Position numbers and translations under genes: made by a program
Shown here: positions 1 through 64,000 of the stretch, piece after piece
How positions within the stretch are numbered: the stretch's first letter is position 1
Layout of the letters: every line of letters starts with the position of its first letter
Assembly (NCBI RefSeq): GCF_036226665.1
Contig: NZ_CP109007.1
Location: 6,634,001 to 6,698,000, forward strand
Length of the DNA stretch: 64,000 nucleotides
Direction: 5' to 3'
From: Streptomyces sp. NBC_00691
GTDB taxonomy: Bacteria > Actinomycetota > Actinomycetes > Streptomycetales > Streptomycetaceae
The notes under the pieces: model-generated
Database searches by the model: none
Told to the model about the DNA's origin: nothing
What the model saw: the letters and a program-made list of their open reading frames with translations, nothing else

Positions 1-163
1 GGGTCTGTCCAACGCCGACATCGCCGCCGAGCTGTACATGAGCGTGCCCACGGTCAAGACCCATGTCTCGCGGGTCCTCGCCAAGCTCGGTCTGAACAAC
101 CGCGTCCAGATCGCCCTTCTCGTCCATGACGCCGGACTCCTGGGCGAGGACGGCCAGAACTGA
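1..163 (+). CDS. LuxR-family response regulator, C-terminal fragment
   Basis: Only the last 53 codons are in the window, in the frame starting at base 2 and ending with TGA at 161-163; the 5' part lies to the left. The visible part is the second half of a LuxR/FixJ-type helix-turn-helix: GLSNADIA, then the recognition-helix stretch SVPTVKTHVSRVLAKLGL, then NRVQIALLVHDAGLL. This is the classic C-terminal end of NarL/DesR-type two-component response regulators, which bind DNA when a partner kinase phosphorylates an N-terminal receiver domain. Neither the receiver nor the kinase is visible, so its target is unknown. It ends 37 bp before the P450 gene. Confidence 0.9.
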   Translation, partial: GLSNADIAAELYMSVPTVKTHVSRVLAKLGLNNRVQIALLVHDAGLLGEDGQN

Positions 164-200
164 CCGTTTCGGGTCCGGCCCCTTCGGATAGTCTGCGTCG

Positions 201-1379
201 ATGTCCGTCATCGAACTGGGGGAGTACGGCGCGGACTTCACCGTGCATCCGTACCCCTACTACGCGAAGCTCCGCGAGACCGGTCCCGTCCACGAGGTGC
301 GGATGCCCGACGGCTTCCAGTTCTGGCTGGTCGTCGGACACGAGGAGGGGCGCGCGGCGCTCGCCGACCCCCGGCTCGCCAAGTCCCCCCACGTGATCGG
401 CGTACGGGCGCCGGAGGAGGACATCATCGGCGTCCACCTCCTCTCGGCCGACGCGCCCGACCACACCCGGCTGCGCCGCCTGGTCACGGGCGAGTTCACC
501 GGCCGCCGGGTGGAGGCCCTGCGGCCTCGCATCGAGCGGCTCACCACGGACCTCGTCGACGCGATGGAACCGGCCGGGCGGGCCGACCTCGTCGACGCCT
601 TCGCGTATCCGCTGCCGATCACGGTCATCTGCGAGCTCCTCGGGGTCCCCGCGGCGGACCGCGACACCTTCCGCCGCTGGTCCACGGAGCTGGTCAGCCC
701 CACGGGCGAAGAGGACTTCACCCGGAGCATGGTGGACTTCGGCGCCTATCTCGACGGGCTGATCGAGGACAAGCGGGCCGCCGGCCCCGCCGACGACCTG
801 CTCTCCGGTCTGATCGCCTCCCGCGCCGAGGACGGCGACCGGCTCTCCGGGCCCGAACTCCGGGCCATGGCCTACCTGCTGCTCATCGCGGGCCACGAGA
901 CGACCGTCAACCTGATCGCCAACACCGTCCGCAATCTGCTGACCCACCCCGATCAGCTCGCCGCCCTGCGCGCCGACCCGAGCCTCCTGGACGGGACGAT
1001 CGAGGAGTCCCTGCGGTACGACGGGCCGGTGGAGACCAGCACCTTCCGTTTCAGCCGGGAGCCCATCACCCTCGGTGGCACCGAGATCCCGGCGCGTCAG
1101 TACGTCCTCGTCGCCATCGGGGCGCTCGACCGCGACCCGGCCCGGTTCCCCGGTCCTGACACCTTCGACATCCGCAGGGACACCCGGGGACATCTGGCCT
1201 TCGGGCACGGCATCCACTACTGCCTGGGCGCCCCGCTCGCCCGGCTGGAAGGCCGGATCGCCCTCCGGACCCTCCTCGACCGCTTCCCGGACCTGGAACT
1301 CGACCCCGAGGGCGAGCCCTGGGAGTGGCTCCCCGGCCTCCTCATGCGCGGAGTCAGGCACCTCCCGGTCCGGTGGTGA
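201..1379 (+). CDS. Cytochrome P450 (CYP105/107-like bacterial type)
   Basis: A 392-residue soluble haem monooxygenase; these insert one oxygen atom into a substrate using electrons from a ferredoxin. Visible landmarks are the I-helix oxygen-activation motif AGHETT (residues 230-235), the ExxR pair (E269-R272) and the haem-binding loop FGHGIHYCLG with the thiolate Cys341. Length is normal for class I bacterial P450s. No ferredoxin gene is adjacent, so redox partners must be encoded elsewhere. There is no Shine-Dalgarno sequence, but TAGTCT (189-194) lies exactly 6 nt before the ATG, which suggests a leaderless transcript. The substrate cannot be told from sequence, and a link with the PKS 20 kb away is possible but unsupported. 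Confidence 0.93.
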   Translation: MSVIELGEYGADFTVHPYPYYAKLRETGPVHEVRMPDGFQFWLVVGHEEGRAALADPRLAKSPHVIGVRAPEEDIIGVHLLSADAPDHTRLRRLVTGEFTGRRVEALRPRIERLTTDLVDAMEPAGRADLVDAFAYPLPITVICELLGVPAADRDTFRRWSTELVSPTGEEDFTRSMVDFGAYLDGLIEDKRAAGPADDLLSGLIASRAEDGDRLSGPELRAMAYLLLIAGHETTVNLIANTVRNLLTHPDQLAALRADPSLLDGTIEESLRYDGPVETSTFRFSREPITLGGTEIPARQYVLVAIGALDRDPARFPGPDTFDIRRDTRGHLAFGHGIHYCLGAPLARLEGRIALRTLLDRFPDLELDPEGEPWEWLPGLLMRGVRHLPVRW

Positions 1380-1388
1380 CGACCGGAC

Positions 1389-1468
1389 CTAGGGCCTGTC
1401 GTCACACTCCCGTCCGCCCCGCGGGGCCGCCCTCCGGGCGACGACGGGAGTTTGACGACCGGCCCTAG
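1389..1468. repeat. Long interrupted inverted repeat between P450 and Gfo gene
   Basis: Left arm: CTAGGGCC, t, GTCGTC, ac, ACTCCCGTC (1389-1414). Right arm: GACGGGAGT, tt, GACGAC, c, GGCCCTAG (1443-1468). The paired blocks are perfectly complementary with small symmetrical bulges, and 28 bp of GC-rich sequence separate the arms. It lies between two convergent genes, and its right end contains the stop codon of the dehydrogenase gene. It can act as a bidirectional terminator. Its bulged architecture also resembles dispersed palindromic repeats often seen between Streptomyces genes (from memory, not searched). Confidence 0.75.
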
Positions 1469-2463
1469 CCGATGTCGTCCACCCGTACGGGTCCCCGCTC
1501 CCGCCGCGAGCGCTCGCACGCCTCGGCGATCCGGAGCGCCGCCAGGGCCTCCCGGCCGTCGCACGGGTTGGGCGCCTCGCCGCGGACCAGGCGGACGAAG
1601 GCGCAGAGCTCCGCCTCGTAGGCGGGGGCGAACCGTTCGAGGAAGCCCGTCCAGGGCTTCCCCGGGGGTGCCGACGCCCAGGGTTCCACCGAGGTGAGCG
1701 GGGTGCGGTCGTCGAGGCCCACCGCGATCTGGTCCAGCTCGCCCGCCAGCTCCATGCGGACGTCGTACCCGGCGCCGTTGCGCCGGGTCGCCGTCGCGGT
1801 GACGAGCGTCCCGTCGTCCAGGGTGAGCAGCGCGGCGGCCGTGGACACGTCCCCGGCCTCCCGGAACATCGCGGGACCCGCGTCCGAGCCCGTCGCGTAC
1901 ACCTCCACGACCTCCCGCCCGGTCACCCAGCGCACGATGTCGAAGTCGTGCACCAGACAGTCCCGGAAGAGACCGCCGGAGAGGGGGAGGTACGCGGCCG
2001 GCGGCGGCGCCGGGTCGGAGGTCGCCGCCCGCACGGTGTGCAGCCGGCCGAGCCGCCCCGAGCGGACCGCCTCGCGGGCCGCCCGGTATCCCGCGTCGAA
2101 GCGCCGCATGAAGCCGAGCTGGAGCTCCGTGCCCGCCTCGGCCACCGCCGAGAGCGCGAGGGCCGTCCCCGGCACGTCCAGGGCGATGGGCTTCTCGCAG
2201 AACGCCGGGAGCCCGGCGCCCGCCGCACGGGCGATCAGCTCCGCGTGCGCGGCCGTCGCCGAGGCGATCACCACGGCGTCCAGGGCGTGCGCGAACAGCG
2301 CGCTGACGTCCGGCGCGGCCTCCGCCCCGAGCGCCCCCGCGACCCCGGCCGCCCGCGCGGCGTCCGCGTCCGCCACGACCAGCGACTCGACCTCCGGGTG
2401 GCGGGCCAGCACACCCGCGTGGAAGCTCCCGATCCGGCCCGTACCGATGAGTCCGATGCGCAT
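1465..2463 (-). CDS. Gfo/Idh/MocA-family NAD(P)-dependent sugar or inositol dehydrogenase
   Basis: A 332-residue oxidoreductase. The N-terminal Rossmann motif is GLIGTGRIGSFHA (from residue 4). The family's catalytic lysine lies in EKPIALDV, followed by GFMRRFDAGY and VHDFDIVRWVTG, where myo-inositol 2-dehydrogenases (IolG) carry similar GFNRRFD and HDID motifs. The family oxidises or reduces sugar, inositol and amino-sugar hydroxyls. The gene diverges from a GntR regulator and a sugar ABC transporter, so it probably acts on the imported compound or a derivative. Inositol is a reasonable guess but not proven. ATG start; a GACAA/TTGTC palindrome lies about 40 bp upstream. Confidence 0.88.
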   Translation of the reverse strand: MRIGLIGTGRIGSFHAGVLARHPEVESLVVADADAARAAGVAGALGAEAAPDVSALFAHALDAVVIASATAAHAELIARAAGAGLPAFCEKPIALDVPGTALALSAVAEAGTELQLGFMRRFDAGYRAAREAVRSGRLGRLHTVRAATSDPAPPPAAYLPLSGGLFRDCLVHDFDIVRWVTGREVVEVYATGSDAGPAMFREAGDVSTAAALLTLDDGTLVTATATRRNGAGYDVRMELAGELDQIAVGLDDRTPLTSVEPWASAPPGKPWTGFLERFAPAYEAELCAFVRLVRGEAPNPCDGREALAALRIAEACERSRRERGPVRVDDIG

Positions 2464-2502
2464 GGCCCCACCGTGGAGCCGTCGCTCCCCGGTGTCAAGG
2501 AT

Positions 2503-2514
2503 TTGTCAGGACAA
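2503..2514. promoter_or_regulatory. Candidate GntR operator (TTGTC-AG-GACAA)
   Basis: A perfect 5-bp-arm inverted repeat, TTGTCAGGACAA, sits in the 100-bp gap between the divergent dehydrogenase and GntR genes, a usual place for a UTRA-type GntR operator. This is inferred from symmetry and position only. Confidence 0.45.
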
Positions 2515-2563
2515 CCGGACGTCACGACTTCCCGTCATCAACGCACCGGGCTACGCTCCCCCC

Positions 2564-3331
2564 GTGTCCAAGCAGTCAGGCTCCGCCCTGCCCCCGCTCT
2601 CCGTGGACCGCAGCAGCCCGGTCCCGCTCTACTTCCAGCTGGCCCAGCAGCTGGAGAGCGCCGTGGAGAACGGCACGCTGACCCCGGGCACCCTCCTCGG
2701 CAACGAGATCGACCTCGCCACCCGCCTCGGCCTCTCCCGCCCCACCGTCCGCCAGGCCATCCAGACCCTCGTCGACAAGGGCCTCCTCGTCCGCCGCCGG
2801 GGCGTCGGCACGCAGGTCGTGCACAGCACCGTCCGCCGCCCGCTGGAACTGAGCAGCCTGTACGACGACCTGGACGCCGCCGGACAGCTCCCCGCCACCC
2901 GGGTCCTGGTCAACCGGGTGGAACCCGCCACAGGACCGGTCGCCGCGGCCCTGCGCGTACCCGAGGGCAGCGAGGTCGTCTATCTCGAACGGCTCCGCAC
3001 CGCGCACGGCGAGCCCATGGCGTACCTGCGCAACCACCTGCCCGCCGGGCTCCTCGGCCCCGGCGGGCCGGACACCGCGCGCCTGGAGGCCACCGGCCTC
3101 TACCGGATGCTCCGTTCCGCCGCGCTCACCCTGCACAGCGCCCGCCAGGCCGTCGGCGCCCGCGCCGCGACCGCCGCCGAGGCCGCCCTGCTCGACGAGC
3201 GGGAGGGCGCGCCGCTGCTGACGATGGAGCGCGTCACCTTCGACGACACCGGCCGTGCCGTCGAGCACGGTTCCCATCTCTACCGGGCGGACCGCTACTC
3301 CTTCGAGTTCCAGCTGATGGTCCGTCCGTAG
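2564..3331 (+). CDS. GntR-family transcriptional regulator (HutC/UTRA type)
   Basis: A 255-residue regulator beginning at GTG 2564. Residues about 15-80 form the winged helix-turn-helix (PVPLYFQLAQQLE, then GLSRPTVRQAIQTLVDKG), and residues about 90-250 form the UTRA effector domain, ending near YRADRYSFEFQL. These regulators usually repress uptake and catabolic genes and release DNA when they bind a sugar or a phosphorylated sugar. The frame stays open far upstream over the opposite-strand dehydrogenase gene, but GTG 2564 fits the family N-terminus and lies 6 nt after TACGCT, as in a leaderless start. It precedes the sugar transporter genes on the same strand and is the obvious candidate to control them and the divergent dehydrogenase. 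Confidence 0.9.
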   Translation: MSKQSGSALPPLSVDRSSPVPLYFQLAQQLESAVENGTLTPGTLLGNEIDLATRLGLSRPTVRQAIQTLVDKGLLVRRRGVGTQVVHSTVRRPLELSSLYDDLDAAGQLPATRVLVNRVEPATGPVAAALRVPEGSEVVYLERLRTAHGEPMAYLRNHLPAGLLGPGGPDTARLEATGLYRMLRSAALTLHSARQAVGARAATAAEAALLDEREGAPLLTMERVTFDDTGRAVEHGSHLYRADRYSFEFQLMVRP

Positions 3332-3399
3332 GCCGTACCCCACCGGCGGATGAGCCGGACACCGGCCCCCTGGCGAGCGCCACGACCCGCATGACCGAT

Positions 3400-3425
3400 A
3401 CTGCAATGCACGACTGCAATGCACG
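3400..3425. promoter_or_regulatory. Tandem 13-bp operator-like repeats
   Basis: ACTGCAATGCACG occurs twice with no gap (3400-3412 and 3413-3425). Each copy contains the palindrome TGCA-A-TGCA. The pair lies 29 bp upstream of the GTG of the binding-protein gene and beside a possible -10 (GATACT, 3396-3401), so a bound repressor would cover the transcription start. The binding regulator is unknown; the neighbouring GntR protein is one candidate. Confidence 0.5.
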
Positions 3426-3453
3426 CAAAGGACACAAAGGAGGGCACGGCCTC

Positions 3454-4473
3454 GTGACCAGGCTTCGGACAGGAGGGGTACGCGCCGCAGTCGGCGCCGT
3501 GCTCGCGCTCGCGCTCACCGGGGCGCTCGCCGGGTGCAGCAGCACCGGCGGAAAGCGGGCGGAGGACGCCCGCAAGGCCGCCGAGGCCCAGGGCAGGGCG
3601 GTCGTCGACACCCCCCGCTGGACCTTCGCCATGGTGACCCACTCGGGTGACGGCGACACCTTCTGGGACATCGTCCAGAAGGGCGCCCAGCAGGCCGCCG
3701 CCAAGGACAACATCAACTTCCTCTACGCGCACAGCGACGAGGCCCAGCAGCAGGCGCAGCTGATCGACTCGTACGTCGCCAAGGGCGTCGACGGTCTGAT
3801 CGTCACGCTCGCGAAGCCCGACGCCATGAAGGCCGCCGTCGAGAAGGCCGTCAAGGCCGGCATCCCGGTGATCACCGTGAACTCGGGCGCCGAGGTGTCC
3901 AAGGCGTACGGGGCGCTCACCCACATCGGCCAGGACGAGACCGTCGCCGGCGAGGCCGTCGGCGAGGAGCTCGACAAGCGGGGTAGGAAGAAGGCGCTCT
4001 GCGTCCTGCACGAGCAGGGCAACGTCGGCCACGAGCAGCGCTGCGCCGGAACGAAGAAGACCTTCGACGGCGAGCTGGTCAACCTCTACGTCGACGGCAC
4101 CAACATGCCGGACGTGAAGGCCTCCATCGAGGCCAAGCTCCAGTCCGACAAGGACGTCGACGCCGTCGTCACCCTCGGCGCCCCGTTCGCCGACGCCGCC
4201 GTCCAGGCCGCCAGGAGCGCCGGGAGCAAGGCCGAGATCGACACCTTCGACCTCAACGCCAAGGTCGCCACCTCCCTCCAGGCCGGCACGCTCGGCTTCG
4301 CCGTCGACCAGCAGCCGTACCTGCAGGGCTACGAGGCCGTCGACCTGCTCTGGCTCTACCGCTACAACGCCAACGTCCTCGGTGGCGGCAAGCCGGTCCT
4401 CACCGGCCCGCAGGTCATCACCAAGGACGACGCGGCGAAGCTCGTCGAGTACGCGGAGCGGGGCACCCGATGA
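3454..4473 (+). CDS. Sugar ABC transporter substrate-binding lipoprotein
   Basis: A 339-residue Peripla_BP_4-type binding protein. The GTG start follows a strong ribosome-binding site, AAAGGAGGG (3436-3444), at 9 nt. The N-terminus is a lipoprotein signal peptide: RLRTGG, a hydrophobic run, then the lipobox LAGC with the cysteine near residue 28. The mature part has the two-lobed pattern of ribose, fructose and inositol binding proteins, with [16 protein letters not shown] near the start, [22 protein letters not shown], and [16 protein letters not shown] near the end. It should sit on the outer face of the membrane and hand sugar to the permease, whose gene overlaps its stop codon by 4 bp. 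The substrate is not determined. Confidence 0.93.
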
Positions 4474-5525
4474 GCTCCACCGCCCCACCGTCGGACGGGC
4501 TCGACCACGTCGACGAACGGCTGCTGCGCACCACCCCGCTGAAGAAGCTGCTGGCCCGGCCCGAGCTCGGCTCGGTCGTCGGCGCGATCGCCGTCTTCGT
4601 CTTCTTCTCCGTGGCCGCCGACAGCTTCCTGAACCCGTCCAGCCTCGGCACCGTGCTCTACGCGGCCTCCACCCTGGGCATCATGGCGGTCCCCGTCGCG
4701 CTGCTCATGATCGGCGGCGAGTTCGACCTGTCCGCCGGTGTCCTGGTCACCAGCTCGGCCCTGGTCTCGTCGATGTTCAGCTACCAGATGACCGCGAACG
4801 TCTGGGTCGGTGTCGGCGTCTCGCTGCTCGTCACGCTGGCGATCGGCGCGTTCAACGGCTTCATGCTGACCCGGACGAAGCTGCCCAGCTTCATCATCAC
4901 CCTGGGCACCTTCCTCATGCTGACCGGCCTGAACCTCGGCCTCACCAAGCTCATCAGCGGCACCGTCTCCACCAAGACCATCGCCGACATGGAGGGCTTC
5001 TCCTCCGCCCGCAAGCTCTTCGCCTCGCAGCTGACCATCGGCGGCGTCGAGTTCAAGGTCACCATCCTGTGGTGGTTCGGCCTGGTCGCGCTCGCCACCT
5101 GGATCCTGCTGCGCACCCGGTTCGGCAACTGGATCTTCGCGGTCGGCGGCGGCGCCGACGCCGCCCGCGCGGTCGGCGTCCCGGTCTACCGGACGAAGAT
5201 CGGCCTCTACCTGGGCGTGGCGTTCTGCGCCTGGATCTCCGGCCAGCACCTGCTCTTCTCCTTCGACGTCGTCCAGTCGGGCGAGGGCGTCGGCAACGAG
5301 CTGATCTTCATCATCGCGGCCGTCATCGGCGGCTGTCTGATCACCGGCGGCTACGGCTCCGCCATCGGCTCCGCGATCGGCGCCCTCATCTTCGGCATGA
5401 CGAGCAAGGGCATCGTGTACGCCGAGTGGAACCCGGACTGGTTCAAGTTCTTCCTGGGAGCGATGCTCCTCCTGGCGACCCTGCTGAACGCCTGGATCCG
5501 CAAGCGTGTGGAGGCCACCAAGTGA
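4470..5525 (+). CDS. Sugar ABC transporter permease (RbsC/FrcC type)
   Basis: A 351-residue integral membrane protein of the BPD_transp_2 family. It starts at ATG 4470 within ATGA, overlapping the stop codon of the binding-protein gene, so the two are translationally coupled. About ten hydrophobic segments are visible, with family motifs [11 protein letters not shown] (near residue 75), a central [14 protein letters not shown] segment and the ANGxDA-like coupling loop [12 protein letters not shown] near residue 225. It forms the membrane channel of the importer. The gene is followed by the ATPase gene with a GTGA overlap. Confidence 0.93.
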
Positions 5526-6328
5526 CGACGGCCACGAAGACCGGGTCCGCCCCGCTCGTCGAGCTCGACGACGTCAGCAAGTACTACGGGAACATCCGCG
5601 CCCTCGAAGGGGTCTCCCTGGAGGTCCGCGCCGGCGAGATCTCCTGCGTCCTCGGCGACAACGGCGCCGGCAAGTCCACCCTCATCAAGATCGTCGCGGG
5701 TCTCCACCGGCACGACACGGGGACCTTCCGCATCGAGGGCGAGGAGGTCTCCCTCGCCAATCCGCGCGACGCCCTCGACCGGGGCATCGCCACCGTCTAC
5801 CAGGACCTCGCCGTCGTGCCGCTCATGCCGGTCTGGCGGAACTTCTTCCTGGGCTCCGAGCCCACCAAGGGCTCCGGCCCCTTCAAGCGGCTCGACGTGG
5901 GCCTGATGCGGACCACCACCCGCGAGGCGCTGCTCCGCATGGGGATCGACCTGCGCGACGTCGACCAGCCCATCGGCACCCTCTCCGGCGGCGAGCGGCA
6001 GTGCGTGGCCATCGCCCGGGCCGTCCACTTCGGCGCGAAGGTCCTCGTCCTCGACGAGCCGACCGCCGCGCTCGGCGTCAAGCAGTCCGGCGTCGTGCTG
6101 AAGTACGTGGCCGCCGCCCGCGACGAGGGTCTCGGCGTGGTCCTCATCACCCACAACCCGCACCACGCGTACCTGGTCGGCGACCGTTTCGTGCTGCTCA
6201 AGCGGGGCGTCATGGCCGGCAGTCACACCAAGGGCTCCGTCACGCTCGACGAGTTGACCCGGCAGATGGCCGGCGGCACCGAGCTGGAGGACCTGCGGTA
6301 CGAACTGGAGCGGCCGTCCGGGACGTGA
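5522..6328 (+). CDS. Sugar ABC transporter ATP-binding protein, single-domain (FrcA-like)
   Basis: A 268-residue ATPase starting at GTG 5522, which overlaps the permease stop. Walker A is GDNGAGKST, the Q-loop region is [10 protein letters not shown], the signature is LSGGERQ, and Walker B is [15 protein letters not shown]. The DEPTAALGV wording is characteristic of the carbohydrate-uptake CUT2 subfamily. Most CUT2 ATPases (RbsA, XylG, AraG) have two fused ATPase domains of about 500 residues. This one has a single domain, as in the fructose transporter FrcA, so a homodimer would drive transport. Confidence 0.93.
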
Positions 6329-6385
6329 CGGACGCGGCCGCGATCGAACGGCCCCTTGACACCGCACCTGGCAGAATCGGAGCCG

Positions 6386-7561
6386 ATGAGTACCTACCGT
6401 GACCTCGCCCACCGGGGATCGGCCCGGGGCACCGTGCTGCGGACCGTCGGCTCCCGGGAGCGGCGCTCCCATCTGACGGCGCCGCGGGTGCCGACCGTCG
6501 GCATCGACATCGGCGGTACGAAGGTGATGGCCGGCGTCGTGGACGCCGACGGGAACATCCTGGAGAAGCTCCGCACGGAGACCCCGGACAAGTCCAAGAG
6601 CGCCAAGGTCGTCGAGGACACCATCGTCGAGCTGGTCCTGGACCTCTCCGACCGGCACGACGTGCACGCCGTCGGCATCGGCGCGGCCGGCTGGGTCGAC
6701 GCCGAGCGCGCCACCGTGCTCTTCGCCCCGCACCTGGCATGGCGCAACGAGCCGCTCAAGGACGCCCTCCAGAGCCGCCTCGCCGTCCCCGTCATGGTGG
6801 ACAACGACGCCAATACCGCGGCCTGGGCCGAGTGGCGGTTCGGCGCCGGACGCGGCGAGGACCACCTCGTCATGATCACCCTCGGCACCGGCATCGGCGG
6901 CGCCATCCTGGAGGGCGGCCAGGTCAAGCGCGGCAGGTTCGGGGTGGCCGGCGAGTTCGGCCACATGCAGGTCGTCCCCGGCGGTCACCGCTGCCCCTGC
7001 GGCAACCGCGGCTGCTGGGAGCAGTACAGCTCCGGCAACGCCCTGGTCCGCGAGGCCCGCGAGCTGGCCGCCGCCGACTCCCCGGTCGCGTACGGGCTCA
7101 TCGAACGGGTCAAGGGGAACGTCCCGGAGATCACCGGGCCCCTCATCACCGAGCTGGCCCGCGAGGGCGACGCCATGTGCGTCGAGCTGTTCCAGGACAT
7201 CGGCCAGTGGCTCGGCGTCGGCATCGCCAACCTCGCCGCCGCCCTCGACCCCTCCTGCTTCGTCATCGGCGGTGGTGTCTCGGCCGCCGACGACCTGCTC
7301 ATCGGCCCCGCGCGGGACTCCTTCCGCCGCCACCTCACCGGCCGCGGCTACCGTCCCGAGGCCCGCATCACCCGCGCCCAGCTCGGCCCCGAGGCGGGGA
7401 TGGTCGGCGCCGCCGACCTCGCCCGGCTCGTCGCCCGCCGCTTCCGCCGCGCCAACCGGCGCCGGGTGGAGCGGTACGAACGGTACGAGCGCTACGCCCA
7501 GGCCCTGCGCAACGGGACCTCGGGCCGGGCCGCCCGTACCCCCGAGGACCCGCCTTCATGA
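6386..7561 (+). CDS. ROK-family sugar kinase (glucokinase-like)
   Basis: A 391-residue kinase that would phosphorylate a hexose with ATP in the cytoplasm. It has the phosphate motif GIDIGGTKVMAGVVD (about residue 37), VDNDANTAAWAEW with the catalytic Asp, LGTGIGGAI, the ROK zinc-binding motif GHRCPCGNRGCWEQYSSG, and the C-terminal GGGVSAADDLL. It resembles the Streptomyces GlkA/ROK kinases but has an N-terminal extension of about 30 residues and a basic C-terminal tail. Start: ATG 6386; an in-frame TTG 30 bp upstream is less likely. Being placed directly after a FrcBCA-like transporter, it probably phosphorylates the imported sugar, as FrcK does in rhizobia. Confidence 0.92.
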   Translation: MSTYRDLAHRGSARGTVLRTVGSRERRSHLTAPRVPTVGIDIGGTKVMAGVVDADGNILEKLRTETPDKSKSAKVVEDTIVELVLDLSDRHDVHAVGIGAAGWVDAERATVLFAPHLAWRNEPLKDALQSRLAVPVMVDNDANTAAWAEWRFGAGRGEDHLVMITLGTGIGGAILEGGQVKRGRFGVAGEFGHMQVVPGGHRCPCGNRGCWEQYSSGNALVREARELAAADSPVAYGLIERVKGNVPEITGPLITELAREGDAMCVELFQDIGQWLGVGIANLAAALDPSCFVIGGGVSAADDLLIGPARDSFRRHLTGRGYRPEARITRAQLGPEAGMVGAADLARLVARRFRRANRRRVERYERYERYAQALRNGTSGRAARTPEDPPS

Positions 7562-8136
7562 CCCTGCCCCACCAGTCCACCCCGCCGCGCGACCCCGGGG
7601 GCAGGCTCCCCGAGGACCACCGGCACATGATCCGACGGCGCTGGCTGACGGCCGTCATCATCGTCCTGCTCGTGGGCATCCCGGCCGGCTACCTCGTCAT
7701 CTCCGCGGGGCAGAGCCGCGACAGCGGCCGTGACAAGGAGCGCGAGTCCTCGGCGGCGGGCCTCCAGGACAACTGGCCCTCGCTGATGAAGCGCCGGATC
7801 TTCGAGGTCCCGATCCCCGCGGGGGCGTGGGGGGTCGCGTACTACGAGACGAGCAACTGGAAGACCAGCCGGCTGTACGTGCAGTTCACGACGACCGCCG
7901 TCGGCCTGGACGGCTTCCTCGCCGAGTCCGGCACGAGCCGCGCCGCTCTCACCCCGGGCCGGATCACGGTCGGCGACCGCGACGCGGACATCGCGGGCTG
8001 GCGCTTCGTCGAGGGCATGAACTGGGCCGGCACGACGGTGAGGCGCGAGGAACCGCGCCCGGCGACCGACCTGACGGTCGACCTGACCGAGCCGGCCTTC
8101 CCCCGGGTGTACGCGGTCTCGACGACGAGTCCCTGA
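7558..8136 (+). CDS. Membrane-anchored protein of unknown function
   Basis: A 192-residue protein whose ATG overlaps the kinase stop (ATGA), so it is coupled to the sugar operon. One transmembrane helix lies at about residues 28-47 (WLTAVIIVLLVGIPAGYLVI) after a basic stretch, giving a short cytoplasmic tail and an extracellular domain of about 140 residues. The outer part reads like a small all-beta domain (GVAYYETSNWKTSRLYVQF). I do not recognise a family. The coupling suggests a role linked to the transporter, or simply a hitchhiking gene. Confidence 0.8.
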   Translation: MTLPHQSTPPRDPGGRLPEDHRHMIRRRWLTAVIIVLLVGIPAGYLVISAGQSRDSGRDKERESSAAGLQDNWPSLMKRRIFEVPIPAGAWGVAYYETSNWKTSRLYVQFTTTAVGLDGFLAESGTSRAALTPGRITVGDRDADIAGWRFVEGMNWAGTTVRREEPRPATDLTVDLTEPAFPRVYAVSTTSP

Positions 8137-8157
8137 CCGGTCCGCCGTCCGGTCAGG
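8132..8157. terminator. Bidirectional hairpin overlapping two convergent stop codons
   Basis: CCTGACCGG (8132-8140) and CCGGTCAGG (8149-8157) form a 9-bp GC-rich stem with an 8-nt loop. The TGA of the upstream + gene and the TGA of the MarR gene on the - strand lie inside the two arms, so one element can end both transcripts. Confidence 0.7.
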
Positions 8158-8593
8158 CGTTCTTCTCCATGCCCGGGCGAAGCCGGGCCAGCAGCTCGTA
8201 GAGGGTCGTGCTCTCGGCCGCGTCGAGGGTGTCGAGCGCGCCGCTGGTGGCCTGCATCTCCTCGCGGACGCGCCGGATGACGTCCCGGCCCTCGTCGGTC
8301 GCCACGACGTTCTTGACGCGGCGGTCGGAGGGGTCGGGCTCGCGGCGGACCAGGGAGCGGGCCTCCAGCCGGTCGATGATGCCGGTGACGTTGGACGCGT
8401 CGCACACGAGCAGGGTGGCGAGGGCGCGCATCGGCAGCGGGCCGTCGAGCTGAGCGAGGACCTTCGCCTGGGTGGAGGTCAGACCGTGGTGGGCCGCGGC
8501 GGCCGCGAAGTCGCGCCACTGGGCCGTGCCGATGGCGGCGAGCAGCTCCATGAGCTGGAGCCTGGTGGGGACCTGGGGAGTCGTCGCGCTCAT
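8153..8593 (-). CDS. MarR-family transcriptional regulator
   Basis: A 146-residue winged helix regulator. The recognition region includes LTSTQAKVLAQLDGP, MRALATLLVCDASNVTGIIDRLEARSLV, and the wing RREPDPSDRRVKNVVATDEG, where the DxR motif is typical of MarR proteins. MarR proteins usually repress a neighbouring efflux pump and their own gene until a small aromatic or phenolic ligand binds. The gene diverges from a DHA2 efflux pump and the gap carries three matching palindromes. On this strand TTGATA (8628-8623), 17 bp, TAGGCT (8605-8600) and then 6 nt to the ATG form a good promoter for a leaderless mRNA; the first palindrome overlaps its -35, which implies autorepression. Confidence 0.93.
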   Translation of the reverse strand: MSATTPQVPTRLQLMELLAAIGTAQWRDFAAAAAHHGLTSTQAKVLAQLDGPLPMRALATLLVCDASNVTGIIDRLEARSLVRREPDPSDRRVKNVVATDEGRDVIRRVREEMQATSGALDTLDAAESTTLYELLARLRPGMEKNA

Positions 8594-8615
8594 GGGCCGA
8601 GCCTACGCAGAACAC

Positions 8616-8690
8616 TTGACATTATCAATTGTTTACTTGACCACCTCAAGTATCCGGGTCTACCTTCGAGCAAGTACTTGATGACATCAA
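8616..8690. promoter_or_regulatory. Three MarR boxes, TTGA-N5-TCAA
   Basis: Three 13-bp sites share the pattern TTGA-N5-TCAA: TTGACATTATCAA (8616-8628), TTGACCACCTCAA (8637-8649, extended to ACTTGA-N5-TCAAGT at 8635-8651) and TTGATGACATCAA (8678-8690). Their centres are 21 and 41 bp apart, close to two and four helical turns, so three dimers could bind on one face of the DNA. The first covers the -35 of marR; the others cover the likely pump promoter (TTGACC 8637-8642 with TACCTT 8661-8666). Confidence 0.75.
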
Positions 8691-8740
8691 ACATCGATGA
8701 TCTGAAGCTCCCGCGTCACCGGAAAAGGCCCCTCCCTGCC

Positions 8741-10273
8741 ATGAGTCATGCCCCCGCACCGCCCGCCGCCGATGCCCGGCGCGAGACGGTCATCGTCTTC
8801 GCCCTGAGTCTCGCCGCCATGGTCGTCTCGATGATGCAGACCCTGCCGGTCCCGATCCTCGGCCTCATCCGCACCGACCTCGGAACCTCCGCGGCCGACG
8901 TGAGCTGGGTGACCACCGCCACGCTGCTCTCCGCCGCCGTCTTCACCCCGCTGCTCGGCCGCTTCGGCGACCAGCACGGCAAGAAGCCCACCCTCGTCGC
9001 CGTCCTCGGAGTCATGGTCGTCGGCTCCGTCGTCGCCGCCCTCGCGACCTCGCTGCCCCTGCTGATCCTCGGCCGCGTCCTCCAGGGCGCCGCCACCGCG
9101 ATCTTCCCGCTCGCCCTCTCCGTCCTGCGCGAGGAGGTCAGGCCGCAGAAGCTGCCCGGCGCCATGTCCCTGGTCAGCGGCACCCTCGCCTTCGGCAGCG
9201 GCCTCGCGCTCGTCGCGACCGGCCTGCTCACCTCCGGCTCCGACGCCGACTACCGCAGCGCCTTCTGGATGGCCACCGGCTTCGCCGCGCTCGCCCTCCT
9301 CGCGGTCGTGTTCCTCGTCCCCGCCACCCGCCACAAGACAGGCGGCCGCACCGACTTCCTCGGCGCGCTGACCCTCGGCGTCACGCTGCTCCTGCTCCTG
9401 CTGCCCATCTCGCAGGGCCACGAGTGGGGTTGGGCCTCGGCCCGGACGCTCGGCAGCTTCGCCGGCGCGGCCGTCATGGCGGTCGTCTGGGTCCTCGTGG
9501 AGCGCAAGGTCCGCGAACCGCTCGTCGACATGAAGATGTTCGTCCACCGCCCGGTCCTCATGGCGAACCTGGCCGGCGTCCTCGTCGGCTTCGGCATGTT
9601 CGCGAACTTCCTGGGCGTCTCCTACCTCGTCCAGATGCCCGGGGCCCTCACCGGCTACGGCTTCGACGCGTCCATCCTGCGCGCCTCCGTGGAGTTCCTC
9701 CTGCCCGGCGCGATCGTCTCGCTGCTCGCCTCCCCGATCGGCGGCCAGCTGGTCCGCCACCGCGGCCCGCGCACGGCCCTCGCCCTGGCCGCGGGACTCG
9801 GTGCCGTCGGCTTCGTCTGGCTCGCCCTCGGCCACGGCCAGACGGCCTCGGTGATCGGGGCGGGCGTCGTCGTCGGCGCGGCCGTCAGCTTCGGTTACGC
9901 GGCCATGCCGGCCGTCATCATGTCGAGCGTCCCGCACCACCAGAGCGGCATCGCCAACGGCATCAACTCCATCTCCCGCTCCACGGGCAGCGCGATCGGC
10001 AGCGCGGTCGTCACCACGATCCTCGCCTCGCAGACCATCGAGCACCTCCCGGCCGGCGTCCCGCCGCTGCCGGCGGAGTCCGGCTTCACCCTCACCTTCT
10101 GGATCGGCGCCACGGCGTTCGCCCTGGTCGCCGTGATCGCGGGGCTGGGCCTGCGCGGGCGCGCGGAGACCCGCCCGGCCGGCGGGACGGCGCCCGGCGC
10201 CGGGACGGTGCCTGCCGGGGCTCCCGGTGCCGCCGCCACCGCCCCCGTTCCGGAGAAGGCGGTCGCGTCCTAG
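8741..10273 (+). CDS. MFS multidrug efflux transporter (DHA2, 14-TM type)
   Basis: A 510-residue major facilitator protein with about 14 hydrophobic helices, matching the DHA2/EmrB drug:proton antiporter group. Start: ATG 8741 (MSHAPAPPAAD). Motif A-like sequence LLGRFGDQHGKKPTL (about residues 70-84) and motif C-like glycine-rich sequence SGTLAFGSGLALVATG are visible. The central loop and last helices end in a Pro/Ala/Gly-rich cytoplasmic tail. It is divergent from marR and separated from it by the triple palindrome, so a MarR ligand probably induces it. Likely role: export of a toxic compound, possibly self-made. Confidence 0.92.
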   Translation: MSHAPAPPAADARRETVIVFALSLAAMVVSMMQTLPVPILGLIRTDLGTSAADVSWVTTATLLSAAVFTPLLGRFGDQHGKKPTLVAVLGVMVVGSVVAALATSLPLLILGRVLQGAATAIFPLALSVLREEVRPQKLPGAMSLVSGTLAFGSGLALVATGLLTSGSDADYRSAFWMATGFAALALLAVVFLVPATRHKTGGRTDFLGALTLGVTLLLLLLPISQGHEWGWASARTLGSFAGAAVMAVVWVLVERKVREPLVDMKMFVHRPVLMANLAGVLVGFGMFANFLGVSYLVQMPGALTGYGFDASILRASVEFLLPGAIVSLLASPIGGQLVRHRGPRTALALAAGLGAVGFVWLALGHGQTASVIGAGVVVGAAVSFGYAAMPAVIMSSVPHHQSGIANGINSISRSTGSAIGSAVVTTILASQTIEHLPAGVPPLPAESGFTLTFWIGATAFALVAVIAGLGLRGRAETRPAGGTAPGAGTVPAGAPGAAATAPVPEKAVAS

Positions 10274-10277
10274 AGGA

Positions 10278-10298
10278 GCCGCTCCACGCCGGAGCGGC
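10278..10298 (+). terminator. Terminator hairpin after the MFS gene
   Basis: GCCGCTCC (10278-10285), acgcc, GGAGCGGC (10291-10298): a perfect 8-bp stem with a 5-nt loop, starting 5 bp after the MFS stop codon. Confidence 0.65.
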
Positions 10299-10715
10299 GC
10301 TCGGGGCCGGAGGTCCGCTCGGCACCCCGTGTGCCGGCGCCCTCACCGAGCGTCGCTCCGGCGAATCTTCACATGGTGCGAGTGGAGGGGACCCCTCCCC
10401 TTGTGCCGTTCATCGGCCTTCCGGCCCCGCCCCCGTCGATTGAGGGGGCTATGTCCCCTTGCGTTCCGGCGGGGTCACGGAGGGCCGATTTCTGTTACTC
10501 GATCCTGCGGAGAACCTGTGACGATCCCCTGGCGATCTGTCAAATAGATCGAAACGCACCCCGATCCGGTGATGAATTCGTGTGCCACGGCACGTCAACT
10601 CGGTTGGCCGGGAAACCCGTTCGCGTGCTTACATCTGCACATCGCGGCCGCCGTCGGAACGGTGCTTGATTCCGGCCGGGTAAAAACATTCACATGAATT
10701 GAAGGGTGCGCACAC
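10299..10715. other. 417-bp non-coding upstream region of the peptide gene
   Basis: I see no convincing gene here. The region holds several small palindromes: GGAGGGG-A-CCCCTCC (10384-10398), GCCCCC-N9-GGGGGC (10429-10449) and CGATCT-N7-AGATCG (10533-10551). It is more AT-rich towards its right end (10660-10700) than the surrounding DNA. It presumably contains the promoter and control sites of the NHLM peptide operon, but no promoter hexamers are clear enough to call. The ribosome-binding site GAAGGG (10701-10706) lies 9 nt before the peptide ATG. Confidence 0.5.
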
Positions 10716-10934
10716 ATGCGTAACGACATCGAGACCCGTGAGATCGCCGACGCCGAGCTGGACGCCGTTTCCGGCGGCCTCGCCATCTCCGGTGGCCTCG
10801 CCGGCGCCGTGGTCGGCGACGTCAGCACCGTCCTCGGCACCGTGACCTCGCTCCAGACCGTCCAGGGCGTGCAGGCCCTGCCGGGCGTCGTCACGGGCCT
10901 CGCCGGTGTCAACGTCGGTATCGCCGGTCTCTGA
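10716..10934 (+). CDS. Double-glycine leader precursor peptide of NHLM export system
   Basis: A 72-residue peptide with a GAAGGG ribosome-binding site 9 nt upstream. Residues 1-21 look like a C39-peptidase leader: acidic, then AELDAVSGG with the cleavage point expected after Gly21. The predicted 51-residue core has no Cys, Lys, Arg, His or aromatic residue, one Asp, and is built of Gly, Val, Ala, Leu, Thr and Ser; many Val residues are evenly spaced. A second Gly-Gly is at 26-27. No LanM, radical SAM, cyclodehydratase or similar maturase is encoded nearby, so the product is probably exported unmodified. HlyD, C39-ABC and second ABC genes follow, the exact NHLM exporter set. Role unknown: bacteriocin, signal or surface-assembling peptide. 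Confidence 0.85.
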   Translation: MRNDIETREIADAELDAVSGGLAISGGLAGAVVGDVSTVLGTVTSLQTVQGVQALPGVVTGLAGVNVGIAGL

Positions 10935-10943
10935 GCGGCATAT

Positions 10944-10983
10944 CCGTGAACCCCGGAACGCTTTCCCGTTCCGGGGTTCACGG
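10944..10983 (+). terminator. 17-bp perfect hairpin between precursor and exporter genes
   Basis: The arms 10944-10960 and 10967-10983 are perfectly complementary over 17 bp around a 6-nt loop (ctttcc). It starts 9 bp after the precursor stop. Such a stem should stop most transcripts, or protect the 3' end of the short precursor mRNA, so far more precursor than exporter would be made. There is no T-run, as is usual in Streptomyces. Confidence 0.8.
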
Positions 10984-11063
10984 CTGCCCTTCCCGCCCCT
11001 GCGGGCGGGATTTCCGCCGGTCAATTCGGCAGCCCGTCAAGAATGCAGTCGAAGGAAGAGTCC

Positions 11064-11870
11064 GTGCAGTTCCGCCAGAAGGCGCTTTCCAAGCTGCAAT
11101 CGCCCGAAGAACTCGACCTGCCGGTACGCTTCGCGCGCCCGCAGGGCCGGCTCGTGCTCGCCGTCACCGTCGTCGTGATGGCCGCAGCGACGTTCTGGTC
11201 ATTCACCGGATCCGTGTCACCCAAGGTCAGCGCACCCGGAATTCTCACCCGTGCCGAAGGCAGCTACCTCCTGCAGAGCCCGTTCGCGGGACAGGTCACC
11301 GCCGTCCACGCCGAGGAAGGCCGGCAGGTGGCACCGGGCGCACCCCTCCTCACGGTCCGCACGCCCCAGGGAGACCGGGACGTCCGCGCCGTCGAAGGAG
11401 GCCGGGTGACGACCCTCCTCGCCAAGACCGGTCTCGTCGTCACCACCGGCGCCGACGTGGCGACCGTGGAACGCGTCGAGAACCCGGACGACCCGCTGGT
11501 GGCCATGCTCTACGTGCCCGGCGACAGCGGCGCGGCGATCCCCGTCGGCGCCCAGGTCGACCTCGGCGTCCAGTCCGCGCCCCAGCAGCGGTTCGGCGTG
11601 CTCCGCGGCCGGGTCGAGGCCGTCGGCCGCGCCCCGCAGACAGCGGCGCAGATCACCGGCTTCCTCGGCGACAGCGGACTCGCCGCACGGTTCGCCCGGG
11701 ACGGCGACCCCCTCGCGGTGCTCGTCCGGCTGGAGCGCTCCGCCGCGACCCCGTCCGGCTACCGGTGGTCCTCGGCCGACGGGCCCCCCTACGCCGTCGA
11801 CTCCACGACGCCCGTCACCGGAACCGTCCATCTCACCGCGCAACGCCCCGTCGACTGGCTCCTCCCATGA
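11064..11870 (+). CDS. NHLM system secretion protein (HlyD-like membrane fusion protein)
   Basis: A 268-residue adaptor with a short cytoplasmic start (MQFRQKALSKLQSPEELD, typical of NHLM HlyD proteins), one transmembrane helix at about residues 30-47, and a biotinyl/lipoyl-like beta domain (SPFAGQVTAVHAEEGRQVAPGAPLLTV, residues about 72-98, described in parts) split by a coil. It should link the ABC exporter to the outside of the membrane. GTG 11064 is chosen because GAAGGAAG lies 5 nt upstream; ATG 11043, in the same frame, would add 7 residues that do not fit the family. Its stop overlaps a decoy ATG (ATGA at 11867-11870). Confidence 0.87.
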   Translation: MQFRQKALSKLQSPEELDLPVRFARPQGRLVLAVTVVVMAAATFWSFTGSVSPKVSAPGILTRAEGSYLLQSPFAGQVTAVHAEEGRQVAPGAPLLTVRTPQGDRDVRAVEGGRVTTLLAKTGLVVTTGADVATVERVENPDDPLVAMLYVPGDSGAAIPVGAQVDLGVQSAPQQRFGVLRGRVEAVGRAPQTAAQITGFLGDSGLAARFARDGDPLAVLVRLERSAATPSGYRWSSADGPPYAVDSTTPVTGTVHLTAQRPVDWLLP

Positions 11871-11938
11871 GCGCGACGCCCGACACGACCCTCCCGCCCG
11901 ATTGGCCGCTCCCGTGACCGCGACGCCCGACACGACCC
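11853..11938 (+). repeat. Tandem duplication (47-bp period) of a start-codon region
   Basis: Bases 11853-11891 and 11900-11938 are near-identical copies 47 bp apart; the last 30 bases differ at two positions. The first copy carries ATGA (ATG 11867) overlapping the HlyD stop. The second carries GTGA (GTG 11914), the start of the C39-ABC gene. Because 47 is not a multiple of three, the first ATG opens a 16-codon frame that ends at TGA 11915-11917, inside the second start. This looks like a duplicated, translationally coupled start. Confidence 0.8.
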
Positions 11939-14220
11939 GGACCCCCCAGCTCCCACCCGCCGGGCACCGACGGGACCGCCCCGCGCCGCAGGGCGGCAAC
12001 CGGCGCCGCCGCCCCGAGCCGGCCGGCCGCAGCCCCCGGCGCCGCCGGCCCGTCCCGAAGGGCCGTACGCCCCGCTCCGTCCGCACCCCCACCGTCCTGC
12101 AGATGGAGGCCGTGGAGTGCGGCGCCGCCGCCCTCGCCATGGTGCTCGGCCACTACGGCCGGTTCGTCGCCCTGGAGGAGCTCCGCATCGCCTGCGGCGT
12201 CTCCCGCGACGGCTCCCGCGCCAGCAACCTCCTCAAAGCGGCCCGCAGTTACGGCCTCAAGGCCAAGGGCATGCAGATGGACCTGGCCGCACTCGCCGGG
12301 GTGGGGCCGCCGGCCATCCTCTTCTGGGAGTTCAACCACTACGTCGTCTACGAGGGCATCGGCCGCCGCCTGGGCCGCCGCGGCGTCCACATCAACGACC
12401 CGGCCAAGGGCCGGCGCTTCGTGCCCATGGACGAGTTCGACACCAGCTTCACCGGCGTGGTCCTCACCTTCGAGCCCGGCGAGGGCTTCCGCCGCACCGG
12501 TCGGAAGCCCGGCGTCATGGGCGCCATGCCCGCCCGGCTGCGGGGCACCTCGGGCACCCTCCTCGCCGCCGTGCTCGCGAGCCTCCTCCTCGTCGTGGTC
12601 GGCGCGGCGATACCCGCGCTGAGCCGTACGTACATCGACATGTTCCTGATCGGCGAGCAGACCTCGCTCCTCGGCGTGCTCTTCGCTTCGATGGCGGCGG
12701 CCCTGCTGCTCACGGCGGTGCTCACCCTCCTCCAGCAGTCCAACCTGCTGCGCGGCCGCATCATCTCCTCCACGCTCGGCAGCGCCCGCTTCCTGCGGCA
12801 TCTGCTGCGCCTTCCCGTCACCTTCTTCTCCCAGCGCAACCCCGCCGATCTGGTCCAGCGACTGCAGTCCAACGACGCGGTCGCCGAGACGCTGGCGCGG
12901 GACCTCGCCGCCGCGGGCGTGGACGCGGTGGTCGTGGTCCTCTACGCGGTGCTGCTCTGGACGTACGACCCGCAGCTGACGGTCGTCGGCATCGGCATCG
13001 CGCTGCTCAACGTGGTGGCCATGCGGATCGTGATCCATGTGAGGGCCACCGACACCCAGAAGCTCCGGGCCGAGAACGCCCGGCTGACCAACACCTCGTA
13101 CAGCGGTCTCCAGCTCATCGAGACGATGAAGGCCACCGGCGGGGAGGACGGCTTCTTCCGCCGCTGGGCGGGCCAGCACGCCGTCACCCTCGACGTGCGG
13201 CAGCGGCTCGGCGTGCCCAGCATGTGGCTGGCGATCGTCGCGCCGACGCTCGCCGCGCTCAACAGCGCGCTGATCCTGATGATCGGCGGCCTGCGCGCGG
13301 TGGAGGGACACCTCTCGGTCGGCCTGCTCGTCGCCTTCCAGGCCCTCATCACCAGCTTCACCACGCCGATCACCCGCCTCAACGGCGTGGCCGGCCGCAT
13401 CCAGGACTTCGCGGCCGACGTCGCCCGGCTCAAGGACGTCGAGAACTTCCCCGTCGACCCGGTCTACGCGCGGCGCGAGCCGCCCGCCGCCACCCGCCGC
13501 CTCAAGGGCCAGGTGGTCCTCGACGGCATCACCTTCGGCTACAGCCCGCTGGACGCCCCGCTCCTGAAGGACTTCTCGCTCTCGGTCGGCCCCGGGCAGC
13601 AGGTCGCGCTCGTCGGCGGCTCCGGCAGCGGCAAGTCCACCGTCTCGCGGCTGATCTCCGGGCTGTACGCCCCCTGGGAGGGAACCATCCGCATCGACGG
13701 CATGCGGCTGGAGGACATCCCGCGCGGCGCGCTCGCCGCCTCCGTCTCCTTCGTCGACCAGGACGTCTTCCTCTTCGAGGGCACCGTCCGCGACAACGTC
13801 GCCCTCTGGGACCCCTCCCTTCCCGACGAGGCCGTCGTGGCGGCCCTCGAGGACGCCGCCGTGTACGAGGTCGTCGCGCGCCGCCCCGGTGGCATCCACA
13901 GCCGGGTCGAGCAGGACGGCCGCAACTTCTCCGGCGGCCAGCGCCAACGCCTGGAGATCGCACGGGCCTTGGTCCGGCGTCCCAGCGTCATGGTCCTCGA
14001 CGAGGTGACCAGCGCCCTGGACGCGGCGACCGAGCGCCTCGTCATCGACAACCTGCGGCGCCGGGGCTGCGCCTGCGTGGTCATCGCCCACCGGCTGAGC
14101 ACCGTCCGTGACAGCGACGAGATCCTCGTCCTGGAGCGCGGCACCGTCGTCGAGCGCGGCCGCCACGAGCATCTGCTCGCGGCGCGGGGCGCGTACGCCG
14201 AACTGGTCAAGGAGCACTGA
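11914..14220 (+). CDS. NHLM ABC transporter with C39 peptidase domain (peptidase/permease/ATPase)
   Basis: A 768-residue exporter that should cut the leader after Gly-Gly and pump the peptide out. After a basic, proline-rich N-terminus of about 60 residues comes the C39 peptidase: TVLQMEAVECGAAALAM with catalytic Cys69, FNHYVVYEG with His142 and INDPAKG with Asp162. Six transmembrane helices follow (residues about 210-480). The ATPase domain has Walker A GGSGSGKST (near 570), signature FSGGQRQ (near 672) and Walker B VMVLDEVTSALD (near 693). All catalytic residues are present. The GTG start overlaps the stop of a 16-codon coupled frame; TTG 11902 is an unlikely alternative. Confidence 0.92.
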   Translation: MTATPDTTRTPQLPPAGHRRDRPAPQGGNRRRRPEPAGRSPRRRRPVPKGRTPRSVRTPTVLQMEAVECGAAALAMVLGHYGRFVALEELRIACGVSRDGSRASNLLKAARSYGLKAKGMQMDLAALAGVGPPAILFWEFNHYVVYEGIGRRLGRRGVHINDPAKGRRFVPMDEFDTSFTGVVLTFEPGEGFRRTGRKPGVMGAMPARLRGTSGTLLAAVLASLLLVVVGAAIPALSRTYIDMFLIGEQTSLLGVLFASMAAALLLTAVLTLLQQSNLLRGRIISSTLGSARFLRHLLRLPVTFFSQRNPADLVQRLQSNDAVAETLARDLAAAGVDAVVVVLYAVLLWTYDPQLTVVGIGIALLNVVAMRIVIHVRATDTQKLRAENARLTNTSYSGLQLIETMKATGGEDGFFRRWAGQHAVTLDVRQRLGVPSMWLAIVAPTLAALNSALILMIGGLRAVEGHLSVGLLVAFQALITSFTTPITRLNGVAGRIQDFAADVARLKDVENFPVDPVYARREPPAATRRLKGQVVLDGITFGYSPLDAPLLKDFSLSVGPGQQVALVGGSGSGKSTVSRLISGLYAPWEGTIRIDGMRLEDIPRGALAASVSFVDQDVFLFEGTVRDNVALWDPSLPDEAVVAALEDAAVYEVVARRPGGIHSRVEQDGRNFSGGQRQRLEIARALVRRPSVMVLDEVTSALDAATERLVIDNLRRRGCACVVIAHRLSTVRDSDEILVLERGTVVERGRHEHLLAARGAYAELVKEH

Positions 14221-14221
14221 G

Positions 14222-17086
14222 GTGACGTCCCCCCACCCCGCGCCCGTCGCCGTGGACCCGGTCGTGGCCGCCCTGGGCGGTCTCGGCACGTCCCTGGACT
14301 GCACGGGCCTGCGCAGCCTGTCCCTGGAGGGGCCGCTCGTGCTGTGGCTCGTCGTCGAGGGAGAGCTCGACCTGTTCGCGATCGACGCGGCGCAGGAGGG
14401 CCACTGGCACTTCCTGGGCCGCCTCGCACCGGGCACGCTGCTGCTCGGCCCGGCCGAGGGCCCCGGCCACACCCTGATCGGCCGCCCCCTGCAGGGCTGC
14501 CGGCTGCGCCGCGTCGAACTGCGCGAGCTGCTGCCGTACGGCCCCGGGGCCCACGGGCCCGGGGGGTACGGGCACGAGGAGTACGGCGCCGCCGAGGTGA
14601 CGTTGAGCCCTCTGGAGAACGCCTTCGTGCTCGGCATCGGGCGCGGTCTGCGCGTCCTGTACCAGGCGCCGCTGGAGAGCCGGGACGCCGCGGGACCGGG
14701 TGCGGCCGACGACGACGTCCTGTGGATGCAGATCACCCCGGGCAGCGTCCGGTACGGCGCCGTGTACGAGGGGTACGAGGAGTACGACACCGCGGCCGCG
14801 CTCCTCGTCGACGGGGCGATGTGGCAGGGCATGGTCGACCAGCAGTACCGGCTGCTCTACGCCCTGGACGACTGGATCGAACAGGCCGAGCGCGCCCACG
14901 AGGACCGTACGGCGGCCGGCATCGAGGCCGGTGAGGCCGCCCGTACCCAGGCCGACCAGGCGCTGCTCGCCTCCATCGGCCGCCCCGGCGGCCGGTCGCG
15001 CGGGGCGTCCGTGCGCGGCGGGAGCGCCGACGCGGCCTTCGCCGTGTGCCGGCTGGTCGCCCGCGAGGCGGGCATCACCCTGTCCGAGCCGGTCGGGTCC
15101 GGCGCCGACGCCGGACAGACCGATCCCGTCGAGCGCATCGCGCGCGCCTCCCGGATCCGGACCCGGGGCGTCAGCCTCCACGGCCGCTGGTGGCGCGAGA
15201 ACAGCGGACCGCTGGTGGGGCGGCGGGAGGCGGACGGCACACCGGTCGCCCTGCTCTGGCGGCGCGGCGGGTACGAGGCCGTCGACCCCGCCACCGGCAC
15301 CCGGGAGCGGGTGGACGCCGACGACGAGGGCGCCTTCGAAACCGGCGCCGTCATGTTCTACCGCCCGCTGCCCGACGGGAGGCCCAGCCTGCCGCGGCTG
15401 CTCCGGTTCGGCCTGCGGGGGACCGGCGGGGACCTGCGCACCCTCTTCCTGGGCGGTCTGGTCACGGTCGTCCTGGGCGCGCTCGTCCCCATCGCGACCG
15501 GCAAGGTCCTCGGCGAGTACGTCCCCCACGCCGAGGACAGCCTCATCGTGCAGACGGCGCTCGCGCTCGTCGCGACGAGTGTCGTCTCGGCCGCCTTCAT
15601 GCTGCTGCAGAACATCGCGATCCTGCGGGTGGAGGGCCGCATCGAGGCCACGCTGCAACCGGCCGTCTGGGACCGGCTGCTGAGGCTGCCGGTGACGTTC
15701 TTCGCCGGCGGCTCCACCGGCGAGCTGGCGAGCGCCGCCATGGGCGTCAGCGCCATCCGCAGCGTGCTCTCCGGCATCGGCTCGGTCTGTCTGCAGGCGG
15801 GCACCGTGGGCACGGTGAACCTCGTCCTGCTGCTCTTCTACAGCGTGCCGCTGGCCCTGGCCGCGCTCGCCATGCTGCTCGTCATCGCCGCGCTCTTCCT
15901 GGGGCTCGGGCTGTGGCAGCTGCGGTACCAGCGCCGGCTGCTCACGCTCGGCAACAAGCTCAACAACCAGGCGTTCCAGACCCTGCGGGGGCTGCCCAAG
16001 CTGCGTGTCGCCGCCGCCGAGAGCTTCGCCTACGCCGCCTGGGCGCGGGAGTTCGCCCGGACCCGGGAACTCCAGCAGCGGATCGGCCGGATCAAGAACG
16101 CCCTCACCGTCCTCAACGCGGTCTGCCCGCCGCTGTGCATGCTGGTGATGTTCATGCTGCTCGCGGGACCGGCGCGGGGCAGCATGTCCGCCGCCGAGTT
16201 CCTCACCTTCAGCACGGCCGTGACGATCCTGCTGTCCTCGGTCACCCAGCTGACCGGCGCGCTGATCTCGGCCGCCGCCGTGCAGCCGATGTTCGAGCAG
16301 ATCGGGCCGGTCCTCCGGGAGACACCCGAGGTGCGCGGCTCCAGCACGCGGCCGGGAGTGCTGAGCGGGGCGGTCGAGGCGAAGAACCTGTCCTACCGGT
16401 ACACCGAGGACGGTCCGCTCGTCCTGGACGACGTGTCGGTCCAGGTGCGGCCCGGCGAGTTCGTCGCGATCGTCGGGGCCAGCGGCTGCGGCAAGTCGAC
16501 CCTGCTCCGTCTGCTGATCGGCTTCGACCGGCCGGTCACGGGCAGCGTCCTGTACGACGGTCAGGATCTGGCGGCGCTCGACCGGGCGGCCGTACGCCGG
16601 CAGTGCGGCGTCGTCCTGCAGAACGCGCAGCCGTTCTCGGGCTCGATCCTCGACTGCATCCGCGGGGCCGAGCCGTACGCGCCGGAGGAGGCCTGGGAGG
16701 CGGCCGCCATGGCCGGTCTGGCCGAGGACATCAAGGCCATGCCCATGGGCATGCACACCATGCTGTCCGACGGCGGCGGTACCGTCTCCGGCGGCCAGCG
16801 CCAGCGGCTCATGATCGCCCAGGCCCTCATCCGCAAGCCGCGCGTCCTCTTCCTGGACGAGGCCACCAGCGCCCTGGACAACGAGGCGCAGCGCGTCGTC
16901 ATCGAGTCCACGCGCGCGCTGCGCGCCACGCGCGTCGTGATCGCCCACCGGCTGTCCACGATCATGGACGCCGACCGGGTGATCGTCATGGCGGACGGAC
17001 GGGTCGCCCAGCAGGGACCACCGGCCGAACTGCTCGCCGAGACGAGCGGTCCGTTCCACGCGCTCGTACGCCGCCAGCTCGGCTGA
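14222..17086 (+). CDS. NHLM ABC transporter, second ATP-binding/permease protein
   Basis: A 954-residue protein beginning at GTG 14222, one base after the C39-ABC stop. It has no peptidase domain. Residues about 1-330 form an N-terminal extension; the first part (SLEGPLVLWLVVEGELDLFAI, cited in pieces) reads like a cupin or cyclic-nucleotide-like barrel, as in the second NHLM transporter family. Transmembrane helices lie at about 400-700. The ATPase has Walker A GASGCGKST (near 755), signature VSGGQRQ (near 855) and Walker B VLFLDEATSALD (near 877). It probably pairs with the C39 transporter. What the N-terminal region senses or holds is unknown. Confidence 0.9.
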   Translation: MTSPHPAPVAVDPVVAALGGLGTSLDCTGLRSLSLEGPLVLWLVVEGELDLFAIDAAQEGHWHFLGRLAPGTLLLGPAEGPGHTLIGRPLQGCRLRRVELRELLPYGPGAHGPGGYGHEEYGAAEVTLSPLENAFVLGIGRGLRVLYQAPLESRDAAGPGAADDDVLWMQITPGSVRYGAVYEGYEEYDTAAALLVDGAMWQGMVDQQYRLLYALDDWIEQAERAHEDRTAAGIEAGEAARTQADQALLASIGRPGGRSRGASVRGGSADAAFAVCRLVAREAGITLSEPVGSGADAGQTDPVERIARASRIRTRGVSLHGRWWRENSGPLVGRREADGTPVALLWRRGGYEAVDPATGTRERVDADDEGAFETGAVMFYRPLPDGRPSLPRLLRFGLRGTGGDLRTLFLGGLVTVVLGALVPIATGKVLGEYVPHAEDSLIVQTALALVATSVVSAAFMLLQNIAILRVEGRIEATLQPAVWDRLLRLPVTFFAGGSTGELASAAMGVSAIRSVLSGIGSVCLQAGTVGTVNLVLLLFYSVPLALAALAMLLVIAALFLGLGLWQLRYQRRLLTLGNKLNNQAFQTLRGLPKLRVAAAESFAYAAWAREFARTRELQQRIGRIKNALTVLNAVCPPLCMLVMFMLLAGPARGSMSAAEFLTFSTAVTILLSSVTQLTGALISAAAVQPMFEQIGPVLRETPEVRGSSTRPGVLSGAVEAKNLSYRYTEDGPLVLDDVSVQVRPGEFVAIVGASGCGKSTLLRLLIGFDRPVTGSVLYDGQDLAALDRAAVRRQCGVVLQNAQPFSGSILDCIRGAEPYAPEEAWEAAAMAGLAEDIKAMPMGMHTMLSDGGGTVSGGQRQRLMIAQALIRKPRVLFLDEATSALDNEAQRVVIESTRALRATRVVIAHRLSTIMDADRVIVMADGRVAQQGPPAELLAETSGPFHALVRRQLG

Positions 17087-17252
17087 CCGGCGCCCGCGCG
17101 GATAGGTGGAGAGGGCATATTTCGGAATCCGAGCCTCCCGGACGGAAACGCCGGAATGCCTCGACGGAAGGGCTTTCGATCAGGGAAGCTGTGCTCAACA
17201 GGCCTGCATATAGGCGCAGTTGATTGAGCTTCGTATCACTTCGGGGGAGACG

Positions 17253-17807
17253 ATGAAGAGTTCCGCACACCGTTGGTCGGCACGCGCGGCGAGCGCGGCG
17301 GCCGCGGCGTTACTGATAGCCGGCGGTACGGCCGGGGTCACGTTCGCAGCCGAGACCGACCGCTCGGCCGAGGGCATCGTGGCGTACGACCCGCCGGTCA
17401 ACAGCACCGCGAACTTCGCCGTGGTCGCGACCACGCACCCCGACACCGTGGGCTGCAACGGCTACAACGTGACCGGCACGGGAACCGCCAGCGGCAAGCC
17501 CACCACCGGCGGGACGTGGACGCAGACCGAGGTGGTGTGTACGGCGACCATCCCCGGCAAGTACGACATCAAGGGGACCGCGACCATCACGGAGAGCGAC
17601 GGCGACCAGCTCACCCTCACGTACCAGCTCACCGCGCCGCTCACCGCGGACACCCTGGTCTACCCGACCGGCACGTTCCAGATCACCGGAGGAACCGGCA
17701 ACTTCGCGTTCGCGACCGGCAGCGGCAAGATGAACGCCCGGGTCAACCTGCTGGACCACGACCACGTCACCTCCAAGATGCTGGGGGACATCTTCTTCAC
17801 GGGCTGA
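17253..17807 (+). CDS. Secreted all-beta protein of unknown function, with a TTA codon
   Basis: A 184-residue protein preceded by GGGGGAGA (17242-17249). The N-terminus is a Sec signal peptide: MKSSAHRWSARAAS, an Ala-rich core, then cleavage near TFAAE (about residue 32). The mature part is rich in Thr/Gly with two cysteines (TVGCNGYN and TEVVCTAT) that could form one disulphide. It ends with a YPTGTFQITGGTGNFAFATG-like stretch, reminiscent of allene-oxide-cyclase/dirigent barrels; this is only a resemblance. Codon 20 is TTA (17310-17312), in frame, so translation would depend on the bldA tRNA in Streptomyces. It follows the NHLM transporter genes by 166 bp and may belong to that system. Confidence 0.82.
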   Translation: MKSSAHRWSARAASAAAAALLIAGGTAGVTFAAETDRSAEGIVAYDPPVNSTANFAVVATTHPDTVGCNGYNVTGTGTASGKPTTGGTWTQTEVVCTATIPGKYDIKGTATITESDGDQLTLTYQLTAPLTADTLVYPTGTFQITGGTGNFAFATGSGKMNARVNLLDHDHVTSKMLGDIFFTG

Positions 17808-17828
17808 CCCGGACCGTGGCCACGCAGG

Positions 17829-17859
17829 GGCGGTCGACGGCACGCCGCCGTCGACCGCC
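17829..17859 (+). terminator. Terminator hairpin after the secreted protein gene
   Basis: GGCGGTCGACGGC (17829-17841) pairs perfectly with GCCGTCGACCGCC (17847-17859) around a 5-nt loop, 21 bp after the stop codon. It separates the NHLM region from the acyl-CoA ligase gene. Confidence 0.8.
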
Positions 17860-17927
17860 ACCGGAGCCGGCTCCGCACCGGGCGCCGGCTCCGCCCTCTG
17901 ACGGCGCAACCTCCAAGGGGCCGCACC

Positions 17928-19610
17928 ATGAAGAGCACGATGCAGGACCGTGAGCTGCTCGTCCGTGACCTCCTCGCCCACGGCCGACGCGTCTACGCGG
18001 ACAGCCGGGTGATCCGATGCGCCGACGCGCGGGACGAGCGGTCCTCGCAGACCTTCGCCGACATCGCCGACCAGGCCGAACGACTCGCGGCCGCACTGGC
18101 CGGGCTGGGTGTGCGGATCGGCGAGCGGGTCGCCACGCTCGCCTGGAACACTCCCGAACACCTGGTGGCCTATCTCGCCGTACCGAGCATGGGCGCCGTC
18201 CTCCACACGCTCAACCTCCGCCTGCACCCCGACCAGTTGGGCTACATCGTCGAGCACGCCGAGGACGCCGTCCTCCTCGTCGACTCGACCCTCCAGGAGA
18301 TGCTCACCCCCCTGCGGGACCGGCTCGGCAGCGTACGCCACGTGGTCGTCATCGGCGGAGCGCCGGAGGCCGACCTGCCCGGACACATCGCCGTGCACCG
18401 CTGGGACGACCTCCTCGCGGCCGAACGCCCCGGCTACGTCTGGCCCGACCTGGACGAGCGGGAGGCGGCCGCGCTCTGCTACACCACGGGCACCACGGGG
18501 GACCCCAAGGGCGTCGCCTACAGCCACCGTTCCATCACCCTGCACACCCTCGGCGTCTCGGGCGGTTCCGGTTTCGCGATGCACGACGGCGACCGCGTCC
18601 TGCCGATCGTGCCGATGTTCCACGCCAACGCCTGGGGCTGGCCGTACTCCGCCTGGCTGGCCGGCTCCGACCTCATCATGAACGGCCGGCAGCTGCACAC
18701 CCCGGACCTGGCCCGCATCATCAACGAGGAGCGGCCCACCGCGGTGGCCGCGATCTGCACGATCTGGAACAGCCTGGTCCACCACGGCGAGCGGCACCCG
18801 CTGGACCTGAGCGGCGTACGGCTCGCGGGCTGCGGCGGCGCGACCCCGCCCCGCGCCCTGCTGCAGAAGCTCAAGGACCGCTACGGGGTCCGTCTGACAC
18901 AGGGCTGGGGACTCACCGAGACCAGCCCCCTCGCCACCTTCGCGGTCCCCCCGTACGGCACCCCCGACGAGGAGGAGGTCGGCTGGCTGGCGAAGAGCGG
19001 CCGGGTCATGCCCTACGTCGACGTACGGCTGATCGCCGAGGACGGCACCGAACAGCCCTGGGACGGCACCTCGGTGGGCGAACTGGAGCTGCGCGGCCCC
19101 TGGGTCACCGGCTCGTACTACAACACCCCCGACTCTCCGGAGAAGTTCCACGACGGCTGGCTGCGCACCGGAGACCTGGGCGTCATCGAACCGGGCGGCT
19201 GGGTGGTGGTGAGCGACCGCCTCAAGGACGGCATCAAGAGCGGCGGCGAGTGGATCTCCACCATCGAGCTGGAGAACGCGATCATCGAGCACCCCGCGGT
19301 CCTGGAGGCCATCGTGGTCGGAGTGCCCGACCCGCGCTGGGAGGAACGCCCGCTGGCCTGCGTGTCTCTGGTGCCGGGCGCCGAGGCCGACGGGGACGAG
19401 CTGCGGGAGTTCCTGACCGGACGGGTGGCCCGCTGGTGGGTGCCGGAGCGCTGGTCGTTCGTGGACGCGGTGCCCAAGACCAGCGTCGGCAAGTACGACA
19501 AGCGGGCCGTACGGACCCAGTACGCGGACGGGGCACTGGACGTCTGGGTCCCGGGCCCGGGTGACGCCGGAGCCCAGGCGCCGACGGAGTCCGGGGCGCC
19601 CGGGGAGTGA
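17928..19610 (+). CDS. Fatty-acyl-CoA ligase (AMP-binding, AlkK/medium-chain type)
   Basis: A 560-residue adenylate-forming enzyme that activates a carboxylic acid with ATP and transfers it to CoA. Visible motifs are the P-loop YTTGTTGDPKGVAYSH (near residue 185), the substrate region GWGLTETSPL, RTGDLGVIE, RLKDGIKSGGEWIS and the catalytic lysine in KTSVGKYDKR near the C-terminus. Length fits the long/medium-chain FadD group. AAGGGG lies 7 nt before ATG 17928. A strong shared terminator separates it from the minus-strand PKS cluster. The PKS has its own KSQ loading module, so this ligase is not needed to start the chain. Confidence 0.92.
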   Translation: MKSTMQDRELLVRDLLAHGRRVYADSRVIRCADARDERSSQTFADIADQAERLAAALAGLGVRIGERVATLAWNTPEHLVAYLAVPSMGAVLHTLNLRLHPDQLGYIVEHAEDAVLLVDSTLQEMLTPLRDRLGSVRHVVVIGGAPEADLPGHIAVHRWDDLLAAERPGYVWPDLDEREAAALCYTTGTTGDPKGVAYSHRSITLHTLGVSGGSGFAMHDGDRVLPIVPMFHANAWGWPYSAWLAGSDLIMNGRQLHTPDLARIINEERPTAVAAICTIWNSLVHHGERHPLDLSGVRLAGCGGATPPRALLQKLKDRYGVRLTQGWGLTETSPLATFAVPPYGTPDEEEVGWLAKSGRVMPYVDVRLIAEDGTEQPWDGTSVGELELRGPWVTGSYYNTPDSPEKFHDGWLRTGDLGVIEPGGWVVVSDRLKDGIKSGGEWISTIELENAIIEHPAVLEAIVVGVPDPRWEERPLACVSLVPGAEADGDELREFLTGRVARWWVPERWSFVDAVPKTSVGKYDKRAVRTQYADGALDVWVPGPGDAGAQAPTESGAPGE

Positions 19611-19671
19611 GGGGCGGAGCGCCCCCCGGGATTCAACGGCTGAGTCCCCCCGGGGAGTGAACGACGAACGA

Positions 19672-19711
19672 CGCCCCGGACGGTCCTGGAACACCAGGAC
19701 CGTCCGGGGCG
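19672..19711. terminator. 18-bp bidirectional terminator between ligase gene and PKS cluster
   Basis: The arms 19672-19689 and 19694-19711 are perfectly complementary over 18 bp with an AACA tetraloop. It lies between two convergent genes and marks the downstream edge of the minus-strand PKS-NRPS cluster. Confidence 0.88.
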
Positions 19712-19740
19712 CCGCTCCCGTTCCGGTGGCCGCGTGCCGC

Positions 19741-20175
19741 TCAGGCCGCCAGTCGGCCCGCCGTCTCGGCCAGCAGCTCCCGCTGCTGGCCGGCGTCGAG
19801 GCCCAGCTCCCGGACCAGCCGGAGCGTCAGCACCAGCCGGGCCTGGATCGTCGTCTCGGGGTCAGGGTGCCCGCCGTCGGGCGCCGCGCCCTCGTCGAGC
19901 CCGGCGGCGACCAGGCCCTCGAGGAACGCCGGGTCGAAGTCCTCCCCGCCCGCGTCCAGCGAGCCGAGGACCTCCGCGACGTAACCGCTGATCTCGCGCG
20001 GCGACGCGCCCCGCGGGAAGCGGCGGCGGGCGGCGATCCCGAAGGCGGTGCCGACCGCCTGCCCGTAGCGCGGGTCGGTGGGGTCGAGGGCGGCCGACTT
20101 CTGGGCGAACCCGATGAAGTCGAACGCCAGCAGCGCCCCCAGCACGTCGAGTTCGGTGGTGGTGGCACTGGTCAT
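19741..20175 (-). CDS. Small protein of unknown function, coupled to the monooxygenase
   Basis: A 144-residue, mainly helical and acidic protein, starting at ATG 20175, which overlaps the last 4 bases of the monooxygenase gene (20172-20175), so the two are translated together. It starts MTSATTTELDVLGALLAFDFIGFA and ends in a helical, leucine-rich LLAETAGRLAA. It has no cysteine, signal peptide or transmembrane segment, and I do not recognise a family. Its coupling to the flavin monooxygenase suggests a partner, for example a stability subunit, or a small pathway protein. Confidence 0.78.
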   Translation of the reverse strand: MTSATTTELDVLGALLAFDFIGFAQKSAALDPTDPRYGQAVGTAFGIAARRRFPRGASPREISGYVAEVLGSLDAGGEDFDPAFLEGLVAAGLDEGAAPDGGHPDPETTIQARLVLTLRLVRELGLDAGQQRELLAETAGRLAA

Positions 20176-21308
20176 GACGGGCGGCCTTCTGTCGTGGACG
20201 GAGTGGTGGTGGTGTCCTTGCCCCGGGCGGCGGCGACGAGCGCCGTGGCGACGTGCTCGGCGTCGCGGCCGACGAAGCCGATCAGTGCCGAGCCGCGGGT
20301 ACGCATCCGGTACAGCCCCAGGTAGTAGCTGCCGGGCACGGCCCCCGTGCCCTCGGTGTGCCGCGGCTGCCCGTCGGCGTCGAGCATCTCCGGGTCGAGC
20401 CAGCTCCAGTCGGTGCGGAAGCCGGTCGCCCAGATCACCGTGGACGGCTTGACGCGCTCGCCGTCCGCGACGAGGAGTTCGGCGCCGTCGGCCGCGGTGA
20501 TCCGGCCCACGGTCCGGATCCCGCCCGCCGCGACCAGGCCGGGCACCCGGTCGCCGACCACCGGGTCGGGCGCCTGCATGCTCACGGGCAGGCGCATCAC
20601 CCCGAGGACGCTCATCCACCAGAACATGTCCCGGCCGACGACCGTCTGCGGCAGGGGCGGTGAGACCGCCTCGCTGCAACTGAGCACCACCTGGTGGGTG
20701 GCGGACAGCTCGGCGGCGATCTGCCGCCCGGAGTTGCCGTCGCCGACGACCACCACCGTCCCCGGAGCCACCTGCGCGGGGCTCCGGTACTCGGTGGTGT
20801 GCAGCGTGGGCACGTCCGGACTCAGCGCCGCGGCGAACTCCGGAAGCCGGGGGATCCCGAACGCCCCGGTCGCGATCACGACCTGACCGGCCCGGCAGTC
20901 GCCGCGCGTCGTGCTCAGCAGATAGCCGTCGCCGTCCCTGCGTACCGACAGCACCCGGTGGTCCGTCAGCACCGGCAGGTCGAACCGTTCCGCGTAGTCC
21001 CGCAGATACGCCACCACCTCGTCCTTGCCGGGGTAGTGCCGGCCGTCGCCGGGGAACGGCAGGCCCGGCAGCCCGGAGAACTGCGCGGACGTGAACAGCG
21101 TCAGCGACTCCCAGCGCCGCTCCCACGTCTCGCCGACCTCGCCGCCCGCGTCGAGCAGCACGCACTCCACGCCGGCCTGCCGCAGGTAGTACCCGACCGC
21201 GAGCCCGGACTGGCCCGCTCCGACGACGGCGACCGGCACGGTGGCCGGAAGCGCGGTCGTCCGCGCACCGTCCTGCCGCCGTATCGGGTCGGCCTGATCA
21301 ATTCGCAT
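20172..21308 (-). CDS. FAD/NADPH-dependent flavin monooxygenase (FMO/CzcO-like)
   Basis: A 378-residue oxygenase. The FAD-binding Rossmann motif is VVGAGQSGLAVGYYL (residues 28-42), the second, NADPH-binding motif is VVVGDGNSGRQIA (about 183-195), and the ATGF motif typical of FMO-like enzymes is WATGFRTDWSWL near residue 285. Such enzymes oxidise N or S atoms, insert oxygen next to ketones (Baeyer-Villiger) or oxidise imines. ATG 21308 is preceded by GAGG at a good distance; an in-frame start 39 bp further up has none. It follows the PKS-NRPS gene beyond a strong hairpin and likely modifies the product; the sulphur or the beta-ketone are natural targets. Confidence 0.88.
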   Translation of the reverse strand: MRIDQADPIRRQDGARTTALPATVPVAVVGAGQSGLAVGYYLRQAGVECVLLDAGGEVGETWERRWESLTLFTSAQFSGLPGLPFPGDGRHYPGKDEVVAYLRDYAERFDLPVLTDHRVLSVRRDGDGYLLSTTRGDCRAGQVVIATGAFGIPRLPEFAAALSPDVPTLHTTEYRSPAQVAPGTVVVVGDGNSGRQIAAELSATHQVVLSCSEAVSPPLPQTVVGRDMFWWMSVLGVMRLPVSMQAPDPVVGDRVPGLVAAGGIRTVGRITAADGAELLVADGERVKPSTVIWATGFRTDWSWLDPEMLDADGQPRHTEGTGAVPGSYYLGLYRMRTRGSALIGFVGRDAEHVATALVAAARGKDTTTTPSTTEGRPS

Positions 21309-21371
21309 TCCGATCGTCCTCACTTCTTGGACCTGGACCCGTGGCACCCGAAGGCCCGGTCCGGGGTGGAT

Positions 21372-21402
21372 CGGCCGGGCCGCCGGAGGGGCGGCCCGGC
21401 CG
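21372..21402 (-). terminator. Hairpin just after the NRPS-PKS stop codon
   Basis: A perfect 13-bp GC stem (21372-21384 with 21390-21402) and a 5-nt loop lie between the giant PKS-NRPS gene and the monooxygenase gene. Transcription of the tailoring genes is thus either partial read-through or from a separate promoter. Confidence 0.7.
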
Positions 21403-21409
21403 GGTCGGT

Positions 21410-24400
21410 TCAGTGGGCGCCGAGCGCCCGGCTCAGCTCGTCCGCCAGAACCCGCAGCCGCTCACCACGCATCACCGTGTAGTGGTCGCCGGGAACGTCC
21501 ACGAGGGTGGCGTCGCCGGGGAAGTACTCCATCCAGCGCCGCGCTGTCTCGACGGTCGCGCCGCCGTCCGCCGCCCGCAGCGACAGCACCCGGCCGGCGA
21601 AGGCGCTGGGCGCGTACCGCAGCAGGGCACGGTAGTTGCTCTGGAAGCGGCCGACGATGGAACTCAGCGTGTCGAGGTCGATGTCCTCGGACAGCGCCCC
21701 CGCCGCGCGCGCCTCGGCGTGCAGCACCTCCACCGGCGGACGGCCGTCGAACGCCTCGGCCGGCAGCTGCCACTCGACCCCGGCGAGGCCCGCCAGATCC
21801 CGGGCGAACCAGGACAGCAGCACCTCGTCGGAGACCGGCTCGCCCCCGGCCGGGCCGGGCCGCTCCATCAGGTCGACCACGGCGAGCAGCTCCACCTCGG
21901 CCCCCGCCGCGGTCAGCTGGGCCGCCATCTCCAGCGCGATCACACCGCCCATGGACCAGCCGCCGACCCGGTACGGGCCCTCGGGCAGCGCCTCACGGAC
22001 CGCCGCGACGTAGTGGGCGGCCATCTCCTCGACGCTCGGCAGCTCCGTGTCCGGCAACTGCAGCGCGTAGAACGGCTGGTCGTGACCGAGGAGTTCGGCG
22101 AGTTCCGCGTAACAGAGCACGTCACCGCCGACCGGGTGGACGAACACCAGCGGAGTCCGCCAGCCCGTGGTGCGGACCGGCACGAGAGCCCTGCGGCCGT
22201 CCTCGACGCTGCCGGTCTCCCGGACCGCCCGGGCGAGCAGTTCGATGGTCGGCCGGGCGAACAGGCTGGACAGTGGCAGGCTGCGACCCAGGCCGCGGGC
22301 GATCCTGGCCATCAGCCGCACCGCGAGCAGCGAGTCCCCTCCGAGGTCGAAGAAGCTCGCGGTCACCCCGATCTCGGCGACCCCGAAGAACTCCGCCCAG
22401 ATCTCCGCGAGCCGGCGTTCCACCTCGTCGCGGGGGGCGACGAAGCCGGCGCCCTCGACGGCGACCTCGTCGGGTGCGGGCAGCGCAGCCCGGTTGACCT
22501 TGCCGTTGTCGCTGAGCGGCAGCTCGTCGAGGACGAGGACGCGCTGCGGGACCAGGTGCTGCGGGACCACCTTGCGCAGCGAGTCGGTGATCCGCTGCTC
22601 GGTGTCGTCGCGCCCCTCGTCGAGGACGACGTACGCGATCAGCCGCTTCGGACCGTGCTGCTCGCCCGCCGCGACGACCGCGGCGGCCCGTACGCCCTCG
22701 CACTGGGTGAGAGCGGCCTCCACCTCGCCCAGTTCGATGCGGTAGCCCTGGACCTTGACCTGGGAGTCCTGGCGGCCGAGGAACTCGATGGTGCCGTCCG
22801 GGAGGAAGCGCCCCAGGTCCCCCGTGCGGTAGAGCCGCTCACCGGTGACCGGGTGGTGCAGGAACGCGGCGTCCGTCTTGACCTCGTCGTTCAGATAGCC
22901 GCGGGCCAGGCCGACCCCGGCGATGTAGAGGTCGCCGGGCACCCACACGGGACACGGCCGCATCGCGCCGTCCAGCACATGGAAGCGCTGGTTACGCATC
23001 GCCTTGCCGTAGGGGATGCTCACGCAGTCCTCGGTGACCTCCCCGATGGGGTGCAGGATCGACCAGATCGACGCCTCGGTGGCGCCGCCGAGGCTCCACA
23101 GCTCGGCATCCTCCAGGAGCAGCCGGATCCGGCCCGGCAGGGTCACCGGGATCCAGTCCCCGCTCATCATGACCAGCCGCACCGGCAGCCCGGTGAGCCG
23201 GTTCGCGAGGGCGTGCTCGGTGAACATCTCCATGAGCGCGGGCACGCTGTTCCAGATCGTCACCCCGTGCTCGGTGACGAGCTCCGCCCAGCGGGCGGGC
23301 TCACGGTGCGCCGACGGCTCGGGCAGCACCAGGGCGCCGCCGGCGGAGAGAAGACCGAAGACGTCGTAGACCGACAGGTCGAAGTGCATCGCGGACAGTC
23401 CGAGGGCCCGGTCCGCCGCGGTGACGCGATAGCGCTCGTTGACGTCGACGATCGTGTTCAGGGCCGCGCCGTGCTCGATCATCACACCCTTGGGCAGCCC
23501 GGTGGATCCCGAAGTGAAGATCACATAGGCGAGGTTGGTGGGCTTGGCTCCGGACGGGCCGAGCGGCTCCGGCTCGCCGGCCTCCTCCCGGCTCGCGCCG
23601 TCACCCCGCTCGCCGGATCCCTCGTCGGCCCGCACCACGGTCCTGGCCACGCCCTGCGGCCAGTCGGCGATGCCGTCCACCCACGGCTGGGTGACCACCC
23701 GGCTGATCCCGGCGCTGTCGAGCAGCACATGCAGCCGCTCGGCGGGCACCCGCGCGTCGATCGGCACGTACGCCGCACCCGCCCGCAGGATGCCGAGGGC
23801 CGCGACGACCTGCTCCCAGCCCTTGTCCATGACGATGCCGACCAGGTCGCCCGGTCCCGCCCCCAGGGCGCGCAACCGGTGACCCACCTGGTGGGACCTG
23901 CGCTCCAGATCCGCGTACGACAGGGTCAGCGAGCCCGTGATGACCGCGGGCGCGTCCGGCGTCTCCGCCGCCCGGGCCAGCACGGCGTCGTGCAGCAGCC
24001 CGTCGGGCACCGGCCCGTCGGTGGCGTTGGCCTCGGCCCGTACCTCCAGATCGGCGACGGGCGCGAGCGCCGGCCTCGGCCGCTGCCAGGCCGCCGGGTC
24101 CCGGGACAGCTCGCGCAGCGTCCGCTGGTAGGCCGCGAACATCGCGTCGACGCAGCCCGCCGGGAACAGCTCCTCGATCACGTCCCAGTTCAGCAGGAGC
24201 TCGCCGGCCTCCTCGACCGCCTGGTGGTCCAGCCACACCTGCGGGGTGCGGACCGAGCTGCTCACCTGGCGGCCGTTCTCACCGATGCCGGCGAGGTGCC
24301 GCACGACCCCACCGGGCTCGCCGTCCTGCCGGTCGGCCATGTTCACCAGGCTGGTGAAGACGACCGGCGCGGCGGCCCGGACCGAGGCGCCGCGCGCCCG

Positions 24401-27400
24401 GTTCAGTTCCCGGAGCACCTGCACACCGCTGACCTGGCTGTGCTCCATGTCGCTCCACAGCCGGCTCTGGACGGCGGAGGCGCGGACGGCGAACGAATCG
24501 GTCGCCGAGTCGCGGATCTCCAGCATCAGGGTCGTGGAGAACTGACCGATGACGTCCCCGACCTGCGGGTGCAGCGGCAGCCGGTTGAAGTAGAGCAGGT
24601 TCAGGGAGAAGTCGGGAGTGGCACTCCACTCCGCGATGACCTGCGCGTACGCGGTGCACAGGGCCGCCGACGGGCTGACCCCGGCCGCCGCCGCGTGCTG
24701 CTTGAACCGGTCCCAGTCCTCCCTGGCCAGGGTCGCGCCGCGGTGGTTGAACACCGGCCGCTCCAGGCTCGACGGACTGACGGCCAGCGGAAGCTGGGGC
24801 GCGGGCGGCAGGGTGTCGAGCCGGTCGCGCCAGTAGGCGAGCGCCCGGTCGTACTCGGGCCCGGCCTCCAGCGCGCGGGCCTCCCTGACGTAGTCCCGGT
24901 AGCGCAGCCGCAGTTCGGGCAGCGTCTCACCGCGGTAGTGCGCCGCCCACTCCTTGAACAGGATCGACGTGCTGAATCCGTCGATGATCAGGGCGTCGAA
25001 GCCCGCGTGCAGCCGGATCACCCGCTCGTCGATCCGGGTCACCCGCACATCGAACAGCGGCCAGCACGTGGTGTCGAAGACCTGGTGCCGCATCTCCTCG
25101 TGCACGGCGACCAGTTCGGCCTCGCGCTCGGCCGGTTCCAGGACGGAGGCGTCGGTCTCCCGGATCACGTACGCGGGGACATCACGCCGGATGCGCTGCT
25201 CGCCGTCGGCGGTGAAGACCGCCCGCAGCATGTCGTGGCGCTCGATCATCGCCCGGAAGGACGCGCCGAGCCGGTCCAGGTCCACGTTCTCCAGGTCGAT
25301 CTCGATCTGGAAGTACGTCGAGGTGTTGCCGAGTTCGAACGCGTCACCGCGGCCCACGAGATAGGCCTGCTGGAGGTCGGTCAGACCGAACGGCTCGTAC
25401 CGCTCGGAGTCGTCCCCGACCACGACGGTCCCGCCGTCGGCCGCCGCGGGCTCCGCCTCCCCGCCCTCGTGGCTCTCCCCTTCGGAACCGAGAGCCGCCA
25501 GGACGTCGCCGGCGATGTCCTCCGTGCTGCGGCCTTCGAGGAACGCCGCCATCGGCAGCAGGACGTCGAACTCCTTGTTCAGCGTCGTCCGGATCTTCAT
25601 CGCGATCAGCGAGTCGAGACCGAGCGCCTGCAGCGACTGCCGGGCGTCGAGGCGTGCCGCCGTCGTCCCGAGGGCCCGGGCGACGGTCCGGGTCACGAAG
25701 GCCCGCGCCGCGTCGGGCACCACGGCGGACGCCGCGTCGGCTGCTTCGGCCGGAGCCGTCGTCGCGACGGCCGCCGGGGCCGCACCGAGCGGGCGCGCCT
25801 CGGGAACCGCAGCCGGGGCGCGCACGGCCGCGGATACGGGGCGCACCGCGGCCGCCGGAGCCGACTCGGCCTCCGCCGCCGACCGGGTGAGGGCCGGGAC
25901 GAACCGTACGCCGTCGGCCTCGGCCACCAGCCGCCCGTTCGCCGAGACGAGCCGGATACGAGCCCGGGTGCCGCCCTCGAACAGTTCGGCATGACATCGG
26001 AGCCCGTCCTGAGGGCCGCCGCGGTCGTAGTGGACGAAGCGTTCGAGACCGGTCGGCACGAGAGCCGGGCCGTCCGCCGGGAAGCAGGCCAGTGCGGTCT
26101 GGAACATCGCGTCGACGAGCCCCGGGTGGATCACGTACGCCTCGGACTCGCCGGGCACGGCGGACCGGATCTCGGCGGTGGCCTCGCCGCGCCCGAGCCT
26201 GATCCGCTCCACCCAGCGGGCGGCGGAACCCAGGTACAGGGCACGCTGCCACAGCAGCCGGTACAGCTCGTCACCCGTCAGCTCACGGCCCGAACCGCCC
26301 GCCGCGAGCGCCACCGTCGGCGCGGCCGCCGCGCCCGAACGGGCCAGGGCCTGCGCGTGCAGCTGCCAGCCACCGGACGGGTCCTGCGCGTAGTAGCCGA
26401 ACCGCTCGCCGTTCACCACGAGGTGAGCCGTGCGCCCGGTGCCGGCCGGCGCGAGCACCAGGTCGACGGGAAGCTCCAGGTCCTGGACGGACACTGGTCC
26501 CGGTCCGGCGAGTTCGGTGACCGCCTCGATCAGTGACTCCACGAACACACCGGCGCTGACCACCGGCCGCCCGCCGACCACGAAGTCGCCGAGGCAGGGG
26601 TGCGCCGACGGGTCGAGCGGCGGGGAGAACTGCGCCTCCGCGAGCGGCGACGACGGCAGTCGTGCACCCAGCAGGCTTGCCGACTCGGCGGCCGGCGCCA
26701 CCGGAAGGGGCGCGGCGGGCGCAGCCGAGGGGGCTTCCGGCGCGAGCCAGTAGTGCTGGCGTTGGAAGGGGTAGGTGGGGAGTTCGGTGGTGCGGGGCTG
26801 GTAGGGCTGGAGGAGGGTCGGCCAGTCGACGGTGACGCCGTGGGTCCAGGCTTCGGCGGCTGATTCGATGAAGCGTTCGAGGGTGCCGTTGTTGCGGTGG
26901 AGGGTGCCGAGGACGGCGCCGGTGTCGGCGAGGGTTTCGGTGATGCCGGAGGCGAGGACGGGGTGGGCGCTGATTTCGATGAAGACGGTGTCGGGTGTGG
27001 CGAGTTGCTGGATGACTTCGGCGAGGCGGACTTTGCTGCGGAGGTTGCGGAACCAGTAGGCGCTGTCGAGTGCGCTGGTGTCGAGGAGCCCGCCTGTGAC
27101 CGTGGAGTGGAAGGCGGTGTGTCCGGACTGTGGTGTGACGTCCCTCAGCTGGTCGGCGAGGGTGTGCTGGATTTCGTCGACGTGTGCGGAGTGGGAGGCG
27201 TAGTCGACGGGGATGCGGCGGGCCCAGATTCCGTTGGTTTCGCAGTGGGTGAGGAGTGCGTCGAGTGCTTGGGGTTGTCCGGCGACGACGGTGGAGGAGG
27301 GTCCGTTGACGGCGGCGACGGAGAGTTGTCCGGGCCAGGTGGTGAGGAGGGTTTCGGTCTGGGTTTCGGGGATGCTGAGCCAGGCCATGCCGCCGCCGCC

Positions 27401-30400
27401 GGAGAGGGCGCGGAGGGCTTGGGAGCGGAGGGCGATGATGCGGGCGCCGTCGTGGAGGGTGAGGCCGCCGGCGACGACGGCTGCGGCGATCTCGCCTTGG
27501 GAGTGGCCGATGACGGCTGTGGGGTGGATGCCGTTGGCGCGCCAGAGGGCGGCGAGGGCGATCATCATGGCCCAGGAGGCGGGTTGGACGACGTCGACGC
27601 GGTCGAGGCCAGGGGCGTTGTCCTCGCCGCGGAGGACGGCTGTCAGAGACCAGTCGACGAACGGTGCGAGGGCTGTCTCGCAGTCGGTGATGGTCTGGGC
27701 GAAGACGGGGGAGGAGTCCAGGAGGTCGACGGCCATCCCGGCCCACTGCGAACCCTGACCCGGGAACACGAACACGGCAGGAGCACCGGAGGCGCGCCCC
27801 GGCTTCGCACCGGAGACGGCCGCGGTGACCGCCTCCACCTCGCGGGAGGCGAGTGCGTCGAGGCCGGCGAGGAGTCCGTCCCGGCCTTCGGCGCCGGGGA
27901 CCATGGCCCGGGACTCGTAGGCGGACCGGTTCGCGGCCAGGGAGAACGCCACGTCGGCCGGGTGGAGCTCGGGCCGTGCCCGTACGTGCTCCGCCAGTCG
28001 ACCGGCGGCCTCGGCGAGTGCGTCGGCGGACCGCGCCGACACGATCCACGGCAGACCGGCCTCGGGACGCTCGGTCGAGTCCTCGGCAACCGGATCGGTC
28101 GCGGGGGCCTCGGCGAGGATGACGTGGGCGTTGGTGCCGCTGATCCCGAAGGACGACACTCCCGCCCGCCGGATCCTTCCCTCCGTGGCGGGCCAGGTCC
28201 GGGCCTCGGTGAGGACCTCGACGCCGCCGGACTCCCAGTCGACGAGTTCGCTGGGCCTGCTCACGTTGAGCGAGGCGGGCACTTCGCCGTGCTGGAGCGC
28301 CATGACCATCTTGATGACGCCGCCGACGCCGGCGGCGGCCTGGGCGTGTCCGAGGTTGGACTTGAGTGAACCCAGCATCAGGGGCCGGTCGCCGTCGCGT
28401 TCGCTGCCGTAGGTGGCGAGGAGGGCCTGTGCCTCGATGGGGTCGCCGAGGACGGTGCCGGTGCCGTGCGCCTCGACCGCGTCGACTCCGGAGAAGGAGA
28501 CCCCGGCGTCGGCCACCGCGGCGCGGATGACCCGCTCCTGGGCGGGTCCGCTGGGCGCGGTCAGGCCGTTGGACGCGCCGTCCTGGTTGACGGCCGTTCC
28601 GGCGACGACGGCGAGGACCTGGTGTCCGAGTCGGCGGGCGTCGGAGAGGCGTTCGACGACGAGGACACCGACGCCCTCGGCCCACGCCGTACCGTCCGCG
28701 TCAGCCGAGAACGACTTGATACGGCCGTCCGCCGCGAGTCCCCGCTGGCGGGAGAACTCGACGAAGGTGTGGGGGGTGGACATCACCGCGACGCCACCGG
28801 CGAGGGCCAGCGAGCACTCGCCGGACCGCAGGGCCCGTACGGCCAGGTGCAGTGCGACCAGGGACGACGAGCACGCGGTGTCGACCGTGAGCGCCTGCCC
28901 CTGCAGGCCCAGGGTGTAGGCCACCCGGCCGGTGGCGACGCTGCCGGCCGTACCGGTCAGGAAGTGGCCCTCGGCCTCCTCCGGGAGCCGGCCGCCACCG
29001 CCGTAGTCGTGGTACATCACACCGGCGAACACCCCGGTGTCGCTGCCGTGCAGCGTTCCGGGCGCGATGCCCGCCCGCTCCAGGGCCTCCCACGACACTT
29101 CGAGGAGCAGCCGCTGCTGCGGGTCCATCGCCAGCGCCTCGCGCGGCGAGATCCCGAAGAAGGCCGGGTCGAACTCGCCGGCGTCGTGGAGGAATCCACC
29201 GCGCCGCACGTACGACGTGCCGGAGTGGTCCGGGTCCGGGTGGTAGAGACCCTCCAGGTCCCAGCCGCGGTCGGTCGGGAAGTCCGAGATCACATCGCGC
29301 TGCCCGGCGACGACCTGCCACAGACCCTCGGGGGAGTCCACCCCGCCCGGGAAGCGGCACCCCATGCCGACGATCACGATCGGGTCGTCGTCGGTGCGCG
29401 GTGCGACGGCGGCGACGGGCTGCGGGGAGGCACTCTCGGCCCGTTCCCGCGCGAGCGCCAGCGTGAAGTCGACGACGGCGGCCGGCGTGGGGTGGTCGAA
29501 GACGAGGGTCGCCGGAAGGCGCAGCCCGGTCGCGGAGTTGAGACGGTTCCTCAGCTGCACGGCGAGCAACGAGTCGACGCCGAAGCTCTTGAACGGCTGG
29601 TCCGGGTCGATCCCGTCCGCCGAGTCCCGGCCGATGACCGCGGCGAGCTGGGCGTTGACGAGGTCCAGCAGGAGGCGGCGGCCCTCCTCCTGCGAGAGCC
29701 TGCCGAGCCTGCGGCGCAGGCCGGACTCGCCGGCCCGCCGCCGGGGGACCCGTACCAGCGAGCGCAGCACCGGGGACAGGGTCCCGTCGAGGGCGTCGGA
29801 GCGCAGGGCGGCCGGGTCGAGCCGGGCCGGTACGAGCAGCGCCGTGTCGTCTCCGAGCGCGCGGTCCAGGAGTTCGAGGCCCTGCTCGTTGGAGAGCGGG
29901 GCGATGCCGCGGGTCGAGAGGGTGCTGTCGTCCAAATGGCCGGTGAGGCCCGTGCGTTCGGCCCACAGGCCCCAGGCGAGCGAGGTCGCGGGGAGGCCGG
30001 CGGCCCGGCGGCGGGCGGCGAGCGCGTCGAGGAACACGTTGCCCGCGGCGTAGTTGGCCTGGCCGGGGTTGCCGAGCACACCCGCGACCGAGGAGAACAG
30101 GACGAACGCGGCGAGGTCCTGGCCCGCGGTGAGTTCGTCGAGGTGAGCGGCGGCGTCCACCTTAGGACGCAGCACGGCGGCGAGCCGGTCCGGCGTCAGC
30201 GACTCGATCACACCGTCGTCGAGGAGGCCCGCGGTGTGGACGACGGCGGTCAGCCGGACGTCGGCGAGGAGCCGCCCGAGCGCGTCGCGGTCGGCGGTGT
30301 CGCAGGCGGCGAGAGTGACCTCCGCGCCCAACCGGGTCAGTTCGGATGCGAGTTCGTCGGCGCCGGGGGCGTCGGGTCCGCGGCGGCTGACGAGCAGGAG

Positions 30401-33400
30401 ACGGCGGGCGCCGTGCCCGGTGACCAGGTGCCGCGCGACCGAGGCGCCGAGGACGCCGGTTCCGCCGGTGATGAGCACGGTCCCGTCGGGGTCGAGTGCG
30501 GTGCCGCCGGCCGGATCGGCGACGGCGGTGTGCCGGACGAGCCGTGGCGCGAGGAGCGTGCCCGCCCGCAGCGCGAGCTGAGGCTCGGTGAGGACGGCCC
30601 CGGGAACGCTGTCCATGGCGCCCGCCGGGTCCGCGTCCGTGTCCAGCAACGAGAAGCGGTCGGGGTGCTCGGACTGAGCGGTCCTGACCAGACCCCACAC
30701 GGTGGCCTGGGCGGGGTTCGTGACGTCGGGGCCGGCGGCGCCGGCGGTCAGCACCAGCAGCCGCGACCCGGTGAACCGGGCGTCGGCCAGCCAGTCCTGG
30801 ACCAGGGTCAGCGCCCGACCGGCCGCACGGTGCGCGTGACCGGCGAGGCCGGCCCCCGTGCTGTCGGAGTCCTGCGGCGAGCCCGGACATCGTACGGCGA
30901 CGAGCTGGGGCACCGGATCCGGCACCTCGGCCAGATCGGCGACCAGACAGACGTCCACGTCGGCCGCGGTGGCCTGGACCGGCTGCCACTCCAGCCGGAA
31001 CAGCGCGTCGGTGCCACGGGAGGCGGCCAGGTCCGCGGTGAACGGCCGCATCGTGACGGACTCTGCGGACAGCACGGGCCTGCCCGCGGCGTCGGTGACG
31101 CGCAGGCTCACCCCGTCCGCGCCCTTGGCACCGAGCCACACCCGGAGGGCGTCCGCGCCCTCGGTGTAGCGGGTGACGCCGGACCAGGAGAACGGCAGGA
31201 CCGTGCCGCCGTCCTCGCGCAGCAGGCCGACCGCGTGCAGAGCGGCGTCGAGCACGGCCGGGTGGACACCGAAGGAAGCGGCGTCGAGCTCGGCGGGCAG
31301 GCTCACCTCGGCGAAGACGTCACGGCCGGCGCGCCAGGCGGCGCGCAGCCCCTGGAAGGCGGGGCCGTAGTCGTAGCCCGCTTCCGAGAGGGTGTTGTAG
31401 CGGTTCTCGACGTCGATCTCCTGGGCGCCGGACGGCGGCCACTCGGAGAGGTCGAAGTCCGGCGCCTCGTCGTCGATGTCGAGCAGGGCGGCGGCGTGCC
31501 GCGTCCACGGAACACCCGCGTCGGCGTCCTGCGGCCGCGAGTGGACGGCCAGCTCCCGCTGGCCGCTCGCGTTCGGCGGTTCGACGGTCACCCGCAGCTG
31601 CACGGCCTCGTCGGGCGGCAGCACCAGGGGCGCCTGGAGGGTCAGTTCGGAGAGCCGTCGCCAGCCCATGCGGGCACCCACGGCCATCGACAGCTCGAGG
31701 AACGCGGTGCCCGGCAGCAGGACGGTGCCGTGCACGGCGTGATCGGCGAGCCACGGCTGTGTGTCGAGGCCGAGCCGGCCCGTGTACACCAGCCGGTCCT
31801 CCTCGACGAGCTCGACCACGGCGCCCAGCAGCGGGTGCCCCGCCGGGTTCAGGCCGAGCCCCCGGGCGTCCGTCGCGGCCGGTTCGGGTTCGAGCCAGTA
31901 GTGCTGGCGTTGGAAGGGGTAGGTGGGGAGTTCGGTGGTGCGGGGCTGGTAGGGCTGGAGGAGGGTGGGCCAGTCGATGGTGATGCCGTGGGTCCAGGCT
32001 TCGGCGGCGGATTGGATGAAGCGTTCGAGGGTGCCGTTGTTGCGGTGGAGGGTGCCGATGGCGGTGCCGGTGTCGGCGAGGGTTTCGGTGATGCCGGTGG
32101 TGAGGACGGGGTGGGCGCTGATTTCGATGAAGACGGTGTCGGGTGTGGCGAGTTGTTGGACGGCTTCGGCGAGGCGGACTTTGCTGCGGAGGTTGCGGAA
32201 CCAGTAGGCGCTGTCGAGTGCGCTGGTGTCGAGGAGCCCGCCTGTGACCGTGGAGTGGAAGGCGGTGTGTCCGGACTGTGGTGTGACGTCGCTCAGCTGG
32301 TCGGCGAGGGTGTGCTGGATTTCGTCGACGTGTGCGGAGTGGGAGGCGTAGTCGACGGGGATGCGGCGGGCCCAGATTCCGTTGGTTTCGCAGTGGGTGA
32401 GGAGTGCGTCGAGTGCTTGGGGTTGTCCGGCGACGACGGTGGAGGAGGGTCCGTTGACGGCGGCGACGGTGATCTGTCCGGGCCAGGTGGTGAGGAGGGT
32501 TTCGGTCTGGGTTTCGGGGATGCTGAGCCAGGCCATGCCGCCGCCGCCGGAGAGGGCGCGGAGGGCTTGGGAGCGGAGGGCGATGATGCGGGCGCCGTCG
32601 TGGAGGGTGAGGCCGCCGGCGACGACGGCTGCGGCGATCTCGCCTTGGGAGTGGCCGATGACGGCTGTGGGGTGGATGCCGTTGGCGCGCCAGAGGGCGG
32701 CGAGGGCGATCATCATGGCCCAGGAGGCGGGTTGGACGACGTCGACGCGGTCGAGGCCGGGGGCGTCGTCGTCTCCGCGCAGGACGGCGGTGAGGGACCA
32801 GTCGACGAACGGTGCGAGGGCTGTCTCGCAGTCGGTGATGGTCTGGGCGAAGACGGGGGAGGAGTCCAGGAGGTCGACGGCCATCCCGGCCCACTGCGAA
32901 CCCTGACCCGGGAACACGAACACGGCACGGGAGGAGGACACACCGTTCTCGCCGTCGACCTCGCGGGAGGCGAGCGCGTCGAGACCGGCGAGGATCCCGT
33001 CCCTGCCCTCGGCGCCGGGGACCACGGCACGGGACTCGAACGCGGACCGCTTGGCGGCCAGGGAGAACGCCACGTCGGCCGGGCGGAGCTCGGGCCGTGC
33101 CCGTACGTACTCCGCGAGCCGGCCCGCGGCCTCGGCAAGAGCATCGGCCGAACGCGCCGACACCGTCCACGGCAGCGTCGCGCCGTCCAGCCGGACAGCG
33201 CCGTCCGGCGCCGATCCCGGCTCTCGCGACGTGCTCTCGGCGACCGGTTCGGGTGTGGGGGCCTCGGCGAGGATGACGTGGGCGTTGGTGCCGCTGATGC
33301 CGAAGGAGGAGACTCCGGCGCGCCGGGCGCGGTCTTCGGCAGCGGGCCAGGGGCGGGGCTCGGTGAGGACCTCGACGCCGCCGGTCTCCCAGTCGACGAG

Positions 33401-34648
33401 TTCGCTGGGCTTGCCGACGTTGAGGGAGGCGGGCAGCTCGCCGTGCTGGAGGGCCATGACCATCTTGATGACGCCGCCGACGCCGGCGGCGGCCTGGGCG
33501 TGTCCGAGGTTGGACTTGAGTGAACCCAGCATGAGGGGCCGGTCGCCGTCGCGTTCGCTGCCGTAGGTGGCGAGGAGGGCTTGTGCCTCGATGGGGTCGC
33601 CGAGGACGGTGCCGGTGCCGTGGGCCTCGACCGCGTCGACGCCGGCGAAGGAGATCCCGGCGTCCTGGACGGCGGCGCGGATGACGCGTTCCTGTGCGGG
33701 GCCGCTGGGGGCGGTGAGTCCGTTGGAGGCGCCGTCCTGGTTGACGGCGGTTCCGGCGACGACGGCGAGGATCTGGTGTCCGAGCCGGCGGGCGTCGGAG
33801 AGGCGTTCGACGACGAGGACGCCGACGCCTTCGGCCCACGCCGTGCCGTCCGCGTCCGCGGAGAAGGATTTGCAGCGGCCGTCGGTCGCGAGCCCGCGCT
33901 GGCGGGAGAACTCGACGAAGATGCCGGGTGTCGACATGACCGTGACGCCGCCCGCGAGGGCGAGCGAGCACTCGCCGGACCGCAGGGCCTGCACGGCGAG
34001 GTGCAGTGCGACCAGGGACGAGGAGCAGGCGGTGTCGACGGTGAGGGCGGGGCCTTGCAGGCCCAGGGTGTAGGCCACCCGGCCCGAGGCCACGCTCGAC
34101 GTGGTGCCCGTCAGGCCGAACCCGGCGGAACCCGCCGCCGCCTCGCCCAGCCGCGGACCGTACTCCTGGGTGATCGCGCCCAGGAACACGCCCGCCGACG
34201 TGCCGTGCAGCGACCCGGGGGCGATCCCCGCCCGCTCCAGGGCCTCCCACGCCACTTCGAGGAGCAGCCGCTGCTGCGGGTCCATCGCCAGCGCCTCACG
34301 GGGAGCGATCCCGAAGAACGCGGGGTCGAACTCGGCGGCCCCGCTCAGGAATCCGCCGTCACGCACATAGGACGTGCCCGAGTGCTCCGGGTCGGGGTGG
34401 TAGAGACCCTCCAGGTCCCAGCCGCGGTCGGTGGGGAGTCCGGAGATCACATCGCGCTGCCCGGCGACGACCTGCCAGAGCGCCTCGGGGGAGTCCACCC
34501 CGCCCGGGAAGCGGCACCCCATGCCGACGATCACGATCGGATCGTTGGCACCGGCCTCCAGCTCACGGACCCGCTGACGGGACTGGTGGAGGTCGACGGT
34601 GAGGCGCTTGAGGTATTCGACGAGTTTGTCGTTGTCCGTTGTTGTCAT
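21410..34648 (-). CDS. Hybrid type I PKS-NRPS: KS-AT-DH-KR-ACP / KS-AT-dh-ACP / Cy-A(Cys)-PCP-TE
   Basis: A 4412-residue enzyme. Start ATG 34648 gives an N-terminal docking coil (residues 1-31). Module A: KS 36-460 (Cys208), AT 577-880 (YASH 767-770, methylmalonyl), DH 937-1205 (His970, Asp1134), KR 1385-1610 (LDD 1476-1478, B-type), ACP (Ser1693). Module B: KS 1755-2180 (Cys1926), AT 2292-2590 (YASH 2483-2486, methylmalonyl), a DH-like fold about 2665-2920 without the active His, no KR, ACP (Ser3013). Module C: heterocyclisation domain 3085-3525 ([25 protein letters not shown] with D3218/D3223), A domain 3553-4055, PCP (Ser4106), TE 4155-4410 (GWSMGG, Ser4232). The A-domain pocket reads D-L-Y-N-M-S-L-I-W-K, one change from the cysteine code. 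The product should leave as a thiazoline. Confidence 0.95.
26744..27779 (-). repeat. AT-coding segment nearly identical to 31892-32927 (copy 2)
   Basis: This 1036-bp stretch of module B matches the segment of module A at 31892-32927 with a constant offset of 5148 bp and only scattered substitutions, including many third-position identities. Both encode the methylmalonyl-specific AT and the linker to the following domain. Flanking DNA diverges sharply at both edges. Confidence 0.88.
31892..32927 (-). repeat. AT-coding segment nearly identical to 26744-27779 (copy 1)
   Basis: Partner of the segment at 26744-27779. The + strand here is full of GGTG, GGAG and TTGG runs, a base pattern visibly different from neighbouring PKS sequence, so the shared segment also differs in codon choice from the rest of the gene. 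Confidence 0.88.
33241..34169 (-). repeat. KS-coding segment nearly identical to 39918-40846
   Basis: About 929 bp coding for most of the KS of module A in the second PKS protein. It matches the KS of the extension module in the first PKS protein (39918-40846, offset 6677 bp) almost base for base. It starts in the linker after KS and ends abruptly near the ETYGPRL-equivalent region ([10 protein letters not shown]). Confidence 0.85.
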
Positions 34649-34818
34649 GGCGATGATGCCCCCGTAGGCGTCGTGAAGCTGTGCGTGTGCGCGGTTCCCG
34701 GGCACGGCACGCCCGCGGGACGTGCCCGGGCGTGCCGCGCGCGGCGAACAGGATGGGCGGACAGGAGTCCGGTTCCGTGCGGTGCGCGGGTGGAGTTGTG
34801 GTCGGAGTGGGGATCGGG

Positions 34819-37800
34819 TCAGAGTTCGGAGTCGATGAACGCGAGGAGCTCGTCGACCGAGGCCGACTCGACCCGCGCGGCCAGATCCTCGTCGTCACTC
34901 GGGGTCCGCTGAGCGGGGACGCGGGCCACCAGGGCCTGGAGACGCTGCACGATCTCGTCCCTGATGTCGTCCCGGGTGTCGTCCGGAAGACCGGCGAGCG
35001 CCGCTTCGAGGCCGTCGAGCTCGACGAGCCCGGGTACGGCCCTCGCGCCGTCGGAGACGGCGGACTCCGGCTCCGCCGGGACCAGTTCGCCGTGCAGGTG
35101 GGCCACGACCGCGATGGGCGTGGGGTAGTTGAAGAGGAACGTGGCGGGCAGGCGCAGATCGGCGCTGGTCTGCAGCCTGTTGCGGAGTTCCACGAGCGTC
35201 AGCGAGTCGCAGCCCAGGTCCTTGAAGGACCGCTCGGCGGGGATGCCGGACGCGGAGGAACGGCCGAGTACGGCGGCGGTCTGCACCCGGACGAGATCGA
35301 GGAGCAGTTCCTCGCGCTCGGCCGGGCCCAGGTCGGCGAGCCGGTCGCGCAGTGTCGCGGTCGCCGGGGCCGCGCTGGTGGCCGCCGCCTGGGCCGGCCG
35401 CGGTGCGGCCGGTGCCAGGTCCCGCAGCACGGTCGGCAGTCGTGTACCGAGCGCGCCGAGGGCGGCACGGTCGAGCGGAGCGGGGACGAGCGCGGCGGAG
35501 TCCATGCGCAGGGCCGCGTCGAGCAGGGCGAGGCCCTCGCTCCGGTCGATGGGCGCGAGACCGGTGCGGGCGAGCCTGCCCCGGTCGGCCTCGGACAGGG
35601 ACCCCGCCATTCCGGCGGCGCCCGGACGTCCCGCGGTGTCCGCCCACATGCCCCACGCCAGGGAGAGCGCGGGGAGGCGCTGTGCCCTGCGGTGCTGGGC
35701 CAGGCCGTCGAGGTAGGTGTTGGCCGCGGCGTAGTTGCCCTGGCCCGCGCCGCCCATGACGCCCATGACGGAGGAGAAGAGGACGAAGGCCGCCAGGTCG
35801 TGGTCCGCGGTCAGCTCGTGCAGGTTGCGGGCCGCGGTGGCCTTGGGGGCGAGCACCGTGTCGAGGCGCTCCGGGGTGAGCGCGGTGATCACACCGTCGT
35901 CGAGCACTCCCGCGGCGTGGACGACGGCGGTGAGCCGTACGCCGCCGAGCAGCCGCGCGAGCGCGTCGCGGTCGGCGGTGTCACAGGCGGCCAGCGTCAC
36001 CTGGGCACCCAGCGCGGTGAGTTCGGCCGCGAGTTCCCGGGCGTCCGGTGCGTCGGGGCCCCGGCGGCTGACGAGGAGCAGACGCCGGGCGCCGTGCTCG
36101 GTGACCAGATGCCGTGAGACGAGTCCGCCCAGGGCGCCGGTGGCGCCGGTCACCAGGACCGTGCCGTCCGGGTCGAGGGCCGGCGGCAGGGTGAGGACCA
36201 CCTTGCCGATGTGCCGGGCCTGGCTGACGTGACGGAACGCCTCCGGTGCCCGGCGTACGTCCCAGGTGCTGAGCGGCAGCGGTGTGAGCGCTCCCGAGGA
36301 CAGCAGCCGCAGGACGTCCGTGAGGAGTTCGGCGATCCGTTCCGTCGGCTCCTGCAGCAGGTCGAAGAAGCCGTACGCGACGCCGGGGTGGTCGGCGGCG
36401 ACCTGTTCCGGGTCGCGCAGATCGGTCTTGCCCATCTCCACGAAACGACCGCCGTGCGGCAGCAGCCTCAGGGAGGCGTCGATGAACTCACCGGCGAGCG
36501 AGTTCAGGACGACGTCCATGCCGCGGCCTTCGGTGGCCGCGCCGAACGCGCCCTCGAAGTCCAGGGTGCGGGACGACGCCAGGTGCGCGCCCTCGAGGCC
36601 GAGCGGACGAAGGGCGTCCCACTTGCCGGGACCGGCCGTGCCGTACACCTCCGCCCCGAGGTACCGGGCCAGCTGGACGGCCGCCATCCCGACCCCGCCG
36701 GCGGCGGCGTGGATCAGGACGCGCTCACCCGCGGTCAGACGGGCGAGGTCGACCAGGGCGTGGTAGGCGGTGAGGAACACGATGGGCGCGGACGCCGCCT
36801 GGGCGAAGCTCCAGTCGGAGGGCATGACGGCCACCCGCCGGTGATCGGCGACGACCACCGGGCCGAACGCCCCGGAGAACAGGCCCATGACCCGGTCGCC
36901 GACGTCGAGACCGGTGACACCGGGGCCGACCTCGGTGACCACACCCGCCCCTTCGAGGCCGAGCAGGCCGGGGTCGCCGGGGTAGAGGCCGAGCGTGTTG
37001 AGGACGTCGCGGAAGTTGACGCCCGCGGCCCGCACGGCGATGCGCACCTCGCCGTCGGACAGCGGGGCCAGGAGCTCCGGGCAGGGTTCGAGCGCCAGGT
37101 GGTCCAGGGTGCCGCGGTCGCGGACCCCGAGCCGCCAGGCGGCGACCCCGGCCGGCGGCACCAGGGAGCCGTCACCCGTCGCCCGCCCCAGCATCGGAAC
37201 GAGCAGTTCATCGCCTCGTACGGCGAGTTGGTGCTCGGCGCCGATCAGCGGCAGTGCGGTACGGCAGTCGGCGGCCGACTCCACGTCGAGGAGTCCGACC
37301 CGCCCGGGGTTCTCGGTCTGCGCCGAGCGGGCCAGACCCCATACGGCGGCCAGGTCGGGGTCCACGTCCGCGTCCGCCACCGTGGCCACGCCGGCCCGGG
37401 TGACGAGCACCAGCCGGGAGTCGGCGAGCCGGTCGTCGGCCAGCCACTCCTGGAGCAGGGCGAGCGCCCGGTGGACGGCGGCCTTGGCGTCTGCCTCCGG
37501 CCCCCCGGCACGCTCCCCGTGCCCGGCCGTGTCACCGGGTTCCCCGAGGTCCGCGAGCGGTGCGAAGACCACCGCGGGAACGGGAAGGCCCGCGTCGAGG
37601 GCCTGGCCCAGGGCCGTGAGGTCCGTGTACCGCGCGCCGACGCCCAGATCTGCGGCGCCGAGCGCGGCGGCCGAAGGCGACGGCTCGTGGTCCACCGTGG
37701 CGGGGATCCAGTCCAGCCGGTGGAGGGACCGCGGGACGGCCACCTCGTCGCTCACCGGGCGCAGGACCAGTTCCTCGACCTCGGCGACCACCGCGCGGGA

Positions 37801-40800
37801 CTCGTCGAGCAGGGTCAGCGACACCGCGTCCGGCCCGGTGGGGGTGATGACCACGCGGGCGGTACGGGCGCCGTGCTGACGGACGGTCACGCCGTGCCAG
37901 GAGAAGGGCAGCAGACGGCGGTTGCCGTCGTCCAGCGCCGTCATGACGATCGGGTGCAGGGCCGCGTCGAGCAGCGCCGGATGCAGCCCGTACGAGGAGG
38001 CGTCGGTGACGGACGCGGGCAGGGCGACCTCGGCGACCAGGTCCGTGCCGTGCCGCCACGCGGCGCGCAGGCCCTGGAAGACGGGCCCGTAGGCGTAGCC
38101 CGCGGTGGCCAGCTCGTCGTAGCGGCCGTCGACCGCCAGCGGCTCGGCCTCGCCGGAGAGCGGCCCCGCCGTGGTCGCGGGAGCTCCGTCGTGCGGGGCG
38201 AGGGCTCCGGTGGCATGCAGGGTCCACGGCTCGACGGCGCCGTCCGGCGTCTCGGTCCGGGCGTGCACGGTCAGCGCCCGCTGTCCGTCCTCGCCGGGTG
38301 CCGCGACGACGACCTGCACCTCGGTGCGGCCCTCCTCGGGGATCACCAGCGGTGCGAGCAGGGTCAGTTCGGCGACCCGCGGCGTACCGGTCTCCGAGCC
38401 CGCGCGGGCGGCGAGTTCGAGGAACGCGGTGCCGGGCAGCAGGACCGAGCCGAGGACGGCGTGGTCGGCCAGCCAGGGGTGGGTACGGCGGCCGAGCCTG
38501 GCGGTCAGCACGGCCTGCCCGGACTCGGCGAGTTCGACGGCGGGGCCGAGCAGCGGGTGACCGGCCGCCCCCTCGGTGCCGCGCGCGGTCAGCCAGTACC
38601 GCTCCCGCTGGAAGGCGTACGTCGGCAGACCGGGCGTCCGGCCCGGGCCGAACACGGCGGCCCAGTCCGGGCCCCGGCCGCGGACGTGCAGGGTGCCGAG
38701 CGCGGCGGCCAGGGTGCGGTGCTCGGAGCGGCCGCGGCGCAGCACGGGAACGAAGGCCTGCGCGGCGTCGTCGAGGCAGTCCTGACCCAGCGCCGACAGC
38801 ACACCGTCCGGGCCGAGTTCGAGGAAGGTCCGCATCCCGAGGCCGTGGAGCGCCGCGAGACCGTCGGACATCCGCACCTCGCGGCGCACCTGCCGCACCC
38901 AGTAGTCGGCGGTGACCTCCACGGGTCCGCCGGTGACGGTGGACACCATGGCGATACGCGGCTCCGCGTACGTGACGCCCGCGGTCACGGCCGCGAACGC
39001 GTCGAGCATCCCGTCCATGCGGTGCGAGTGGAAGGCGTGACTGACGACGAGCCGGCGCGTCTTGCGGCCGGAGGCGGCGAACGCCTCGGCGACCTGCTCC
39101 ACGGCCTCGACGTCGCCGGAGACCACGACGGCCAGCGGGCCGTTGACGGCGGCGATGCTCACCTCGTGCTCGCGGCCTTCGAGGAGCGGACGGACCTCGT
39201 CCTGCGAGGCCTGGACGGCCAGCATCGCGCCCCCGGCGGGCAGGGCCTGCATGAGCCGGCCGCGCGCGGAGACCAGCGCACAGGCGTCCGGCAGAGTGAG
39301 GATCCCGGCGACGTGCGCGGCGGCGAACTCGCCGATGGAGTGGCCCAGTACGGCGTCCGGGGCCAGGCCCCGGTGCTCGAGCAGCCGGAACAGCGCCACC
39401 TGGAGGGCGAAGAGGGCGCACTGGGTGTTCTCGGTCCGGTTGAGCGCCTCGGCGTCGTCGAACATCACGTCGCGGATCGGCGCGGTGCCGGGCACCGAGG
39501 CGCGACATGCGTCGAGTTCGGCGCACACCGCGTCGAGGGCGGCCGCGAACACCGGCTCGGTCGCGTACAACTCACGCCCCATACCGACGCGTTGGCTGCC
39601 CTGCCCGGTGAAGAGATAGGCGAGGCCGTCGTCGGGGCGTGCCGTGCCGAGCGTCAGCGCGGAGTGCGGCTCGCCGCGGCCGAGCGCGGTCAGCGCCGCG
39701 ACGGCCTCGGAGCGGTCGTCGGCGATGACGGCCGCGCGGTGGTCGAGCGCCGTACGGGTGGTGGCGAGGGCACGGCCGAGGTCACGGTCGGACACCTCGT
39801 CGGAGGTGCCCAGGGCGTCGACGAGCGCGGTCGCCTGGGCGCGCAGCGCCGCCTCGGTACGGCCGGACAGCACCCACAGGGGCCCGGAGCCGTCGTTCCC
39901 GGAGTCGGCTCCGGACACGACCGGTTCGGGTGTGGGGGCCTCGGCGAGGATGACGTGGGCGTTGGTGCCGCTGATGCCGAAGGAGGAGACTCCGGCGCGC
40001 CGGGCGCGGTCTTCGGCAGCGGGCCAGGGGCGGGGCTCGGTGAGGACCTCGACGCCGCCGGTCTCCCAGTCGACGAGTTCGCTGGGCCTGCTCACGTTGA
40101 GGGAGGCGGGCAGCTCGCCGTGCTGGAGGGCCATGACCATCTTGATGACGCCGCCGACGCCGGCGGCGGCCTGGGCGTGTCCGAGGTTCGACTTGAGTGA
40201 ACCCAGCATGAGGGGCCGGTCGCCGTCGCGTTCGCTGCCGTAGGTGGCGAGGAGGGCTTGTGCCTCGATGGGGTCGCCGAGGACGGTGCCGGTGCCGTGC
40301 GCCTCGACCGCGTCGACGCCGGCGAAGGAGACCCCGGCGTCGGCCACCGCGGCGCGGATGACCCGCTCCTGGGCGGGTCCGCTGGGGGCGGTGAGTCCGT
40401 TGGAGGCGCCGTCCTGGTTGACGGCCGTTCCGGCGACGACGGCGAGGACCTGGTGTCCGAGCCGGCGGGCGTCGGACAGGCGCTCCACCACGAGGACGCC
40501 GACGCCCTCGGCCCACGCCGTGCCGTCCGCGTCCGCGGAGAAGGATTTGCAGCGGCCGTCCGCGGCGAGCCCGCGCTGGCGGGAGAACTCGACGAAGATG
40601 CCGGGTGTCGACATGACCGTGACGCCGCCCGCGAGGGCGAGCGAGCACTCGCCGGACCGCAGGGCCTGCACGGCGAGGTGCAGTGCGACCAGGGACGAGG
40701 AGCAGGCGGTGTCGACGGTGAGGGCGGGGCCTTGCAGGCCCAGGGTGTAGGCCACCCGGCCCGAGGCCACGCTCGACGTGGTGCCCGTCAGGCCGAACCC

Positions 40801-43800
40801 GGCGGAACCCGCCGCCGCCTCGCCCAGCCGCGGACCGTACTCCTGGGCCATGACACCGGCGAACACGCCCGCCTGGGTGCCCCGCAGCGAGTCCGGGGCG
40901 ATACCGGCCCGCTCCAGGGCCTCCCAGGACGTCTCGAGGAAGGCGCGCTGCTGCGGGTCCATCGCCAGCGCCTCGCGCGGCGAGATCCCGAACAGCTCGG
41001 CGTCGAACTCGGCGGCGCTCTCCAGGAAGCCGCCGTTGCGCACGTAGGTGGTGCCCACATGGGCGGGGTCGGGGTGGTAGAGACCGTCGAGGTCCCAGCC
41101 GCGGTCCGCGGGGAAGGCCGAGATCACGTCGCGCTGTTCGGCGACGACCTGCCAGAGCGCCTCGGGGGAGTCCACCCCGCCAGGGAAGCGGCACCCCATG
41201 CCGACGATCACGATCGGATCGTCGTCCTGGCCGGCGCGGTCCTCCGGGACCGTCGCGTCGTGCTGTCCCTCGGCCAGCACCGCGGCCAGGGCCGCGGGGC
41301 TCGGGTGGTCGTACACCACGGTCGTGGGGAGCTTGCGCCCGGTGGCGGCGACGAGCCGGTTGCGCAGCTCGACGACCATCACCGAGTCGATGCCCAGCTC
41401 CTTGAACGTCCGCCGAGGCTCGATCTCCGCGGCGGAGTCGTAACGGAGCACGGCGGCGGTGTGCGCCCGCACCAGCTCCAGGGCGGCCGGTCCGGTCAGC
41501 GAGCGGGTCGGCTCGGCGTCCTGCGCGTCCTCGCCGTCCTCCGGGACCGGCACGAGAGCCGTCGGAGTCGTGACGGTGCCGGCCGTCGGCAGCGAGCGGC
41601 CGGTGCCGGACGGCCCGGCGATCCAGTGGCGCCGCCGCTGGAAGGCGTACGTCGGCAGCTCGGCGCGCGTGTCGCCGGCGGGCAGGACGGCGGACCAGTC
41701 CACGTCCGCGCCGTGGCAGAACGCCTCGCCGAAGGCGAGCAGCAGCCGCTGCGGGCCGCCCTCGTCCCGGCGCAGGGTGCCCAGCGCGGAGACCGGCAGG
41801 TCGGCGGCCTCTGCGGTCTGCTGGACGGCGAGGGTGAGCACGGGGTGCGGGCTCATCTCGATGAACAGCTCGTGCCCCGCGTCGAGCAGCGCGCGTACGG
41901 CCGGCTCGAACCGCACGGGCTCCCGCAGGTTGCGGTACCAGTAGTCGACGTCCAGCTCGGACCCGTCGAGCACCGTGGCGGTCACGGTCGAGTGCAGCGG
42001 CACGCTCCCGGTGCGCGGCGCGATCCCGGCCAGCTCCGCGGGCAGGGTGTCGCGTACGGCGTCGACGTGCGGGCTGTGCGAGGCGTACGCGACCGGCACC
42101 CGCCGGGTACGGACGTCCTCGCCGTACCCGGCGGCCAGGGAGTCCAGGGCGGCCCCGTCACCGGCGACCACGGTCATGCCGGGGGAGTTGACGGCGGCCA
42201 CGCTCAACCCCGGGTACGCCGCGAGGTCCTCGCGCACCCGGTCGGCTGGCAGCGACACGGTGAGCATGCCGCCGCCGCGTCCGGCGAGCGCGCCGAGCGC
42301 GGCGCTGCGTACGGCGACCAGCCGGGCCGCGTCGTCCAGGGACAGGGCGCCGCTGACGGTGGCGGCGGCGATCTCGCCCTGCGAGTGGCCGACGACCGCG
42401 GCCGGCTCGACTCCCGCCGCGCGCCACAGGGCGGCCAGACCGACCATCACGGCCCACAGGGCGGGCTGCACGACGTCGTCACGGTCGAGGGCGGGCGCAC
42501 CGGGGCGGCCGCGCAGCACATCGGTCAGCGACCAGTCGCGGTACGGGCGCAGCGCCCGCTCGCAGTCCTCGACGACCCGGGCGAAGACGGGGGCGCTGTC
42601 CAGGAGTCCGGCGGCCATGCCGGCCCACTGCGCACCCTGGCCGGGGAAGACGAACACGGCCTCGCGGACGGCCTGGTGACTGCTGCCCCGTACCGCGCCG
42701 CGGTCGACGCCGGCGTCGGCGACCGCGTCCAGCGCGGCCAGCAGCTCGTTCCGGTCGGCGCCGACGAGGACGGCCCGGTGGCTGAAGGCGGTCCGGTCGT
42801 GCGCGAGGGCCCGGGCGATCTCGGCGGCACCGAATTCCGGGTGCCGGGAGAGGTGAGCGCGTAGACGGTCGGCCTGTGCGCGCAGTGCCTTCTCGCCGCG
42901 TCCGGACATCACCCAGGCGAGAGATTCGGAACCTTCCGAATCGTCCTGCCACCACGGCTGATGCGGGGAGTTCCCGGTGACCGGGGCGGTTTCCTCCGGC
43001 CTTGAGCCGAGCACCAGATGACAGTTGGTCCCGCCCATTCCGACGGATGTCACACCGGCGACGAGCGGGCCGTCAGGATTCGGCCATGGTCCGGTTTCGG
43101 TGGCGGCGGTGAGCCGAAGATCGGCGAAAGGAATCTGTGGATTCGGCGTCTCGTAGTTCAGGGTCGGTACGAGTTCACGCTCGGCCAGGCAGAGAATCGT
43201 CTTGACGAGCCCCGCGATGCCTGACGCGCCTTCGAGGTGGCCGATATTCGTCTTGACGGATCCGAGCCTGAGGGGATTCTCCGGAGATCGGGAGGAGGCG
43301 AAAACGGCGCCCAGAGCAGATGCCTCGATGGGGTCGCCGACCCGGGTGCCCGATCCGTGTATTTCTACGTACTGTGCTTGTTCCAGCGGTATTCGCGCAT
43401 TTTCCCAGGCATCGCGTATGACGCGTTCCTGGGCTTTTCCGTTCGGGGTGGGAAGGGTGTCGCTCGCGCCGTCGCTCCCGACGGCCCCGCCGTGCAGCAC
43501 ACAGTGGATGCGGTCCCCGTCGGCCAGGGCGCGGCCGAGGAGCTTGAGCGCCACCATGCCACCGCCCTCGCCCCGGACGTAGCCGTTCGCCCGGGCGTCG
43601 AGTGCGTAACATCGACCGTCGGGCGAGAGACTGCCGAAGGCGGCCAGGGCGTGGGTGCTCTCCGGCGCGAGGTTGAGGTTGACGCCGCCGGCGAGGGCCA
43701 TGACGGACTCGCCGCGGCGCAGGCTCTCGCAGGCCAGATGCACTGCGACCAGCGCGGACGACTGTGCTGTGTCGACCACCATGCTGGGGCCTCGGAGCCC

Positions 43801-44394
43801 GAGCGCGTACGAGACCCGGTTGGCGATGATGCCCCGGTGCAGCCCGGTCACGGTGTGCGCGGAGGTGGCGTCGGGGCCGGCGGCGTGGGTGACGGCCGCG
43901 TAGTCGTCGGCGATCGCGCCCATGAAGACGCCCGTGGCGGTGTCGGCGAGAGTGGCCGGAACGATGCCGGAGTCCTCGAGCGCCTCCCAGGCGAGTTCGA
44001 GGACGAGTCGCTGCTGCGGGTCCATCGCGGCGGCTTCACGCGGGGAAATGCCGAAGAACTCGGCATCGAAGGTGTCGACCCTGGGCAGAAAACCACCGGG
44101 GCGCGGTGAGCCGTCGGCCGTGGAGGCAAGGTGTGCGCGATCTGCGGGCGGCTCGCCTATGGCGTCGCGGCCGTTCCTGAGAAGGTTCCAGAATTCGGTG
44201 GGGTTCGCACCACCGGGAAAGCGGCAGGAAAGTCCGACGACAGCGACCGTCCGGTCGTCGATACCCTCGGGTAACTTGTGCGACGGTCCATCCTGGACCA
44301 ACGCTTCCCGGTTTTCCGCCGCACCGCCTGAAGGGCCTCGTACCGCGCTGTCTGATGGCGTTGCTGCCGCCTGAATTTGGGCATGGCGGATCAT
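34819..44394 (-). CDS. Type I PKS: loading module KSQ-AT-ACP plus KS-AT-DH-ER-KR-ACP
   Basis: A 3191-residue polyketide synthase. Loading module: KS-like domain 48-465 with DTAQSSAL, so the active cysteine is replaced by Gln211 (KSQ, a decarboxylase); AT 578-880 (GHSQGE, Ser671; YASH 770-773, methylmalonyl, giving propionyl); ACP (Ser1004). Extension module: KS 1058-1485 (Cys1231), AT 1590-1900 (GHSIGE, HAFH 1786-1789, malonyl), DH 1943-2215 (His1977, Asp2142), ER 2410-2735 ([19 protein letters not shown]), KR 2742-2970 (LDD near 2830), ACP (Ser3063). The C-terminal helix (about 3165-3191, [16 protein letters not shown]) is a docking domain that fits the coil at the start of the next protein. 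ATG 44394 is chosen; GGGGGAG lies about 10 nt upstream. Product passed on: pentanoyl-ACP. Confidence 0.95.
39918..40846 (-). repeat. KS-coding segment nearly identical to 33241-34169
   Basis: Partner in the other PKS gene of the segment at 33241-34169. A shorter and more diverged version is present in the KS of module B (about 28120-28960). Confidence 0.85.
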
Positions 44395-44473
44395 GATGTT
44401 CTTGCTCCCCCCGTGAAGCACGATCAACGGCATGGCCGACTCGGCGGCCCAGCCTGACTCAATCTCAATTTGG

Positions 44474-44502
44474 ACCCTAGCATCGAGACGGCGCTCCGTA
44501 AA
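44474..44502 (-). promoter_or_regulatory. Predicted promoter of the PKS operon
   Basis: On the minus strand: TTTACG (44502-44497), 17 bp, TAGGGT (44479-44474). TAGGGT fits the Streptomyces HrdB -10 consensus TAGRRT. The expected start is near 44467, giving a leader of about 73 nt to ATG 44394. Confidence 0.5.
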
Positions 44503-44586
44503 CCAATGGCCAGGGCGCGCGAGTTGGTCCAAGAATCAATAGCCGGTTAATCGGGGGAACCGGCGTCGAGGACCTCTCTCGCGTCA

Positions 44587-44606
44587 CCGTGCGGTTAACC
44601 GCACGG
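44587..44606. promoter_or_regulatory. 20-bp perfect palindrome upstream of the PKS promoter
   Basis: CCGTGCGG-TTAA-CCGCACGG is a perfect dyad 85 bp upstream of the predicted -35 of the PKS gene. It could be a pathway regulator site. No regulator gene lies within the cluster itself. Confidence 0.55.
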
Positions 44607-44846
44607 AAACGATCCGTACGTGTGCGACACACGCCTTCTCGCCGCGGAAGGCGTGAACCGTCGGGGGACGGCGGGCCTTCCGGCAGCCCATGCCTTCCGG
44701 CCCGGCGACCTCACCGCGGTCGATCGACAAGGGTGAGAATCAGCCGGGCCGGAGGTCCGGAGACCCGGAGGCCTGGACGGCCACGGGGAAGCCGGCGGTG
44801 CGGGGCGCGTGTGGCTCACGCGATCCGCGGTCGGGTCGTGGACCGG

Positions 44847-45221
44847 TCACCGGGAAGCGGCCGGGATGTTCCTGTCGGCCGCCGGCTCGCCCGCGGCCTT
44901 CGCCGCCGGGTCCGCCTTGGTGAGGGTGCAGACGCCGTCCACGCACTGCCGCTCAAGCCGACCGCGCGAGATCGTCTGCGCCAGGCCGACCATCCAGCAC
45001 GTGGGGCAGCCCCGGAAGGCGATCAGGGCCAGCGGGGCCGCGAGCAGCGTGGCCGGACCGGCGACGGGCACCATGGCGATCGAGCCGATGATCAGCCCGA
45101 AGCCGATGACGCCGCGCGCCAGGTGGCGCGGGACGGACTTGCTGGCGAAGTTCATGTCGTTCGCCGGGGCCTTCGTGGTGACCCGGATCTGGTCGCCCTG
45201 TGCGGGCTTCACGATGTTCAC
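44847..45221 (-). CDS. DUF2892-like membrane protein with paired cysteine motifs
   Basis: A 124-residue protein starting at GTG 45221 with a strong GGAGGAG site 10 nt upstream. Residues about 25-75 resemble the YgaP-type transmembrane DUF2892 domain: KSVPRHLARGVIGFGLIIGS then AGPATLLAAPLALIAFRGCPTCWMVG. It has two cysteine pairs, CPTC in the second helix end and CVDGVC after it, which suggests redox or metal binding. It lies 38 bp after an ECF sigma factor gene and is probably in its operon. The sigma-anti-sigma layout is tempting, but this protein lacks a ZAS motif or a recognisable anti-sigma domain. Confidence 0.78.
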   Translation of the reverse strand: MNIVKPAQGDQIRVTTKAPANDMNFASKSVPRHLARGVIGFGLIIGSIAMVPVAGPATLLAAPLALIAFRGCPTCWMVGLAQTISRGRLERQCVDGVCTLTKADPAAKAAGEPAADRNIPAASR

Positions 45222-45259
45222 GGTCGTGACTCTCCTCCGACGGGTGGTCGATGACTCGA

Positions 45260-45841
45260 TCAGGCCGCCTGGTCGGTGGCCTGATCGGGCGCTTGGTCGA
45301 TCGCTTCCAGTGACTGACGGACCGCCGCGCGCGCTCGGTGCAGCCGGGACTTCATCGCGGCGTTGCTCAGGCCGAGGGAATGAGCGACGGTCCTGCCGGG
45401 CAGCCCCTGGACGTCCCGCATGATCAGGACCTGCCGCTGGTCGCGGGGCAGGGCGCCGACCGCGGCCGCGATCCGCTCCACCTCCAGCCTGTGCAGCACC
45501 GCTTCCTCGGCGGACCGTTCCGCGGACGCCTCCGGCTCGGCCGACGGCTCGTCGTTGCGATGGACGAGGAACCGCACCTGCCGGAGGCATTCGTTGCGCA
45601 CGATCCGGAACATCCATGAGGCGAGCGCACCGGTTGCCCGCAGGGTGCCGATCTTCCGGTACAGGATGATCAGCGCCTCCTGCGCGGCGTCCTCGGCGTC
45701 CTGGGGCGAGGCGCACAGCGAATTGGCGAACTTCCGCACATGAGGCTGCGATTCCATGACGACGGTGGTGAGCGACGTGACGTCGCCGTCCTGAGCGGCC
45801 TTGATCAGCCGCTCGTCCGGCCAGGAGAAACGTTGGTTCAT
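45260..45841 (-). CDS. ECF-type RNA polymerase sigma factor
   Basis: A 193-residue sigma-70 factor. Region 2 (residues about 25-95) includes DAEDAAQEALIILYRKIGTL and ASWMFRIVRNECLRQ; region 4 (about 125-180) includes ALPRDQRQVLIMRDVQGL and the helix-turn-helix LGLSNAAMKSRLHRARAAV. Regions 1 and 3 are absent, as in all ECF factors. The C-terminus ends in a short repeated DQAPDQATDQAA tail. It precedes the DUF2892-like gene. Such factors direct stress or envelope regulons, often including their own promoter; the target is not visible. Confidence 0.92.
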   Translation of the reverse strand: MNQRFSWPDERLIKAAQDGDVTSLTTVVMESQPHVRKFANSLCASPQDAEDAAQEALIILYRKIGTLRATGALASWMFRIVRNECLRQVRFLVHRNDEPSAEPEASAERSAEEAVLHRLEVERIAAAVGALPRDQRQVLIMRDVQGLPGRTVAHSLGLSNAAMKSRLHRARAAVRQSLEAIDQAPDQATDQAA

Positions 45842-45883
45842 GTGCTACTCATACCCGGCGGGCGCCCCGCGCGCAGGCACTCG

Positions 45884-45970
45884 TCAGCTTCGGCTCTTGT
45901 AACGGCGCATGAGGTGCCAGCTGCACGCGCCCACGAGCAGGACTCCGATGACTACGAGGGCCGTGACCAT
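45884..45970 (-). CDS. 28-residue single-helix membrane peptide
   Basis: A very short frame starting at ATG 45970, with GGAGGA 5 nt upstream. It encodes one transmembrane helix (MVTALVVIGVLLVGACS) followed by a basic tail (HLMRRYKSRS), the shape of regulatory or stability micropeptides. It lies 42 bp upstream of the sigma factor start on the same strand. The good ribosome-binding site and sensible composition support it, but nothing else does. Confidence 0.55.
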   Translation of the reverse strand: MVTALVVIGVLLVGACSWHLMRRYKSRS

Positions 45971-46111
45971 GGTGTTCCTCCAGTTGCTTCTCCGGCGCGT
46001 TCGGCCGGTACACACATAAGAGACGGCGACCCCCCAAGAGGATTCAGCTTCCGCCGAAGTTTTTTTCGCCGGGTTCCGCGCGGGGTCGCCCGGGCCTCTC
46101 GTGTCGGCCCC

Positions 46112-46188
46112 CGGCGCGTGCGTCGTGCCGGGCCGGAGCCCTGCGCCGGAGGGGAACGCGGCTCCGGCCCGGCACGACGCACGCGCCG
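46112..46188. terminator. Very long perfect hairpin (29-bp stem) downstream of the L28-S14 gene
   Basis: Arms 46112-46140 and 46160-46188 are perfectly complementary over 29 bp, with a 19-nt loop. It begins 49 bp after the stop of the minus-strand L28-S14 fusion and also lies upstream of the 28-residue peptide gene. It is the most stable hairpin in the window; it should end the ribosomal transcript and insulate the sigma operon. Confidence 0.85.
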
Positions 46189-46236
46189 CTCGGCCGTGCG
46201 CCGACGGTCGTCCCGGGGAGATCGCGCGGGCGCCGC

Positions 46237-46641
46237 CTACCAGGAGGACGTGGTCACGCCGGGGAGGAAGCCGGCGTGCGCCTGCTGCCGGATGCGGACG
46301 CGGGAGAGCCCGAACCTGCGCAGGTAGCCGCGGGGTCGGCCGTCGACGCCGTCGCGGTTGCGGACCCGGGTGGCGCTGGCGTCGCGCGGCTGCCGGTCCA
46401 GTTCCTCCCGCGCGGCCCGCCGCTGCCCGTCGGTCGACGAGGGGGAGCGGACGATCTCCTTCAGCTCGGCCTTGATCGCCCGGGCGCTCAGGGTCAGGCG
46501 GACGGTCCGGCCCTCGCCGGGCAGCGGGTAGCGCTTGCGCTGGATGTTCGGGTCGAAGCGGCGCGGGGTGCGCCGGTGGGAGTGGGAGATCGCGTGGCCG
46601 AAACCCGGCCGGGCGCCGGTCAGCAGGCAGTGGGCGGACAT
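46237..46641 (-). CDS. In-frame fusion of truncated ribosomal protein L28 to truncated S14
   Basis: A 134-residue frame. Residues 1-57 match the start of ribosomal protein bL28 ([31 protein letters not shown], cited in parts, through [10 protein letters not shown]). Residues 58-134 match the last three quarters of uS14 ([16 protein letters not shown]-like [39 protein letters not shown]). The L28 C-terminus and about 26 residues of the S14 N-terminus are missing, as if a deletion joined rpmB to rpsN. The S14 part lacks zinc-binding cysteines. L28 belongs to the 50S and S14 to the 30S subunit, so the fusion can hardly serve both. The gene diverges from rpmG across a Zur-like box. Confidence 0.85.
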
Positions 46642-46680
46642 GGGTCCTGCCTCTCTCTGTGGCGGTTGTCGACACAGTTA

Positions 46681-46708
46681 TTGAAAATGAAAACCGTTGT
46701 CGTATACT
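46681..46708 (+). promoter_or_regulatory. Zur-like box within the rpmG promoter
   Basis: TGAAAACCGTTGTCG (46688-46702) resembles the 7-1-7 Zur box of Streptomyces. It fills the spacer between TTGAAA (46681-46686) and TATACT (46703-46708); the -10 lies 6 nt before the rpmG ATG, so the mRNA should be leaderless. Zinc-loaded Zur bound here would block rpmG and perhaps the divergent L28-S14 gene. The match is by eye. Confidence 0.65.
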
Positions 46709-46714
46709 AGCCCC

Positions 46715-46879
46715 ATGGCACGCAACGAACTCCGCCCAGTCATCAAGCTCCGCTCCACCGCGGGCACCGGCTTCACGTACGTCACCCGCAAGAACCGGCG
46801 GAACGACCCCGACCGGCTGGTGCTGCGCAAGTACGACCCGACGGCCCGCCGCCACGTCGACTTCCGCGAAGAGCGCTGA
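46715..46879 (+). CDS. rpmG: 50S ribosomal protein L33, zinc-independent paralogue
   Basis: A 54-residue protein matching bL33: [40 protein letters not shown], ending in REER. The CxxC pairs of zinc-binding L33 are absent, which marks the C-minus form used under zinc starvation to free zinc from ribosomes. ATG 46715 follows the -10 TATACT by 6 nt and has no leader. An upstream TTG in frame would lie in the promoter and is rejected. It heads the set of zinc-responsive ribosomal genes. Confidence 0.92.
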
Positions 46880-46995
46880 GCGCCCCGGCAGCGGCGAGCA
46901 GCACCCTGGCCCGGCACAGCGGCGCCGCACGGACGAACCCCCGCGGACGCACCGCGCAGAAGAGCGGACGCGCCGCACAGAAGAAAGGTCCTGTC

Positions 46996-47241
46996 ATGAA
47001 GCCCGGCATCCACCCCGCCTACGGCCCCGTCGTCTTCCGCGACACCGCCTCCGGCTCCGCGTTCCTCACGCGCTCCACCCTCACCGCCGAGAAGACGGTC
47101 GAGTGGGAGGACGGGCGGACGTACCCGGTCGTCGACGTCGAGATCTCCTCGGTGAGCCACCCCTTCTACACGGGCACCGCCCGCGTGATGGACACCGCAG
47201 GACGCGTCGAGCGCTTCGAGCGCCGCTACGGGGCCCGCTGA
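46996..47241 (+). CDS. rpmE2: 50S ribosomal protein L31 type B
   Basis: An 81-residue bL31 of the type B form: [24 protein letters not shown], then [15 protein letters not shown] near residue 50. It has no cysteines and so needs no zinc. AAGAAAGGT precedes the ATG by 8-10 nt. Its stop codon overlaps the ATG of the CobW-like gene by one base (TGATG), so translation is coupled. It replaces zinc-binding L31 when zinc is scarce. Confidence 0.93.
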
Positions 47242-48392
47242 TGGCACGGGATTCCCGGCTGCCCGTCGTGATCGTCGCCGGGATCCACTCGGACGCCCGC
47301 AAGGAGGTCGTCGCACGCCTCCTGCGGGCCGTCCCCGACAGCGTCGCCCTCCACCACGACCTGGCGGGCGCGCCGGACGGCACGGTGCGCCGCCAGGTCC
47401 GGGACGCGGGCGGTCTCCTCTCCGAGGACGGCACGCCCCTCGTGAACGACTGCGCGTGCTGCGCGCTGCGCGAGGACCTCGTCCCGGAGCTGGAGCGGCT
47501 GGCCGCCGCCGGCCTGACCCGGCTCGCCGTGGTCGAACTCTGGGACTCGGTCGAGCCGAGGGCGATGGCCGAGGTCGTCGCCGCCCACGCCGGGGACGGT
47601 CTCGTCCTCACCGGCGTGATCACGGCGGTGGACCCGGCCCTCGTCCTGCCGTACCTCGGCAACGGCGACGACCTGGCCGACGCCGGTCTGGCGGCCGCGC
47701 CCACCGACCGGCGCACCGTCGGCGACACCTTCGCCCGCCAGCTGGAGTACGCGCCCGTCCTCGCCCTCGTCGATCACGAGCGGGCCGACGACGAGGACCG
47801 GGCCCTGCTCGCCCAGTTGCACCCCACCGCCCGCCGGGTCGCGGCCGCCTCGGGCGAGCTGGCCGAGGCCGCCTTCGCCGGTTTCGACGTCGAGGCCGCC
47901 GCGGCGGCGCAGCACCCCGCGTGCGCGCTGCTGCCCCAGGACTCCGACGACGCCGGTGTCGCGACCCTCGTCTGGCACCGCCGACGGCCCTTCCACCCCG
48001 AGCGCCTGTACGCGGCACTCGAGGACCTGTGCTGCGCCGCCGCCCGCAGCCGCGGCCGGTTCTGGCTCGCCGACCGGCCCGACACCCTGCTGGCCTGGGA
48101 CGCCGCGGGTGGTGCGCTGTGCGTCGAGAGCGCCGGCCCCTGGCTCGCCTCCCTGCCGGACGCCGCCTGGGAGCTGGTCCCGCCGATGCGCCGGGCCGCC
48201 GCCGCTCTGGACTGGCAGCCGGAGCACGGCGACCGCTGCCAGCACCTCGTCTTCACCTCGCCGGCGCTCGACCGCGACGGACTGGCACGGCTCCTCGAGT
48301 CCTGCCTGCTCACGGACGAGGAGTACGCGTCGGGGCCGGACGGCTGGAAGCGCCTCCCCGCCGCCTTCGACTCCCTCCTCGACGCCGCCTGA
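47241..48392 (+). CDS. CobW/COG0523-like protein with degenerate P-loop
   Basis: A 383-residue member of the G3E/COG0523 family, whose members (YciC, ZagA) are GTP-dependent metal chaperones made during zinc starvation. The family's metal site CXCC is present as [12 protein letters not shown] (near residue 70), and the C-terminal CobW domain is recognisable ([18 protein letters not shown]). However, the N-terminal GxxGxGK(T/S) Walker A is replaced by [12 protein letters not shown], without the P-loop lysine, so GTP binding is doubtful. Lying among zinc-free ribosomal genes, it fits the Zur regulon. It may bind metal without hydrolysing GTP, or use an unusual site. Confidence 0.85.
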
Positions 48393-48448
48393 CACCCCCC
48401 CGGATCCGCCTGACCCGCCCTCGACCCCGCCCCGGAAGGACACCACCC

Positions 48449-48685
48449 ATGGCCCGCCGCCAGGAACCCCGCACGCCGCTGAAGTCCCGTCCCAACCCGC
48501 TCGACGCCGCCGGGATCACGTCCATCGACTACAAGGACACCGAACTGCTGCGAAAGTTCGTCTCGGACCGCGGCAAGATCCGCGCCCGCCGGGTCACCCG
48601 GGTCACCGCCCAGCAGCAGCGCCGGCTCGCCGTCGCCGTGAAGAACGCCCGGGAGATGGCCCTGCTGCCGTACGCCGGCCGGTGA
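48449..48685 (+). CDS. rpsR2: 30S ribosomal protein S18, zinc-independent paralogue
   Basis: A 78-residue bS18: [71 protein letters not shown] (cited in parts). Ribosome-binding site GGAAGGA (48434-48440) lies 8 nt before the ATG. It is the last gene of the Zur-type set here. The Cys residues found in zinc-containing S18 are absent. Confidence 0.93.
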
Positions 48686-48871
48686 GACGGAGGAGCGGAG
48701 TCCACCCGCCGGCCCGCGCGGAGTCGCGCCACCTGCCACGGTCGCGGTAGGTCACCGTCGTGCTCCATCTGGCAGGCGCCGTTCATGCCAAACAGTGAGT
48801 GCCGTCCCCGACCGGATCAACCCCGAGCCCCGCGCGTGGTGCTCCGACCTGGGGGAACCGACACTCACGGC

Positions 48872-51109
48872 ATGGAAACCGATACCCAGCGGCGCCCGGC
48901 GCGCCGCCCCCGGAGACGTACCGGCTCCGTCGGGCTCGCGTACGCCGTGTCCCTCGTCGCGGTCCCCGCGCTCATGCTCGGCCCGAGCGCGTCCGTCGCG
49001 CTCGCGGCCCCGCTTCCCGGAGGCCTCGGCCCCTGTGTTCCCGGGGACTGCCCGGACGAGTTCCCGGAGATCAACAACCTCGACATCGCCGGACGCGACA
49101 AGGCGATCAACATCTTCGTCGGGAACGACTTCCTCGTACGAGGCCGGGCGGCCGAGGCCGAGGGGCGGGTCGTGGTCCTGGACGACTTCGACCAGAACAA
49201 GGACGCGGCGGCCGGCGGCACCTACAACCTCGGCATCGTCGGGGTCGGCTCCCGGGTGCCTCCGCCCGACGGGTCGGACTTCCTCACCACCGGCGGCGGC
49301 GTCACCGTCGCCGCGGGCCAGACCCTCGACACGAAGGGCGGCATCGTGGCGGAGCAGGGCATCGTCCGCCACGCGGGCCCGGTCTCGGGAACGGTCACGG
49401 GCACCCTGGTCGAGGATGCGAACGCCGTCGTGCCGTACGCCGGACTGCGGGACCGGCTCACCGCCGCCAGCCGTTGCTACGCCCGGGTCGACGGCCAGCC
49501 GAGGACGCCCACCGGCACGGCGGTGAACCAGGGCGGCCAGACCCTCTTCACCGGTGACGGCACCTCGCAACTCCAGGTTTTCAACGTCGACTTCGACCTC
49601 ACGACCGCGACCGGGGCGCAGCAGGGCATCGTCTTCGCGAACATCCCCGACACCGCGACGGTCCTCGTCAACGTCACGGGTGACAACCGCAGGCTCAGCA
49701 CCTACAGCGGTGGCATCGACGACGACACCGACCCGCTCAACGCCTACCGCGAGCGCCTGCTGTGGAACTTCCCCGACGCCACCACGGTGGACCTCTCCGG
49801 CACCGGACAGTTCCAGGGCAGCTTCCTCATCGGCAACCAGGCCTCGACCGCGACGGTCACCCTGCCCGGTATCAACGGCCGCTTCTTCACCACGGGTTCC
49901 CTCACCCACACCAGCGCGGCATCGGGGGGCGGCGGTCAGGAGTTCCACGCCTACCCGTTCAACGGCGACCTGCCGAACTGCGACGGGACCAACGCCGTCA
50001 CCGGCGAGGTGCGGGTGCTGAAGACGGACGCGGAGTCGGACGCGCCACTCCCGGGTGCGACCTTCCGGCTGTGGGAGGAGACGAACGGCGTTCCCGGTCT
50101 GCAGACGACCGGAGCGGACCCGGACACCTCGGTCGGCACGCCGTGCACGACGGGTGCGGACGGCCTGTGCGAGCGGACGGTGGAGACGGGGACGTACTAC
50201 TGGCAGGAGACGGACGCTCCCGACGGGTACGACCTCCCGGCGTCGACGGTGTTCGGTCCGCTGGTGCTGACGGAGGAGAACGCGGAGGCGGGGGTCCAGG
50301 TCGGGGCCTCCAACACGCGTACGTCTCCGACGACCGGCGAGGTGCGCGTGCGCAAGACGGACGCGGAGTCCGGCGCGACGCTCGCCGGCGCGACCTTCCG
50401 GCTGTGGGAGGAGACGAACGGCGTTCCCGGTCTGCAGACGACCGGAGCGGACCCGGACACCTCGGTGGGCACGCCGTGCACGACGGGTGCGGACGGCCTG
50501 TGCGAGCGGACGGTGGAGACGGGGACGTACTACTGGCAGGAGACGGATGCTCCCGACGGGTACGACCTCCCGGCGTCGACGGTGTTCGGTCCGCTGGTGC
50601 TGACGGAGGAGAACGCGGAGGCGGGCGTGAACGTCACCGCGACCAACCGCCGCACACCGGTTACGCCCGGCACCGGCTCCGTCAAGCTGCTCAAGGCCGA
50701 CGCGGACAGCGGCCTGCCGCTGAGGGGCGCGACCTTCGAGCTGTGGGAGGAGACCAACGGGCGGAACGGTCTGCAGACGGGCGGCGCCGACCCCGACACC
50801 CGCGTCGGGACACCGTGCACCACCGACAGGGCGGGCCTCTGCGCCTTCGGAGCGCTGGAGAACGGCTCCTACTACCTGCGGGAGACCGCCGTCCCCGACG
50901 GCTACGTCCTGCCCGCCGACCCGGTCACGGGCCCCTACGTCATCGACGCCGACCAGAAGCTCGTCGTGGCGCGGCTGGACAACAGCCGAGCCGACGACCC
51001 GTGCCACGACGGGGGCTACGGGGACGAGGGCTACGGGGACGAGGGTTACGGCGACCAGGGATACGGCGACTGCCTCCGTGCCAAGAGCCGTGCCGGCACC
51101 ACCGCCTGA
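48872..51109 (+). CDS. Secreted choice-of-anchor-A protein with three SpaA-like repeats
   Basis: A 745-residue surface or secreted protein. After a basic start, a long signal peptide runs to about residue 48 ([10 protein letters not shown]). Residues about 60-365 form a choice-of-anchor-A domain ([35 protein letters not shown]). Three Cna-B/SpaA beta domains follow (about 380-495, 491-600, 605-710), each starting like [23 protein letters not shown] and each carrying a CTTGADGLC-type cysteine pair. The C-terminus is a [20 protein letters not shown] repeat. There is no LPxTG sortase signal or C-terminal helix. It probably acts as an adhesin or stalk. Start ATG 48872 is preferred to an upstream in-frame ATG. 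Confidence 0.87.
50057..50625 (+). repeat. Two near-identical 237-bp direct repeats, 333-bp period
   Basis: Bases 50057-50293 recur at 50390-50626 with only one or two changes, while the sequence between them differs. They encode two successive SpaA domains (111 residues apart). The third domain copy is clearly diverged. The pattern suggests recent duplication or gene conversion, and copy number may vary between strains. Confidence 0.85.
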
Positions 51110-51161
51110 GCACCGGCCGACCAGGACCTGACCGGGGCCTGGTCACCGCCTGATCATCGGC

Positions 51162-51203
51162 GGGCCGCGCCCCGTCGTCCCGAGTGACGGTGAGGCGCGG
51201 CCC
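51162..51203 (+). terminator. Terminator hairpin after the SpaA-repeat gene
   Basis: GGGCCGCGCC (51162-51171) pairs with GGCGCGGCCC (51194-51203); the loop contains a smaller CGTC/GACG stem. It lies 53 bp after the stop codon. Confidence 0.65.
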
Positions 51204-51304
51204 GCTCGTGATCGCGTTCTCACCCGCTCACCCGTTTGCTCCGCCCTGTCTGGCCGGAACCGCGCGACCGGGATTGGCTGAGCGCACACCGCGAGGAGGC
51301 ACCC

Positions 51305-52600
51305 GTGCCGGACGACGAGAATCAGAACGAACTGGCCGCGCTGCGCGCGCGGGTCGCCGCGCTGGAGGGGGAGGCGGCCGCACGGCCCGCCCCCCGGCAT
51401 CGCGGCCGCTCGTTCCTGGCCGCCGTGCTCATCGTGATCGGATGCCTCCTCGTCCCGCTGGGCATCGTCGCCGCGTGGACCTCCGACATCGTCGGCGACA
51501 CCGACCGGTACGTGTCCACGGTCGCCCCGCTCGCCTCCGACGCGGACGTGCAGGCGGCGGTCGCCAACCGGGTCACCGGGGCGGTGATGGAGCACATCGA
51601 CCTGGAGGACCTCCTGGAGGGGGTCGCCCCCGACCAGCGCCCGCTGCTCGCCAAGGCGCTGGGGAAGCTCGGCGGCTCGCTGGAGAGCGCGGTCGCCAGC
51701 TTCGTCCACGACAAGGCACAGGACGTCGTCGCCTCGGACGCCTTCGAGACGGTCTGGACCGATGCCAACCGGGCCATCCACACCTCTGTCGTCCGCGCCC
51801 TGACGGGCAGCGGCGACGGAGCCGTACAGATCAACAACGACACCGTGACGGTCGACCTCGCACCCGTGATCGACCGCGTCAAGGAGCGACTGGTCGACTC
51901 GGGACTCACCGTCGCCGGCAAGATCCCGGAGATCCACACCGACTTCACGGTCGTCAAGTCCGACGACATCGGCAAGGTCAAGACGGGGTTCCGGCTGCTT
52001 CAGGTGATGGGGCTGTGGCTGCCCGTGCTCGCGGTGCTGCTGGTGGTCGCGGGTGTCCTGCTCTCCACCCATCGGCGTCGCACCGTCATCGCCTCGGCGA
52101 TCGGCGTCGCCGCCGCGGCCCTGGTCCTCGGCATCGCGCTGACCGTGTTCCGTACGGTCTACCTCAACGCCCTGCCCGACACCGTCTCCCAGGCCGCCGC
52201 CGGGTCCGTCTACGACGCGCTGATCCACTTCCTGCGCACCACGGTCCGCATGGTGGTGACCCTCGGCCTGGTGGTCGCCCTCGGCGCGTGGCTCACCGGC
52301 CCCAGCCGCCCCGCGGTCGTCGTCCGCCGCATGTGGAACTCCGGCATCGACGCGACCCGGGGCGCGGCGGACCGGGCCGGCCTGCGGACGGGCCCGGTCG
52401 GACCCTTCGTCCGTCGCTACCGCACCTGGATCACCTGGATCCTGGTGATCCTGGCCGTCGTCGTGTACGTCCTGTGGAACCACCCCACCGGCTGGGTGGT
52501 CGTCGGTCTCGCGCTGGCCCTGCTGTTCGCCTTCGCGGTGGTCCGGTTCCTCGGGGCGGAACCCGCGGACGCCGACGGGGAAGCGCCTCTCCGGGCGTAG
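51305..52600 (+). CDS. Conserved multi-pass membrane protein with N-terminal coiled coil
   Basis: A 431-residue protein starting at GTG 51305 behind GAGGAGG (51293-51299). Residues 1-25 form a short coiled coil (NELAALRARVAALEGE). A transmembrane helix follows (about 35-58), then an extracellular region of about 190 residues, then five more helices between about 240 and 420. This is the layout of a common Streptomyces integral membrane protein family whose function I do not know. The YihY-like gene starts 5 bp downstream, so the two probably form one transcript. Confidence 0.85.
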   Translation: MPDDENQNELAALRARVAALEGEAAARPAPRHRGRSFLAAVLIVIGCLLVPLGIVAAWTSDIVGDTDRYVSTVAPLASDADVQAAVANRVTGAVMEHIDLEDLLEGVAPDQRPLLAKALGKLGGSLESAVASFVHDKAQDVVASDAFETVWTDANRAIHTSVVRALTGSGDGAVQINNDTVTVDLAPVIDRVKERLVDSGLTVAGKIPEIHTDFTVVKSDDIGKVKTGFRLLQVMGLWLPVLAVLLVVAGVLLSTHRRRTVIASAIGVAAAALVLGIALTVFRTVYLNALPDTVSQAAAGSVYDALIHFLRTTVRMVVTLGLVVALGAWLTGPSRPAVVVRRMWNSGIDATRGAADRAGLRTGPVGPFVRRYRTWITWILVILAVVVYVLWNHPTGWVVVGLALALLFAFAVVRFLGAEPADADGEAPLRA

Positions 52601-52605
52601 GGCGG

Positions 52606-53484
52606 ATGCCCGGAGGAGGCCGGACGGCGCGGGCGGCGGCCCGGTGGCGGCACCTGCGCGCGAGCGCGGAGGAGCGGCTGCCCGTCCTGTCCGAGATCGC
52701 GAGCCGGCTGCTGGGCGGGACCCTGCTCGACGCGGGGACGCGGCTCGCCGCCCAGGCCTTCCTGGCCGCCGTGCCGCTGCTGTTCGCCGTCTCGGCGTTC
52801 GCCCCGGCTTCCGTACGCGACCAGCTGCGGGATTCGGTGCGTGCCATGTTCGGCCTCAGCGGGCGCTCCGACGTCGAGCTGCAGAAGGTCCTGGGCGACT
52901 CCGCCGACGAGGAGCTGCGGGAGACGACCGGTGCGATCGGCCTGGTCATCGCCCTGGTCTCCGCCACCAGCTTCAGCCGGGCCATGGCGCGGGTCTGCGA
53001 ACGAGCCTGGGCCCTGCCCAGGGCCAAGACGCGGCTCGCGGCCTGGCGGTGGGTGGTGTGGTTGCTCGCACTGTTCCTGGTCGTCCTCGTGCAGGGTCCG
53101 CTGCGGGACGGCTTCGGGGTGGGGCTGTGGCTCGGTGTGCCGGTCTTCTTCCTGGTGAGCGTCGGCATCTGGATGTGGACCCAGCACCTGCTGCTCGCCA
53201 AGCGCGTCCCGTGGCCGCCGCTGCTCCCCGGCGCGGTCCTGGCGGCCGCGGCGACGAGCGCCCTGGCCCTGACGGCCCGGCTGTACATGCCCTCCGCGCT
53301 CGACAAGGCGCTGGCGGAGTACGGATCCTTCGGCCTCGTCCTGACGATGCTGTCCTGGCTGATCGTCGTGTGCGCGGCGCTCACCTTCGCGTTCACCATC
53401 GGGGCCGTACTGGCCCAGGAGCCGCCCCTCTCCCACCACCTCTGGCCGGGCGACGACGTGCCGGGCCGGCAGCCGCCGGAGTGA
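52606..53484 (+). CDS. YihY/BrkB-family inner membrane protein
   Basis: A 292-residue protein with a basic, amphipathic N-terminus and about six hydrophobic helices. Visible YihY-type features are the early AAQAFLAAVPLLFAVSAFAP segment and the C-terminal YGSFGLVLTMLSWLIVVCAALTFAFTIGA segment. The biochemical role of this family is unsettled (some members were once called ribonuclease BN in error). ATG 52606 lies 5 bp after the preceding stop. It converges with a LapA-like gene. Confidence 0.83.
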   Translation: MPGGGRTARAAARWRHLRASAEERLPVLSEIASRLLGGTLLDAGTRLAAQAFLAAVPLLFAVSAFAPASVRDQLRDSVRAMFGLSGRSDVELQKVLGDSADEELRETTGAIGLVIALVSATSFSRAMARVCERAWALPRAKTRLAAWRWVVWLLALFLVVLVQGPLRDGFGVGLWLGVPVFFLVSVGIWMWTQHLLLAKRVPWPPLLPGAVLAAAATSALALTARLYMPSALDKALAEYGSFGLVLTMLSWLIVVCAALTFAFTIGAVLAQEPPLSHHLWPGDDVPGRQPPE

Positions 53485-53507
53485 GCGCCGGTGCCTCTTG
53501 ATGCCCC

Positions 53508-53765
53508 TCAGCGCTGTGCGCGACGCCGGGCGATGAGCAGGCCCAGGACGATGCCCACCAGGAGGGTGACGGTGAGGACGATCCAGAGCGGAAGCGTGAC
53601 CGTCGGGATCCAGAGCCTCACGGTGATCGAACCGGTGTTGGCCGCGATGAACCAGATGGCCAGGGCGGCGAGGACCAGCAGACCGATGGTGCGCACGCGC
53701 ATGTCCCGGCCCTTGACCGTCAGGGTGGACGGGTCATGCGGCTTCCTTGCGGTTTTCTGGCGCAT
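53508..53765 (-). CDS. LapA/DUF1049-like small membrane protein
   Basis: An 85-residue protein with two hydrophobic helices (TIGLLVLAALAIWFIAAN and PLWIVLTVTLLVGIVLGLLIA) joined by a short TGSITVRLWIPTV loop, then RRRAQR. This is the pattern of the DUF1049/LapA family. Two in-frame ATGs exist, 53774 and 53765; the latter is 7 nt after a good -10-like GATAAT (53778-53773) and would be leaderless. It converges with the YihY-like gene. Confidence 0.8.
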   Translation of the reverse strand: MRQKTARKPHDPSTLTVKGRDMRVRTIGLLVLAALAIWFIAANTGSITVRLWIPTVTLPLWIVLTVTLLVGIVLGLLIARRRAQR

Positions 53766-54010
53766 AGATCCCATTATCAACCGATATCGGCGCTCGGTCG
53801 ATCGCGGACCGGACCCGGGGCCCGGCACGGCACCCCGACCGCCAGACCGCCGCACCCCGTCCCGCACGGCATCACCCGGCGTGACCCCGGCCGGCGCCCC
53901 GGCCGTCATGCCGCCCGGAGGTCGTCCGGGAGGTCGTCCCACCTGGCCGGACCTGTGAGCCGTGCCCCCCCGTTGCAGGGGCCGACGTGAGAGATGAGAG
54001 GGTCTAGCGG

Positions 54011-55261
54011 GTGAGCGAGACATCACCAAACACCCTGCAATACCGTGTCGACGGGCAAGAACAGGCACCCGTCCTCGTCCTGGGCCCCTCTCTGGGCACC
54101 ACATGGCACATGTGGGACCGGCAGATACCGGAGCTCACCCGGGACTGGCGCGTCGTCCGTTTCGACCTTCCCGGGCACGGCGGTGCGCCCGCCGAACCCT
54201 TCAGCTCCGTCGCCGAGCTCGGCGACCGGCTCCTCGCCACCCTCGACTCGATCGGCGTCCAGCGCTTCGGGTACGCGGGCTGCTCCCTCGGCGGCGCCGT
54301 CGGCCTCGATCTGGCCCTCCGCGCGCCCCACCGGGTCGCCTCCCTGGCACTGGTCGCCACCTCGCCCCGGTTCGGCAGCGCCGACGAGTTCCGCCAGCGC
54401 GGTGTCATCGTCCGCGCCAACGGCCTGGAGCCGATGGCCCGCACCGCGCCCGAGCAGTGGTTCACCTCGGTTTTCGCCGGCGCGCAGCCCGCGATCGTGG
54501 ACTGGGCCGTGCAGATGGTCCGGACGACCGACCCCGCCTGCTACATCGCCGCCTGCGAGGCCCTCGCCGTCTTCGACGTGCGGGAGGCCCTCGACCGCAT
54601 CGCCATCCCGGCCCTCGTCCTCGTCGGCTCGGAGGACCAGGTCACCGGCCCCGCCGAGGCCCGCACCCTGGTCGCGGGGATCGCCGACGCCCGGCTCGCC
54701 GTCGTCCCCGGCGCCTCACACCTGGCCCCGGTCGAACAGCCCGCCGCCGTCACCGATCTGCTCGTCGAGCATTTCGCCGGTACGGCCCCGGACACCAGCG
54801 GCACCCTGACCGTGCCGCCGCTCCCCGCGTCGCCGGTGCCCGTGGCCGAGCCGGTCCCGGACGCCGAGCCCGCCGAGGCCCGCCGCCCCGACCCGTACGA
54901 GAAGGGGCTCGGGCTGCGGCGCGAGGTCCTCGGCGACGCCCATGTGGACCAGGCCCTCTCCGCCGACGCCGACGGCGCCTTCCAGGACCTCCTCACCCGG
55001 TACGCCTGGGGCGAGGTCTGGAGCCGGGACGGTCTCGACCGCCGGACCCGGAGCGTCGTCACCCTCACGGCCCTCATCGCCGGAGGCCACCGGGAGGCCC
55101 TCGCCGACCACACCCGCGCGGCCCTCCGCAACGGCCTGTCCGCCGAGGAACTCCGCGAGATCGTGCTCCACGCGGGCGTGTACTGCGGCTTCCCCGCCGC
55201 CGAGACCGCGCTGCGCGTGATCGCCCGGGTCGTCGAGGAGGAGACGACGCCCCCGGCGTAG
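54011..55261 (+). CDS. pcaL: PcaL-type fusion: 3-oxoadipate enol-lactonase / carboxymuconolactone decarboxylase
   Basis: A 416-residue two-domain protein. Residues 1-265 form an alpha/beta hydrolase resembling PcaD: nucleophile elbow GCSLGGAVGL (Ser near residue 92), acid in VGSEDQV, His in PGASHLAPVEQP. A Pro/Ala-rich linker (about 265-295) leads to a PcaC-like domain (about 300-410: DPYEKGLGLRREVLGDAHVD, RTRSVVTLTALIAGG, EIVLHAGVYCGFP). The pair catalyses two successive steps of the beta-ketoadipate branch of aromatic breakdown. No other pca gene is nearby, so it may act on other substrates. GTG start, no clear ribosome-binding site. Confidence 0.9.
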   Translation: MSETSPNTLQYRVDGQEQAPVLVLGPSLGTTWHMWDRQIPELTRDWRVVRFDLPGHGGAPAEPFSSVAELGDRLLATLDSIGVQRFGYAGCSLGGAVGLDLALRAPHRVASLALVATSPRFGSADEFRQRGVIVRANGLEPMARTAPEQWFTSVFAGAQPAIVDWAVQMVRTTDPACYIAACEALAVFDVREALDRIAIPALVLVGSEDQVTGPAEARTLVAGIADARLAVVPGASHLAPVEQPAAVTDLLVEHFAGTAPDTSGTLTVPPLPASPVPVAEPVPDAEPAEARRPDPYEKGLGLRREVLGDAHVDQALSADADGAFQDLLTRYAWGEVWSRDGLDRRTRSVVTLTALIAGGHREALADHTRAALRNGLSAEELREIVLHAGVYCGFPAAETALRVIARVVEEETTPPA

Positions 55262-55270
55262 CCTGGCCAC

Positions 55271-55906
55271 GTGAAGCTGACGAAGAAGTCCCACGCGTGC
55301 GTGCGGCTGGAGAAGGACGGGCGGACGCTCGTCCTCGACCCCGGCGTGTTCACCGAGCAGGACGCGGTCCTCGGGGCCGACGCCCTGCTCGTGACGCACG
55401 AGCACCCCGACCACTTCGACGAGGGTCAACTGCGGGCCGCCATGGAGGCAGGCCCGGCCACCGAGATCTGGACGCTGCGCAGCGTCGCCGACCAGCTCTC
55501 GGCGGCCTTCCCGGGCCGTGTGCACACCGTCGGGCACGGCGACACGTTCACGGCCGCCGGGTTCGAGGTCCAGGTGCACGGCGAACTGCACGCGGTGATC
55601 CACCCCGACATGCCGCGCGTCACCAACGTCGGCTACCTCGTCGACGGCGGTGCCGTCTTCCACCCCGGCGACGCGCTCACCGTGCCCGACCACCCCGTGG
55701 ACACGCTGCTGCTCCCCGTCATGGCCCCGTGGAACAAGATCTCCGAGGTCATCGACTACGTGCGCGAGGTGGGGCCGCGCCGCGCGTACGACATCCACGA
55801 CGCCCTGCTCACGGACCTCGCGCGCCCCATCTACGACCGCCAGATCGGCGCGCTCGGCGGCACCGACCACCAGCGGCTCGCCCCCGGCGCCTCCGCCGAG
55901 CTCTGA
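55271..55906 (+). CDS. Metallo-beta-lactamase-fold hydrolase (UlaG-like)
   Basis: A 211-residue protein with the metal-binding motif THEHPDHFD (HxHxDH, near residue 43), a later metal ligand in FHPGDAL and GELHAVIHPD. It resembles the UlaG-like/L-ascorbate-6-phosphate-lactonase-type small hydrolases, but the substrate is unknown. GTG start 55271 lies 9 bp after the pcaL stop; TAGCCT (55259-55264), overlapping that stop, is placed like a leaderless -10. Gene order pcaL, MBL-fold, exonuclease III is likely conserved in related genomes (recalled, not checked). Confidence 0.85.
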   Translation: MKLTKKSHACVRLEKDGRTLVLDPGVFTEQDAVLGADALLVTHEHPDHFDEGQLRAAMEAGPATEIWTLRSVADQLSAAFPGRVHTVGHGDTFTAAGFEVQVHGELHAVIHPDMPRVTNVGYLVDGGAVFHPGDALTVPDHPVDTLLLPVMAPWNKISEVIDYVREVGPRRAYDIHDALLTDLARPIYDRQIGALGGTDHQRLAPGASAEL

Positions 55907-55984
55907 GCCCGGCCGCGGGGCACCCGAGGCCGCGTCAGCCCGGCACGGCGTCGATTGTCGGACCCCGCACGTAGGCTTGCGCAC

Positions 55985-56764
55985 ATGCGCATCGCCACCT
56001 GGAACGTCAATTCGATCACCGCCCGGCTGCCCCGGCTCCTCGCCTGGCTGGAGAGCAGCGGCACGGACGTGCTGTGCGTCCAGGAGACCAAGTGCACCGC
56101 CGAGCAGTTCCCCACCGAGGAGCTGCGCGCCCTCGGATACGAGTCCGTGGTCAACGCCACGGGCCGGTGGAACGGCGTGGCTCTGGTCTCCCGGGTCGGT
56201 CTCGCGGACGTGGTCACGGGCCTGCCCGGCGGCCCGGAGTACGACGCGGCCGAGGAGCCCCGGGCCATCTCCGCGACCTGTGGTCCGGTCCGCGTCTGGT
56301 CGGTGTACGTGCCGAACGGCCGGGAGGTCGAGCACGAGCACTACGCCTACAAGCTGCGCTGGCTGGAGGCCCTGAAGGCGGCCGTCGCGGAGGACGCGGC
56401 GGGGGACCGGCCCTTCGCGGTCCTCGGCGACTACAACATCGCGCCCACCGACGACGACGTCTGGGACCGGTCGGCCTTCGAGGGCCTGACGCACGTGACG
56501 GAGCCCGAGCGGGCCGCGCTCGCCGGCCTCCGCGAGACCGGCCTGTCCGACGTGGTCCCGCGCCCCCTCAAGTACGACCACCCCTTCACGTACTGGGACT
56601 ACCGCCAGCTCTGCTTCCCGAAGAACCGGGGCATGCGCATCGACCTGGTCTACGGCAACAAGCCCTTCGCCGAGGCCGTCACGGACAGCTATGTGGACCG
56701 TGAGGAGCGCAAGGGCAAGGGCGCCTCGGACCACGCGCCCGTCGTGGTCGACCTCGACGTGTAG
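55985..56764 (+). CDS. xth: Exodeoxyribonuclease III (AP endonuclease family)
   Basis: A 259-residue enzyme of the ExoIII/APE1 family, which cuts DNA at abasic sites and trims 3' ends during base-excision repair. Catalytic motifs are present in order: ATWNVNSITAR, QETKC (metal-binding Glu), the GDYNIAP Asp/Asn pair, and the final DHAPVVVDL with the catalytic Asp-His. ATG 55985; TAGGCT (55972-55977) ends 7 nt before it, so the mRNA is probably leaderless. Confidence 0.93.
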   Translation: MRIATWNVNSITARLPRLLAWLESSGTDVLCVQETKCTAEQFPTEELRALGYESVVNATGRWNGVALVSRVGLADVVTGLPGGPEYDAAEEPRAISATCGPVRVWSVYVPNGREVEHEHYAYKLRWLEALKAAVAEDAAGDRPFAVLGDYNIAPTDDDVWDRSAFEGLTHVTEPERAALAGLRETGLSDVVPRPLKYDHPFTYWDYRQLCFPKNRGMRIDLVYGNKPFAEAVTDSYVDREERKGKGASDHAPVVVDLDV

Positions 56765-56846
56765 CGGACGCGGGGCCCATCCGGCGGCGGAACGATCTCC
56801 GCGCGCCGGGTGGTCGACCGGGAGGTGACGGTGCGAGGCTGTTCGG

Positions 56847-57290
56847 ATGAACATTCCATTCCTGGACAACTGGCGCAAGCGGCACACACCCGAGCCGACC
56901 GGCTCCCCGCTGGTCGCGGCCTTCGACCGTGACCCCGACGGCGTGGCCGAGCTGCTCGCCGAGTGCGAGCTGTTGCGCGCCCGTGTCGCACAGTCCGGGG
57001 TGGCGCTCGACGACACCCCTCACTCCCTCCAGGAGCTCGACCAGCTGCCACCCCGCTGGCGTGACGACCCGGAGGAACTGCCCTGGATCGGGAACGACGC
57101 CGGGCTCTACCTCGGCACCGTGATCGTAAGGAACGTACCCGGCGCGCACTGGCAGGTGTGGCCCGGCGGCGGCCCGGTGGTGCGGCTCGCCTCGGGCCGT
57201 GAGCTCCAGGTCGTCGAGGCCGGTCTCGACTGGGCGATGACGGGCTCGCCGGAGCTCTCCCAGATGTACGCCGAGGCCGCCGAGTACTGA
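56847..57290 (+). CDS. Conserved actinobacterial protein of unknown function
   Basis: A 147-residue soluble protein starting MNIPFLDNWRKRH. It contains an acidic helix (GVAELLAECELLRARVAQ) and a C-terminal half with VIVRNVPGAHWQVWPGGGPVV and a VVEAGLDWAM segment, which reads like a compact alpha/beta fold. The last part ends in YAEAAEY. I recognise the general look of a Streptomyces hypothetical family (perhaps DUF6278) but no function. It has no signal peptide or membrane helix. It stands alone between exonuclease III and the glutamate transporter. Confidence 0.8.
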   Translation: MNIPFLDNWRKRHTPEPTGSPLVAAFDRDPDGVAELLAECELLRARVAQSGVALDDTPHSLQELDQLPPRWRDDPEELPWIGNDAGLYLGTVIVRNVPGAHWQVWPGGGPVVRLASGRELQVVEAGLDWAMTGSPELSQMYAEAAEY

Positions 57291-57449
57291 CTCCGCCGCC
57301 CCGTGCGGCCCGTCCCGCACCCCCGCCCCGCCACCCTTTTGCAGTAAATACGGCTTATTGAGGTTTCATGCGTGTCGGGCGTGAAGTCCCTTTTCTGGTG
57401 GATAGTTTGCGCTGACTCGACACCGCTGAGAAATGGGGCAGGGCAGCGT

Positions 57450-58196
<747 letters not shown>

Positions 58197-58210
58197 GCGG
58201 GGTGGGAACC

Positions 58211-59128
58211 ATGCAGCATACGCACCGCGCCCCGGCCGTGCTCGCCCTGCTGCTCGCCCTGACGGCGGCGCTCGCCGGCTGCGGCAGGGAGGGCAGCCCG
58301 CCCGTCAAGGGCCCGCAGCCCGACCAACTCCCGGTCTACCAGGTCCAGTCCGGCTTCACCCTGCCGGACTCGCCCACCTGGACCCGGGCGAAGAAGCGCG
58401 GCCGCCTCGTCGTCGGCGCCAAGGAGGACCAGCCGTACATGGGCGAGAAGGACCCGGCCACCGGCCGCTACTCCGGCTTCGACATCGAGATCGCCAAGAT
58501 GATGGCGGCCTCCCTCGGCTTCGACCCGGCCGGCATCGACTTCCGTACGATCGCCTCGGCCAACCGCGAGACCGCCCTGCAGAACGGACAGATCGACTAC
58601 TACGTCGGCACCTACACCATCAACGACAACCGCAAGAAGCTCGTCGGCTTCGCGGGGCCCTACTACCTGGCCGGCCAGTCCCTGCTCGTCCGCACCGACG
58701 AGCACGACATCGACGGCCCCCAGGACCTGGCCGGCAAGCGGGTCTGCTCGGCCGCCGGCTCCACCCCGTACCAGCGGATCGAGAAGGACTACCCCAAGGC
58801 CGAACTCGTCGCCTACGACACGTACTCCGCCTGCGTGGACAACCTGCTGACCTATCAGGTCGACGCCGTCACCACCGACGACACGATCCTCATGGGCTAC
58901 GCCGCCAAGGTCCCGGACGAACTCAAGGTCGTCGGCGAACCGTTCTCGAAGGAGCCGTACGGCATCGGCGTCCCGCGCACGGACAACGCCCTGCGCTTCG
59001 CCCTCGACGACGCCCTCGCCGTCCACGAGAAGAACGGCGACTGGAAGAAGGCCTACGACGCCACCCTCGGCCTCTCCGGGGTCCCCGCCCCGACACCGCC
59101 CCCCATCGACCGGTATCCGGCGAGCTGA
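58211..59128 (+). CDS. gluB: Glutamate-binding lipoprotein of ABC transporter
   Basis: A 305-residue SBP_bac_3 protein. The N-terminus is a lipoprotein signal peptide ending in the lipobox LAGC (cysteine about residue 24). Binding-fold motifs include RLVVGAKEDQPYMGEKD, SGFDIEIAKMMA, ANRETALQNGQIDYYVG, and GKRVCSAAGSTPYQRI. ATG 58211 is preferred; a GTG 9 bp upstream is equally in frame. The gene lies 14 bp after gluA. Confidence 0.9.
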   Translation: MQHTHRAPAVLALLLALTAALAGCGREGSPPVKGPQPDQLPVYQVQSGFTLPDSPTWTRAKKRGRLVVGAKEDQPYMGEKDPATGRYSGFDIEIAKMMAASLGFDPAGIDFRTIASANRETALQNGQIDYYVGTYTINDNRKKLVGFAGPYYLAGQSLLVRTDEHDIDGPQDLAGKRVCSAAGSTPYQRIEKDYPKAELVAYDTYSACVDNLLTYQVDAVTTDDTILMGYAAKVPDELKVVGEPFSKEPYGIGVPRTDNALRFALDDALAVHEKNGDWKKAYDATLGLSGVPAPTPPPIDRYPAS

Positions 59129-59146
59129 CGAGAGGAGCCTCCCGAC

Positions 59147-59791
59147 ATGGACGTCCTGACAGACAACTTCTCGCTCTACGCCGAGGGATTCCTCGGCACC
59201 GTCGAACTCACCGTCTACGCCTCGGCGCTGGCACTGGTCCTGGGCTTCCTCATGGCCTCGTTCCGGGTCGCCCCCGTGGGTTCCTTCCGGGTCTTCGGCA
59301 CGGTCTGGGTCACCGTCCTGCGCAACACCCCGCTGACGCTGCTGTTCTTCGCCGTCATGCTGGGCCTGCCCCGGTTCGGACTGGTGCTGCCCTTCAAGCT
59401 GTTCGCCGTCCTCGCACTCGGCTGCTACACCTCGGCCTTCATCTGCGAGGTGCTGCGCTCCGGCATCAACACGGTGCCGCGCGGCCAGGGCGAGGCCGCC
59501 CGCAGTCTGGGGATGAGCTTCACCCAGACCCTCGGCACGGTGGTCCTGCCCCAGGCCTTCCGCACGGTCATCCCGCCGATCGGCTCCACCCTGATCGCCC
59601 TCGCCAAGAACTCCGCCATCGCCGGAGCGTTCAGCGTCACCGAACTCCTCGGCACCTACAAGACCTTGAGCGAACTCGGCTACAACATCGTCTGGACCTT
59701 CGTCTGGATCGCCGTCGGATACCTCATCATCACCCTCACCATCAGCGCCCTCTTCAACGTCCTCGAGAAGCGCTGGGGAGTCGCCCGATGA
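59147..59791 (+). CDS. gluC: Glutamate ABC transporter permease (first)
   Basis: A 214-residue HisM/GluC-type permease with about five transmembrane helices. The coupling motif GEAARSLGMSFTQTLGTVVLPQA (cited in part) lies near residue 112, and RNTPLTLLFFAVMLG is the amino-acid permease hallmark near residue 60. GAGAGGAGC precedes the ATG by about 8 nt. Its stop overlaps the ATG of the next permease (ATGA). Confidence 0.93.
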   Translation: MDVLTDNFSLYAEGFLGTVELTVYASALALVLGFLMASFRVAPVGSFRVFGTVWVTVLRNTPLTLLFFAVMLGLPRFGLVLPFKLFAVLALGCYTSAFICEVLRSGINTVPRGQGEAARSLGMSFTQTLGTVVLPQAFRTVIPPIGSTLIALAKNSAIAGAFSVTELLGTYKTLSELGYNIVWTFVWIAVGYLIITLTISALFNVLEKRWGVAR

Positions 59792-60645
59792 CCGATTCCA
59801 CCGCCCTCTACGACATCCCCGGGCCGCACGCCCGGCGGCGCCACCTCCTCTACGGCGTCGCGTCCACCCTGGTGATCCTCGCGCTGGCCGGCTGGATCCT
59901 CTATCTCCTCTTCGACAACGACCAGTTCACCTCGACCAAATGGTCGCCCTTCCTCTACAAGGGCATCCAGGAGCTGCTGCTCGAAGGGCTCGGCAACACG
60001 CTCAAGGCCTTCGCCTACGCCTCGGTGCTGTCGCTCGCCCTCGGCGCGGTCCTCGCCACCGGACGCCTCTCCGAACACCGGGCGCTCCGCTGGATCTCGA
60101 CCCTGCTCGTCGAGTTCTTCCGCGCCATGCCCGTCCTTGTGATGATCTTCTTCATCTTCGTGGCTCTCAAGGTGCAGGCCCTGCCCGCCCTCGTCGCCGG
60201 ACTCACCCTCTACAACGGCTCGGTCCTCGCGGAGGTCTTCCGCACCGGCATCCACTCCGTGGCACGCGGGCAGGGCGAGGCCGCGTACGCCCTCGGCATG
60301 CGCAAGACGCAGGTCATGACCTACGTCCTGGTGCCACAGGCCGTCCGCGCGATGCTCCCGGCCATCATCAGTCAGCTGGTGGTCGCCCTCAAGGACACCT
60401 CGCTCGGATTCCTCATCACCTACGAGGAGTTCCTCCACGCGGGCAAACTGATCGCCTCCAACCTGGACTACGACCTGCCGTTCATCCCGGTCGTCCTGGT
60501 GATCTCACCGATCTACATCGGGATGTGCATGCTGCTCTCCTGGTTCGCCACCTGGGTGGCCCGCAGGGAACGCCGCAGCCCGAAGACGAAGGCCGTGGAC
60601 GTCGGTCCGGCCGAACCAGAGACGCTGCTGCCGGGACCGCAGTAG
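59788..60645 (+). CDS. gluD: Glutamate ABC transporter permease (second)
   Basis: A 285-residue permease starting at ATG 59788, overlapping the stop of gluC. After a 25-residue basic N-terminus there are about five to six transmembrane helices; the family motifs FFRAMPVLVMIFFIF and GQGEAAYALGMRKTQVM are clear. The C-terminal tail is basic and Pro-rich. With GluC it forms the heterodimeric channel. Confidence 0.93.
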   Translation: MTDSTALYDIPGPHARRRHLLYGVASTLVILALAGWILYLLFDNDQFTSTKWSPFLYKGIQELLLEGLGNTLKAFAYASVLSLALGAVLATGRLSEHRALRWISTLLVEFFRAMPVLVMIFFIFVALKVQALPALVAGLTLYNGSVLAEVFRTGIHSVARGQGEAAYALGMRKTQVMTYVLVPQAVRAMLPAIISQLVVALKDTSLGFLITYEEFLHAGKLIASNLDYDLPFIPVVLVISPIYIGMCMLLSWFATWVARRERRSPKTKAVDVGPAEPETLLPGPQ

Positions 60646-60682
60646 CGAGCGAGGGCCGCACCCGCCCGGCAGCAGCCGGTGA

Positions 60683-62251
60683 TCACTCCTTCCGCAGCGG
60701 TACCGACACGTACGACGGGTCGGCCGAGGGGGAGGAGAAGGTCAGCTGCGCGCCGGTCGGGTTGTGCTCGATGTAGAGCGGGTCGACCGTGTCGACGACC
60801 AGCGCGAGGCGATGGCCCGCCGGGACGTCGTACGCCGTGGAGAAGAGATCCAGATCGACGCCGAACGCCTTGCCCGGGGTCCTGTCGTGGAAGGTGTACG
60901 GGGCGTTGCTGACGAGCTTGCCGACGCCGAGCGGACCCACGTCGTAGAGGTACGCGACGAGGGTGCCGCTCTCCGCGGTGGAGGTGACGGTGGTGTGCAC
61001 CTTCACGGTGCCGCGCACCCGCTGCGGGGTGTCGTACCGCTCCGACTGCCAGACGCCGGCGAAGGCGCGGGGGAGGAGGGGGACGGAGACGACGGGCGGG
61101 GTGCGGAGGAACTGGTCCAGGAGGTTGGTGAGCAGGGTGATGCCCCCGTTGGCTCCGGAGTCGACGTTCGTCCAGACCCGCTGCGTACCGCCGAGGTCGA
61201 ACTTCCGCTGGTTCGCGTGCACGGACCTCCAGTCGGCGTAGCCCTCGTAGCCGCCGGTGGAGCGGGACGCGAGCTGGACCGGCTGCTCGCGGTCGATGCC
61301 GTTGTCGACGCCCTTGAGGTAGTGGTCGAACCAGCGGTGGGCGCTGGTCCAGGTGTCGTTCGGCAGTCCGAACAGGCCGGTGGCCTCGGCGGTGGCGTGG
61401 TCGCCGGGGCGGAACTCCAGACGCTTGGGGCCGGTGAGCTTCTCGAAGAAGCTCGCGTACTGGTTGGGCGGGAAGATGGTGTCGCCCCAGGCGTTGCCGA
61501 GCATGATCGCGGCGCCGTTGGCGTTGATCCGGTCCAGCTGCTCGGCGGGGGAGCGCTTGCGGCCCCAGGCGATCATGTCCTCCTCCTTGTCCAGGTTGGA
61601 GGAGAGGAAGTCGCCCAGGATCTGCTGGAGTTCGGGGCCGGGACGGCCGGTGAGGTAGCCGGCGCCGCCGAGCAGTGCGGCGGCCTGGACGTGCTGGGTG
61701 CGGCCGCTGTAGATGGACTCGATGAGGTCGGCCCAGCCGCTGAGCGCGGCGACGGCCTTGATCCGCGGGTCGTGGGCGGCGGCGAGGAGGCTGATCCCGG
61801 CGCCGTACGAGACGCCCGCCATGCCGATGTGGGCGGGGTCGGCGCCGGTATTGGCGAGGGCCCAGTCGATCACCTTGGAGGCGTCGGCGATGTCCTTGGG
61901 CCCCGCGGTCTCGATCTCACCGCCGGACTGCCAGAAGCCGCGCGAGTTGTAACTCACCACGATGTACCCGGAGTCGGCGAGCAGCTTCGCCTGCACGAGG
62001 TATTCGACCTGCGGCATGGCCCAGCTGGTGGGCAGCACGATCAGCGGGTGGCGGGTGGTGTCGGTGGACCCGGCGGGGGTGACGACGTTCGCCTTGAGGA
62101 CGGTGCCGCCCTCTCCCACGATGTCGACGAAGCGGATGCCGGTGCCGGCGGTCTCTCCGGCCTCGCTCGCCTGGGCGGCGGGTGAGAGCCCGAGGGCCGT
62201 CCCGGCCACGAGGGCGGCCGAGACGGCGAGGGCCAGGGGTGTGCGTCGCAC
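60683..62251 (-). CDS. Secreted CocE/NonD-family alpha/beta hydrolase (S15-type peptidase fold)
   Basis: A 522-residue exported hydrolase. A Sec signal peptide (MRRTPLALAVSAALVAGTAL, cleavage near QASEA, about residue 29) is followed by the alpha/beta-hydrolase domain. Nucleophile: GMAGVSYGAG (Ser near residue 147); acid in NAWGDTIFPP; His in PGDHATAEATG. A C-terminal jelly-roll of about 170 residues (TVKVHTTVTSTAESGTLVAYLYDVG region) matches the X-Pro dipeptidyl peptidase C-terminal domain. It probably cleaves an ester or a proline-containing peptide outside the cell. The divergent gap to the second P450 contains GTAAC palindromes. Confidence 0.9.
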   Translation of the reverse strand: MRRTPLALAVSAALVAGTALGLSPAAQASEAGETAGTGIRFVDIVGEGGTVLKANVVTPAGSTDTTRHPLIVLPTSWAMPQVEYLVQAKLLADSGYIVVSYNSRGFWQSGGEIETAGPKDIADASKVIDWALANTGADPAHIGMAGVSYGAGISLLAAAHDPRIKAVAALSGWADLIESIYSGRTQHVQAAALLGGAGYLTGRPGPELQQILGDFLSSNLDKEEDMIAWGRKRSPAEQLDRINANGAAIMLGNAWGDTIFPPNQYASFFEKLTGPKRLEFRPGDHATAEATGLFGLPNDTWTSAHRWFDHYLKGVDNGIDREQPVQLASRSTGGYEGYADWRSVHANQRKFDLGGTQRVWTNVDSGANGGITLLTNLLDQFLRTPPVVSVPLLPRAFAGVWQSERYDTPQRVRGTVKVHTTVTSTAESGTLVAYLYDVGPLGVGKLVSNAPYTFHDRTPGKAFGVDLDLFSTAYDVPAGHRLALVVDTVDPLYIEHNPTGAQLTFSSPSADPSYVSVPLRKE

Positions 62252-62338
62252 GGGTCACTCCTCACTGGGCACTGCTGGGTGGGCAGTGCGGGCGCTGATG
62301 GGGGGCAGTGAAAGTGACCCGACGGTAACCGCGAAGCC

Positions 62339-62378
62339 TTACCCGTGGTAACTGGTCGGTAAGTTACGTGCGGGTAAC
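62339..62378. promoter_or_regulatory. GGTAAC-type palindromes in the hydrolase/P450 divergent gap
   Basis: TTACC-CGT-GGTAA (62339-62351) is a perfect dyad, and GTTAC-N6-GTAAC (62363-62378) is another; a further GGTAACC is at 62324-62330. Three related elements in 55 bp, between two divergent genes, suggest a regulator operator. The regulator is not identified. Confidence 0.5.
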
Positions 62379-62383
62379 GATTG

Positions 62384-62429
62384 GTGGCGGTGTGGCGGTG
62401 TGGCGGTGTGGCGGTGTGGCGGTGTGGCG
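62384..62429. repeat. Microsatellite, five 8-bp GTGGCGGT units
   Basis: GTGGCGGT is repeated five times perfectly (62384-62423) with a partial sixth unit. It lies about 90 bp upstream of the P450 ATG. Copy number may vary by slippage, which could alter spacing between operator and gene. Confidence 0.85.
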
Positions 62430-62520
62430 CCGTCGAGCAGGGCGACGGCCTCCGCGAAGTCCGCGTGGGCCCTCTGTCGAAGTGTGCGACCAGTCCTGCG
62501 AAAACCGCCTCCGACCTGTC

Positions 62521-63816
62521 ATGGTGGATACGTCATCACCCCCGACGGGAGGTGCGGTGGAGGAATCGAGCGGCGTACCCGACGTCTTCGACCCACGGAT
62601 CTACGCGACCGGGATCCCGCACGACCGCTTCCGTGTGCTGCGTGATCACGCCCCTGTCGCCTGGCAGGAGGAGCCCGAGATCCTGGGCTGGCCCGCCGGT
62701 CCCGGATTCTGGGCCGTCACCCGGCACGCCGACGTCGTCCGGGTGCTCAAGGACTCCGGTACGTACTCCTCGTGCCTCGGTGCCACCCAGATCCGCGACC
62801 CCGACCCCGCCGACCTGCCCTTCATCCGCCGCATGATGCTCAATCAGGACCCGCCGGAACACGGCAGGCTGAGGCGACTCGTGAGCCGGGCCTTCACCCC
62901 GGGGCGGATCGAGCGGTTCGGTGCCACCGCGCGCGAACGGGCCCGGCAACTGCTCGCGAAGGCGATCGGGACCGGGGGCGAGGTGGACCTCGTCCAGACG
63001 GTCACCGACGACTACGCCCTGCTCAATCTCACCGATCTGCTCGGCGTGCCCCCGAGCGACCGGGGCCTGCTGCACACCTGGACCGAGCGGGTCATCGCCT
63101 ACCAGGACCCCGACGAACCGCCCGTCCTCGACGACGAGGGGAGGCCGGTCGATCCGCGCTCTCCCGCCATGCTGGCCGAGATGTTCGCCTACGCGCAGGA
63201 ACTCGCCGCCCACAAACGCGAGCATCCGGCCGACGACATCATGAGCGCGCTCGCCGCGTCCGAACTCGCCGACGCGGAGCTGGAGATGTTCTTCTTCCTG
63301 CTGACCGTCGCCGGGAACGACACGGTCCGCAGCGCCGCTCCCGGCGGACTCCTCGCCCTCGCCGAACACCCCGACGAACAGCGGAGATGGTGGAGGGGCG
63401 AGGTCGGCACCGACACGGCGGTGGACGAACTCCTGCGCGTCCATCCGCCCGTGCTCTCGTTCCGCCGCACGGCCGCCGTCGACACCGAACTCGCCGGGCG
63501 GACGATCCGTCGCGGCGACAAGGTCGTCGTCCTCCACGCCTCCGCCAACCACGACGAGCGCGTCTTCGCCGACCCGCACCGGCTCGACCTCGGCCGGAGC
63601 CCCAACCCCCACGTGTCCTTCGGTGACGGCCCGCACGTCTGCCTCGGCGCGCACTTCGCCCGGCTTCAGCTGCGCGTGCTCCACGAGGAGGTGCGCCGGG
63701 CCTGCCCCGGCGGCCTGGAGCTCTCCGGCCCGCCCCGCCGCCTCGTCTCCAACTTCATCAACGGCATCACGTCGCTGCCGGTACGACGACCGGGGCCGTC
63801 CGCGCCGCGCGGGTGA
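62521..63816 (+). CDS. Cytochrome P450 (CYP125/142-like, AGNDT type)
   Basis: A 431-residue P450 with the I-helix motif VAGNDTVRSA (AGNDT, residues 264-268), ExxR (E303-R306) in DELLRVHPP, then SFRRTA, and the haem loop SFGDGPHVCLGAHFA with Cys374. The AGNDT and FRRTA wording resembles the steroid/terpene-oxidising CYP124/125/142 group more than the polyketide P450s, but the substrate is unknown. ATG 62521 is used. Its 3' end overlaps a convergent gene by 50 bp. Confidence 0.92.
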   Translation: MVDTSSPPTGGAVEESSGVPDVFDPRIYATGIPHDRFRVLRDHAPVAWQEEPEILGWPAGPGFWAVTRHADVVRVLKDSGTYSSCLGATQIRDPDPADLPFIRRMMLNQDPPEHGRLRRLVSRAFTPGRIERFGATARERARQLLAKAIGTGGEVDLVQTVTDDYALLNLTDLLGVPPSDRGLLHTWTERVIAYQDPDEPPVLDDEGRPVDPRSPAMLAEMFAYAQELAAHKREHPADDIMSALAASELADAELEMFFFLLTVAGNDTVRSAAPGGLLALAEHPDEQRRWWRGEVGTDTAVDELLRVHPPVLSFRRTAAVDTELAGRTIRRGDKVVVLHASANHDERVFADPHRLDLGRSPNPHVSFGDGPHVCLGAHFARLQLRVLHEEVRRACPGGLELSGPPRRLVSNFINGITSLPVRRPGPSAPRG

Positions 63817-64000
63817 CATCGGCCACCAGCTCCACCACATCAGGGCCGTACGCCTGGGAGTTGACGACCTTGAGGAGCACCACGAAGGACCCGGATCGGT
63901 GCAGTCCCGCCAACTCCTCGTAGTGGCGTGCGAGATAGCGGGTCGCCGCCTGGTTGGTGATCGCCCGCTGTCCGCAGAAGAGGAACACCGGCCGGCCGCC
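63767..64000 (-). CDS. Partial gene of unknown function, truncated by the window edge
   Basis: The frame is open from the right edge (64000) to TGA at 63769-63767; the start lies outside. Visible: PVFLFCGQRAITNQAATRY, then a helix LARHYEELAGLHRSGSF, FVVLLKVVNSQAYGPDVVELV and an alanine-rich C-terminus. I do not recognise the family. The stop falls 50 bp inside the convergent P450 gene, so the two transcripts overlap antisense. Confidence 0.6.
   Translation of the reverse strand, partial: GGRPVFLFCGQRAITNQAATRYLARHYEELAGLHRSGSFVVLLKVVNSQAYGPDVVELVADVTRAARTAPVVVPAAT

Follow-up and report, generated by a model that had tools for sequence, protein, structure and literature searches.

The closest described counterpart of the locus analysed here is found in Streptomyces coelicolor, in which sco0753 encodes a 77-residue hydrophobic peptide without cysteines and lies 5′ of the sco0754–sco0756 type I secretion operon, an organization that is conserved in many Streptomyces (PMC6629963). 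With an activated Sco5282 kinase sco0753 is the most induced gene (over 60-fold), sco0754–sco0756 are also upregulated and the strain shows dispersed growth instead of pellets, and in the null mutant the genes are almost silent (PMC6629963). This link between Sco0753 and morphology is correlative and lies inside a broad transcriptional response. The authors of that study already propose a role at the hyphal surface and argue against a SapB-like lantibiotic (PMC6629963), while sco0753 has elsewhere been classed as a bacteriocin-cluster gene (PMC5733086); no knock-out phenotype for sco0753 was found in the literature searched. The exporter proteins belong to the NHLM families defined by Haft, Basu and Mitchell (2010), which are more widespread than NHLP precursors and usually serve modified peptides (PMC2887384).

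The window, by which we mean the whole 64,000-nucleotide stretch of DNA analysed, comes from the 8.33 Mb genome of Streptomyces sp. NBC_00691. ORF calls place the genes for a precursor peptide, an HlyD-type adaptor, a C39-ABC exporter, a second ABC protein and a secreted protein in this co-directional order, at the coordinates claimed in an earlier note made from the DNA letters. The features of the locus are as follows.

10604–10635, + strand: promoter-like element TTGGCCGGGAAACCCGTTCGCGTGCTTACATC, of the TTGG-N16/17-CGTGCTTNNATC type, conserved 5′ of precursors
10716–10934, + strand: precursor peptide gene, 72 residues, ATG ORF; leader 1–21 (ELDAVSGG), core 22–72
10944–10983, + strand: hairpin with a 17 bp stem between the precursor and exporter genes; T-run absent
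11043–11870, + strand: HlyD-type adaptor, 275 residues; TIGR03794 (just over the cut-off), PF13437
11902–14220, + strand: C39 peptidase-ABC exporter; TIGR03796, PF03412; start TTG at 11902 or, likelier, GTG at 11914
14222–17086, + strand: second ABC permease/ATPase; TIGR03797; N-terminal extension of roughly 270 residues
17253–17807, + strand: secreted protein, 184 residues; lineage-specific neighbour, outside the system

The architecture and conservation of the cassette are firm, and it is a well-supported member of a known, functionally uncharacterized system; it is of a kind already described in S. coelicolor and is not new. On sequence features, with a small Cys-free hydrophobic double-glycine peptide encoded directly 5′ of HlyD, C39-ABC and second ABC genes, it is classed as a Sco0753-type system. 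We regard sco0753 as the putative counterpart of the window precursor on the basis of gene order, size and family neighbours and not of direct sequence comparison; size, order and neighbours also suggest that it probably falls into another sequence clade, with an MNSTPQVET leader and a 48-residue core. Adjoining the cassette in the window (17928–34705) are an acyl-CoA ligase gene and then a very long minus-strand ORF of NRPS-like appearance.

The three exporter proteins are encoded together and all score above the curated cut-offs, which makes the trio an NHLM export system, as previously proposed. The C39-ABC protein (1007.9 bits against 853.3 for TIGR03796) and the second ABC protein (881.9 against 709.4 for TIGR03797) pass, and HlyD only just (158.2 against 156.2 for TIGR03794). 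HlyD, at 275 residues, is ∼146 residues shorter than the 421-position model; its best stretch aligns with the C-terminal part of the model and much of the middle is missing, a shortening that would be expected in a Gram-positive cell, which has no outer membrane to span. The C39-ABC protein is related over its whole length to the PCAT1 transporter of solved structure (4ry2). All of its C39 residues Gln67, Cys73, His146 and Asp166 (ORF numbering) are present, and 106 of 109 relatives retain the pattern; of the other three, two are sequences with masked N runs and one is a divergent exporter. Relatives of the second ABC protein carry Walker A, SGGQ and DEA motifs. The N-terminal extension of this protein (14222–15030, ∼270 residues) lies outside the TIGR03797 model and has no Pfam match. 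In one genome the NHLM exporter is divergent, with 49% identity in C39-ABC, and no precursor of the Sco0753-type family was found beside it.

The window precursor (MRNDIETREIADAELDAVSGG/LAISGG...GIAGL, with the slash at the double-glycine site) has 72 residues and a 51-residue core, and its translation confirms that residues 22–72 contain no Cys, Lys, Arg, His, Phe, Trp or Tyr. It stays below the cut-off of every precursor family: the double-glycine leader model TIGR01847 gives 13.3 bits against a cut-off of 15.7, with the motif clear by eye; the 21-residue leader has no NCBIfam match of the NHLP or Nif11 type (TIGR03793, TIGR03798). Of the 199 Streptomyces genomes searched, 145 encode a C39-ABC exporter above the TIGR03796 cut-off, 144 contain the precursor family by profile and 51 have neither. 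The precursor is present in 141 of the 145 exporter-bearing genomes (Fisher p about 8e-39 over 199 genomes, uncorrected for shared ancestry), and the four exporter-only genomes have the lowest exporter scores of the list (861–944 bits). When 30 loci were retrieved through the exporter alone, a precursor with the same leader stood at the same position in 29. Together with the 141 of 145 genomes, this shows that the small ORF is no chance occurrence. Over the order the precursor was found in 210 of 293 genomes, nearly all of them Streptomyces, while three belong to two further genera within the family; named loci extend the range to Actinacidiphila and Streptantibioticus. Among 80 named loci the precursor lies directly 5′ of the exporter genes, in the same order, in 68, and the exporter is absent from 12 (two of them at contig ends). 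Streptomycetaceae bacterium MP113-05 carries two different tandem precursors ahead of one exporter. No precursor was found on plasmids.

Across 40 neighbourhoods of ∼20 kb each, the four cassette genes are the only conserved ones. Other neighbours, some of them named by eye and not by family search, track clades: an MFS gene, a streptogrisin-type protease, Ppx/GppA and a protease-inhibitor-like protein. Ppx/GppA genes stand 3′ of the cassette in several loci; sco0757 encodes an exopolyphosphatase. The secreted protein, which the earlier note had offered as an immunity, receptor or assembly factor, is ruled out in these roles as a lineage-specific protein with a second copy elsewhere. Homologues of near full length occur in three of the 199 genomes, the window genome included, each with an extra copy elsewhere, so that the protein is not part of the unit; two further genomes give weak, partial matches. 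The family of the secreted protein, of which three close relatives each carry two copies, is Cys-containing and β-rich, and the AlphaFold model of the window protein has a mean pLDDT of 38.8.

Cores of the family are 43–62 residues long, and their C-terminal AGL and glycine pattern is conserved across species. In the 41 cores that were counted, the most abundant residues are Gly (20%), Val (20%), Leu (12%), Thr (12%) and Ala (11%), Cys, Trp and Lys are absent (the wider set has the occasional Lys), GRAVY values range from about 0.4 to 1.25 and the charge is 0 to −5, i.e. not basic; some relatives contain His or Arg, unlike the window core. GxxxG motifs number 156 against 76 expected, and in the 41 cores glycine pairs are enriched at i+3, i+4, i+7 and i+11 and depleted at i+1, i+2, i+5, i+6 and i+9. 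In 16 non-redundant cores (below 55% identity, with within-sequence shuffles as the control), the periodicity of Gly and of Val/Leu/Ile/Met/Phe peaks at 95–100° (z of 6.3–7.4), and no 180° (β) periodicity was found; the former is the mark of a putative amphipathic or glycine-zipper α-helix, and the lack of the latter counts against a chaplin-like β-peptide. The glycine and aliphatic groups of the window core point in directions ∼160° apart. An AlphaFold model of the precursor contains a helix at residues 29–53 at low confidence (mean pLDDT 54.7), which lends weak support to a helical core. Pooled dN/dS, a crude measure given the GC-rich codon bias, is ∼0.24 for leaders and 0.64–0.77 for cores, and selection on the cores appears only moderate.

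Of 130 regions 5′ of precursors, 114 match the promoter-like element at nine or more of its ten fixed box positions, compared with one of 130 mononucleotide-shuffled ones. The site at 10604–10635 is the sole exact match in the window genome, and a reversed control element matched once over the 199 genomes. Among 48 matches examined, a few of them sites seen twice, most lie 5′ of a double-glycine peptide gene and the rest are scattered. In three genomes a site with shorter spacing, TTGG-N14-CGTGCTTCCATC, stands 112–122 bp 5′ of an ECF-sigma-like gene, which may point to the regulator or be a coincidence. A stem of at least 10 bp follows the precursor in 85% of 128 loci, compared with 5% of dinucleotide shuffles. 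Paired positions vary with pairing kept, a count that leans that way since stems were pre-chosen for pairing. The hairpin is not a textbook intrinsic terminator, with few T residues after the stem, and a match to Rfam mir-3204 (27.5 bits against a gathering threshold of 90) is attributed to chance. Lacking a T-run, it could act in processing or attenuation and so favour precursor over exporter transcripts.

Precursors also occur away from exporters. A second peptide class (MNSAPQVETVEISDAELDNVSGG/LNPH..., beginning MNSAPQ) has the leader common to the linked precursors and, in loci found by the element, the same element with a spacing one base less; at ten such loci, the majority of which carry the element, no exporter, maturase or conserved neighbour stands beside the peptide. 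Actinacidiphila soli has the cassette and two unlinked precursors. In the window genome a leader search returned one precursor only and no unlinked ones. The simplest reading of these sequences is that one exporter would serve several substrates. Solitary precursors of the S. noursei type (MSNTSGIETREIADDDLDNVAGG), seen at four loci, have a related leader without the element.

We propose, with a probability of roughly one half, that the cassette makes an unmodified, C39-processed, helix-forming peptide with a structural or morphogenic role at the hyphal surface or envelope, and not an antibiotic. The promoter-like element would drive the precursor gene, the S. coelicolor genes being dependent on the Sco5282/5283 two-component system, and the hairpin may hold the amount of precursor above that of the exporter. 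In the first ABC protein, the C39 domain would bind the ETREIADAELDAVSGG leader and cleave after the double glycine, whereupon the two ABC proteins and the shortened HlyD would export the 51-residue core. Processing and export are strongly inferred, with C39 processing nearly certain from what is known of the family, and the core is probably left without modification. Since it is hydrophobic and almost uncharged, with a predicted helix bearing glycine on one face and aliphatic residues on the other, the core probably self-associates or binds membranes and has its site of action at the hyphal surface or envelope; for that site of function the case is a moderate one, at about even odds.

The earlier note had left the choice between a bacteriocin and a surface peptide. 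The surface alternative has gained from the S. coelicolor work (PMC6629963) and from the helical glycine pattern, and the bacteriocin has been weakened. As an unmodified class II bacteriocin, glycine-rich and resembling class IIa microcins, the core would insert into the membrane of competitors; exporter and leader resemble those of bacteriocins, the core is hydrophobic and rich in GxxxG, and a conserved leader with a faster-changing core, at the dN/dS values above, is also expected of a bacteriocin. However, the 40 neighbourhoods hold no fifth conserved gene that could confer immunity, which makes an antibiotic role less likely, the core is not cationic and keeps a fixed pattern common to species, and the system is widespread in the genus instead of patchy. 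We therefore consider a bacteriocin doubtful. An extracellular signal peptide, matured and secreted by Streptomyces in the manner of competence or quorum systems, would likewise use a C39-ABC exporter, and species-specific core variation and two-component control in S. coelicolor would suit such a pheromone, but no receptor or kinase gene is conserved nearby in the 40 neighbourhoods, hydrophobic cores of 43–62 residues are long for a signal and the C-terminal AGL and glycine pattern is kept across species, so that this reading is improbable. Least probable is a RiPP whose modification, such as Ser/Thr dehydration, is carried out in trans by an enzyme encoded elsewhere: modified peptides are the usual NHLM cargo (PMC2887384), the cores contain Thr and Ser and the window genome has three LanC-like ORFs and one YcaO far from the cassette, but no maturase was found near the window cassette (as claimed before), in about 100 related loci or beside nine unlinked precursors examined, and the cores offer no Cys for lanthionine or thiazole, which makes modification in trans unlikely.

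A broader form of the surface-peptide proposal, which we put forward only tentatively, is a genus-wide regulon in which unmodified glycine-zipper helical peptides from linked and unlinked precursors would be exported by the C39/NHLM system and remodel the hyphal surface; it builds on the occurrence of unlinked precursors in many species and on the leader and promoter element that they have in common with the linked one. If true, it would place next to chaplins and SapB a third kind of surface peptide in Streptomyces, one that is helical and not amyloid. The cassette occurs in about 70% of the sampled Streptomyces, its product is uncharacterized in the literature found, and there is a link to pellet morphology, a property of importance in industrial fermentation. 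One likely reason why the product is uncharacterized is technical, as trypsin finds no Lys or Arg to cut at in the window core and UV detection no aromatic residue.

Compared with the NHLM/NHLP systems of Haft and coworkers, the window cluster uses the same three exporter families, but its 21-residue leader is short and resembles the class II type whereas theirs are of ∼83 (NHLP) or ∼70 (Nif11) residues (PMC2887384), and it has no TOMM or LanM enzyme. With class II bacteriocins and class IIa microcins it shares a probably unmodified double-glycine, glycine-rich hydrophobic peptide and a C39-ABC exporter; the Sco0753-type systems differ from these in having no immunity gene, a genus-wide distribution and slightly acidic instead of basic cores. 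SapB is a Cys-bearing lanthipeptide, and chaplins are Sec-exported and β-forming. The likeness to both is an analogy of working only, as hydrophobic peptides of the Streptomyces hyphal surface: Sco0753-type peptides show helical periodicity and would be exported by C39-ABC, the 41 cores contain no Cys and the clusters no lanthionine-forming enzyme, and there is no chaplin match in Pfam and a double-glycine leader in place of a Sec signal. The nearest likeness is to S. coelicolor sco0753–sco0756, where the gene for a Cys-free hydrophobic peptide likewise precedes those for HlyD and two ABC proteins in identical order; Ppx/GppA and protease-inhibitor-like genes adjoin related cassettes, and the neighbours of the window cassette differ. 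To that description we add the precursor–exporter co-occurrence, the helical periodicity, the promoter-like element, the hairpin and the unlinked second peptide class, of which the helix pattern, the element and the sister precursors turn the published remark on Sco0753 into specific tests.

Follow-up and report, generated by a model that had tools for sequence, protein, structure and literature searches.

The PKS-NRPS genes and their neighbours

The window, by which we mean the whole 64,000-nucleotide stretch of Streptomyces DNA analysed here, contains two large minus-strand open reading frames with high third-position GC, both of them real genes. Two PKS/NRPS genes had been predicted at these coordinates from the sequence alone, and translation, Pfam matches and motif scans bear this out, showing that the encoded proteins A and B are collinear. 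For protein B, an ATG near 34648, directly ahead of the docking helix, is a likelier start than 34705. The genes and features referred to below are as follows.

17220–17807, plus strand: predicted secreted dirigent/allene-oxide-cyclase-like barrel, eight-stranded; start perhaps the ATG at 17253
17928–19610, plus strand: acyl-CoA ligase (AMP-binding), convergent to the operon; nearest PDB entries 6ihk, 6ijb and 1ult
19741–20175, minus strand: 144-aa helical protein without a Pfam family; its start overlaps the stop of the next gene listed (ATGA)
20172–21347, minus strand: FAD/NAD(P)H flavin monooxygenase (FMO); nearest PDB chains 4usq, 4a9w and 4c5o, which are small flavin monooxygenases
21410–34705, minus strand: PKS-NRPS protein B, dock-KS-AT(mmal)-DH-KR-ACP-KS-AT(mmal)-DH*-ACP-Cy-A(Cys)-PCP-TE, from translation, Pfam and motif scans
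24071–25375, minus strand: Cy domain, residues 3111–3545 of protein B, with DxxxxDxxS and intact Thr/Asp/Gln
25961–26755, minus strand: DH*, about residues 2651–2915 of protein B; Pfam PKS_DH_N/PS-DH, catalytic His lost
34819–44394, minus strand: PKS protein A, 3191 aa, KSQ-AT(mmal)-ACP-KS-AT(mal)-DH-ER-KR-ACP, from Pfam and motifs
44474–44502, minus strand: promoter-like block TTTACG-17-TAGGGT upstream of protein A, conserved
44847–45221, minus strand: 124-aa probable membrane protein between the sigma factor and the PKS, with invariant GCPTCWMVGL and C-x-DGVC
45260–45841, minus strand: ECF sigma factor, conserved with the line
45884–45970, minus strand: 28-aa probable membrane peptide (MVTALVVIGVLLVGACSWHLMRRYKSRS) upstream of the sigma factor, conserved

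The operon runs on from the PKS genes into the FMO gene and then into the gene for the 144-aa protein, for which no fold match was found and whose helical model is of low confidence. The functions given to the FMO and the ligase are guesses at the level of the protein family, and the 124-aa membrane protein matches no Pfam family above the cut-off. The promoter-like block is retained throughout a comparison of 30 sequences, which include overlapping loci from the same genome.

Beyond the signal peptide, the model of the secreted barrel, which has eight strands, mostly exceeds a pLDDT of 90. Among solved structures, pterocarpan-synthase dirigent proteins match it best, pyocyanin demethylase comes next, and the cyclase PloI4 matches weakly (TM 0.43–0.50); the fold similarity is weak (13% identity, TM about 0.45–0.5). 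We know of no established function for the dirigent-like proteins of bacteria. A catalogue of them lists many in Streptomyces, mostly with signal peptides (PMC9344732). A second dirigent-like secreted gene, 60% identical, lies elsewhere in the same genome (5235507–5236022) with no obvious biosynthetic genes nearby, and in some relatives two dirigent-like copies lie side by side at the cluster.

Domain order and the predicted product

The gene and domain content and the catalytic motifs can be read directly. The loading KS of protein A contains VDTAQSSA and is thus a KSQ, unlike the extending KSs; the AT signatures are YASH in the loading module, HAFH in module 1, and YASH in modules 2 and 3; HxxxGxxxxP is present in DH1 and DH2; and ER1, KR1 and KR2 are all present, both KRs with LDD (B-type). 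These motifs are kept in about 20 relatives and support the module-by-module reading first proposed for the line. We infer substrate choice, module order and ring formation from established PKS and NRPS rules: KSQ would decarboxylate a methylmalonyl unit to give a propionyl starter; module 1 would add malonyl with full reduction (pentanoyl); module 2 would add methylmalonyl and halt at the E-enoyl stage ((E)-2-methylhept-2-enoyl); and module 3, with its DH dead, would add methylmalonyl with no reduction, giving a 2,4-dimethyl-3-oxonon-4-enoyl chain. The Cy domain would then join this chain to PCP-bound cysteine and cyclodehydrate it to a thiazoline, and the TE would release a 2-substituted thiazoline-4-carboxylic acid with the predicted formula C14H21NO3S ([M+H]+ 284.1315). 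We note that collinearity can fail, the related thiotetronate PKS being iterative, and that AT motif rules are not absolute.

The original prediction named the other domains of the line and overlooked the DH-like domain of module 3, an omission that leaves the predicted chain unaffected. This domain, DH*, is one of two stretches of protein B that match Pfam PKS_DH_N/PS-DH, and its active His is replaced in every relative: almost every family member has Phe in its place, a single one has Ile, and the distant lines have Cys. The second DH motif is retained despite this loss, and pN/pS is 0.30–0.47, indicating purifying selection. Because DH* is both conserved and under purifying selection, it is probably structural or acts as a non-dehydrating guide.

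Within any one of three genomes, the two methylmalonyl ATs of protein B (AT2 and AT3, about residues 591–910 and 2311–2630) share 94–99% identity, against only 77–85% between genomes, so they are being homogenised lineage by lineage.

The Cy signature is DALIIDGFS, and the dyad Thr (VVFTS) and Asp, together with the helper Gln (LDHQ), are kept in the Cy domains of all family members. The code of the A domain, obtained by alignment, is DLYNMSLIWK, which we take to be a Cys code; all family members share it exactly, and the other Cy-linked A domains that we compared have this code or one very close to it. Cy modules of this kind are familiar from pyochelin, yersiniabactin and epothilone. Modules of those types share with the present line both the Cy-A(Cys)-PCP chemistry and the catalytic residues, and the Asp-Thr dyad and helper Gln are reported to be essential for cyclodehydration in solved Cy domains (PMC9547227); the present line departs from them in that its donor is an aliphatic polyketide, and the other NRPS-type Cy domains sampled branch separately. 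The cysteine specificity and heterocyclisation originally proposed thus find support in conserved motifs, with the Thr/Asp/Gln cyclodehydration set intact. An argument against a thiazoline end is that related lines ending in Cy, Cys and TE, those of the thiotetronates, do not finish with a thiazoline. Taking these observations together, we consider it fairly probable that the locus is the core of a conserved and undescribed Streptomyces cluster with a thiazoline-forming PKS-NRPS line. In the literature searched, which covered few subscription journals, we came across no report of a cluster with such an architecture or such a product, and a search of plasmids gave no named relative of the line itself.

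Subsequent steps are speculative. The FMO and acyl-CoA ligase would probably tailor the product, by oxidation or aromatisation and by activation of the carboxylate, and the secreted barrel probably binds or acts on the product outside the cell. A further possibility is that the thiazoline nitrogen adds to the enone in an aza-Michael reaction, either after release or on the dirigent-like barrel, yielding a fused thiazolo-dihydropyridone acid that the FMO then oxidises. The predicted intermediate would place nucleophile and acceptor suitably for a six-membered ring, and a cyclase-type fold, with both dirigent proteins and PloI4 among its structural neighbours, is encoded beside the line; however, the weakness of that fold similarity and the probable secretion of the protein count against such a step. 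We know of no homologue with such an activity, and regard this route as decidedly improbable.

Distribution, conservation and borders

A scan with the DH*-ACP-Cy region located the line in 18 other Streptomyces species at 74–92% identity. The KSQ gene is present in the genomes of all 18 relatives, and in all 18 the genes for the FMO, the 144-aa protein, the ligase and the secreted protein lie downstream; the sigma factor and membrane protein genes precede the KSQ gene in 17, the contig of the eighteenth being too short to show them. In three further whole genomes the full set occupies one locus in a single gene order. Within an even sample of the genus, five of 296 Streptomyces genomes carry the line (matches of at least 84%, the present genome counted), and the FMO orthologue occurs only in line-bearing genomes, exactly the same five (5/292). 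The secreted protein is found in two of 150 sampled genomes, both of which carry the cluster, and these same two contain a close ligase orthologue (92%), a ligase paralogue of about 50% being widespread. Every domain and gene tested has a pN/pS below 1. Judged by its collinearity across species, by domains that are mostly 72–97% identical, and by purifying selection in every domain, the line is far beyond chance. The gene set of the original prediction therefore stands as regards the PKS/NRPS line, and has to be extended by the ligase, the dirigent-like protein and the sigma factor/membrane protein pair, which had not been recognised as parts of the system.

The borders of the cluster are drawn where they are because the flanking genes differ between genomes. 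To one side, at 11043–17086 on the plus strand, lie NHLM/NHLP bacteriocin export genes (HlyD, peptidase-ABC and ABC); we do not count them as part of the system, since they are found only in the nearest relatives and unrelated genes take their place in other cluster-bearing genomes. To the other side, ribosomal proteins L28 and S14 are encoded as one 134-aa open reading frame (46237–46641, minus strand) adjoining a ZigA/MRF-like GTPase gene (46659–48392); in genome G162 the L28 and S14 matches are separated in the DNA. Beyond these, at 48785–51109 on the plus strand, is a gene whose surface-protein product combines SpaA prealbumin-like folds with a choice-of-anchor A/ice-binding-like domain.

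The zinc-type genes adjoining the cluster in the present strain bear on whether the product is a small metallophore, in which the beta-keto-thiazoline-carboxylate would form an O,N,O ligand like desferrithiocin. These genes and the suitable ligand geometry of the predicted structure speak for it, but the conserved gene set includes no importer, and in G004 the cluster has no zinc-type genes beside it. Neither the DmdR-type iron box nor the Zur-like palindrome, in the pattern used for each, has a match in the window at up to three mismatches. We accordingly set aside a zinc role for the L28-S14 and ZigA/MRF-like genes, and a metallophore seems to us very improbable.

Relationship to thiotetronate clusters

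The PKS-NRPS lines for the thiotetronates thiolactomycin and Tu 3010 share with the present line a KSQ start, an alpha-methyl-beta-keto end and a terminal Cy-A(Cys)-PCP-TE (PMC5518548), the last of which follows a beta-ketoacyl ACP here also. A resemblance in the acyl pattern ahead of a Cys-loading module had been pointed out in the original prediction, with the absence of sulphur-handling genes as the argument against a common pathway. The comparisons below show the resemblance to be real for the Cy domain and for the one thiotetronate-like cluster found; the counter-argument fails, because thiotetronate producers keep their desulfurase and thiouridylase genes elsewhere in the genome, at a largely housekeeping locus of which most Streptomyces have homologues (PMC5518548). 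A NifS gene and an MnmA gene lie side by side at 5.64 Mb in the present genome, but such genes are widespread and housekeeping (PMC5518548).

Only one cluster in the sample has the thiolactomycin layout, that of G197, with a KAS gene, a P450, KSQ-ACP and KS-AT-DH-KR-ACP-Cy-A-PCP-TE, and by analogy with the published clusters (PMC5518548) it is probably a thiotetronate cluster. Its Cy domain reads VVFNS and LDHT where the present family has VVFTS and LDHQ, so that two of the three catalytic residues are changed; such changes fit a pathway whose end product is not a thiazoline, though this is a single case. We sought further thiotetronate controls with the G197 Cy domain in 393 genomes, and since the next matches are other orphan lines, the contrast in Cy residues rests on this one cluster. 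In a tree of Cy domains the present family forms one clade (support 100), and together with G197 and other orphan PKS-terminal lines it stands apart from the other NRPS-type Cy domains, 18 of which form one branch (support 98); the exact order within the PKS-terminal group is unsettled, and G197 is a long branch. The likeness to thiotetronates at the level of the Cy domain therefore has some phylogenetic basis.

These similarities admit a thiotetronate-like route, in which cysteine would do no more than donate sulphur, the FMO rather than a P450 would epoxidise the electron-poor C4=C5 of the enone, the cysteine desulfurase and thiouridylase of the host would provide the sulphur, and ring closure would yield a 3,5-dimethyl-4-hydroxy-5-alkyl thiolactone (C11H16O2S or C11H18O3S). 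The shared terminal domains, the alpha-methyl-beta-keto-gamma-methyl-enoyl pattern, the common broad branch of the Cy tree and the host NifS and MnmA genes, which need not lie in the cluster (PMC5518548), all speak for it. However, a P450 (D1, needed for ring formation) and a KAS I/II self-resistance gene are features of thiotetronate clusters (PMC5518548). The conserved set contains no P450, the only Pfam P450 in the window being at 201–1379, about 16 kb beyond the set; and there is no KAS I/II gene in the window, where the only ketoacyl-synthase matches are the four KSs of the PKS. The architecture differs too: thiotetronate PKSs have KSQ-ACP loading without an AT and a single iterative KS-AT-DH-KR-ACP, whereas the present line has KSQ-AT-ACP and three modules, with a dead DH in the last module, unlike the thiotetronate PKS, and an FMO in place of the P450. 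To judge from these sequences, the lack of P450 and KAS, the modular PKS with its loading AT, and the intact Thr/Asp/Gln of the Cy domain are better discriminators than the sulphur genes. The best reading is that by its defining features the present line is not a thiotetronate cluster, and we think the thiotetronate-like route improbable.

Sister lines

Two sets of orphan sister lines can be told apart. In G035, G137 and G236, protein A has the same domain order as here (42–71% identity), and protein B is one module shorter, with KS-AT-ACP-Cy-A(Cys)-PCP-TE, no DH* and intact Cy residues; outside the AT and ACP it is 51–64% identical to the present one. The flavoenzyme of these lines differs from the FMO, and by sequence reading is acyl-CoA-dehydrogenase-like. 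In G094, G054, G045, G158, G380 and G392, the terminal KS-AT-DH*-ACP-Cy-A(Cys)-PCP-TE is common with the present line and the Cy domains are 48–61% identical, but the upstream PKS and tailoring enzymes differ and the dyad Thr is Ala (VVFAS). Tailoring genes beside the related orphan Cys-terminated lines include MFS, luciferase-like flavoenzyme, P450, glycosyltransferase and acyl-CoA-dehydrogenase-like genes, and G054 matches plasmid NZ_CP102510.1 of Streptomyces sp. NBC_00162. We found no paper on the sister lines in a literature search that reached few subscription journals, and they look like part of a broader set of Cys-terminated lines, most of it not yet described.

Implications

Since this predicted thiazoline-forming line is whole, compact and retained by many Streptomyces, a search for its product by exact mass is feasible. 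Because it stands beside the thiotetronates in the Cy tree and yet keeps the cyclodehydration residues that are changed in the thiotetronate-type Cy, the Cy group is well suited to asking how a single kind of Cy-A-PCP-TE end may lead to a thiazoline in one pathway and to a sulphur-inserted lactone in another. A specific biosynthetic cluster is now also linked to a dirigent-like secreted protein. We suggest, as a tentative proposal that is itself rather unlikely to hold in full, that the cluster makes a family of aliphatic beta-keto thiazolines, finished by the FMO and ligase and shaped outside the cell by the secreted dirigent-type barrel, within a wider Cy-terminated group of which the thiotetronates would be one outcome. 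If this is true, it would give a bacterial dirigent-like protein a definite task within a modular PKS pathway.
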